A program made the translations under genes and the position numbers. Under the pieces are notes generated by a model that saw only the letters and a program-made list of their open reading frames with translations, did no database searches and was not told where the DNA came from. A DNA stretch of 35,185 nt from a virus: the IMG/VR virus record IMGVR_UViG_3300025120_000224, positions 1 through 35,185 of that record. The stretch is one strand, 5' to 3'. Numbering within the stretch: the first letter of the stretch is position 1; the number at the start of each line of letters is the position of its first letter. Positions 1-35,185 of the stretch are shown one piece after another.

Positions 1-106
1 TTACATCTTCATAATTAGAATCATCTAACCAATATTTGTCAGGAACATCACTTTGTCCAAAAAGAATTGTTGAATGTAGTAAAAATACTAATATAAGTTT
101 TTTCAT
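1..106 (-). CDS. Exported protein, N-terminal part only (runs off the window)
   Basis: An ATG at 106 opens a frame with no stop to base 1, so only about 35 codons are visible. The start reads MKKLILVFLLHSTILFGQSD: two lysines, a hydrophobic core of about 14 residues, then a likely signal peptidase I site just before or at the Gln. That FGQ-type ending is common in Bacteroidetes signal peptides. There is no lipobox cysteine, so a lipoprotein is unlikely. The ATG follows directly after the TAA stop of the upstream gene, with no spacer, which suggests translational coupling. The mature part begins acidic and polar (DVPDKYWLDDSNYED). The function is unknown because most of the protein lies outside the window. 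By position it belongs to an envelope-directed group with the membrane and barrel proteins just upstream. Confidence 0.7.
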   Translation of the reverse strand, partial: MKKLILVFLLHSTILFGQSDVPDKYWLDDSNYEDV

Positions 107-391
107 TTAATTTTTTTTCGATACTTCATACATGCGATCTTCTAGTTTATCTAATTTATCTAGAATCATTTCAACATCTTCTTGAGTATCCATTATTGTT
201 TGTCGAATCAACTCATCTTTTAAGTCATATTCTACTCTTTCAATAACTGGCTCAGGTTGAGTTGCTGCGTAAGCAATATCCGCTTTTAATGTAAAATACA
301 TACCTGCTAAAGAAACGACAAATGCTACTATCATTCCTATTGTTTTTAAATCTAAGGTTACTTTAGTATCCTCTCCTATTTGCTGTGCCAT
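107..391 (-). CDS. Small membrane-anchored coiled-coil protein
   Basis: This 94-residue protein has a short polar N-terminus and one transmembrane helix at about residues 17-37 (IGMIVAFVVSLAGMYFTL). A charged, heptad-like C-terminal region follows, from about residue 50 to the end (DELIRQTIMDTQEDVEMILD). An N-in anchor with a periplasmic coiled coil is the layout of inner-membrane spanins. It is also seen in many unrelated small phage membrane proteins, so a lysis role is only a possibility. It starts 3 bases after the stop of the barrel-like gene upstream and ends exactly where the truncated exported protein starts, so the three are probably co-translated. I do not recognise a specific family. 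Confidence 0.7.
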   Translation of the reverse strand: MAQQIGEDTKVTLDLKTIGMIVAFVVSLAGMYFTLKADIAYAATQPEPVIERVEYDLKDELIRQTIMDTQEDVEMILDKLDKLEDRMYEVSKKN

Positions 392-394
392 CTT

Positions 395-1720
395 CTATCT
401 AAATGTATAATTTATTCCAAACGTTGAATTGTAAAATTTTGTATCCCACATTTTATTATATTCTCCTTCTACAAATACCCCTAAATGTTTTCCAATTTTC
501 CACCCAAAATTAACACCAAATTGATAATCTTCCCATTGTTCAAATTCAGCATCTTCTCTTAATCCACCTTTACCCCAGTTGTTTCTATTCCCATAATTAA
601 AATCTCCATCACCTGATACATAGCTATGGTATGGAGGTAAATAATTAGCATAAGCGTGTAACCAAAAATTATTTTGATAATGATAAAAATCAGCTCCAAT
701 AATAGGAGATACAACACCAAAAGCACCAATTAAGTCCCATTGTTCGTTATTAAATCTATTAACTAAATCTCTAAATACTGAGTTACGAAAATCTAAATCA
801 GAATAAGCTACTATTTGGTTTTGAGGATTATACCAATACCAATCATAATTTGTTACTTCTTCTCCTGTTTCTGGATCGTAACTAGTTGATTCGTATCCTA
901 CATCTGTAAACCCATATTCGTATCCTAAAGAGTACCATGGGTTTGAGGGAAATTCGATTGGGTTGCCATTTTCATCTAAGAATGGATTACCATTTTGATC
1001 GTAAAACTGTTCAGTTTCATTTAACCATAGTTCAATTGGGTTATAACCATAAGCTCGCTCATGTGTTCTATAAATTGCTCCCGCACTAATACTAAATTTC
1101 TTTCCAATAGGCAATCTAGCCCTTAATTCAGCTGATTTATAAGAAAAATCAAATGTTCCTTGCTCTCTAGATTCTACTTTTGCAATATGATATTTTCCTG
1201 TATGTCTTAAAAAGTATCTCCAATTAGTAAATTCTTCTCCTCTTAATCTTTCTTTTTCAAAATGAAATAAATATTCAAACCCATCAACTGCTGAGGTTGG
1301 AGCTGATAGTGCTTGTTGATTTTCTCTATATGCATTACCTGTCCAAAAATTATTTGGTTTTCTTTCATATCCAAACCTACCTAATTTTCTAATACCAATT
1401 CCATACCTGTAATCAAAATCAAAATAATCTGTTACTTCAACTATTCTTGGAATACCATATAAATCTCCATCTGCTGGTCTTTCTATGAAATAATCTTTTC
1501 TTGAGTTTTCATACGCATTTCTAATATCTCCAGCAGCATATATAGTTCCATATTTTAAGAAATCTTTATAAACATCTTTAAAAAATGTAAATGGTTTTTT
1601 ATCTTTTTTTACCTTAGTTTCTTTTGATCCTAAAGGTTTTGGAATTAGGGGTCCATCATTTTGACTGTATATAGGTGTTATTGTTAATAACACAAGCACT
1701 AATAATAGAAATTTTTTCAT
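395..1720 (-). CDS. Exported protein, putative outer-membrane beta-barrel
   Basis: This 441-residue protein has a clear signal peptide (MKKFLLLVLVLLTITPIYSQ) that is probably cleaved around residues 19-20, a Bacteroidetes-like site. After a basic linker, the chain is rich in Tyr, Phe, Trp and Asn, with alternating polar and aromatic stretches. It ends in a strand-like segment (FYNSTFGINYTFR) with an aromatic residue next to last. Both traits fit an outer-membrane barrel. A loop near residues 235-260 contains two tandem copies of a D.NGNP-type motif. It is the first gene after the terminator at 1788-1815, so it probably has its own promoter in the 67 bases before its ATG. A tail or receptor-blocking function cannot be excluded. 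I know no named phage family that it matches. Confidence 0.65.
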   Translation of the reverse strand: MKKFLLLVLVLLTITPIYSQNDGPLIPKPLGSKETKVKKDKKPFTFFKDVYKDFLKYGTIYAAGDIRNAYENSRKDYFIERPADGDLYGIPRIVEVTDYFDFDYRYGIGIRKLGRFGYERKPNNFWTGNAYRENQQALSAPTSAVDGFEYLFHFEKERLRGEEFTNWRYFLRHTGKYHIAKVESREQGTFDFSYKSAELRARLPIGKKFSISAGAIYRTHERAYGYNPIELWLNETEQFYDQNGNPFLDENGNPIEFPSNPWYSLGYEYGFTDVGYESTSYDPETGEEVTNYDWYWYNPQNQIVAYSDLDFRNSVFRDLVNRFNNEQWDLIGAFGVVSPIIGADFYHYQNNFWLHAYANYLPPYHSYVSGDGDFNYGNRNNWGKGGLREDAEFEQWEDYQFGVNFGWKIGKHLGVFVEGEYNKMWDTKFYNSTFGINYTFR

Positions 1721-1787
1721 ATAGTTTAATTTATTTATTTACGTAGATAACTATATTTTTTGGAACTATTATTTGCCCATAAATATG

Positions 1788-1815
1788 AAAAAAGGAGATA
1801 CTAGTGCATCTCCTC
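1788..1815 (-). terminator. Intrinsic terminator after the small membrane protein gene
   Basis: Read on the minus strand, GGAGATGCACTAGTATCTCC forms a 6-bp perfect stem (GGAGAT/ATCTCC, 1794-1799 with 1808-1813) and an 8-base loop, followed at once by six T residues (1793-1788). It lies 28 bases after the stop at 1841 and before the start of the barrel-like gene at 1720. It should therefore end the long replication/nrd transcript and separate the exported-protein genes. On the plus strand the hairpin lacks a clean T run. Confidence 0.85.
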
Positions 1816-1840
1816 TTAATCTTCTTTGTAATCTTTTATA

Positions 1841-2071
1841 CTATTTTTTTAGTATATGAATTAGTACAAATGCACCAACAAGACCTAATAGACCTTTTCC
1901 ATCTAGATTACCAAGTATTCCCATAATATTATCCACTACAGATATATCTTTCCAAAATGGGATACCAACTCCGCCAAATAGTACTTCAAGTACTACTCCG
2001 AGTGCAATAACTGAAATTCCTATTTCAGTCAGTTTGTTGGCCCAAGAGCCAATCTTAGTTAAAATTTCCAT
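1841..2071 (-). CDS. Small hydrophobic membrane protein, holin-like candidate
   Basis: The frame stays open upstream to a TTG at 2110, but the ATG at 2071 is preferred. It gives a 76-residue protein starting MEILTKIGSWANKLTEIGIS and leaves an A/T-rich leader. It has two hydrophobic segments, at about residues 18-36 and 60-74, an amphipathic N-terminus, a Gly-rich middle and a basic C-terminal KK. Small two-helix proteins with a charged tail include class II holins. The envelope-related genes and the hub lysozyme elsewhere in the window make a lysis role conceivable but unproven. It lies 67 bases after nrdA and is followed by an intrinsic terminator, so it is the last gene of that transcript. 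The leader carries a GTTACATT octamer (2097-2104) also seen in the putative promoters elsewhere in the window. Confidence 0.65.
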   Translation of the reverse strand: MEILTKIGSWANKLTEIGISVIALGVVLEVLFGGVGIPFWKDISVVDNIMGILGNLDGKGLLGLVGAFVLIHILKK

Positions 2072-2138
2072 AAAATATATGATTTTAGTTAAACAAAATG
2101 TAACTAACAACTATGAAGAATAACACTAATACATATGG

Positions 2139-3854
2139 TTATCCATCACAAGACGTACAATCTGCCATTCTTGAACCAAGATCACCCTTTATTACACTAT
2201 CAGTTCTTAGATAATATAATGTTTTTATCCCAAGTTTCCATGCTTCCATGTGTACTTGATTTATCCATTTTGGGGAATCATTGGGGTCAAATGAAAGATT
2301 CAAAGATTGAGTTTGGTCAATATACTTTTGTCTTATTGCAGCTTGACGCACAAGTTCTAATTGATTTATCTCAGAAAACGTTAAAAATAATTCTTTTTCA
2401 TCAGGAGATAATACAGTATCTGGTAGATTTTGGGCAGAACCACCATCTTGTAACATTTGATCCCACCATTTATTTTTATCTTCTTTTTTTTCTTGTAATA
2501 AATTTTGTAATACTTTATTTTTTCTAATAAAAGTACCTTTAGCTCCATTAAATGTGTAAACATTAGCTGGTAAAGGTTCAATTCCTGCCGAAATTCCTCC
2601 AGTTATAACAGAATTAGATACTGTTGGTGCAATAGCTAATAGATGAGTATTTCTCATTCCAGTTCCTCTACACCAAAGTGGTTCTCCATATTCTTGAGCT
2701 AATGCCATAGATGCTTTTTCAGCTTGGCTTCTGATGCCCGAAAAAATGTTATGTGTGTGTGCTGTTGATGCTATTGAATTAAATGGTAATCCTTTTTGTT
2801 GTAAAAATGTATGCCAACCCATTACACCTAAACCTAAAGCTCTACCCTTAGATGCATGTTTATGAGTTCTTTTTAATGATTCTCTTCCACTAGATTTATC
2901 TATAAATTCTTGCATTACACCATCTAAAAACCAAGTAGCTAATTCTACTGAATCAGTATCTTTCCATTCATCATACTTAGCTAAATTCATAGATGATAAA
3001 CAACAAATAAATGAATGTTCTTCATCTGTAAATAATGTAATTTCAGAACAAATATTAGTCATTGTTACATCTAAATTATTTAATCTATAAGCAATAGGAT
3101 TATCCTTATTAACATTATCTTTATACATTACATATGGTTCACCTGTTTCCATTCTTGCTTTTAAGATGGTTGCCCATGTATTTAATGCATCTGGATCTCT
3201 AGACTCTAATTTACGCATAAAAAAATCATCTACTACTACACATTGATGTAAATTTAAACATTGTCTATTTGGATCACCTTTCGGTCTACGAATTTGAAGA
3301 AACTCATCAATGTCTCCATGATTAATATCTAGATTAACAGAAGCTGCTCCTCTACGAACATTACCTTGATTAGTAGCAATAATAGCTGAATCATATATTT
3401 TGGCCCAAGGCACTACACCTTCACTTTTACCATTTCCTGTTATTCCTTCTCCACGTTTTCTAATACGAGATAGCGAAATACCTACACCCCCACCAGATGC
3501 TGTTAATTTCATTAGTTCCGCATTAGTTAAACCAATTCCACGTATAGAATCAGGTGTATCAATACCAAAACAAGAAATAGGTAAACCACGATCAGTTCCC
3601 ATATTTGATAATACAGGTGAAGCTAATCCAACCCAACCATTCCAAAATAATTTAAAAAATTTATTTGCTAATTCTGGTTTTTTTAGTCTAGTTGCTGCGG
3701 CATTTGCTACTCTTCTATAAGCTGTTTTTACTGTTTCTCCAGGTAATAAGTACCCTTTTGATACTGTTGCTAAAGAAATTTCATCCATCCATTCAGGGTA
3801 CTGTTTTCCAGCTTCCCAATTTGTATAATCTACTTGTAATGCGTTATTTTCCAT
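2139..3854 (-). CDS. nrdA: Ribonucleoside-diphosphate reductase, alpha subunit (class I)
   Basis: The 571-residue catalytic subunit reduces ribonucleotides to deoxyribonucleotides for phage DNA synthesis, working with the beta subunit encoded just upstream. The expected active-site elements are present. There is an N-terminal SCFG cysteine near residue 95, the NICSE motif carrying the thiyl-radical Cys with Asn and Glu, and the partner cysteine in FICCLSSMNL. The radical-transfer tyrosine pair is in TLYYLRT, and the C-terminal shuttle pair is in DCTSCDG at the very end. At 571 residues it is much shorter than the roughly 760-residue E. coli protein. The frame starts directly in the catalytic domain, with no room for an N-terminal ATP-cone, so dATP feedback through that domain is absent. 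The ATG is 3 bases after the nrdB stop. Confidence 0.96.
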   Translation of the reverse strand: MENNALQVDYTNWEAGKQYPEWMDEISLATVSKGYLLPGETVKTAYRRVANAAATRLKKPELANKFFKLFWNGWVGLASPVLSNMGTDRGLPISCFGIDTPDSIRGIGLTNAELMKLTASGGGVGISLSRIRKRGEGITGNGKSEGVVPWAKIYDSAIIATNQGNVRRGAASVNLDINHGDIDEFLQIRRPKGDPNRQCLNLHQCVVVDDFFMRKLESRDPDALNTWATILKARMETGEPYVMYKDNVNKDNPIAYRLNNLDVTMTNICSEITLFTDEEHSFICCLSSMNLAKYDEWKDTDSVELATWFLDGVMQEFIDKSSGRESLKRTHKHASKGRALGLGVMGWHTFLQQKGLPFNSIASTAHTHNIFSGIRSQAEKASMALAQEYGEPLWCRGTGMRNTHLLAIAPTVSNSVITGGISAGIEPLPANVYTFNGAKGTFIRKNKVLQNLLQEKKEDKNKWWDQMLQDGGSAQNLPDTVLSPDEKELFLTFSEINQLELVRQAAIRQKYIDQTQSLNLSFDPNDSPKWINQVHMEAWKLGIKTLYYLRTDSVIKGDLGSRMADCTSCDG

Positions 3855-3857
3855 ATT

Positions 3858-4844
3858 TTAAAATAATGAACCAGCATCCCAATTTTGAACACCTTTTGAA
3901 TAATTAGTAACTCTGTTTGCAAAAAAATCTGTATGTTGTTTTCCAGCTGATAAATTATCAAACCAACTCATTCTTTGTACTGCTTCTTGATCTATACCAT
4001 TTACAATAGAACCATATCCTAAATCACCCATTTTTGTATTTAATCTATGTTTAATAAATGATACTAAATCATATTTAGTACAACCTTCTAAATCACCCAT
4101 TTCATATACTTTATCTATAAAATCTAATTCAAGTTTAAGTGATAATAAAGCTGCTTCTTTAATTTGTTCTTCTAATTCTGGAGTATCATATTCTGGGTGT
4201 TCTTTTAATAATGTTCTAAATAACCAACACCCAGCATTTGAATGTAAAGATTCATCTCTAATGCTCCATTCAACTATTTGACCTACTCCTTTAAGTTTAT
4301 TTTGTAATTTAAAAGATAATAAAACAGCAAATGAAGAAAATAAATTTACACCTTCTGTAAATGCAGAAAAAATTGCTAATGATTTAGCTCTTTCATGCCA
4401 ATCAGGAGTACCATCATGAGAATCTTTAACTTGCATTAAGGCATCAATTTTAGCCATTGTTGCTTCATCTTCTAAAAACTCACTAAAATTATCTAAACCT
4501 AATTCTTCGTTTAATAAAGAATAAGCTTCAGCATGAATTGTTTCAAAACAACCAAAAGTTACAGCCATTGCAATAACTTCAGGTTTTCTAAACCATTTTG
4601 TAACTAATTGTGTCCAATAATCATTTACTACTGTTTCGGTTTGGGCAAATCCTTTAAGAATAGAACCTATAATATTTTTTTCAGTTTCTGATAAGTTTTG
4701 TTTCCAATCATTAACATCAGCCATCATTGGTACTTCTGTCCAAAGCCAATGTGCTTGTTGTTGTTTCATATAAAAATCAAAAGCCTCCGGGTATTCGAAG
4801 GGTTTATATACTATTCTTTCCTGTAATAATGATGTTTTTGCCAT
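3858..4844 (-). CDS. nrdB: Ribonucleoside-diphosphate reductase, beta subunit (class I)
   Basis: The 328-residue small subunit holds the metal cofactor and radical used by NrdA. Six metal ligands can be placed by spacing: Glu70, Glu101, His104, Glu164, Glu198 and His201. The spacings (31, 3, 34 and 3 residues along the series) match E. coli D84, E115, H118, E204, E238 and H241. The first ligand is therefore Glu where E. coli has Asp. The position equivalent to radical Tyr122 is Tyr108, in ETIHAEAYSLL, so a tyrosyl radical is possible. The short C-terminal tail (NWDAGSLF) probably docks into NrdA. It lies between the helicase (9-base gap) and nrdA, with the beta gene first, so it is part of the replication operon. 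Confidence 0.96.
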   Translation of the reverse strand: MAKTSLLQERIVYKPFEYPEAFDFYMKQQQAHWLWTEVPMMADVNDWKQNLSETEKNIIGSILKGFAQTETVVNDYWTQLVTKWFRKPEVIAMAVTFGCFETIHAEAYSLLNEELGLDNFSEFLEDEATMAKIDALMQVKDSHDGTPDWHERAKSLAIFSAFTEGVNLFSSFAVLLSFKLQNKLKGVGQIVEWSIRDESLHSNAGCWLFRTLLKEHPEYDTPELEEQIKEAALLSLKLELDFIDKVYEMGDLEGCTKYDLVSFIKHRLNTKMGDLGYGSIVNGIDQEAVQRMSWFDNLSAGKQHTDFFANRVTNYSKGVQNWDAGSLF

Positions 4845-4853
4845 TGTTTTTAT

Positions 4854-6227
4854 TTAAGTGTTTAATTCAAAAAATTTCTTACGTAATAACTGTTTATCAA
4901 AAGTATCTACATCTGTGTCAAATTTATTAGACTTTGAAGAAGGTGTAAAATTTTCAGATTCTTCACCTTCAACATACTCATCTTTAACAACAAAGTGACC
5001 AGTAGAAGTATCAGCTTGTATACCAAAAGTAATTCCATCCATACCATATCGGTTTTTCATTAAATGGAACCTTCCTGTATTATTAACTTTGTCTTCTTTT
5101 TTACGAGATAAAGACATACAAAAATCAGTTATCATAATTTTATCATATGATCCAGCTGCTTTATCTCCTTGGATAACTTTATCCTGTGCTCCTGCACGAT
5201 TAACTTGAGAAACAGACCAAATTGGTATGTTAAGTTGTCTAGCTAATCCTTTAGTACTTGTATAAATATCATCAATTTCGTCCTTACGCTCCCTATTTGT
5301 TTTTCTTGATGAAAGAAGGTCTACATAATCAATTAGTACTAGATCTGGTTTGACTCCCATACTTGTGCTTTTTGCAATATGTGACTCAATTGTTGAAACT
5401 GATGCCCTCCCTGTTGGATATTCTTTAATAATAAGTTGACCTGGTAATTGGGGTATTATATCCTCAATTTTATCTCTATGTGAGTCTACCTTATTAACTG
5501 GTATTTTTGTAAAGAAAGCGTCATATCGTTTTCCAACATATTCTTCTCCTAATTCTAGGGTATAATGAAGTACATTATATCCTAATCTAACTGCATGTCC
5601 TCCTATAGCTACTAATGACCAAGATTTACCACCTCCTGGATTACCAAATATGAGACCAAAATCTCCATTTCCAAGTCCACCCTGCAATAATTGGTCAATT
5701 TTAGGCCAAGGGGTAGGAACAGTTTCTCTTGCATTTTCTCTATAACGTTCTTCAATATCTTTAATATATTCATGTCCTAAATTTTTATCTTGTCCTGCTT
5801 TTAAAGCGTTATCTATTAAATAACGAATACCATCAAAATCCCCTCCTTTAAGTAAATCTACAGAAGACATTAATGCTTTTTTTAATTGTTGATTTTTACA
5901 AAAATTTGTAAATTCTTCTTGAACATACTCTAAATCTTCATCTGAAGTTACATATGCTAATTTAAGTTGTTCCTTAATTGATAATTGTAGTACTTCATTA
6001 TCTACTTTTAATAATTCTACTTTTAGTATATCTAATGAAGGTGTAGTATGATATTTATCATAATATTTTAATATTTCCTTTATAGCCCATTTTTGTGCTG
6101 GGTTTTCAAAATATTCATCAGAAATTATATCATGTATATTAACTAAAAACTCTTTATGAGTTAATAAAGATGATAAAACCTTTATTTGAAATTCGTGTCC
6201 GTACTGATTTATACTATTTAACGTCAA
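4854..6227 (-). CDS. Replicative DNA helicase, DnaB/gp41-like
   Basis: This 457-residue hexameric-type helicase should unwind the fork and support priming, like T4 gp41. An N-terminal helical DnaB-like domain spans about residues 1-150. The RecA-like motor follows, with Walker A GNPGGGKS at 195-202, a catalytic Glu in the TLELGEE segment near 225, and Walker B LVLIDYVDLL ending at Asp300. Next comes a SVSQVNRAGAQ segment matching the DnaB family motif that carries the DNA-contact and sensor residues. The length is close to that of T4 gp41 (475). The ATG overlaps the end of the RNase H gene by 4 bases. No separate primase is visible in the window. Confidence 0.93.
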   Translation of the reverse strand: MTLNSINQYGHEFQIKVLSSLLTHKEFLVNIHDIISDEYFENPAQKWAIKEILKYYDKYHTTPSLDILKVELLKVDNEVLQLSIKEQLKLAYVTSDEDLEYVQEEFTNFCKNQQLKKALMSSVDLLKGGDFDGIRYLIDNALKAGQDKNLGHEYIKDIEERYRENARETVPTPWPKIDQLLQGGLGNGDFGLIFGNPGGGKSWSLVAIGGHAVRLGYNVLHYTLELGEEYVGKRYDAFFTKIPVNKVDSHRDKIEDIIPQLPGQLIIKEYPTGRASVSTIESHIAKSTSMGVKPDLVLIDYVDLLSSRKTNRERKDEIDDIYTSTKGLARQLNIPIWSVSQVNRAGAQDKVIQGDKAAGSYDKIMITDFCMSLSRKKEDKVNNTGRFHLMKNRYGMDGITFGIQADTSTGHFVVKDEYVEGEESENFTPSSKSNKFDTDVDTFDKQLLRKKFFELNT

Positions 6228-7264
6228 TCTTTATAACCTTTAAATTGTGAAAATATATCTTTTAACCATGTTTCTAAATTTCTAATCATTCCTCCTAGTT
6301 TATCTTCATTATAAAATTGAATAAACATTTCAGGATTAAAATCTGGGAAATCTTCTATAATTAAATTATCTATATGTTTTTTTCCTTTATCATCAATCAT
6401 AGGAATACTTAAATCCATAACTTTATAATTAGTTTCAATTCTAGCTTGATCCTGAATTATGCGTGAATATACAACATGTTCTTTAAATTTCCTAGCTGAT
6501 ATATCAAAAATATCTTCTAAAGTTAAGTGTTTTGTTTTTAACTCAGGAAATTTTTTAAATATACCTTTAGCACCTAACCCTTTAATACCTTGAATATTAT
6601 CTGAGTTATCACCTAATAATGTTTTATGTAAAATAAAATTAGAAGGTAATAAACCTATTTTTTCTTCTATAACTTTAGGAGTATAATATTCTTTCTCCAT
6701 TGGTCTATACACAATAATTTTATCAGTTACTAATTGTAAGAAATCTTTATCACTAGATACTATAAAACAAGTTGAATTATGTTTTTTAACTAATTTTTTA
6801 GATAATACCGCTATAATATCATCAGCTTCTACTTTATCAAGAATAGTAGTTTTAACTGGTAATAGTTTTAAGTATTGGATTATTCTTACTATTTGATCAA
6901 TCTTAGAATCATGTTCTTCTTCTAATGAATCAAATGCTTCCCAATTAGTAATTCTTTGTAAATTTCTTGTTTCTTTATATTCGGAGAGCAAGTTCTTTCG
7001 GTTAATTGTAGAACCTGCTCCATCGAATATTACATAAACAGAAGTTGGGTTTGTTTGTCTAATCATGGCACCTAAAGAACGGAAAAACCCACCTAACCCA
7101 CCAATGTGAATTCCATCAGGATTAACCATATTCATCATAGCAAAGTTTCGAAAAAATAGATTTAAACCATCTAAAATTAAAACTCTGTCATGTTTTTTAG
7201 GTATAGTCTCTTCCTGATTCTCTTGAACGCTGTCCAAAAGACTAAATAGTTCTTTGTGCTTCAT
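6224..7264 (-). CDS. 5'-3' exonuclease / RNase H, FEN family (T4 Rnh-like)
   Basis: This 346-residue structure-specific 5' nuclease should remove RNA primers and 5' flaps during lagging-strand synthesis. The FEN-family acidic clusters appear in order: Asp32 (LILDGLNLFFR), Asp81 (VIFDGAGSTINRK), Glu146/Asp148/Asp149 (VEADDIIAVLS), Asp172/Asp174 (SSDKDFLQL) and Asp219/Asp222 (LGDNSDNIQG). The last leads into a helix-hairpin-helix segment, IKGLGAKG. The Arg/Lys bridge region follows Asp81. The size is near that of T4 RNase H (305). An N-terminal extension of about 25 residues precedes the first strand. It overlaps the helicase start by 4 bases and is 8 bases after the UvsX gene, as expected for a replication operon. 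Confidence 0.92.
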   Translation of the reverse strand: MKHKELFSLLDSVQENQEETIPKKHDRVLILDGLNLFFRNFAMMNMVNPDGIHIGGLGGFFRSLGAMIRQTNPTSVYVIFDGAGSTINRKNLLSEYKETRNLQRITNWEAFDSLEEEHDSKIDQIVRIIQYLKLLPVKTTILDKVEADDIIAVLSKKLVKKHNSTCFIVSSDKDFLQLVTDKIIVYRPMEKEYYTPKVIEEKIGLLPSNFILHKTLLGDNSDNIQGIKGLGAKGIFKKFPELKTKHLTLEDIFDISARKFKEHVVYSRIIQDQARIETNYKVMDLSIPMIDDKGKKHIDNLIIEDFPDFNPEMFIQFYNEDKLGGMIRNLETWLKDIFSQFKGYKD

Positions 7265-7272
7265 GTTTTAGT

Positions 7273-8346
7273 TTATAAGTCTTGTACGTCGTAAAGTACG
7301 GGGGTTGTATCTTCTTGGTCTTCTACAATTTTAAACTGTCCTCCTCCTAAGATTTTAGACCATTCATCTGCATGATCTTTCTTATAAGCATTCTTATCTT
7401 TATCTGTATCTTGTATAAAACCATGATTTGTCATAACAATTTTACCTCTTGATTGCATACCATTAACATGATTTTTATCAATTTGTAAATTTGTACGTTT
7501 ACCCCATTCTACTTGCATACCACCTTTAATTGCCTTAATTTTAGATGTACCAGCATTTGAAATATTTCCAAATGTAACTACAAATGTAGCATCATACCAC
7601 ATTGCCATTCCACCCTTATTCATCATTTTTGGCTGACCCATAGGGGATTCAGCTTTAGCTGTCCAAACTTTATTAACTGCAATTAATGTATTAGTATATG
7701 GTGATGATTCTTTACGGGACATTACAATACTTTGGTTAACTGTATTACCAAATTGGGTTGACATTGCACCAGCATTCCATTCATTATTATTTTTCAGTTT
7801 TTCAACTGACATTGCACAAGGAATAGAACCAATTGAATCCCAGAAAAATGCTAGATCATAAGGTAAATTACCTTTTTTCTGCTCGTTCTGTAAATCCATA
7901 ATAAAAGCTGCTACGTCTTCAATTGTATGTAATGTTTCTCTATCAACGTAAATAAAATTACCTTCATAATCTACAACATCACCATCATCATCTTTAATTA
8001 GATTAACTTCTAACCCCATTTGGGCTGCATGTTCCCAATTCCATTTCATTTCAGTAATAATAAATACAGGAAGTATTCCCATATTTTGAGCTGATACTGC
8101 TGCTTCAAGTAAAGCTGTTGTTTTACCTGTATCAGAATGTCCTCTTAGTAATGAAATGTGTCCCATTGGTATACCAGGTACTCCTGCTACTTTTTGAAAA
8201 GCAGGTGATAATGGTATCCATTGTTGATCCTTAAATTTGACATTTTTATTTAAACCTTTAGATGATTTAAATTTATTTAGATCAAATTTGCTCTTAATCT
8301 CGGCAGACACTGCTGCCGAGAGAGACTTCGATACTTTTTTTGCCAT
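7273..8346 (-). CDS. uvsX: UvsX/RecA-like recombinase
   Basis: This 357-residue strand-exchange ATPase should act in recombination-dependent replication and repair. Walker A is GHSDTGKTT at 69-77, and Walker B is LAFFWDS ending around Asp170. A catalytic-Glu region (IITEMKWNWEH) lies near 98-106, and an L1/L2-like segment (NNNEWNAGAMSTQFGNTVNQ, from about residue 187) carries many Asn and Gly. The basic N-terminus (MAKKVSKSLSAAV) fits a polymerisation motif. The length is close to T4 UvsX (391). It lies 2 bases after the single-stranded DNA-binding protein gene, its functional partner, and 8 bases before the RNase H gene. Bacterial RecA is a less likely label because the domain layout and neighbours are T4-like. 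Confidence 0.93.
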   Translation of the reverse strand: MAKKVSKSLSAAVSAEIKSKFDLNKFKSSKGLNKNVKFKDQQWIPLSPAFQKVAGVPGIPMGHISLLRGHSDTGKTTALLEAAVSAQNMGILPVFIITEMKWNWEHAAQMGLEVNLIKDDDGDVVDYEGNFIYVDRETLHTIEDVAAFIMDLQNEQKKGNLPYDLAFFWDSIGSIPCAMSVEKLKNNNEWNAGAMSTQFGNTVNQSIVMSRKESSPYTNTLIAVNKVWTAKAESPMGQPKMMNKGGMAMWYDATFVVTFGNISNAGTSKIKAIKGGMQVEWGKRTNLQIDKNHVNGMQSRGKIVMTNHGFIQDTDKDKNAYKKDHADEWSKILGGGQFKIVEDQEDTTPVLYDVQDL

Positions 8347-8348
8347 AT

Positions 8349-9170
8349 CTAGAAGGGTAAATCATCAGTTTTACCTTCTTTTGAATCAAATAATGAATCA
8401 AATTCATCCACTTTACTTTGTTTAGCTTTAGTTGTATCTAAACTAAAATTACTAGTAGATTTAGCTGCAACAGGTGCTGCAACTACTTCTTCTGAATCAT
8501 CTTCGGGTGATAACCACTTTTCTAGTGCAGATTTCATTTCATCAAATGTAAACCTCTTAAATAATTCCTTAGGGTTAGGTTGGTCATTACCCCATTTTTC
8601 TACTAATGAAGCATCTTCACTAAGTGGTGATGTTTTTAATCTTACTCTAACCGATGATTTATTATAAGGAGTTCCAGTTGCTTCTGGTCCTACTGTTTCT
8701 ACTGTAAGGTCTCTACCATTTACAATATCAGTATAATCTCCAATTTCATCATCTACTGCGAGAGCTAACAATTCTTCATATACTAATTTTCCAAATTGCC
8801 ATAATCTAACACCTTTATCTTCTTCTCCACGTACTACAACGGGAATAAAAACACGGTTTTTAGCATCTAGTTTTTTAGCAAGTACATAATTTTCTTTATT
8901 ATACTCACCTTCACGCAATTTTCCTGCGAATAGAGCAATTGGGTCTTTTTCACCAAAATTTGCTGGTGAAATCATTACTTTATTAGTAATACCATAATAG
9001 AACTTAAGTTCTGTAAATGGGTTTGACGAATCATACGCTGATGGTACAACTCTAATTTGTTGTTTACCTACTGTAGGTCTCCAAAAAATTGTTGAATAAT
9101 CGGTCTTTTGACCACCCTGTGGTTTTGATTGGAGGGTATCCAATTTCTGTTTAAGCTTTGATAAATCCAT
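8349..9170 (-). CDS. Single-stranded DNA-binding protein, gp32-like
   Basis: This 273-residue protein should coat single-stranded DNA at the fork and load UvsX and the helicase. The N-terminus (MDLSKLKQKLDTLQSK) is basic and helical like the gp32 cooperativity domain. An aromatic OB-fold core (YSTIFWRPTVGKQQIRVVPS and onward) covers about residues 25-195. The C-terminal third is Ser/Asp/Glu-rich and ends DDLPF, the acidic tip typical of proteins that recruit replication partners. Unlike T4 gp32 it has no Cys or His, so the zinc site is absent. It is the first gene after a 62-base intergenic region holding a putative promoter (9205-9223), and it heads the replication operon running to nrdA. 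Confidence 0.85.
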   Translation of the reverse strand: MDLSKLKQKLDTLQSKPQGGQKTDYSTIFWRPTVGKQQIRVVPSAYDSSNPFTELKFYYGITNKVMISPANFGEKDPIALFAGKLREGEYNKENYVLAKKLDAKNRVFIPVVVRGEEDKGVRLWQFGKLVYEELLALAVDDEIGDYTDIVNGRDLTVETVGPEATGTPYNKSSVRVRLKTSPLSEDASLVEKWGNDQPNPKELFKRFTFDEMKSALEKWLSPEDDSEEVVAAPVAAKSTSNFSLDTTKAKQSKVDEFDSLFDSKEGKTDDLPF

Positions 9171-9204
9171 AAATGTAACTAATTTTTATTTTATAACTTT
9201 TGTT

Positions 9205-9223
9205 AATGTAACTGTAATATACG
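9205..9223 (-). promoter_or_regulatory. Putative early/middle promoter element before the SSB gene
   Basis: On the minus strand this reads CGTATATTACAGTTACATT, ending 34 bases before the SSB ATG. It matches the element at 33674-33692 (CGTACATTATGGTTACATT) at 16 of 19 positions, and a diverged copy lies at 12810-12829. All three sit in short intergenic gaps before the first gene of a cluster. The preceding TT or TTC extends the match. A second GTTACATT octamer occurs just before the ATG (9172-9179). Sharing and position suggest a promoter or activator site; this is inference. Confidence 0.6.
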
Positions 9224-9232
9224 AAGTATTAA

Positions 9233-9985
9233 TTATGTATCCAAATCATCTTTAAATATTACTACGCCTTTCTTTTCTACTACTTTTAAAGAACAATCTT
9301 GAGCAAATTGAATACTTTCTTTTATATTTTTACTTTCTAAATAAGAATGTACAAATGCTGCTAAAAAAGTATCCCCAGCACCAGATAAATCTAATACTTC
9401 TGCTTGTCTAGAAGGAGTATGAACTGTATTATCCCATAAAACTCCTTTTTCTCCCAAAGTAACAATTAATTGACCTTTATAATCAATTAAATTTTCTTTA
9501 TTTTTTTCATATTCTGATTGGTTTATTTTTATAAATGAAGCTTTATTAAGCCAATCTCCGAACGTTTTTTTAGAATCAATAAATGATAAGGGATATTCAT
9601 TAATTAAAGCTTCTATATCATGTTCAGTTAAAAAACCTTTATTATAATCACTAATAATCACAACATCATAATTTTCATTTAGTAACTGGTCTAAACCATC
9701 AAAATGTGGGCAACTATCATTATCATCTATTCTTACTAACATTTGATTAGTTTTAACATCAACAATTCTAGATTTTAAAATATGATTATGATTAGTAACA
9801 AAATCTACTTCATGTTTCCCTTTATTAATTGATAAAAAATTATTAAAAACATTTTTAGCCATCCCTGCATTATCTTTGGATCCTACAGGATTAAAAACAG
9901 GTACAGGAGCTTCGGGGCAAATTCTATTACATTCACCATAAACAAATCTATCTGTACAATACTCTCCTATTATTAATATTTTCAT
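9233..9985 (-). CDS. PfkB-family sugar-phosphate kinase, HldE kinase-domain-like
   Basis: This 250-residue ribokinase-fold kinase probably phosphorylates C1 of a sugar phosphate. The N-terminus (GEYCTDRFVYGECNRICPEA) strongly resembles the kinase domain of HldE/HldA, which converts D-glycero-D-manno-heptose 7-phosphate to the 1,7-bisphosphate. Further family marks are DSKK at 137-140, IKINQSEYE at 152-160, VTLGEKG at 175-181 and the anion-hole/catalytic motif SGAGD at 201-205, with Asp205 as base. It is shorter than the roughly 315-residue HldE domain, with the lid region trimmed. It overlaps the cupin gene by 4 bases and closes a cassette with a HAD phosphatase and an HxGH nucleotidyltransferase. 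The exact sugar cannot be read from sequence. Confidence 0.85.
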   Translation of the reverse strand: MKILIIGEYCTDRFVYGECNRICPEAPVPVFNPVGSKDNAGMAKNVFNNFLSINKGKHEVDFVTNHNHILKSRIVDVKTNQMLVRIDDNDSCPHFDGLDQLLNENYDVVIISDYNKGFLTEHDIEALINEYPLSFIDSKKTFGDWLNKASFIKINQSEYEKNKENLIDYKGQLIVTLGEKGVLWDNTVHTPSRQAEVLDLSGAGDTFLAAFVHSYLESKNIKESIQFAQDCSLKVVEKKGVVIFKDDLDT

Positions 9986-10344
9986 AATGTATTTCCTATT
10001 CTTATTCTATAACTATCTTCATCAAAATGTTGAGTAGATACTTCAAATATTTCTGACATATCTTCTAATGCTATTAATTGGTGAGGAGATCCCCTTTCAA
10101 TTGTAATACAAGTTCCAGGTAAAATAGTAGTTGTATGTTCTATACCTTTTTCAGTATCTAATCTAATATAATCAAAACTGCCTTTACCTACATACCAAGA
10201 TTCTTTTTTAATTATATGGTAATGTAAAGAAAATTTATTACCTGCTTTAAAAAATCTAAGTAATTTACCACAGTATTCTTTATCATTATGTATCCATATT
10301 TCTTCACCCCACCCTTTTTGTACTATTTTAGGTTTTACTATCAT
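9982..10344 (-). CDS. Cupin-fold protein, sugar-phosphate isomerase-like
   Basis: This 120-residue single-domain cupin shows the first motif at about residues 34-54 (NKFSLHYHIIKKESWYVGKG), with His41 and His43 and a downstream Glu as likely metal ligands. The second motif is around PGTCITIERGSPHQL with a C-terminal His. The HYH..K.E.WYV pattern resembles type II mannose-6-phosphate isomerase or GDP-mannose pyrophosphorylase cupins. That suggests binding or isomerisation of a phosphorylated sugar. It overlaps its neighbours by 4 bases on each side, so it is translationally coupled to the kinase and HAD phosphatase. A catalytic role within this cassette is inference; it could also be a sugar-binding or regulatory cupin. 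Confidence 0.75.
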   Translation of the reverse strand: MIVKPKIVQKGWGEEIWIHNDKEYCGKLLRFFKAGNKFSLHYHIIKKESWYVGKGSFDYIRLDTEKGIEHTTTILPGTCITIERGSPHQLIALEDMSEIFEVSTQHFDEDSYRIRIGNTL

Positions 10345-10691
10345 AGTTCTTCTATACGTTTAGCTTTATCATCAATAATTAAATCGAATGATGGTTTAGT
10401 TGGTAATGTAATATCTTCTTTATACCCAACCACGAGATCATCAAAAAGACATCCCCATTTATTTAATTGTTGTATAGTTAATTCAGTATAATCAATTTTA
10501 CTAAAACCACCTCTAGCTGTATAATATGTTATATGCCATCCTTCTTTTTTAAGTTGATTTATTTTAGCTATATTATCAGTGCTGGGAATTGCTTTTTCAT
10601 AAATTCTTTTATTTGTATAAAAACATATTGTTTCATCAATATCCACAAAAGCTTTTTTTTGTCTATCAGGATATAATTTACTTTCTCTCAT
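10341..10691 (-). CDS. HAD-superfamily phosphatase of the sugar cassette
   Basis: This 116-residue HAD hydrolase has motif I FVDIDETICFY, with nucleophile Asp17 and acid/base Asp19. Motif II Thr58 is in ITYYTARGG, and the acidic motif IV is in LIIDDKAKR (Asp107/Asp108). It is small and capless, like HAD-III phosphatases in capsule and LPS loci. GmhB, which removes the C7 phosphate of heptose 1,7-bisphosphate in ADP-heptose synthesis, belongs to the same broad class. Lying between the nucleotidyltransferase (14-base overlap) and the cupin (4-base overlap), next to an HldA-like kinase, it is a good candidate for that step. The substrate is inferred from context only; GmhB-specific zinc-loop cysteines are not evident. 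Confidence 0.8.
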   Translation of the reverse strand: MRESKLYPDRQKKAFVDIDETICFYTNKRIYEKAIPSTDNIAKINQLKKEGWHITYYTARGGFSKIDYTELTIQQLNKWGCLFDDLVVGYKEDITLPTKPSFDLIIDDKAKRIEEL

Positions 10692-11070
10692 TTGATAAAA
10701 TGTCTGTTGTTGAATAATTGCCTATACGATCAAAATATACAATTTTTTTAGCATACTGACCACCTACAATTTCTTTTCCTTTCCAATCACTCCCAACTAC
10801 TAGAATATCAGGTTTAGTTATTTTAACTAACCATTCTAAATGTTCTTTATTATCAAAAACCATTACTTTATGTATAGCCTTTAAACTTTCTAAAGCGTAT
10901 ACTCTATCTTCTAAATTATTATAGGGTCTATTAGGGCCCTTATCTTTAGCTATTTTTTCATCAGAATCTATTCCAACGACTAGTATATCGCCTAATGATT
11001 TTGCAAAATTAAATAATTCAAAATGCCCTCTGTGAAGAATGTCAAAACAACCATTTACCCAAATTTTCAT
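10678..11070 (-). CDS. HxGH nucleotidyltransferase, HldE C-terminal/TagD-like
   Basis: This 130-residue protein activates a sugar 1-phosphate or polyol phosphate with a nucleotide. It has NGCFDILHRGH at residues 6-16, the HxGH signature, and NRPYNNLEDRVYAL at 47-60. VVGSDWKGKEIVGG spans about 91-104, and GNYSTTDIL at 117-125 is the ISTT-type motif. The length and the SDWKGKEIVGG segment fall between the HldE adenylyltransferase domain (ADP-heptose synthesis) and TagD glycerol-3-phosphate cytidylyltransferase. The adjacent HldA-like kinase favours the former. It is the first gene of the four-gene cassette, 14 bases after the unknown 155-residue protein, and its 3' end overlaps the HAD gene. 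Confidence 0.86.
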   Translation of the reverse strand: MKIWVNGCFDILHRGHFELFNFAKSLGDILVVGIDSDEKIAKDKGPNRPYNNLEDRVYALESLKAIHKVMVFDNKEHLEWLVKITKPDILVVGSDWKGKEIVGGQYAKKIVYFDRIGNYSTTDILSNERK

Positions 11071-11084
11071 AACCTATTTTTACT

Positions 11085-11552
11085 TTATAACTCTATAATT
11101 TTATATATTTTTGTATTTAATTGATTTAATTCATTGTGTTGAGTAAGTAAAACACAATTTCTATAATGTTGCCAATCCACCTTGTAGCTAGTATCTACAA
11201 CCCCACCATTAAGTTTTTTAATAAGTTCATTTAAAGCATTAATAGTATATAAAGTATTTGATTCTTTTTTTCTATGCACCAAGATAGTATTATCTGGGAT
11301 TGTACTTAAATTTGTTTGATCTACATTATATGTAACTACATATTCATCTTTCCCTACTATTTCTAGTACAAAAAGTTTATTGTATATAATATCATATTTG
11401 GATTTAATGTCTTCAATAAGAACATCAAGACCATTTAAATCTGTAAATGTGCAAAAAAGTTTATTATTCAAATCGCCTAATATTTTAATGTCAGATACGA
11501 CATCATATTCTGTATTATACATATTAGGATTATTCTGTAAAATTGTAGTCAT
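11085..11552 (-). CDS. Hypothetical protein between polymerase and sugar cassette
   Basis: I do not recognise this 155-residue protein. It is predicted soluble, with no signal peptide or transmembrane segment and no P-loop or metal-binding motif that I can see. It alternates short beta-like stretches (KLFVLEIVGKDEYVVTYNVD) with a helical segment (TLYTINALNELIKKLNG), followed by YKVDWQHYRNCVLLTQ. The start overlaps the end of the polymerase gene by 23 bases in another frame, and the coding sequence ends 14 bases before the nucleotidyltransferase. The tight coupling to the polymerase suggests an accessory replication role, but nothing in the sequence proves it. Confidence 0.7.
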   Translation of the reverse strand: MTTILQNNPNMYNTEYDVVSDIKILGDLNNKLFCTFTDLNGLDVLIEDIKSKYDIIYNKLFVLEIVGKDEYVVTYNVDQTNLSTIPDNTILVHRKKESNTLYTINALNELIKKLNGGVVDTSYKVDWQHYRNCVLLTQHNELNQLNTKIYKIIEL

Positions 11553-12801
11553 AACCTTCTATTTCTTTTATGTTTAATTTATATTTTTTAAATACTTCTC
11601 TAATACTATCTAAAACTTCTGCTTCCTCATCATCTACATCTAATAAAAACGAATCATATGTATATAATACTAATTGCGTTTTATATTTCCTCAATATACA
11701 AAGTATATCCCATAATATCAACACATTTGTAGACGTTTCTAAATTTTGTAAAATATAATTAAATAACTTTTGTGGATTCATATTATCCAAGTTTTTCTTT
11801 TCATATCTATATCCAGAAATCTTACATTCTACAAACCCATCGCTTTGGAACTTATCCCAAAGTTCTCCTACGTATTTCTCAATTTTTTGAAAGAATTCCA
11901 GGCCTCGATAATTTTCGAAAACGCCTCCATAGAGCTGCTTGAAGGTAAGTTCCTTCGATTTTTTATAATCCACTCCATATAAGGACGCAAAATGAGAGTG
12001 AATATCAACACCGGAAAAATCATACCCAATAAGACGAGCAGACAAGCTAGGGTGGTAAGCACTAATGTCAATTTCCACAAACCTATTATTACGTGGTATA
12101 AAACTTTTTCTACATCCATTTTCTTTATTAAGTGCCGCATAATTTACATTATTAAATTTATTACTAGGTCTAGTAGTTGTTGTTTTTAAGTTGAACTGAG
12201 TGTTGACGTATTCACCGTCAACTGCGTGGAAGTATCCACTGAAGGTTTCATTGTGTATACGTATGCCACTTCTCTCGATGGCGTTGAATACCACTGACAC
12301 TCGACTGTTAAAGAACTCATCATATTTTGTTATTTTATTGTTAATATTCGCTTTTAAATCTTCAAAAATGTTTTCACACAATTCATAATGTTTAACAATC
12401 GGGATAATTAAATTTAACTCGGGATTATCCTTATGTTGTCTATAATATAAATCATGTGTAGGTGTTGTAGGTCGTATATACGGATTAGGGGGTGGATTAA
12501 TGTCATAAAGAGTTTTGATTGGGAAATAATGTAATATTTCTTTTTTATCTCTACAATATAATATTTCAAATTTATTTAATAAATCGTTTATACGCGTGTT
12601 TAATGCATTTAAAGATTCACTATGTGTAACACATACCATAAAACCTTTACTCGCTTCAATCGGTCTAATATACACTAAACTAACATGGTTTTGTACGGGG
12701 TGTATTGTGTCATTGTAAGGTATTACCTCAATGAAAGCCTTTTTATAACTACTATTTATTAAAACATTTAACTGCTCCTCGTCTTCTACAAGCCAGTACA
12801 T
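11530..12801 (-). CDS. Compact family A (PolA-like) DNA polymerase
   Basis: This 423-residue protein has the pol I palm and fingers motifs. A TTTTRPSNKFNNVNYAAL segment at about 207-224 matches the pol I TGRLSS...NLQNIP region. Motif A is EIDISAYHPSLSARL with Asp245. Motif B is KELTFKQLYG, with Lys283, Phe287 and Tyr291-Gly292 at pol I spacing. Motif C is YTYDSFLLDV with Asp383. Both catalytic aspartates are kept, but the usual HDE of motif C is YDS and the FG of motif B is FK. At 423 residues it is far shorter than E. coli pol I (928) or T7 polymerase (704). The N-terminal 130 residues could be a degenerate exonuclease remnant. Whether it is the replicative enzyme or a repair or translesion enzyme is open. 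Confidence 0.85.
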   Translation of the reverse strand: MYWLVEDEEQLNVLINSSYKKAFIEVIPYNDTIHPVQNHVSLVYIRPIEASKGFMVCVTHSESLNALNTRINDLLNKFEILYCRDKKEILHYFPIKTLYDINPPPNPYIRPTTPTHDLYYRQHKDNPELNLIIPIVKHYELCENIFEDLKANINNKITKYDEFFNSRVSVVFNAIERSGIRIHNETFSGYFHAVDGEYVNTQFNLKTTTTRPSNKFNNVNYAALNKENGCRKSFIPRNNRFVEIDISAYHPSLSARLIGYDFSGVDIHSHFASLYGVDYKKSKELTFKQLYGGVFENYRGLEFFQKIEKYVGELWDKFQSDGFVECKISGYRYEKKNLDNMNPQKLFNYILQNLETSTNVLILWDILCILRKYKTQLVLYTYDSFLLDVDDEEAEVLDSIREVFKKYKLNIKEIEGYDYNFTE

Positions 12802-12809
12802 ATACCTTT

Positions 12810-12829
12810 ATTTTAACCCCCAATATACG
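12810..12829 (-). promoter_or_regulatory. Diverged putative promoter element before the polymerase gene
   Basis: On the minus strand the sequence is CGTATATTGGGGGTTAAAAT, preceded by TT and ending 8 bases before the ATG at 12801. It shares CGTATATT exactly with the element before the SSB gene, then GGTTA at nearly the same spacing (one extra base) plus a final AT. This 35-base gap separates the late tail genes from the replication genes, a natural place for a promoter switch. It is the weakest of the three copies. Confidence 0.45.
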
Positions 12830-12836
12830 AAATTAT

Positions 12837-13694
12837 TTAATAACCTCCACTTGTTATTGAAATGTTTCTTGTAGGTTCTACATATGAACCCGATTGTGAG
12901 GATGGTGGAATGGGGTTTAATATAGAACCTGTTGGTAAAAATTCCAAATAATCATGAGCTTCTGTTATATGTTGTTTACCTACCATTGGTCCTTTTTTAG
13001 GATGGATGTGATAGTAACCTATATATGGTTTTTTGCTTTTAGTATATCTTAACTCCGATCCATTACTATATAAATTTTCGTTTTCATCAAATTTAAAGTA
13101 TTGAGTGTATTTTTTAGTAAAAAAATTACTAAACCCATATATTTGTAGTTTTTTTTCTTTTAGTCTAACACTATTAAAATTTGATTTATAAACTTCTTCA
13201 TTTTTACCTGTTAATGCCCATATAATTTGAACTGGGGTATATTTATCAAACTGTGTTGATGGGTCATTATCTACAAAAGATGTATAAGAAATTAAATTTG
13301 TTTCTATTGTAGAGTAATCTACAAAGTTATATAGAAAATATCTATTAAAATATCCATTATTATAATTTAATTCTGTTGGTATTGGTATTATTTGTTTTGG
13401 GGATTGTGCCGGAGTTAGTAATTCAATACCTTTTTTTCTTTGCAAAAAAGAATAATACCCTGACCAATATGTTCCTTGATTTTCATCTAGTAAACTATCT
13501 TCATATTCGTTATATACTGAAGTTAAAGGTTGAAGCTGATTATTAGGTAAATCATCTGTATTTTTACCTGTATATTTTTTATTATTAGAAACTTGAAAAT
13601 AATATCCTTTATATGGTTTTTTTGTTGCCGCAACCATATATTCTGTACCATCGGTGTATAAGTTTTCTTTTATTTGTGACTTTGGAAAATACAT
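12837..13694 (-). CDS. Virion-associated protein with duplicated YxGYYH-type motif
   Basis: This 285-residue protein ends the tail gene cluster, starting 2 bases after the hub-lysozyme gene. Two divergent copies of a roughly 40-residue unit flank a middle region. Copy 1 is at 10-48 (ENLYTDGTEY ... KKPYKGYYFQV ... YTGKN) and copy 2 at 206-245 (ENLYSNGSEL ... KKPYIGYYHIHPKKG ... MVGKQH). The second copy keeps a HIH plus a later His that the first lacks. The shared Gly/Tyr/Lys skeleton suggests a small beta domain used as a repeat. From memory, similar GYYHIH units occur in structural proteins of marine T4-like phages, but I cannot assign a named family. A baseplate or tail-surface role is inferred from position. 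Confidence 0.72.
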   Translation of the reverse strand: MYFPKSQIKENLYTDGTEYMVAATKKPYKGYYFQVSNNKKYTGKNTDDLPNNQLQPLTSVYNEYEDSLLDENQGTYWSGYYSFLQRKKGIELLTPAQSPKQIIPIPTELNYNNGYFNRYFLYNFVDYSTIETNLISYTSFVDNDPSTQFDKYTPVQIIWALTGKNEEVYKSNFNSVRLKEKKLQIYGFSNFFTKKYTQYFKFDENENLYSNGSELRYTKSKKPYIGYYHIHPKKGPMVGKQHITEAHDYLEFLPTGSILNPIPPSSQSGSYVEPTRNISITSGGY

Positions 13695-13696
13695 TT

Positions 13697-16600
13697 TTAT
13701 GCTGGATTAGGTGGTTGGTTAGTTAAAAATAATTTTGATTCCATATTTCTTCTACTCCTTAATATGGGCTTACCACCAGCATTTACCATAGTATCAGCTA
13801 ATACTTCTCCTGCTTTTGTATAATCTTTTGCTAATATTAAGTCATATAATTTCTTTTTACCTGGAGTTTTTGTTCCATAAAAAGGACCTGTATTATAGTT
13901 AAAATGAACTAAAGCATCAAATTCATTTTGAGTAAATGGAATTTGTCCCCATCCCCCAGATTTTACCATTTGTTGTCCAGTATAGTTAACTATATCATTG
14001 AATCCTTTATTTCCGGAATTTTGAGTTATTTGGTCTCCTAATTTTATTTCATTTTTACCATCTCCTCTTCTAACAAATGATTTTCCTGTTTGAGTTTGAA
14101 GTACTCCATTTCTAGTATACTGTTGACCTGGGGTATAATAAGTTTGACCATACCCTATTGTAATAGGTTTACCCTGTTTAACTGGATCATTTTTAGTACC
14201 TGGGTCTTTATATGCATTTGCTCTAAAAGCCTCTGATGATTTTAATTTTTTTCTTACATTATTTGATGGTACTAGTTGAGAAGGTAAATATCTTTGAGCA
14301 TTTCCATTACTTTCAGATTGACTAAGTGTTTCATTTTCATCTAAAACTAAATAATCAAATAATCCTGTGTCTACTGCTTCAATATTATCAGGTTGTGTTG
14401 GGGGTATACTTAAAGTAGTAATTTTAGTTATCCACTTTTCATCTTGAAGGTCATGATTTATTGTCATAACAAGAAAAGTTAAAGCTTGGGTTCCAAAATT
14501 TTGGTATTCAACTGGGAGAAATCTATTATTTACATTAATTCTTTGAAAAAGTTTTATCCCACTAATTCCATCTACAGTTAAACTTAATTCAATAGGAATA
14601 AAACCTCCTTGATTAGATGGATTTCCTGTTACTCTAAATATTTTTTGATCTCTTTTTCTTAAATATTCTTTAAATGCAGCTTTTCCTTGACTAAAGAAAC
14701 CCGTATTGTCTCTATTTAGGTATAAAGCTTCATCTAATCCAATAGAAAAAGGTTGACCATCAACATCTTTTTTTCCAGCTAAAACCCCTCCTACAGCATA
14801 AACAAGCCAAGTTTGGTAAGATAATTCAAAATCAATATCTGTTACATCTAATACATCTTTTCCTTGTATTTTTTTCCATGCAATATAACCTGATATGGCT
14901 GTTTCAAGAGATTCATTTTCAAAATTCCATCCTTTATATCTACCAGTTTTTCTATTTCCCGAACCATTTCTTGCATTTATTGTTACATAATTTTTATCTT
15001 TTACACCAGAGCTTGTTCTAAGATATGCCCATCTAATAAAGTCTCCATCTTCTTCTTCTCTGTAACCTAATTGTTTATTTCTTAAATCTCGGTCTGTTGA
15101 TAATTTACCTGGGATATTTCTTTGGACATCGGTAACTACTATATCACCCCACCATTCCTTTAATTCAGCTCTAATTTCTGATTCTTCTTTTAGTTTAGAT
15201 ATTTCTATTAATTGTTCTTCTGTAATAAAATCTGGTGGTGGAGCTATAGATTTTTGGAATCTATCAATTAACCCAGAATTAATATTTCCAAAAGCTGTAC
15301 CATCTGTTACTTTAGATTGTGACCCGCCTGCAGTTGTTCCAATTGTTATGTTTGTAGCTAAGCTTGAATCAATTTTAGTTTCAAAGTTAAATTCTTTAAC
15401 AAAGTTTGATATTGGTGTTTTACCAGTTGTATTAAAACCAAACACTTCTAAAGGAGTAATTTCTTGTGGTTCAGGAATATAAGATAATAATTTTTTTAGT
15501 ACTTGAGGATTACCTTTTATTGGATTTTGGTCTATAAAAACTAAAGTATTTTTTTCAGCATTAATAATAGGTTCAATTTTATTAACATCACCCAAAGCAC
15601 TATTAATTCCTTTACATATTTCAGAAAAAAATGAAAATAAATCTACAACACCACTATCATTATTACTTTGGTTTAAACATTGTTTTATAAAATTAAAGTT
15701 TAAATATAAATTCATTAATTTTCCATAAAAAACATCAATTTTACCTTCTTTTTCTAAAATAAAATAATCTTTTATACTATCTGCTTGGAGAGTAGATGAT
15801 GCTTGACCATCACGACCTAATATCCCCGGAGCAAATAACATTGGTTTTACAAAACAAACTCCTAAATCAAAAGATATCTGGTTTGGTTGGGCACTTATAA
15901 CATTTATTTCCTCATCAAATTCAATATTTAATATTGGAAGATTACCTTTTGGGCCTATTACTCTTGGTAAAATATTATTATAAACTTTTTCTAAAAATGT
16001 TCCAAATCGTACAAAATAACTATTTTCATGTGTTGTTCCATCTTGGATTTGAAATTTACCCGTATATATATTATTTAGTTGAAGGATATCCTCTTCAAAT
16101 GCTTCTACGTTTTTAGTTTTCTTTTTTATTTCAGCTAATTTCTTTGATATTTCAACGAAATTCCCAGTAATTTTAACTTCTTCTCCTTTATCATTAAGAG
16201 TTTTAAATTCAGTTGTTTCGGTACGAGGTCGATTAGTATAATTTAAAGACTTTAAATTAATATAATTACCACCTTGAAATACAGAATTTTTGGATTTATC
16301 TTTATTTATAAAATTATCTAACCATACTTCCATAGTAGATGGAGCATTAATCCATGGATTATTAGATGAGAATGACTTTATATTAGCTGGGATGTTCATT
16401 TGGATGGATTCTACTATATCTCCTAGTGTTATTAATTTTAATGTAATATCATATACACCTTGATCATTAAAAGTCCAGCTAAAATTAACTACTCTACCAA
16501 AAAAACCATCATAATTACCGCTATATTCTTCTCTATAATTTTGAATAAGTTGTAATGCTTCATTTTGAGATAATTTTTTGTTATCTTGAAAAAAATCATT

Positions 16601-17431
16601 ATCTAAAAAAGTATTTCCTATTTCCTCTAAATCGCCAGAATTATTTAGGAATTTTTGATGACCCCATTCTAAATACATAGTAAACCCTAATCTTAAATAT
16701 AAAGTTTCTAGTAATTGAAATTGAAAAGTATTATATGCCTTTATTTGAATAGTTGCATCCCTAGTTGAACCTCTGTTAATACATTCTATAGTAGCAGATG
16801 TTATACCGGGCATAGGTTGTTTACCAAAATTTGGGCCTCCTAGACCATAAGCTTTACTACCATTCCAAACATCATTTTTATACTGTATACCTTTTCTTTG
16901 ACTAAAATTAGAAATAATAATTTCTCCCTCTATATTTTCATTTATTTTACTTAATCCTCCCCATAATACAGCTGATCTTGCTAGCTCAGATTTATTTTTA
17001 AATCTTTTAATTTCATTCTCACTAAATCCTATTGATCTTAATTTATTTTTAGCTATTTCAGTTTGAAGTTGATTATTTTGTATAATTTGTTCTCTATATG
17101 ATTTATATTTTTCTTTATCTTCTTGTTGAAAGATAGGTAGTCTCCCACTGCTTCTATATGCCTCTATATACCCTGTATCTTCTTCAAGTTTTATAAGAGT
17201 TTTTAGCTCATCAAGTTCAGAAAGTCCATCTAAGCTTTGGGGTACAGAATGGTTACTAAAAAGATCAACACTTGATGCTAATCTTAAAAATGAATTTTTA
17301 TTATTTAAAAGTTGAATTTGATTAGGGGATATAGATTGATCATTAAAACCAGAACCCATAAGTTCTTGTCTTTTTTTAATTTGTTCAAAAACAAAAGGAT
17401 CAAACTCTTCTCCTAGTAAATTTCCAGTCAT
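13697..17431 (-). CDS. Large baseplate hub protein with C-terminal T4-type lysozyme
   Basis: This 1244-residue protein is the largest in the window. The first 1000 or so residues are structural, with beta-rich segments such as TIQIKAYNTFQFQLLETLYL and a hub-like middle region. The C-terminal 180 residues form a GH24 muramidase. The T4 catalytic triad is recognisable: Glu1067 in LKSSEAFRANAYKD, Asp1076 in the same segment and Thr1091 in ITIGYGQT. An insertion lies between Asp and Thr, and a conserved FDALVHFNYNTG helix follows. A tail lysozyme would cut peptidoglycan during injection, as T4 gp5 does. Here the enzyme sits at the C-terminus of a much longer chain than T4 gp5 (575), possibly combining gp27- and gp5-like roles. 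It is 2 bases after the LysM wedge gene. Confidence 0.86.
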   Translation of the reverse strand: MTGNLLGEEFDPFVFEQIKKRQELMGSGFNDQSISPNQIQLLNNKNSFLRLASSVDLFSNHSVPQSLDGLSELDELKTLIKLEEDTGYIEAYRSSGRLPIFQQEDKEKYKSYREQIIQNNQLQTEIAKNKLRSIGFSENEIKRFKNKSELARSAVLWGGLSKINENIEGEIIISNFSQRKGIQYKNDVWNGSKAYGLGGPNFGKQPMPGITSATIECINRGSTRDATIQIKAYNTFQFQLLETLYLRLGFTMYLEWGHQKFLNNSGDLEEIGNTFLDNDFFQDNKKLSQNEALQLIQNYREEYSGNYDGFFGRVVNFSWTFNDQGVYDITLKLITLGDIVESIQMNIPANIKSFSSNNPWINAPSTMEVWLDNFINKDKSKNSVFQGGNYINLKSLNYTNRPRTETTEFKTLNDKGEEVKITGNFVEISKKLAEIKKKTKNVEAFEEDILQLNNIYTGKFQIQDGTTHENSYFVRFGTFLEKVYNNILPRVIGPKGNLPILNIEFDEEINVISAQPNQISFDLGVCFVKPMLFAPGILGRDGQASSTLQADSIKDYFILEKEGKIDVFYGKLMNLYLNFNFIKQCLNQSNNDSGVVDLFSFFSEICKGINSALGDVNKIEPIINAEKNTLVFIDQNPIKGNPQVLKKLLSYIPEPQEITPLEVFGFNTTGKTPISNFVKEFNFETKIDSSLATNITIGTTAGGSQSKVTDGTAFGNINSGLIDRFQKSIAPPPDFITEEQLIEISKLKEESEIRAELKEWWGDIVVTDVQRNIPGKLSTDRDLRNKQLGYREEEDGDFIRWAYLRTSSGVKDKNYVTINARNGSGNRKTGRYKGWNFENESLETAISGYIAWKKIQGKDVLDVTDIDFELSYQTWLVYAVGGVLAGKKDVDGQPFSIGLDEALYLNRDNTGFFSQGKAAFKEYLRKRDQKIFRVTGNPSNQGGFIPIELSLTVDGISGIKLFQRINVNNRFLPVEYQNFGTQALTFLVMTINHDLQDEKWITKITTLSIPPTQPDNIEAVDTGLFDYLVLDENETLSQSESNGNAQRYLPSQLVPSNNVRKKLKSSEAFRANAYKDPGTKNDPVKQGKPITIGYGQTYYTPGQQYTRNGVLQTQTGKSFVRRGDGKNEIKLGDQITQNSGNKGFNDIVNYTGQQMVKSGGWGQIPFTQNEFDALVHFNYNTGPFYGTKTPGKKKLYDLILAKDYTKAGEVLADTMVNAGGKPILRSRRNMESKLFLTNQPPNPA

Positions 17432-17433
17432 AA

Positions 17434-17733
17434 CTATCTATTATTTAATATCGCAAATTCTTTTTGTACTTTTGATATATCTTGAGGAATCCTTATTTGG
17501 ATACCCACAGGAAGATAGTATGAATTTTGCTTTAAACCAGGATTTGAACATGAAATTACCCACCATAAGCTTGCATCTCCATAATATTGTTGGGCCAATT
17601 GGTCAAATCTATCTCCTTCTTGAGTAACAACAAATATATCATCTGATGTGTAAGGTACAACAGGATATTTAGTACTCCCATAGTATCTTCTTCTATTTCC
17701 AAATATAGCGGTATATGAATATCTATCTCTCAT
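17434..17733 (-). CDS. LysM-domain baseplate protein, gp53-like
   Basis: This 99-residue protein has one LysM-like module at about residues 32-83. It starts FVVTQEGDRFDQLAQQYYGD, followed by SLWWVISCSNPG and LPVGIQIRIPQD. The basic aromatic N-terminus (RYSYTAIFGNRRRYYGS) is typical of small baseplate LysM proteins. T4 gp53 is a baseplate wedge protein with a related fold that links wedges together. The protein probably stabilises the baseplate or touches peptidoglycan near the tail tip. It lies between the tube-baseplate gene and the hub-lysozyme gene with gaps of 1-2 bases, as expected for co-expressed baseplate parts. The gene name is not certain because LysM tail proteins also occur in P2- and Mu-like phages. 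Confidence 0.85.
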   Translation of the reverse strand: MRDRYSYTAIFGNRRRYYGSTKYPVVPYTSDDIFVVTQEGDRFDQLAQQYYGDASLWWVISCSNPGLKQNSYYLPVGIQIRIPQDISKVQKEFAILNNR

Positions 17734-17734
17734 T

Positions 17735-19585
17735 TTAAATACCTTTAGCTTCTTCTGTTAATGTATCTCCTTGATTATTAGTTGATTGTTGAGTTGTTGA
17801 TGATGGTTTTATAAACGTATTTTGACCATTTTCACCAGTATAATTACTTCCATTTTTATTTTCTAATGCTATATATCTTTCTTTACCCCATTTAGATATA
17901 AGAGATGCATCACCAAATTTTTCTCCATCATAATCATTTTGTTGTATTCTTGGAACAAAATCATGTATAGGTATAAATTGAAAACCTGAAACTTTAATTA
18001 TATGAGGTAATTCTTTAGTGTTAATTCCACCATCTCTTCCTTGTCCACTGTCAATATCAATTTCATAAGTTGATTGTTCTGGGACTGATAAAGTCATTCC
18101 AGTTATTATACCTGGTTGTTCATAACAGTAACCTCCAAAAGTTAAATAAGCAATATTTCCTTGCATGTATCCGTTGTAGCTATAATCTGGTGCTAAGGTT
18201 GAAGCTAAAAAATTTAATTTTTGATACATTGGAATTAATTCGGGTAATGATTGAGCTGCTACGGTCCATGACATTTCTATATTTCTATTAAATCCACCAT
18301 ATCTATAAAATTTTTCACCTCTACCCATAAATTTTTCTTCACCCCATTCAGCTCCATAAGTATCACTAAAAGAATCAATGAAAGCCCTAAAATGGATATA
18401 TGTTTTTAAACCCTCTGGGTTATCCGCATTATTATCTAAGATTCCTATTCTAAACTTAACTAAGTCATTTTTTATATTATCTTTAGTTGTTATAACATTA
18501 GTTGAAGAATATATAGGGAAAGCATTTAATTTATCTAAAGGTGTTAAATCTCCATTAGCACTAAAATTATAATTTGATAAATTTTTATTTCTTCTACCAG
18601 GAATTCCTTGATTTACTCTAATATCTTGGTTTTTGGTTTGATAATCTAATGATGTTGAAATTACAGAATTAGTACTAGAGGGAGATAAAATTGTTCTAAA
18701 ATCTCTTAAAGTTGCCCCTCTACTTGCTTGAGCTAGATCACTAGCTTCTACTAATTGACTATAATTATAAACTTTAGTATTATCCGGAAAATTATTTTTT
18801 TGAGTAAATGTAGTTCTTTTTAATGATGTTTGACCTACTCCTAATGCTGATCCTGGTCCTCCATCATATCTTATAATTTCATCATCATTTAGTGAAATAT
18901 TATTAAATTTTTGACCCGCTGAAGGTGAAATTGCTAATAAATTATTTACTATACCACCACCAAGATTTCCTAAAAATCCACCTACACCTGTACCACTTAA
19001 TATTTGGTCTAAAAATGATGAGTTATTACTTGAACTAGCTATACCTAATTTATATTTAGACAATTCAACTAATCTATTTTCTTCTTTACTTTGGTTATTT
19101 GTTACTCTTTTAACATAAAAAGGAGCAGATAAAGGAAGTGGAGAATTTAAGATTGTATCCAATATTCCAATTCCTGTATTTACATCAGTTGCTTTTGTAT
19201 TGGCAAAAGGATTAATTCCTTGTTTTAATAAATGTCCTCCTGCTGCGTTTGTCGCTACTTGAGCTAAGGTAGAAGTTGGTAAATAAATTCCGTCATTTAT
19301 AGGTCCACTGCTACCCTGTGCTCTAACAGCAGTTCTTGATAATAAATTTTGTTTTGCTATAAATTGTAAACCTTTTGGGCTTTTTAAGAAATCAAACATT
19401 CTTGATGTATCATCTCCTATATGTTGTAAACTATTTGCTCTTAAAAGAAAGTCAGGACCACCAGTATCTCCAGGAGTACTGTCAATAGATTTAGTGATAA
19501 AAGGTTCTCTACTATCACCTCCACCTATACGATCACGTCCATACCTTAAAGACTTAAGGTCTGTTGTTAAATCTAAAAGAGCCAT
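17735..19585 (-). CDS. Baseplate/tail-tube junction protein (gp48/gp54-like candidate)
   Basis: This 616-residue structural protein has a Gly/Ser/Asn-rich N-terminal half of low complexity. A better-ordered C-terminal part spans about residues 370-560, including a KFMGRGEKFYRYGGFNRNIE segment followed by SWTVAAQSLPELIPMYQKLN. The residues after it (GGYCYEQPGIITGMTLSVPE) look like strands of a tail-tube-like fold. Tube-initiating baseplate proteins such as T4 gp48 and gp54 carry tube-like domains, and the position between the tape measure and the LysM/hub genes fits that role. The assignment is by fold-like features and synteny, not a clear motif. It starts 6 bases after the small 67-residue gene and ends 1 base before the LysM gene. 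Confidence 0.72.
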   Translation of the reverse strand: MALLDLTTDLKSLRYGRDRIGGGDSREPFITKSIDSTPGDTGGPDFLLRANSLQHIGDDTSRMFDFLKSPKGLQFIAKQNLLSRTAVRAQGSSGPINDGIYLPTSTLAQVATNAAGGHLLKQGINPFANTKATDVNTGIGILDTILNSPLPLSAPFYVKRVTNNQSKEENRLVELSKYKLGIASSSNNSSFLDQILSGTGVGGFLGNLGGGIVNNLLAISPSAGQKFNNISLNDDEIIRYDGGPGSALGVGQTSLKRTTFTQKNNFPDNTKVYNYSQLVEASDLAQASRGATLRDFRTILSPSSTNSVISTSLDYQTKNQDIRVNQGIPGRRNKNLSNYNFSANGDLTPLDKLNAFPIYSSTNVITTKDNIKNDLVKFRIGILDNNADNPEGLKTYIHFRAFIDSFSDTYGAEWGEEKFMGRGEKFYRYGGFNRNIEMSWTVAAQSLPELIPMYQKLNFLASTLAPDYSYNGYMQGNIAYLTFGGYCYEQPGIITGMTLSVPEQSTYEIDIDSGQGRDGGINTKELPHIIKVSGFQFIPIHDFVPRIQQNDYDGEKFGDASLISKWGKERYIALENKNGSNYTGENGQNTFIKPSSTTQQSTNNQGDTLTEEAKGI

Positions 19586-19591
19586 ATTTTA

Positions 19592-19795
19592 TTATCTTGG
19601 TAAGTTATCTAAATACTTTACTGGATCACCATCAACTAAATTTGTTGGTGATGGTTTTCCTGGTTGTTTTGGTATTCCGTCTGCTGAGTAAGTATCATGT
19701 AATTTTGATAATGCAAAATCAGGAATAGAAGGTGTACCACCATTTAATCCAGTTAAGTTAGATTTACCTTGTTCTAATTTATCTAAAAGTCCCAT
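19592..19795 (-). CDS. Small tail-cluster protein of unknown function
   Basis: This 67-residue soluble protein is rich in Gly, Pro, Asp and Lys, with a short N-terminal helix (MGLLDKLEQGKSNLTGL) followed by probably extended sequence (GGTPSIPDFALSKLHDTYSA, then GKPSPTNLVDGDPVKYLDNLP). It has no transmembrane segment or known motif. Its start is preceded by a putative late element (19808-19819), and it lies between the tape measure and the tube-baseplate gene. A real gene is supported by tight spacing (6 bases to the next start), an ATG start and the shared upstream element. A minor tail component or chaperone is plausible; nothing more specific can be said. Confidence 0.65.
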   Translation of the reverse strand: MGLLDKLEQGKSNLTGLNGGTPSIPDFALSKLHDTYSADGIPKQPGKPSPTNLVDGDPVKYLDNLPR

Positions 19796-19807
19796 AGTTA
19801 TTGTTTT

Positions 19808-19819
19808 ATTATAAATATT
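19808..19819 (-). promoter_or_regulatory. Putative late promoter element
   Basis: The minus strand reads AATATTTATAAT followed by AAAACAATAACT and the ATG at 19795. The identical 12-mer occurs at 24161-24172 and 26876-26887, with one-base variants at 21829-21840 and 26582-26593, all shortly before tail genes. The plus strand contains TATAAATA, the T4 late-promoter octamer, in the opposite orientation to the genes. Confidence 0.55.
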
Positions 19820-19822
19820 AAA

Positions 19823-21817
19823 TTATTGTATTTGTCGTGTATTTACACTAAATGCAGTACCTACCTGGGTACTATTCATTTTAACCGTTCCTTCTTTATT
19901 TAAGATTCTACTTAATAAAGCATTTGTTTCTTTCATATCAGCATTTCCACCTGCTCCACCTGTTGTGTTTATATTTGGAGAAACAGCTAAACCATCACCT
20001 GCTGCTGTTATTGTAGTTGCACCAAATTTATCTGTAATAGTAAATGGTCCCGAACCCGGAGGTGCTACACCATCTTGAACCATAGCTGTAATTCCACCTA
20101 CTACTGCCGCAGTTGCTAAAATACCCCCAACAATTGCAGGAGTTGCAACACCAAATGATGCTGCTATTGCTACAGCTGCTGCTGCCGCTGCAGCTACTAA
20201 TAGTAGTGGGCCTAACATTTGTATTGTTTCAGAAAATTTTTCCATTGCTAATGTTTGTTTTTCTTGTAATGAAAGCATTTTTTCATTATTTAATGCTTGT
20301 TGTGCATCTCTGTCTAATTCTGCATTCGCTTGTGTTGCTAATGCTTCCCCTGTTTCTAGTTGTTCAGCTAATGCTTCTCCTGACAACCCTAATGCCTCCG
20401 CAAATTTGTCTTGTTGGATTCTATTCATACCCTGAAGTTCTTCTAAACTTCCAGCTTGCGCAACTAATTCTTTCATTAGTCCCGCCATATCATTGTCTAG
20501 GGCTAATGATCTTGCTTTTTCTAAATTTAAATCTCTACCAATCAATGCTTCAGCTGCCATTTCAGCTCTGATGGATGATTCAAAGTCCAATAATTGGTTA
20601 GCTGCTCCATTTATATCATCCATGTTTGCCCCCAACTGTTTAGATAAAGCTACAGATTTTGCTAAACCACCAGGAAACTTATCTAAATTTATTCTTGTTA
20701 AAGCCGACATTTTATTAGCTTCATCTAATACATCAGATAATTTTAACCTAATACCAAATTCTTTTTCTGCTGCTAATACCCCCGCTGCCTGTTCTTTTTC
20801 TAATTGCTTGAAGGTTTTACCAGTTCTCATAGCTTGTTTAGCCATGTTACCTATTGCCTCTTCTGATAGATGAAGTCTGTTTAGTGATTCAGCTGCTCCT
20901 TCTAAAATACCTTTATCAAAAGCAATTGCTGTGCCTCCTAACTCTTTATTTAAAGCCATTAAGGCTTTTTTCTGTTCTTTTATTGAGACTGCAGTGGATA
21001 AAAATGATCCACTGGTTTCTTTCATTTCTTTTTTAAATTCCTTAGCTTCTTTTTTAGACATACTAAGGCCACGAGCAATATCAGTTGTAGATTGATCTGC
21101 TTTTTTAAATTGATCAAATAAAGCACCTGCTAATTTAAATAAAGCTCCAGCAGCTAATGCACCTTTATCTAAATTTTTGAAAATATTTTTAGAAACAGTA
21201 CCTATTTTTTGACCAGCTGTTGCACTATCACCTAGATTTTCTAATGTTTTTTTAGATTCGGCGTTTGCTTTGTCTAAATTAAAAAACTTATTTAAACTAC
21301 CCATTCCTAGTTTATCCAATAAACCAGTAACTGCACCCGAAATTTTTCCAACAGCCCCTAAAGATTTTTCTTGTGCCTCAGCCCTAGCTTCTATAGCTCC
21401 TCTTATTTTGTTTTGTTTTTTAAAATTTTCTTCTAGGGCAACTAAATCTTCAGCATCTAATTTAATTCCTTCTTGTTTAGCTTGTTCAATTTTTCGTAAA
21501 GTTACTAATTGATCTCTTTCAGCCTTATTAATTTTATTTCTATCAGATATACTAAGTTTTTGGCCTTGGTTTAACTTTTCTTGAATATCTTCAATATCTT
21601 GTAGTGCTTTTTCAGATGCAGTTATACCTTTTGTTAAGTCATTAGAATAGCTAGCTGCTAATTTTTTAGCTTCTTCTGTTGCTTTTGCTGTTTGTTGGGT
21701 AATCCCTTGTGAGAAAGTAACGGCTAAAGACTTAAGCGTAGAGTCTAAATCCATTATGATTTGTCTAAACTCTTGTGCTTCTACTTTACCTTTTTTAATA
21801 TCGTCTCCTAATGCCAT
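19823..21817 (-). CDS. Tail tape-measure protein
   Basis: This 664-residue protein is almost entirely helical. It has long charged coiled-coil stretches over about residues 1-160 and 240-530, with sequences such as EAKKLAASYSNDLTKGITAS. A hydrophobic, Ala/Gly-rich segment at about 535-590 (LLLVAAAAAAAVAIAASFGV onward) looks like one or two membrane-insertion helices, followed by a Gly/Thr-rich tail. This is the usual layout of tape-measure proteins, which set tail length and later help DNA cross the membrane. T4 gp29, the tape measure of that phage, is of similar length (590). It is preceded by a late-type element at 21829-21840 and by the gp51-like gene. Confidence 0.83.
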   Translation of the reverse strand: MALGDDIKKGKVEAQEFRQIIMDLDSTLKSLAVTFSQGITQQTAKATEEAKKLAASYSNDLTKGITASEKALQDIEDIQEKLNQGQKLSISDRNKINKAERDQLVTLRKIEQAKQEGIKLDAEDLVALEENFKKQNKIRGAIEARAEAQEKSLGAVGKISGAVTGLLDKLGMGSLNKFFNLDKANAESKKTLENLGDSATAGQKIGTVSKNIFKNLDKGALAAGALFKLAGALFDQFKKADQSTTDIARGLSMSKKEAKEFKKEMKETSGSFLSTAVSIKEQKKALMALNKELGGTAIAFDKGILEGAAESLNRLHLSEEAIGNMAKQAMRTGKTFKQLEKEQAAGVLAAEKEFGIRLKLSDVLDEANKMSALTRINLDKFPGGLAKSVALSKQLGANMDDINGAANQLLDFESSIRAEMAAEALIGRDLNLEKARSLALDNDMAGLMKELVAQAGSLEELQGMNRIQQDKFAEALGLSGEALAEQLETGEALATQANAELDRDAQQALNNEKMLSLQEKQTLAMEKFSETIQMLGPLLLVAAAAAAAVAIAASFGVATPAIVGGILATAAVVGGITAMVQDGVAPPGSGPFTITDKFGATTITAAGDGLAVSPNINTTGGAGGNADMKETNALLSRILNKEGTVKMNSTQVGTAFSVNTRQIQ

Positions 21818-21828
21818 AAGGGTATTTT

Positions 21829-21840
21829 GTTATAAATATT
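21829..21840 (-). promoter_or_regulatory. Putative late promoter element before the tape measure
   Basis: The minus strand reads AATATTTATAAC, one base different from the other copies, ending 11 bases before the ATG at 21817. The plus strand again contains TATAAATA. Its position in a 36-base gap before a structural gene supports a regulatory role. Confidence 0.5.
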
Positions 21841-21853
21841 AAAAAGAATAATT

Positions 21854-22147
21854 TTACTTATAACTAGACTTGTTTTTAAATGTAGGACGTTTTACTTGAC
21901 CTGATGAATCTACCATAGATTTTTTACCTTTTCCTTTCATTGCAGCCTCCTGTTTTTTATTTTGATCTTTATTATATTGGTCTATTTCATGGAAAGTAAA
22001 TTTACGAAGCCAAATAGGCATATTGTATATCGTAAACCAATCATAGCCTCCATTTCCATGAAAGACTATGTTGTGTATTTGGGTAAATAAATTTTTTCTG
22101 TATACCTGGCTATTTTCCAAATTCAGGCCAAAAAAATCTAACCCCAA
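21854..22147 (-). CDS. Baseplate hub assembly protein, gp51-like by position
   Basis: This 97-residue protein starts inside the end of the gp26-like gene, overlapping it by 38 bases in another frame. Its middle (NIVFHGNGGYDWFTIYNMPI) leads to WLRKFTFHEI, an aromatic compact helical region. The C-terminus is very basic and probably disordered (MKGKGKKSMVDSSGQVKRPT). In T4, gp51 and gp26 are small proteins that promote assembly of the central baseplate hub. A small protein overlapping a gp26-like gene and just before the tape measure fits the same module. The product name rests on gene order and the general feel of the YNMPIWLR segment, not on a decisive motif. No good alternative start near the overlap is seen. 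Confidence 0.65.
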   Translation of the reverse strand: MGLDFFGLNLENSQVYRKNLFTQIHNIVFHGNGGYDWFTIYNMPIWLRKFTFHEIDQYNKDQNKKQEAAMKGKGKKSMVDSSGQVKRPTFKNKSSYK

Positions 22148-22844
22148 TTGGAATTGATTTTGTTGTTTCGCTACCAGTGGGAAAAAAAGTTAAATCTACA
22201 TCTGGAGACATTGATTTAATATATTCTCTTAAGGCACGAGCATCTCGCGCCAGTAAGTATTTATCTACAAACTCTCGAATATCTTTTTTATCCGTTTTCC
22301 CTTCTACGGATAAAAGCATATGTTTTAGTCTTGTAGTAAGAGTAGGATCTTCATTTTTATTTATTTTCTTTAAACCCTCTAACTCACGTTGGATTTTCAT
22401 TTCATCTCCATGAGTTAATAATTTAAATGTAATTTCATTACCTGAATGAGGGAATGTATAACTAAATTCATTTTTACCTGATTTAAATAATTCTTCATTA
22501 ATTTCAATATTATTTATATCTGTTAAATCAACTGTTTCTTCTACTCCTTGATATGAAAAATTATAATCTTTACCATACCCTAAAATACGAGCTGCTATCA
22601 TAATTGCATTTTTATCTCCTATTAATAAATCATTATAATTTATTTTGGAAACAATTAATGATTGAAATAGTTTATCTAATACAGTTCCTTTTTGGATATA
22701 AGAAGAATTAGTAAGAATATCTTCTTCTTTAGCAGTCATATATTTAATTTCAATTTTTCCTTCTGCTAAAGGAGAATCTTTAGAGTATAAATATCCTTTT
22801 GAGGGTAAATCTACAACTTCTGTAGCTAATTTAAATTCGGCCAT
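22110..22844 (-). CDS. T4-type baseplate hub assembly protein (gp26-like)
   Basis: This 244-residue soluble protein resembles the T4 base-plate protein family (Pfam T4_baseplate, gp26-like). Typical features are LPSKGYLYSKDSPLAEGKIE at about residues 13-32, then YMTAKEEDILTNSSYIQKGT, then DLLIGDKNAIMIAARILGYG near 73-92. A central beta-rich stretch and a charged helical C-terminal half with EFVDKYLLARDARALREYIK follow. The family is thought to help assemble the baseplate hub. The GDKNAI-plus-GYG segment is the most diagnostic part. The start at 22844 follows a 76-base gap containing a small inverted repeat (22874-22889). The 3' end overlaps the next gene by 38 bases, suggesting coupled expression. 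Confidence 0.8.
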   Translation of the reverse strand: MAEFKLATEVVDLPSKGYLYSKDSPLAEGKIEIKYMTAKEEDILTNSSYIQKGTVLDKLFQSLIVSKINYNDLLIGDKNAIMIAARILGYGKDYNFSYQGVEETVDLTDINNIEINEELFKSGKNEFSYTFPHSGNEITFKLLTHGDEMKIQRELEGLKKINKNEDPTLTTRLKHMLLSVEGKTDKKDIREFVDKYLLARDARALREYIKSMSPDVDLTFFPTGSETTKSIPIGVRFFWPEFGK

Positions 22845-22873
22845 AATCTTTATTTATTAATAACGTTTTGTAC

Positions 22874-22889
22874 ATTGATAAATATCAAT
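22874..22889. repeat. Short inverted repeat upstream of the gp26-like gene
   Basis: ATTGATAAATATCAAT consists of two perfect 7-base arms (ATTGATA/TATCAAT) around AA. On the minus strand it contains GATATTTATC, which resembles the late-type element AATATTTAT found before other tail genes. It lies 30 bases before the ATG at 22844. It could be an operator or a variant late promoter. There is no T run after it, so it is not a terminator. Confidence 0.4.
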
Positions 22890-22920
22890 ATAATTAGTTT
22901 TTTTACCGTCTCCACGTAAT

Positions 22921-23589
22921 TTAGAAAAATAATTTATTAGAATTTGTAACAGGATTATAATAATAATGACCCTGAAATGTAATTCTAGAATCATTTTGTT
23001 TTAACTCTAATTGTCCTATTCTGTGGGGTATATCTCCTTTCCAAATATGCAAAGTGCCAAATTCATAATTTTTAGTACCAGTTTTATAATCTAAATAAGG
23101 TATAGTACCATTAGATTCAATTAAAGATACAAATGAATAAATTTGATCTACATCTAATTTGGGGTAAAAATCTAAAATATTAAGATCTAAATGATAATCA
23201 TATGTTTTTAAAGGTTGTGAAGAACCTGTAAATACATGAAATCCTGGAACCGTTAATTCGTCTTCTAATTCCGTAGGTATGGAAGTTATTAATTCTATTT
23301 TATTAATTAACTTTTTATATAACCAATAAAATTTTTCAACTAATAATAATTGAACTCCTATATCTATGTTTTCTTTTTTTCCTTCTAATTTATATATAGC
23401 ATCACCTAAAGTATATTCGGCTTTGCACTGTTCCATAATAGCTTCTTCTGCTGGGGTACCTTTATATATTTGGGCATGACTATTTTCATATTGGGAAATA
23501 TGTTTCCAATATTCTTTTAGTTCATAAATACTATTTTTGATAATTTTTATTTCTTCTAAAGATAAAAAATTAGGATAGTCTTGCACCAT
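22921..23589 (-). CDS. 2-oxoglutarate/Fe(II)-dependent oxygenase-like protein
   Basis: The frame can extend upstream to a TTG at 23628, but that extension would translate the terminator hairpin at 23601-23626. The ATG at 23589 is therefore taken, giving 222 residues starting MVQDYPNFLSLEEIKIIKNS. The C-terminal half shows the 2OG-Fe(II) facial triad: His133 and Asp135 in YHLDLNI and distal His189 in GDIPHRIG. Arg202 in DSRITFQGHYYYN, 13 residues later, would bind 2-oxoglutarate. The jelly-roll strands around it (FGTLHIWKGDIPHR) fit prolyl-hydroxylase-like enzymes, which are common in marine T4-like phages. The substrate could be a virion protein, host protein or nucleotide. It lies between the tail tube and gp26-like genes, so expression with late genes is likely. 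Confidence 0.8.
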   Translation of the reverse strand: MVQDYPNFLSLEEIKIIKNSIYELKEYWKHISQYENSHAQIYKGTPAEEAIMEQCKAEYTLGDAIYKLEGKKENIDIGVQLLLVEKFYWLYKKLINKIELITSIPTELEDELTVPGFHVFTGSSQPLKTYDYHLDLNILDFYPKLDVDQIYSFVSLIESNGTIPYLDYKTGTKNYEFGTLHIWKGDIPHRIGQLELKQNDSRITFQGHYYYNPVTNSNKLFF

Positions 23590-23600
23590 ATAATTAAGAT

Positions 23601-23626
23601 AAAAAAAAGCTTGGCCTAAGCCAAGC
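23601..23626 (-). terminator. Strong intrinsic terminator after the tail tube gene
   Basis: The minus strand reads GCTTGGCTTAGGCCAAGC: a perfect 7-bp GC-rich stem (GCTTGGC/GCCAAGC) with a 4-base loop, followed by eight T residues (23608-23601). It lies 29 bases after the tube stop at 23656 and just before the oxygenase start. It should limit read-through from the highly expressed sheath and tube genes. Confidence 0.93.
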
Positions 23627-23655
23627 AATTTTTCAATCAGGGGTGGGTAAAATTT

Positions 23656-24144
23656 TTAGAAATTTAAGATACAATAATCTGGTTGTACCGTTATTTCAAT
23701 ATTTTGAGCAGTATCTACAGAATCCCAATTATATTCTCCAAATCCAGCATTTGTAATAAATGCACCTTTAATAATCCATTCTGATACTATATCTCCTACA
23801 GGACCAAGTACATTAAAAGTAAGATCTTTCTTATAGAAGTCACTATACCCATCACGACCAGTTACTGATTCATGATGCAAACGTACCCATTCCATAACAG
23901 CTTGAGCACCCGATGGAGTAATTGGATCAAATAATGTTAAAGAAATTGGATCCCAAACGGATTTTCCTTTTACATATCTTGATACGTTAATATGATTTAA
24001 TTCAACTGTACCTTGAGTTAAGGTTACAGCTCCAACTCCTTTTACCACATAAGCAGGAATACCATCTACATAAAGAATAAATCTATTCTGCTGTTTTGGC
24101 TCAAAAGCTGTGAAAAATATTTCGTTCGGATCTAATACTGCCAT
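23656..24144 (-). CDS. Tail tube protein, gp19-like
   Basis: This 162-residue protein directly follows the sheath gene, the T4 order gp18-gp19, and matches T4 gp19 in length (163). It begins MAVLDPNEIFFTAFEPKQQN and continues RFILYVDGIPAYVVKGVGAV, the strand pattern of tube subunits. It then has a conserved-looking SLTLFDPITPSGAQAVMEWV stretch, typical of tube proteins whose loop contacts neighbouring rings. It ends in beta strands (NIEITVQPDYCILNF). Tube subunits stack into the inner channel for DNA. The gene has its own putative late element at 24161-24172 and is followed by a strong terminator, as expected for an abundant structural protein. Confidence 0.92.
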   Translation of the reverse strand: MAVLDPNEIFFTAFEPKQQNRFILYVDGIPAYVVKGVGAVTLTQGTVELNHINVSRYVKGKSVWDPISLTLFDPITPSGAQAVMEWVRLHHESVTGRDGYSDFYKKDLTFNVLGPVGDIVSEWIIKGAFITNAGFGEYNWDSVDTAQNIEITVQPDYCILNF

Positions 24145-24160
24145 TTTATTGTTTTATTTT

Positions 24161-24172
24161 ATTATAAATATT
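24161..24172 (-). promoter_or_regulatory. Putative late promoter element before the tail tube gene
   Basis: The minus strand reads AATATTTATAAT followed by an A-rich leader to the ATG at 24144, in a 42-base gap between sheath and tube. It is identical to the copies at 19808 and 26876. Confidence 0.58.
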
Positions 24173-24186
24173 TATCTTTTTAATTT

Positions 24187-26553
24187 TTATGCTGGAAATG
24201 TTGCTCCAGTTGGTAATACATTGAAATCTAATATTACAAATTCAGCTGTTTTAGTTGGTTGTAAGAAAATTTGTCCTACTAATTCGTTTCTATCTATTAC
24301 AGTTGGTGTATTATTAGTATCATCCATTACTACTTTAAATGCATACAATCCTTGTCTTTGTTGTACTCCTTCTAAATATGGATTAACAACACTTAAGAAA
24401 TTATTTCTTGTAGCGATTGTATTTTGTTCAAATACTAGATTATCAGCTACTCCAGAAATAAATCCTTTAAGAGCAATTAATAATCTACGTACATTTACTC
24501 TATCTAAAGCACTAGCTCTTTTCTGTAGTGTTTTTTGTCCAAATACAACTACTCCACTTTGTGGGAATGTAGCTAATGGATTAACATTTGCTTCATATAA
24601 AGTATCTCTATTATTTGCTGTTAATCTTCTTTCAGCTCTAACTACTTGTCCTAAAGCTCCTCTAGTTAATCCAGCTGGTGCAAACCATGGTTCACTTGAA
24701 GCATCTGTAAAGACATATACTCCTGGGATTACTGTTGAAGCTGGTACAAATACTAATTCTCCAGTTTGTGGATCAATCATTTGAACCCATGGCCAATATG
24801 TAGCAGCATAACTATTATCAAATGAAGAAGCTGCTTGTGTTACTGAAGCTACTGAACTTCCATATTTTACTAGGTCTACTACTGCAACATTATCACCTCT
24901 ATTTAATGAATTATTAACTAAAGCTGTTGTTTGAGTTGCGTGTACTGCGTTAATTAATCCAGGAGCACTAATAACATTATATTGGTATTCATCTACATTT
25001 CCTAATAAGGCAATTGCGTTATCATAATTACTACCAGTTAATCCTTGTGTATCAAATGCAGCACCATTACCTATATCTCCGTAAAAATTAGCTAATCTTG
25101 AAGAAGCTGCTGTTGTAATATTTCTACCTACAGCACCTCCAAATGAACCTGATGATACAGCTGGTAGGCTACCTGTAAAGTTATCTTTTGCTGCTCCATT
25201 ATTATCAAAATAATTTGGAGTTTTTCTTACTGATTTAACTCTTACATAGCTTGATAAGTTAGCATATGAACCTGATTCTTGGATATAATAATCTGCTCCA
25301 TCATTTACTAAATTTTTCTTAATATCACCAATTTGTGCTCCAATATAGTTTGGTTGATATGGATCTAGTGATACATCTAAATATTGTTCTAATACTACTT
25401 GTTGATTAGTATTATCATTTCCTCTTCTAATTAGTAAACTAAATGTTCCAGATCCTGTATTTACACTAGCTACTGACCAACGTACATTTTGTGTTGAACC
25501 TGATACTAAAGCTCCGTTTGATAATTGGCTTGTTCCAGTGTTCATTATTTCCCCTTCAGAAATTGTTTCTAACTCAAATGATGGGGCTGATGCTTCTAGA
25601 TTATCTGTGTCTAAAGTTATTGTAAAAGTTCCTGCACTTAATTCATCTGCTGTAAGTGTTAAAACAAGGACACCTGTTCCGCCTGCGTCTCCAGTTTGAG
25701 CATTAATAGCATCAAGTGATAAAGATAATGTTGTATCTACTATTGATCCTTCTCCGACAGAACTTGGGACTACATTAGTAATTACTCCATTTAAAATAGT
25801 TACGTCAACAGATACTCCTGTTGCAGTTCCTCCACCACCTACTATTAAATCTGTAGCAGCAGTGCTACCACTAGTAAAGGTATAAGTTCCATCTAATGAA
25901 TCATCACCTGTATTTGTATTAAATGTGTTTGTTGAAACAGCATCAAAAATTGTAGTTGAAATTAATGGCGAACCACCGTTATCGTTTGAAGAAAATGTAA
26001 TTACATCTCCTACTTTATATCCTGTTCCTGCTGAAGATGCTGTTACTGCAGCTTCTGCTCCATTATCTGTTACTAAATTAAATACTGCTCCAGAACCTCC
26101 TCCTGTTGCAGAATAAGTAGCTGCTGTATAAGTTACAGTTTCTGCTGATCCTGTAAAAGCTGATCCTGCAGATACCCCATTAGCAAATAATGCTGCTGCG
26201 TTTGTATCACCCGTTAATAAAGGTTCACCATCTACTGAGTCTACAAATGAACTTGTAGCAGAAGAGAATGTTTCGGGTACTACTCTAGTAACTAATAAGC
26301 TATTCCCACCACTTTGAAAATAATTATTTGCAGCTAATGCAGTTAAATATGAATAAGCAATTGAACCACTTTGTACAGTAGTACCAAAAATTGCTGAATA
26401 TTGGCTAAAAGAAGTAACTAATGTTGGAACTTCAACAGGACCTATTGCAGCTGGTCCGATAATAGCGGCACCTACTTCTGCGGGCTGTTGAGTAATAAAT
26501 GATTGGTCGTTTTCTCTAGCTAATACACCTGGAGATAATAATGTTTCTGCCAT
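24187..26553 (-). CDS. Contractile tail sheath protein, gp18-like
   Basis: This 788-residue sheath subunit contracts to drive the tube through the envelope. The N-terminus (ETLLSPGVLARENDQSFITQ, then VGAAIIGPAAIGPVEVPTLV) is the classic sheath start. The C-terminal core (ALDRVNVRRLLIALKGFISG and onward, ending ILDFNVLPTGATFPA) matches the sheath domain that packs on the tube. Between about residues 110 and 330 lies a Gly/Thr/Ser-rich insertion. It contains a GSGAVFNLVTDNG...GTGYKVGDVITFS unit (about 148-189) and a weaker related unit (about 245-305). These are probably surface beta domains. The length is above that of T4 gp18 (659). A coiled-coil gene lies upstream and the tube gene directly downstream. 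Confidence 0.95.
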   Translation of the reverse strand: MAETLLSPGVLARENDQSFITQQPAEVGAAIIGPAAIGPVEVPTLVTSFSQYSAIFGTTVQSGSIAYSYLTALAANNYFQSGGNSLLVTRVVPETFSSATSSFVDSVDGEPLLTGDTNAAALFANGVSAGSAFTGSAETVTYTAATYSATGGGSGAVFNLVTDNGAEAAVTASSAGTGYKVGDVITFSSNDNGGSPLISTTIFDAVSTNTFNTNTGDDSLDGTYTFTSGSTAATDLIVGGGGTATGVSVDVTILNGVITNVVPSSVGEGSIVDTTLSLSLDAINAQTGDAGGTGVLVLTLTADELSAGTFTITLDTDNLEASAPSFELETISEGEIMNTGTSQLSNGALVSGSTQNVRWSVASVNTGSGTFSLLIRRGNDNTNQQVVLEQYLDVSLDPYQPNYIGAQIGDIKKNLVNDGADYYIQESGSYANLSSYVRVKSVRKTPNYFDNNGAAKDNFTGSLPAVSSGSFGGAVGRNITTAASSRLANFYGDIGNGAAFDTQGLTGSNYDNAIALLGNVDEYQYNVISAPGLINAVHATQTTALVNNSLNRGDNVAVVDLVKYGSSVASVTQAASSFDNSYAATYWPWVQMIDPQTGELVFVPASTVIPGVYVFTDASSEPWFAPAGLTRGALGQVVRAERRLTANNRDTLYEANVNPLATFPQSGVVVFGQKTLQKRASALDRVNVRRLLIALKGFISGVADNLVFEQNTIATRNNFLSVVNPYLEGVQQRQGLYAFKVVMDDTNNTPTVIDRNELVGQIFLQPTKTAEFVILDFNVLPTGATFPA

Positions 26554-26581
26554 CTTTATATGTTATTTTTAATATTGTTTT

Positions 26582-26593
26582 ATTATACATATT
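26582..26593 (-). promoter_or_regulatory. Putative late promoter element before the sheath gene
   Basis: The minus strand reads AATATGTATAAT, one base different from the consensus AATATTTATAAT, followed by AAAACAATATT. It lies 28 bases before the sheath ATG at 26553 in a 58-base intergenic region. The downstream AAAACAAT also matches the sequence after the 19808 copy. Confidence 0.5.
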
Positions 26594-26611
26594 AAAGATT
26601 TTTTCAAAGAA

Positions 26612-26863
26612 CTATTCTGAACTAACGAATTCTCCCTTTTCTAGATCAATATTACCTTCTCCGTATTTTTCTTGTAATTCCTTACCTAATGTTTCTTGTT
26701 CTTGAAGAAGAGATACATAATTGCTTTCAAGGTTTTCTTTTCGTTTAGATAAAAAGTATTTTCTTTTTTCTATATCACCTAAACTAAAGGTTATTTCATT
26801 TTCTTGTCTTTGTAAATCTTTTAGTTTTTGTAACTCTTCTTTTGATAACTTTGTTGTACTCAT
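26612..26863 (-). CDS. Small coiled-coil protein upstream of the tail sheath
   Basis: This 83-residue protein is highly charged, with heptad-like helices throughout (LSKEELQKLKDLQRQENEIT, then a second helix over about residues 40-68). It ends with a short acidic tail (DLEKGEFVSSE). It has no signal peptide, membrane segment or catalytic motif. It probably forms a helical hairpin or dimer. Its start follows a perfect late-type element (26876-26887), and it is the first gene of the tail cluster after the sugar island, so late expression and a structural or chaperone role are likely. I do not recognise a named family. Confidence 0.7.
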   Translation of the reverse strand: MSTTKLSKEELQKLKDLQRQENEITFSLGDIEKRKYFLSKRKENLESNYVSLLQEQETLGKELQEKYGEGNIDLEKGEFVSSE

Positions 26864-26875
26864 GTGTTTTTATTT

Positions 26876-26887
26876 ATTATAAATATT
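26876..26887 (-). promoter_or_regulatory. Putative late promoter element at the island/tail boundary
   Basis: The minus strand reads AATATTTATAAT, overlapping the last codons and stop of the reductase gene, 12 bases before the ATG at 26863. It sits exactly where the accessory island gives way to the tail genes, which supports a new transcript starting here. Confidence 0.55.
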
Positions 26888-27596
26888 GACAGAATTCTTT
26901 TAATGCCAATATTTGTGTTTTTAATGGTAAAGTTTGTACCCCACCAACTAAGCATTTATCTTTTTTTGGTTTATCTACGGGGTTTATTTTAATTTCTTTT
27001 TGATATATTTCTTTTAATAATAAAAGTAAATCATACTTTGATATACATTCACTATGTAAAATAGTTTCTGTGTTATGACTATCCCAATTAAACATAAGAT
27101 ATAAACAATATTGAGCCCAAGTTAATGTAGTATTACCATTGGATAAATAATTAGTATAACCATTTATTTCATTCTCTTGTGAAAGAAACCAACTCATTAA
27201 ACTTGCTGATGAATCCCATTCAGGACCAAAAACATTAGTTTTTATAATTTTAGTTCTTTTTCCATTTTCTTTTATCCATTCTGATGCTTGTTTTTTAGAT
27301 AAGCCATATTCATCATTATCGTCATCACAATCAGTTCCTGGGTATATAATTTTAAATTTTGTTTGTTCTTCTAACCATTGGGGTAATTCCCAATTTATTT
27401 CAAACTTATCTGTTTTTTGAGATATAGCTCCGGCACAATTAATAATAAATTCACCATCAAAATTACATACCGCATTCTTAAATTCTATTGATGGAAATTT
27501 TTTATCAGTATAAGCTATTTTAAATCCTTTTGAATCTAAAAATGCTGCAACCATATGTCCTAACATTCCTTTATGGCCTAAAATTAATACTTTCAT
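26877..27596 (-). CDS. RmlD-like NAD(P)-dependent sugar-nucleotide reductase
   Basis: This 239-residue short-chain dehydrogenase of the extended type has a dinucleotide-binding motif at the N-terminus (MKVLILGHKGMLGHMVAAFL, GxxGxxG pattern). An FIINCAGAISQ strand follows, then the catalytic Tyr and Lys in EYGLSKKQASEW, and a substrate-side TNVFGPEWD segment. This order resembles dTDP-4-dehydrorhamnose reductase (RmlD) and related epimerase/reductases that finish deoxysugar nucleotides. It is somewhat short for the family (about 290), mostly in the C-terminal substrate lobe. It starts 1 base after the glycosyltransferase-like gene, so it is probably part of a glycan-synthesis operon. The actual substrate is unknown, and an epimerase is also possible. 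Confidence 0.8.
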   Translation of the reverse strand: MKVLILGHKGMLGHMVAAFLDSKGFKIAYTDKKFPSIEFKNAVCNFDGEFIINCAGAISQKTDKFEINWELPQWLEEQTKFKIIYPGTDCDDDNDEYGLSKKQASEWIKENGKRTKIIKTNVFGPEWDSSASLMSWFLSQENEINGYTNYLSNGNTTLTWAQYCLYLMFNWDSHNTETILHSECISKYDLLLLLKEIYQKEIKINPVDKPKKDKCLVGGVQTLPLKTQILALKEFCQYL

Positions 27597-27597
27597 A

Positions 27598-28515
27598 TTA
27601 TAAATTTTCTATTTTGTTTAATTTGTCTTTAGTATAAATATTAGTAATATCTACTAACTTTGAATCAATAAATATACCTAAATATTTTATATCAGGCAAA
27701 TTTATTACTTCATTAATTTGTTTTAATATTATATTTTCTCCATTTACATTGATTTTAATATTAAGATTATTAAAATTATCATAAATTAATAATTGTTTAT
27801 TACTAACTGAAAAAAATAATTTAAAATTTGTATTATATTTATTATAATTTAAAACATCAGGAGACCCACATTCTAAAGTACCCTTTACTTTTACTTCTGT
27901 TTTTTTATATTTAAAATTTTCTAAAATACTTTCCCAATAACTTTCAGCATCATTATACATTGAAGTTTGGGTATTAGGAATTTGTTTTACATAATCTGAC
28001 TTACTAAGTAAAGAATCAACTTTGATAATATTATCTTTACTTAAAATATTTAATAATAACCCAGGAAATAAAGGTTGGTTAGTTGCTGGGTCTATATAAT
28101 TACTACAAATAAAATCTTTGGGATCATTAAGTAATTCTAATATTTCGTTAGTAATTTTAGTATCATAATTAATAAAAGAACAAAATGGATAATCTAAATT
28201 ATTATTTAGTGAAATAGCATTTTTAATTAAATTAAAAACTGTCCAACCATAATCTTCTTTAATATGAGAAATTTTTATTTGGCCCCCTACTGTTTTCCAA
28301 AATTTCATTCCTCTTTCTGGAAAACGTAAAATTGGGTTACTTTGATCATATACAAAATAATCAATTTGAGACTGGATTGAGGTTGGGAGTGGTGAATGGG
28401 ATGAAATTAGGATATTAAAGTTATTTTTTAAAATAGAAATAGTACTTTGTAATATATCTAATTTTTCTTGTGTATCACAATAACATAAAATTACTATTAA
28501 ATTTTTATTTTTCAT
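27598..28515 (-). CDS. Glycosyltransferase-like protein
   Basis: This 305-residue protein starts with a strand-helix pattern (KNLIVILCYCDTQEKLDILQ, then NNFNILISSHSPLP) typical of the nucleotide-binding half of GT-A glycosyltransferases. A YPFCSFINYDTKITNEI segment near residues 108-124 could supply the metal-binding acidic site, although a canonical DxD is not present. FERGM-like and YGWTVFNLIKNAIS segments are also glycosyltransferase-like. The C-terminal 80 residues are beta-rich and Asn/Ile-rich and may be an acceptor or carbohydrate-binding part. The start overlaps the large glycosyltransferase gene by 11 bases. The function is assigned by fold-like pattern and context only. Confidence 0.6.
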   Translation of the reverse strand: MKNKNLIVILCYCDTQEKLDILQSTISILKNNFNILISSHSPLPTSIQSQIDYFVYDQSNPILRFPERGMKFWKTVGGQIKISHIKEDYGWTVFNLIKNAISLNNNLDYPFCSFINYDTKITNEILELLNDPKDFICSNYIDPATNQPLFPGLLLNILSKDNIIKVDSLLSKSDYVKQIPNTQTSMYNDAESYWESILENFKYKKTEVKVKGTLECGSPDVLNYNKYNTNFKLFFSVSNKQLLIYDNFNNLNIKINVNGENIILKQINEVINLPDIKYLGIFIDSKLVDITNIYTKDKLNKIENL

Positions 28516-31500
28516 AACATGCTATATAAGTTGATATGTCTTTTAATTTATTGTATTTAGTTATTGATTCGTACTCAATATAGTTTGTATCCGAGTTACC
28601 TTTAAACCAATCACCTTTTTTATTTAAGATTTGATTTATAATAGATTGTTCTGATTCATATAATTTAAGTAATAATTTTTTAGTCTCCAAATATGTTTTG
28701 GATATTTTTTGTGAAGATTTACCAAATACATAAAAATCATCAGTCTCATTTTTAACAGCATCAAAAATTAATTTGTGTTGAGGGTGTCCATATTCACCAA
28801 TAGGGTTATGAGTTACTATTTTATCCCAATTTTTATAATTAATTATATTTTTTAAATCAAATTGTTTTGTAGGGTATAAAGTATCTTCATAGTCGAACAT
28901 TTTCCAAGAACCTACATTTAATTTTTCCATTACTTGTTTAAATTCTTCACTTCTAATTTTATTTGATTTATTTGTAAGACAAATTACTTTATAATCAGAA
29001 CCATGTTTTATTAATTCTTCTCCTCCAAATATTAATTCATCATCAGGATGAGCAATAATCATTAATTTAGATGATTTATAATCATTAAAAGTTTTATTTA
29101 AAATATCTGCACCTTTAGGAGTTACTGAAGGATCAGGACCATGTATAAAGTAAGGTTCTAAAGTATTAGTATCATACATTACATCAAAACCTTGTTTTAA
29201 ATAAGGTAAATTAACTTTTATTTCATCCTCTGAACTATAATAATTATTCCATGTAATGGGTAAATCTAATGTCTTATTTTCTTCCCAAAGTATATTGTTA
29301 GCTACCCTTTCTTCTGAAAATGCATTATCATCTACATAAATTTTAATATTGTATAAATTTAATTCTTTATTCCATTTTAAACATTTATCAAAAAATGGTT
29401 TACTTTCTTTATTATAAAAATAAAAACCAGTAGCAATTAATTTTTTATTTGGATTTCTAGTTATATTTTTAATTGAAGCTAACTCGCTACCATAATTTCC
29501 TTCTAATTTAATATTATTATAATACCTCCACTGATTAATATCTTCGTGGAAGTATTTCATAAATAAAGGATAATCTTTTAAATTTTCTAGATATTGTAAA
29601 GAATTATCAATATTTTCTGTTGCAAAAGCATCTCCATCAATCCAAGCAAAATTATCATAATTTTCTTTTAGTGAATCTAAACTAGCTAAATACTTAGCAA
29701 AAAATATTGAGTAATCTTTATTAAATAAATTTGGTTCTCCAATTGATTCCGATTTTGGTTTTGGACGATAATCTATTCTTTTATTAATAACATTAGGAAG
29801 ATTTATTTTAGAATCACAATTAAACCCATAAACTATAATTTTATGTTTTGAATATTTAAGTAAACTTTTAGCTAAAACTTCTATCATAGGAAGATAACTT
29901 TCATTACCTCCTGTTATCCATATAAAAGATTTTTTTTTATTTTTATTATCTAATAAATTTAATGCTTTGTTAATTACAACTTCTGGTGTTAAAGATTTTT
30001 GACAAATATGTTGTTTATTTGTTCCCTTATGTTCTGGGCACCAATCCCAATCTCCTGTATCAAAAATATAATCTTTATTAACCCAACAATTATTACACAC
30101 AGAATGGTTTTCTACTTTAGTTAAATTATTAGGCACATCATACCCATAAGGAACAAAATTATTAACCATTAAAGTATGTTTTCCCATAGCCCAATTAACC
30201 CAAGATAATCCTGAACCTAATCCTACAAATAAATCTGCATGATGAATATAATTAAATAATTTATCCCAAGGTAAATTTTTCTTATTAATAATATTTTTAC
30301 CTTTAAACCCATTAAGTGTTAAACTAATAACTTTATAACCCTTTTTAGTTAGAGAATCAGCTAATTTAATCCAACTTTCATATTGCCATTCTTTTAGTCC
30401 TGCTGTGGCTTGGGGTCCAATACAAACATATTTTTGTTTTAATGGTCTTTTTCCTATTTTATAATCAATTCCATAGTTAACAGGATTATAAGGAATATTT
30501 AAAATATCAGCAGCAGCCTGGATTAATGGTATTGTGTTTACTTGGGTTGGATGATCATTTAAGTTTTTCCAACCTCCTTTTTCATCTCTAAACCAACCAA
30601 TTTGAAAATGAGCGTAACATGGAGGAGTTTCTCCTGGGGGTACAAATTTGATATCATTATAATCTTTTAGATTTTTAAACCATTCATTATGAAATGTACT
30701 AACTATAACATTACATTTATATTTATTTTTAAATTCTATCACTTGTGGGGCCCAAGCTAATGTATCTCCTATTGATTTTGATTCAAATGAAATTTTTACT
30801 GTTTTATTTTCTAAATTAAAAGTATGTACTACTTCACCATTAATTTTAATTATCCAAGGTATATTATATGTTTTACTACAATGAGTCCACATATTATTAG
30901 TAATAGTAGCTACATGAACTATTTCATTAGTAGAACCATTTATAAATTCAACTGTATATTTGTTATTATGGTGTCCAAGGACTTCTACTTTAGGACCTAA
31001 ATTAAAACTTATTTCTACTTTATTTTGTGGGATATTTTTTAATAAATTTTCTAATTCTTTACCTGCTATTTTAGCAGCATTTTCCCAAGTAAACTTTTTT
31101 CTAATTATTTTAGACTCTATTATAGATTGTTCTTTATGATATTCGTAATTTTCATAAGCATCTCTCATCACTTCTTTTAGATTATTAAAATCAGGATCAT
31201 AAAATTCCCCTTCTAACATTTCTTGAGAAAAACTACTATATTCCCCTTTTTTAGCTTTAGATGTAGATAAAATACTTACTGGCAATCCTAGTCCCTCAGC
31301 AAATTCTAATTGTGCACTACAATTTGAATATATAGAAGGTGTACCACAAGCCATTGCTTCAATTAAAGGTAAATTCCAACCTTCAGATCTAGCACAAGAT
31401 AAAAATACATGACCTTTCTGTAAAAATTTTATATATTCTTTTCTAGTAGGAAAGTGTTTTACTTTTACTCTAGGGTCATTTAACTTATAATGTTTTAATC

Positions 31501-32233
31501 TTTTTTCTGTAGATTTAAATTTATCTTTAGCATAAGGATTATCAATAGATACTATTAAGTCAACGGGTTCATCTTTGTCAAATTCTTCTAAAAAAGATTC
31601 TATTAATTCTTTAGTTGATTTTCTATAATCCCATCTACCAAATATAACAAATTTAAATCTACCATCATCATAATCAGGTAAAGTTACTTTATTATTAGGT
31701 TTAAATATATTACCATCAACTGCCTCTGGGACAACTTTTACTTTATTTTCTTCTATACCTTGTTCTACAGTACAATCTTTTTGCCATTGAGAAGGAACCC
31801 AAATTTGGTCAAATGTTTTTAATTGGTCAAAAAAATAATCTGGTTGTCTTGTAGTTTCCCATACATTATATGCTATTTTAGGACCCTGGTAGTCTTGGTA
31901 AAAGAAATGATGGTTTGTTTCATTAAGAACTATATTAATATTGTGATTAAAATTATTAGGATAATTAGAATAAAATGAGTGGTGATTTAATTTATCATCA
32001 TTATCCCATAAAGATTGTTCAACTAATAATTTTTTATCTAAATTATCTATATAATCTTCTCCATTATGGGGCTCATCATTATGTCCTTCCCAAGAACCTC
32101 CTATAGTAAAATTTCTAACTTTTAAATTATATATGTTAGATAATTCTCTATAAAAAGCTCTTGTGTGATTAGCATAACCAGTAGTACCAATGTAACTACC
32201 ATGTGCAAAAATTTTAGGTTTTTGTTTTGTCAT
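28505..32233 (-). CDS. Four-domain glycan enzyme: GT4-like, TibC-like heptosyltransferase, GT-A, PIG-L deacetylase
   Basis: This 1242-residue protein joins four modules. Residues 1-400 are a GT-B glycosyltransferase, with FVIFGRWDYRKSTKEL at 195-210 and the GT4 donor motif SEGWNLPLIEAMACGTPS at 283-300. Residues about 405-762 resemble autotransporter O-heptosyltransferases (TibC/BAHT). The matching features are a beta-rich entry, ISFESKSIGDTLAWAPQVIE, LFVGLGSGLSWVNWAMGK, and Cys713, Cys716, Cys732 and Cys744, which match the iron-site cysteines of that family. Residues about 765-1035 look like a GT-A enzyme with the acidic motif FAWIDGDAF (Asp866/Asp868). Residues 1055 to about 1160 are a PIG-L/LmbE deacetylase, with AHPDDE at 1061-1066 and GEYGHPQH at 1146-1153. 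It overlaps both neighbouring genes, so the island is translated as a unit. Confidence 0.88.
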   Translation of the reverse strand: MTKQKPKIFAHGSYIGTTGYANHTRAFYRELSNIYNLKVRNFTIGGSWEGHNDEPHNGEDYIDNLDKKLLVEQSLWDNDDKLNHHSFYSNYPNNFNHNINIVLNETNHHFFYQDYQGPKIAYNVWETTRQPDYFFDQLKTFDQIWVPSQWQKDCTVEQGIEENKVKVVPEAVDGNIFKPNNKVTLPDYDDGRFKFVIFGRWDYRKSTKELIESFLEEFDKDEPVDLIVSIDNPYAKDKFKSTEKRLKHYKLNDPRVKVKHFPTRKEYIKFLQKGHVFLSCARSEGWNLPLIEAMACGTPSIYSNCSAQLEFAEGLGLPVSILSTSKAKKGEYSSFSQEMLEGEFYDPDFNNLKEVMRDAYENYEYHKEQSIIESKIIRKKFTWENAAKIAGKELENLLKNIPQNKVEISFNLGPKVEVLGHHNNKYTVEFINGSTNEIVHVATITNNMWTHCSKTYNIPWIIKINGEVVHTFNLENKTVKISFESKSIGDTLAWAPQVIEFKNKYKCNVIVSTFHNEWFKNLKDYNDIKFVPPGETPPCYAHFQIGWFRDEKGGWKNLNDHPTQVNTIPLIQAAADILNIPYNPVNYGIDYKIGKRPLKQKYVCIGPQATAGLKEWQYESWIKLADSLTKKGYKVISLTLNGFKGKNIINKKNLPWDKLFNYIHHADLFVGLGSGLSWVNWAMGKHTLMVNNFVPYGYDVPNNLTKVENHSVCNNCWVNKDYIFDTGDWDWCPEHKGTNKQHICQKSLTPEVVINKALNLLDNKNKKKSFIWITGGNESYLPMIEVLAKSLLKYSKHKIIVYGFNCDSKINLPNVINKRIDYRPKPKSESIGEPNLFNKDYSIFFAKYLASLDSLKENYDNFAWIDGDAFATENIDNSLQYLENLKDYPLFMKYFHEDINQWRYYNNIKLEGNYGSELASIKNITRNPNKKLIATGFYFYNKESKPFFDKCLKWNKELNLYNIKIYVDDNAFSEERVANNILWEENKTLDLPITWNNYYSSEDEIKVNLPYLKQGFDVMYDTNTLEPYFIHGPDPSVTPKGADILNKTFNDYKSSKLMIIAHPDDELIFGGEELIKHGSDYKVICLTNKSNKIRSEEFKQVMEKLNVGSWKMFDYEDTLYPTKQFDLKNIINYKNWDKIVTHNPIGEYGHPQHKLIFDAVKNETDDFYVFGKSSQKISKTYLETKKLLLKLYESEQSIINQILNKKGDWFKGNSDTNYIEYESITKYNKLKDISTYIACYEK

Positions 32234-32432
32234 TTAACCCAAATTTACTAAATTTATACCAAAGTCTTTCGTGTAGGAAGTATAGCACCATTTTGGAAAT
32301 GATTTCTATTCCCCCTATAGCCAAACCTGCTTCCCAAGAACCCGTTATTAGTCCTGAAATTACTACTGTATCTATTGATCCTATTATTCGCCATGAAACT
32401 GTTTTTGCAATGTGTCTTTTATAACTTACCAT
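32214..32432 (-). CDS. DUF2061-family small membrane protein
   Basis: This 72-residue protein matches the DUF2061 pattern: a basic N-terminus with KTVSWRIIGSIDTVVISGLI, a Gly/Trp turn (TGSWEAG), then AIGGIEIISKMVLYFLHERL and a closing W-Y-K motif. Two transmembrane helices are expected, at about residues 15-33 and 37-55. From memory, bacterial DUF2061 proteins are often encoded with or fused to sulfate-activation genes such as cysC. That fits the APS-kinase-like gene three positions upstream. The function of the family is not known. It overlaps the nucleotidyltransferase stop by 14 bases and the large glycosyltransferase start by 20 bases. Confidence 0.85.
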   Translation of the reverse strand: MVSYKRHIAKTVSWRIIGSIDTVVISGLITGSWEAGLAIGGIEIISKMVLYFLHERLWYKFSKFGLNDKTKT

Positions 32433-32817
32433 CTTTTTTCATTTGTTTTCTTATAGAAGTAGCTGATATTTCTCCTATTTCAGATGGTGGAACGTGTTCA
32501 ATAATATCATATCCAACTCCTCTACCATAATTAATCGATTCTATATCAGGTATAATAGTTGGTAATACTTTACCTTCTTTAATAAGTTCTTTTAACTCAC
32601 CTTCTTTTACCATTTCTAAAATTTGTTGTGCTGTCCAAGGATTCTTTTTATCCGGTTTTACATCTCTAATTCCTAACCAAACATTATATCCTTGTTTTAA
32701 TCTTTCATTAATTAACCATAAATGCCCTTTATGTAAAGGTTGCCATCTACCAGCAAAAAATGAATACTTTACTTCTGATGATGAAGACTCTTTGTCTGCT
32801 TTTGCTTTAAATTCCAT
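32419..32817 (-). CDS. HxGH nucleotidyltransferase, NMN adenylyltransferase-like
   Basis: This 132-residue cytidylyltransferase-fold protein starts after a disordered Ser/Lys-rich leader of about 16 residues. Its signature GRWQPLHKGHLWLI carries HKGH at 29-32. An RDVKPDKKNPWTAQQI loop follows, then the closing ISATSIRKQ at 117-125, the ISxTxIR motif that binds the triphosphate. This set is closest to archaeal-type NMN adenylyltransferases (NadM) and related enzymes that adenylylate small phosphates. It overlaps the HAD phosphatase by 11 bases and the DUF2061 gene by 14. Beside an APS-kinase-like gene it could activate a sugar or another metabolite instead of NMN. The substrate is open. Confidence 0.8.
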   Translation of the reverse strand: MEFKAKADKESSSSEVKYSFFAGRWQPLHKGHLWLINERLKQGYNVWLGIRDVKPDKKNPWTAQQILEMVKEGELKELIKEGKVLPTIIPDIESINYGRGVGYDIIEHVPPSEIGEISATSIRKQMKKDGKL

Positions 32818-33145
32818 TATCTCTTATTAAGTTTATTGCTATTGCTCTTTTTTCTGGTTTATTTGGGTCCATATCATTAATTAAATATCTAGGTCCTCTT
32901 TCAATCCCCATAATTAATCTATGATATGGTACTTCATTTTCATATAATTCTATTTCAGTATGCATCCTAAGGTATTCAGGGCGTGCTGTAGTTAAAATTA
33001 TCATATGTCCTTCAACTGATGCTTTATCTAGGTAATCTATAGTAGATTCTATTCCTTCAGCTTTTGTAGTTTCGTATGTTTCAAATTTGCGATATTTAAA
33101 TATAGTACCATCTATATCACAAAAGTATGTATTTTTTTTCTCCAT
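32807..33145 (-). CDS. HAD-superfamily phosphatase of the kinase cassette
   Basis: This 112-residue capless HAD hydrolase has motif I FCDIDGTIFKYR, with nucleophile Asp10 and acid/base Asp12. Motif II Thr52 is in IILTTARPEYLR, and motif IV is RYLINDMDP with Asp91/Asp93. The LTTARPEYLR plus MGIERGPRYLINDM arrangement resembles phosphatases fused or adjacent to kinases, including the 3'-phosphatase half of T4 polynucleotide kinase and capsule-locus HAD proteins. It starts 1 base after the P-loop kinase and overlaps the nucleotidyltransferase, so the three probably act together. A sugar-phosphate or nucleotide-end substrate cannot be told apart from sequence. Confidence 0.82.
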   Translation of the reverse strand: MEKKNTYFCDIDGTIFKYRKFETYETTKAEGIESTIDYLDKASVEGHMIILTTARPEYLRMHTEIELYENEVPYHRLIMGIERGPRYLINDMDPNKPEKRAIAINLIRDNGI

Positions 33146-33146
33146 A

Positions 33147-33659
33147 TTAGTTATCTAATTGATAATCCGAAGGTGGTAATTCATTTAATAATGATCCTTT
33201 AGGATATACTACATCTAAACCAGTCTTTTTGGCTATTATCTTTAATGATTCTTCTGGTGTTTGATTTGTAGTGTCAATATTAATATAATCTAAGTCTGGT
33301 TTTTGGAACTGCATAACATGGTAATTTTCTCTACCTCTAAATCCTTTTTCTACATCATAATGTACAAAAATTTCATGTAATTGCCACTTCATTATATCCT
33401 TAAATTCTTCTCTTTGATCTAAATAAGGAGAAACTAAAGATACGATTACATCTTTACCTTGGTTGTGTAAATAATGAGCAATTTTTTGAGCAGCATCTAC
33501 ATTAGTTATTCTACCTTTTATAGAATAATCTTTATTTGTAAATAATTCTCTCATTTCATCTCCATCTATGCGGTAGGCATGAGGGAGATATTTTTCTTTA
33601 AGCATGTTTGCTAAAACGGTCTTTCCTGAACAGGGTTGACCCGTAAACCAATATATCAT
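33147..33659 (-). CDS. APS-kinase-like P-loop kinase (CysC family)
   Basis: This 170-residue protein starts with the P-loop WFTGQPCSGKTVLANML (GQPCSGKT at 7-14). RIDGDEMRELF at 30-40 follows, matching the LDGDxxR substrate motif of adenylyl-sulfate kinase. Next comes GRITNVDAAQKIAHYLHNQG with a VSLVSPYLDQREEF stretch, matching the CysC ISPY..R region. Canonical CysC makes PAPS from APS for sulfation. The protein is about 30 residues shorter than typical CysC, and the C-terminal substrate lid is reduced. Other small-molecule or polynucleotide 5' kinases share the fold. It is the first gene of the accessory island, just after the putative promoter at 33674-33692 and a palindrome next to its ATG. 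Confidence 0.83.
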   Translation of the reverse strand: MIYWFTGQPCSGKTVLANMLKEKYLPHAYRIDGDEMRELFTNKDYSIKGRITNVDAAQKIAHYLHNQGKDVIVSLVSPYLDQREEFKDIMKWQLHEIFVHYDVEKGFRGRENYHVMQFQKPDLDYINIDTTNQTPEESLKIIAKKTGLDVVYPKGSLLNELPPSDYQLDN

Positions 33660-33673
33660 ATAACGTTATTTTA

Positions 33674-33692
33674 AATGTAACCATAATGTACG
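33674..33692 (-). promoter_or_regulatory. Putative early/middle promoter element before the accessory island
   Basis: The minus strand reads CGTACATTATGGTTACATT, 16 of 19 positions identical to the element before the SSB gene (9205-9223). It lies 14 bases before the ATG at 33659, in the 55-base gap between the gp15-like gene and the island. A perfect 10-base palindrome ATAACGTTAT (33660-33669) lies between it and the ATG. The shared element suggests the island and the replication operon are switched on together. Confidence 0.58.
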
Positions 33693-33714
33693 TAACTATT
33701 ATTAGGTATCCAAA

Positions 33715-34656
33715 CTATTCTTGCCTAGTTTGACCATTAGGATATTCTCTATTTGCTGGAACTGATTGAACTCCAGGTTTAAAATTATCACTATTACTTG
33801 TTGTTTCAAAATTAATTGTAACTTTAGATTTGCTATTAAATTTATTAATCGAATGCATTTCTTTTTGAATAGTATCAGGAATAATATAACCTCTTAATTG
33901 TATATTAAATGTGCCTAATACTAATCTATCTCTACCGGTTGTTAATTCTGTTTTTGTATTAAATGAATCTATAAAGGCTCTAAATTTAAACCTTTCAGGG
34001 TTACCCCAATAAGCATCAGATGCATATTCACATGCTTCAATTATTTTATTTAATTGTTCCATATAATAAGTTTGTATAAGTACACTATATTCTAAAGTTA
34101 CAAAATCTGGGACTGCAACTGCATAATGTTCTTTTACAGGTTTTTTATTATTTAAAACTGAAAAATTGTTATAAAAATTATCAGGACTATATTTCTTTTG
34201 AAATGATCCATATAAATTAACTCCATTAGCATCTAATTTATTGTAAACAGATCTATCTTTTGATATAGTATCTCTTTTTAAAACAATAATAGGTAACATT
34301 ATAGCACCTTTTTTATCTCTATAATATCCATCTCTTTGGAATGATTTCCATCTTTCTGGGGCTCCATATATTATAGGTACATTTCTTCTTTCTCCATTTT
34401 GGTATACAAAAGGTTTAATTACATTTTTAAAGTAATAAAATACTGCTTCATCTAAATCTTGAATACCAATAGAAAATGGTTTTACTGAATCATCTTTAAA
34501 ACTTAATTTAGTTGATCTATTAAAAGGTATACCCGTTTGTGATTCGTTTGAATTTACAGTAGAATTAGGATTACCTCTTCTAGTATCAGTAGCTTTTTGT
34601 TGCTCAATACTTAGTTGCCTTTGTGTTTTTGGAATTGGTTTTCTAATTTTACTCAT
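33715..34656 (-). CDS. Tail completion / sheath stabiliser protein, gp15-like
   Basis: This 313-residue protein resembles T4 gp15 (272 residues), which caps the tail and joins it to the head. Matching features in order are NVPIIYGAPERWKSF (T4: VPITYASKEHF) near residues 91-105, then a MLPIIVLKRDTI strand. VTLEYSVLIQTYYMEQLNKI near 189-208 matches the T4 MIYELSIFTRYEDDMFQIVE region, and LGTFNIQLRGYIIPD near 248-262 matches T4 SLTFEVNGWMYPPV. The N-terminal 60 and C-terminal 30 residues are polar and probably disordered. It overlaps the gp14-like stop by 1 base. In T4 the terminase genes follow gene 15; here an accessory island does. Confidence 0.83.
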   Translation of the reverse strand: MSKIRKPIPKTQRQLSIEQQKATDTRRGNPNSTVNSNESQTGIPFNRSTKLSFKDDSVKPFSIGIQDLDEAVFYYFKNVIKPFVYQNGERRNVPIIYGAPERWKSFQRDGYYRDKKGAIMLPIIVLKRDTISKDRSVYNKLDANGVNLYGSFQKKYSPDNFYNNFSVLNNKKPVKEHYAVAVPDFVTLEYSVLIQTYYMEQLNKIIEACEYASDAYWGNPERFKFRAFIDSFNTKTELTTGRDRLVLGTFNIQLRGYIIPDTIQKEMHSINKFNSKSKVTINFETTSNSDNFKPGVQSVPANREYPNGQTRQE

Positions 34657-35180
34657 TACATTCTTTCTATATATGGTGAGATTGCTACTTTATCCGCTGG
34701 GATATAATACGTAGAAACTAATATTGATAAATTACTACCAAATTGATCAAGATTTGGATTAAGTGGATTTGGATCGCCAGTTGAATCGTTATTAGGATAA
34801 TCAGGGTTTTTACCTCCAAAATATTGATTTGCTACTGTACTTTGTACACCGTAGTATCCTTCTTGATAAAGTATAATATCTCCAACTTCTGGGACTACAT
34901 CAGCATCAACTAAATCATCTCTAAAAAAATAAAAATCTATAGGTTGGCCAAATTGAATTCCTTCTTCATTTTCTGCATATTCTTCATTTGATCTATTTAT
35001 TAACACATTAAAAAGAAATGGACCATTATAAAATTTAGCTTCAGCTGCTTCTCCATAGATATTTACTTTAGTTTCTTCTAATTTAAATTGATATAAAGCA
35101 CACTGTTGGGTAATGATATTACCCATCAGTTCTCTATTTAATTTTCTTATCAAAGAGACATCTCTTTGTCCTGTAAACAT
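34656..35180 (-). CDS. Neck protein, gp14-like
   Basis: This 174-residue protein lies directly before the gp15-like gene, the T4 order 14-15. It carries VPEVGDIILYQEGYYGVQST followed by VANQYFGGKNPDYP, corresponding to the T4 gp14 GDLIYFPMDNSLFEINWVE plus FYQLGQN segment. An upstream TKVNIYGEAAEAKFYNGPFL stretch matches the usual neck-protein YNEA-type region. T4 gp14 joins the filled head to the tail. This protein is shorter than T4 gp14 (256). The ATG at 35180 is only 5 bases from the window edge, so a longer upstream start cannot be ruled out, but MFTGQRDVSLIRKLNRELMG is a plausible beginning. Confidence 0.78.
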   Translation of the reverse strand: MFTGQRDVSLIRKLNRELMGNIITQQCALYQFKLEETKVNIYGEAAEAKFYNGPFLFNVLINRSNEEYAENEEGIQFGQPIDFYFFRDDLVDADVVPEVGDIILYQEGYYGVQSTVANQYFGGKNPDYPNNDSTGDPNPLNPNLDQFGSNLSILVSTYYIPADKVAISPYIERM

Positions 35181-35185
35181 TGCCA

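Follow-up and report, generated by a model that had tools for sequence, protein, structure and literature searches.

A chain of 1242 residues that joins three glycosyltransferases and a PIG-L deacetylase is encoded by a piece of a marine T4-like phage, the 35,185-base virus record that was analyzed over its whole length and is referred to here as the window. We put the chances at about even that its gene lies at the heart of a glycosylation cassette that is optional and interchangeable in T4-like phages, probably those of Bacteroidota, and that probably decorates a virion protein. The gene is a single minus-strand frame of 1242 codons that runs from ATG to stop with no internal stop codon, and the plus strand across the same interval is full of stops; the coordinates given for it in an earlier note on this DNA are correct, and the strand is minus (Table 1).

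Table 1. Positions in the window of the fusion gene, its modules and the genes at the same site
Feature	Position	Strand	Basis or remark
1242-aa fusion, GT4 / TibC-like / GT-A / PIG-L	28505-32233	-	single ORF; domain matches; same fused order in 40 loci
GT4 module, residues 1-400; E-x7-E (E284, E292) in SEGWNLPLIE	31034-32233	-	PF00534, phrog_2170
TibC-like (BAHT-like) module, residues 404-761, including N-terminal beta-barrel region	29951-31024	-	TIGR04414, PDB 4rap
Four-cysteine iron-finger, C713, C716, C732, C744	30002-30097	-	alignment with TibC C339, C342, C358, C370
TibC-like/GT-A junction with A9 run	29921-29959	-	split ORFs of 21 loci break here
GT-A module, residues about 772-1050; D866-G-D868 at 29630-29638	29084-29920	-	model and Foldseek
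PIG-L/LmbE module, residues 1056-1242; AHPDDE at 29036-29053, GHPQH at 28775-28789	28508-29068	-	PF02585
NB305, 305-aa protein	27598-28515	-	overlaps end of fusion gene; GT-A-fused in five loci; inside 1970-aa chain of L137
RmlD-like reductase	26877-27596	-	PF04321, 24.3 bits, under cut-off of 27
Tail sheath gene (gp18 type), one site border	24187-26553	-	PF04984; phrog_23, E=2.9e-63
Neck-type (gp14-like) gene, other site border	33715-34656	-	role inferred from gene order; anchor for locus search
Accessory genes at site	32214-33659	-	present in some relatives only
APS-kinase-like	33147-33659	-	
HAD-like	32807-33145	-	
Nucleotidyltransferase-like	32419-32817	-	
DUF2061, 72-residue membrane protein	32214-32432	-	

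The phage and its probable host

Other genes of the window, several of them named from their translations and gene order, encode a ribonucleotide reductase, a helicase, UvsX- and gp32-like proteins and the baseplate, tube, sheath and neck proteins. The host is probably a member of the Bacteroidota, since the nearest named relatives are Flavobacterium phages of the immuto group (UvsX, 61.9%; sheath, 52.3%). The cultured relative immuto (Flavobacterium sp. LMO8) has no match to the fusion, and a search of the window for tRNAs as clues to the host found none. Gene order in a 120-kb relative, the record that holds locus L012, is the same as in the window.

Three further regions of the minus strand stand out. 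The 423-aa protein encoded at 11530-12801 reads like the palm of a short family-A DNA polymerase (EIDISAYHP, YDSFLLDV); it has no NCBIfam match and is 91.7% identical in the 120-kb relative. A baseplate-region protein of 1244 aa, encoded at 13697-17431, ends in a phage lysozyme domain (PF00959, residues 1064-1231). At 9233-11070, an HldE-like sugar kinase and nucleotidyltransferase are encoded as separate genes with cupin and HAD-like genes between them; the 120-kb relative lacks the HldE-like genes at the corresponding place, and few other relatives have them. They were considered as a supply of heptose and rejected, the nucleotidyltransferase being closely matched in one other of 42 records (G040) and weakly in five. 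GmhA was found in none of 24 records.

Four enzymatic modules in one chain

A Pfam search of the 1242-aa protein identified PIG-L, Glycos_transf_1 and Glyco_transf_9. The TibC-like module matches NCBIfam model TIGR04414 (autotransporter O-heptosyltransferase) over model positions 10-370 of 374 with E=1.5e-54 and, as its score of 185.4 bits is below the curated cut-off of 200, it is referred to as TibC-like and not as a member of that family. In a search of PDB sequences it matches TibC (4rap) with E=1.6e-29. TibC uses ADP-heptose as donor to attach heptose to Ser of autotransporters; its Asp110, Arg286 (adenine contact), Trp305 (sugar-binding) and Lys230 are each required, Thr226 also binds phosphate and the four cysteines of its iron-finger are required (PMC4358343). 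Four of these five tested donor-site or catalytic residues are retained in the phage domain: D490, K614 and W678, the equivalents of Asp110, Lys230 and Trp305, are kept in all 81 sequences compared, while T610, the equivalent of Thr226, is kept in 76 and replaced by Ser in the other five. All four iron-finger cysteines are present in 77 of the 81. The phage module is thus like TibC in its whole-length similarity, its catalytic Asp, Thr, Lys and Trp and its four-cysteine finger, but differs in being fused to three other enzymes, in the position of Arg286 (L659 in the window; across the 81 sequences, Thr in 62, Leu in 13 and Arg in six) and, as aligned, in a 10-residue deletion just past the tip of the thumb, a beta-hairpin. 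By analogy with TibC, the phage domain should act on protein, possibly with a different donor; given that Arg286 is mostly replaced and that the score falls under the family cut-off, the donor and even the type of acceptor may differ from those of TibC.

The GT4 module matches PF00534 with 42.6 bits (E=6e-11; gathering cut-off, 26.4) and phrog_2170 with E=1.1e-33. Among the distinct sequences of this module, E284 of the E-x7-E motif is kept in 46 of 46 and E292 in 45 of 46. The PIG-L module matches PF02585 over residues 1056-1161 with 44.5 bits (E=2.8e-11; cut-off, 28.2), and its motif residues H1062, D1064, D1065, H1150 and H1153 are invariant in 49 of 49 sequences.

The GT-A module matches no Pfam glycosyltransferase family, the only Pfam match there being a chance-level one to DUF5014. 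An AlphaFold2 run with 13 close sequences was useless (pLDDT 42.8) and was replaced by one based on an alignment of 50 diverse viral sequences, which gave a pLDDT of 94.9. The Foldseek matches of this model are the GT-A enzymes glycogenin, LgtC, ABO transferase and WbbM; the top PDB match is glycogenin with E=3.3e-7, and TM-scores to the matches are only 0.35-0.50. The two Asp residues of the DGD motif are invariant in 52 of 52 sequences. As modeled, the module resembles GT8/GT6-type GT-A enzymes, and it is named GT-A instead of being filed under GT8 because it has no sequence membership in the Pfam GT8 family. Neither the GT-A nor the NB305 alignment produced a significant match when PDB sequences were searched with its profile.

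The domain matches, the GT-A model and its fold matches show that the four modules are real. Purifying selection acts throughout, with a dN/dS of 0.06-0.37 in each module, and the catalytic residues of all four vary little or not at all among homologs. The earlier note had read the chain as three glycosyltransferases and one PIG-L deacetylase and had suggested structure prediction as a check; that reading is borne out by the domain matches, the model and the conserved residues, and the loss of catalytic residues in homologs, which it had named as evidence to the contrary, was looked for and not found.

Fused, split and enlarged relatives

About 118 distinct loci emerged from two scans of viral contigs, one for the whole protein and one for the GT-A domain; 61 of them, the window's own included, hold complete TibC-like and GT-A domains. 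The two domains are in one ORF at 40 of the 61 loci and in two ORFs at 21, so the search of metagenomes for the same domain order that the earlier note had called for yields 40 loci with an identical fused order. These fused relatives span many metagenomes, with identities down to about 61%; all relatives compared in this work are sequences from metagenomes or databases. At split loci, there is usually an overlap of a few bases between the two ORFs, e.g., CTTAATGGATAA. The tree requires six switches between the fused and split states, at least five of which are forced by well-supported branches.

The module content varies as well. PIG-L is not established as a fixed part of the fusion: five relatives (L010, L011, L013, L015, and L086) are without PIG-L and have the GT-A domain fused to a homolog of the next gene, NB305, and in a sixth (L159), which has neither GT-A nor PIG-L, GT4-TibC and NB305 remain. 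NB305 itself has no family match in Pfam and NCBIfam searches. At L020, L024 and L054, the TibC-like gene is accompanied by another transferase-like gene in a separate ORF, while the simplest form, a TibC-like gene alone at the site, is found at L022. At the other extreme, L133 encodes a protein of at least 2718 residues that contains GT4, three FkbM methyltransferase stretches, DUF6625, two GT-A-family stretches, PIG-L, a further methyltransferase and TibC-like, and L137-L143 encode a 1970-residue chain of GT4, GT-A, NB305, NB305, PIG-L and TibC-like when TGA is read as Trp. A related set of modules is carried by L146 (5551-12478), a phage-like contig binned with a Bacteroidetes genome, in the order GT4-GT-A with a C-terminal methyltransferase-like stretch in one ORF, two short ORFs and an ORF of NB305 plus TibC-like; these modules adjoin fibre-like genes with GSSGTSG repeats. 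Bacterial and archaeal genomes, scanned once with two short patterns, also gave this contig as the sole match. Our best evidence that the modules serve one shared pathway is that the same families are fused in several orders in L133 and L137-L143, with the related set in L146.

In L137 (3540-9449; same in L138-L143), TGA appears to be read as Trp. TGA taken as a sense codon lifts open-frame coverage of the locus from 44 to 89%, and the 1970-codon frame contains 23 TGA, nine TGG and no TAA or TAG; where the fusion family has a conserved Trp, this frame has TGA at several positions.

The earlier note had also likened the protein to an assembly line. The enzymes may well be useful while the joining or separation of overlapping neighbors by small indels has little consequence, an explanation to which we give a probability only somewhat below even. 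The roughly half-dozen switches on the tree, the variable fusion partners and the overlap of the split ORFs, by which small changes at the junction suffice, all speak for it; persistence of the fused state in several well-supported deep clades with differing linkers speaks against it, and the very long chains found elsewhere suggest that fusion is favored. The assembly-line description is upheld only in part: the larger fusions suggest that linking is favored, but the need for fusion is not established, the halves being split in a third of the loci. Because split forms exist, the activities need no single chain, although physical linkage of the modules may still help. The order of domains along the chain does not give the order of reactions. 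Neutral joining and separation would bear on the assembly-line claim alone and would fit a glycosylation cassette equally.

That the fused frame of the window is an assembly or sequencing artifact joining two genes is barely conceivable, since the A9 run at its junction and the frame shift that breaks the GT4 module of L012 are outweighed by a further record, L014, that encodes the identical protein, by the many divergent fused relatives from different metagenomes and by the 28 distinct fused junctions, where A9-A10 runs occur in 11 and A runs of only 3-5 in nine, so that the fusion is generally no homopolymer artifact. Given the fused order in 40 loci, the junction linkers without long homopolymers in several of them and the purifying selection, chance and misassembly are excluded as general explanations of the fusion. 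Frame errors joining separate genes, the other objection that the earlier note had foreseen, were likewise tested for and not found, though at 21 loci the halves are separate ORFs. At L012 (6001-9721), the GT4 module extends over two overlapping frames, and the frame break may be genuine or may stem from a sequencing error.

An interchangeable site between neck and tail sheath genes

The phage context that the earlier note missed is an interchangeable site between the neck-type and tail sheath genes. To keep the survey of this site free of the bias that a search with the transferase would bring, loci were fetched with the neck gene alone; the sample consists of the 80 loci nearest to the window, is non-random and includes some near-duplicate records. 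Both borders are present in 23 of these loci, of which 15 have a TibC-type cassette (nine with PIG-L), three (L195, L202, and L224) are empty, with 56-123 bases between the borders, and five have other genes. Consequently, the cassette is dispensable and exchangeable. The TibC-like domain is its constant element and occurs in all 15 cassettes. The other occupants, in those that were read, are fibre-like genes, to which the L174 type adds GT9-like and sulfotransferase-like genes, named from reading the sequence.

A PseB/FnlA-like UDP-GlcNAc 4,6-dehydratase gene is found near the cassette at 24 loci and immediately before the RmlD-like gene at 14; of this pair, the window retains the RmlD-like gene only. 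The pair could make a 2-acetamido-6-deoxy sugar nucleotide, and PIG-L could expose its amine; among the relatives, the dehydratase and PIG-L are not consistently present together. The APS-kinase-like and nucleotidyltransferase-like genes, mostly together with DUF2061, travel as a group that is found in the window (32214-33659) and at L038, L039, L042, L051 and L056, and that adjoins, on the opposite strand, distant TibC-like fusions in other phages. At L174 (7388-10867) and at about 41-45 kb of the L012 record, a fibre-like gene is followed by the GT9-like and sulfotransferase-like genes (names from translations), which together with the APS-kinase-like gene hint at sulfation of something on the virion.

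Proposed function of the cassette

The acceptor, the donor sugars, the order of reactions and the virion as target of the cassette are what we infer from these observations. In our proposal, the TibC-like domain most likely puts the first sugar on Ser/Thr of a structural protein of the phage tail, neck or fibre; the glycan chain would be extended by the GT4 and GT-A domains, and PIG-L would remove the acetyl group from an N-acetyl sugar and leave a free amine. The TibC-like domain is favored as the priming enzyme because it is in every surveyed cassette and is alone at the site in L022, and N-acetyl sugar donors are suggested by the UDP-GlcNAc-dehydratase-like gene near many cassettes. A virion target is favored by the neck and sheath borders, by the fibre-like alternative occupants and by a relative in a Microcystis phage that is adjacent to a structural gene. 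Adjacency to structural genes is no proof of a structural target; insertion of cassettes between late genes is common. An obligatory role as acceptor was considered for the Ser/Thr-rich insert in the tail sheath of the window and rejected, as L022 and L024 pair TibC-like genes with a shorter sheath. Glycosylation of virions by phage enzymes is known (PMC12363180, PMC12619734).

It is possible, though unlikely in our estimate, that the cassette instead modifies O-antigen, capsule or a surface protein of the host during infection, e.g., for blocking superinfection or re-adsorption of progeny, and that its structural neighbors are coincidental. Loci for surface polysaccharides typically contain GT4-, GT9- and RmlD-like genes, there are known cases of phage seroconversion (cited in PMC7326821) and the targets of TibC itself are surface adhesins (PMC4358343). 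However, no membrane-bound transferase, flippase or polymerase was recognized nearby, where only the DUF2061 membrane protein is found in some relatives; the minimal cassette is a lone gene for an enzyme of the protein-acceptor type; and the phage, being T4-like, looks lytic. Glycosylation of modified bases of the phage DNA is very improbable: T4-like phages do glycosylate DNA, with other enzymes, and virus-encoded glycosyltransferases that hypermodify DNA are among the cases cited in PMC12619734, but a gene of the thymidylate-synthase/hydroxymethylase family (PF00303) is absent from 12 related records, all of which are fragments, the TibC-like architecture is that of a protein-acceptor enzyme and close relatives have empty sites.

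Building on virion decoration as the preferred reading, we tentatively propose a wider scheme, which is possible but less probable than the cassette itself: aquatic phages would have a modular protein-glycosylation system in which a TibC-like primer recruits chain-extending transferases, methyltransferases and a deacetylase by repeated fusion, in chains from about 1200 to more than 2700 residues, and in which cassettes are swapped beside the tail-sheath gene to alter the virion coat.

Comparison with known systems

The closest precedents of the fusion are A111/114R of chlorovirus PBCV-1 and bacterial TibC. In A111/114R, three glycosyltransferase domains of a single chain build part of the glycan of the major capsid protein, independently of the glycosylation organelles of the host (PMC7826918). 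The two proteins share the presence of several glycosyltransferase domains in one virus-encoded chain, a likeness of layout. A111/114R differs in that it belongs to a virus of eukaryotic algae, has galactosyl-, xylosyl- and fucosyltransferase domains, makes an N-glycan and has no TibC-like or PIG-L domain (PMC7826918). In Microcystis phage Mel-JY01, WWT39291.1 (annotated as methyltransferase FkbM) contains GT4 and TibC-like domains in one 1226-residue chain, and its gene adjoins a structural protein gene; it differs in its middle part and has no match to PIG-L. Stenotrophomonas phage DLP3 has clustered genes for PIG-L, sugar-nucleotide enzymes, a methyltransferase and a glycosyltransferase, all of which are separate, and a TibC-like domain is not reported (PMC7326821). 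Glycosyltransferases of mycobacteriophages modify capsid and tail-tube proteins (Freeman et al. 2023, cited in PMC12363180 and PMC12619734); going by these two accounts, they are encoded by separate genes and their hosts are unrelated, in contrast to the fusion reported here. In the open-access literature searched, no description of a phage TibC-like or PIG-L fusion was found.

If the proposal is true, tailed phages would have an equivalent of the multi-enzyme glycan synthases of chloroviruses, centered on a transferase that primes proteins and has so far been known from bacterial adhesins, and marine phages of Bacteroidota would offer a testable virion-glycosylation system. The relatives provide a natural series at one site, which is empty or occupied by the TibC-like module alone or by two, three, four or more modules. 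Some of the many glycosyltransferases in marine virus records that lack an explanation would also be accounted for by such a system.
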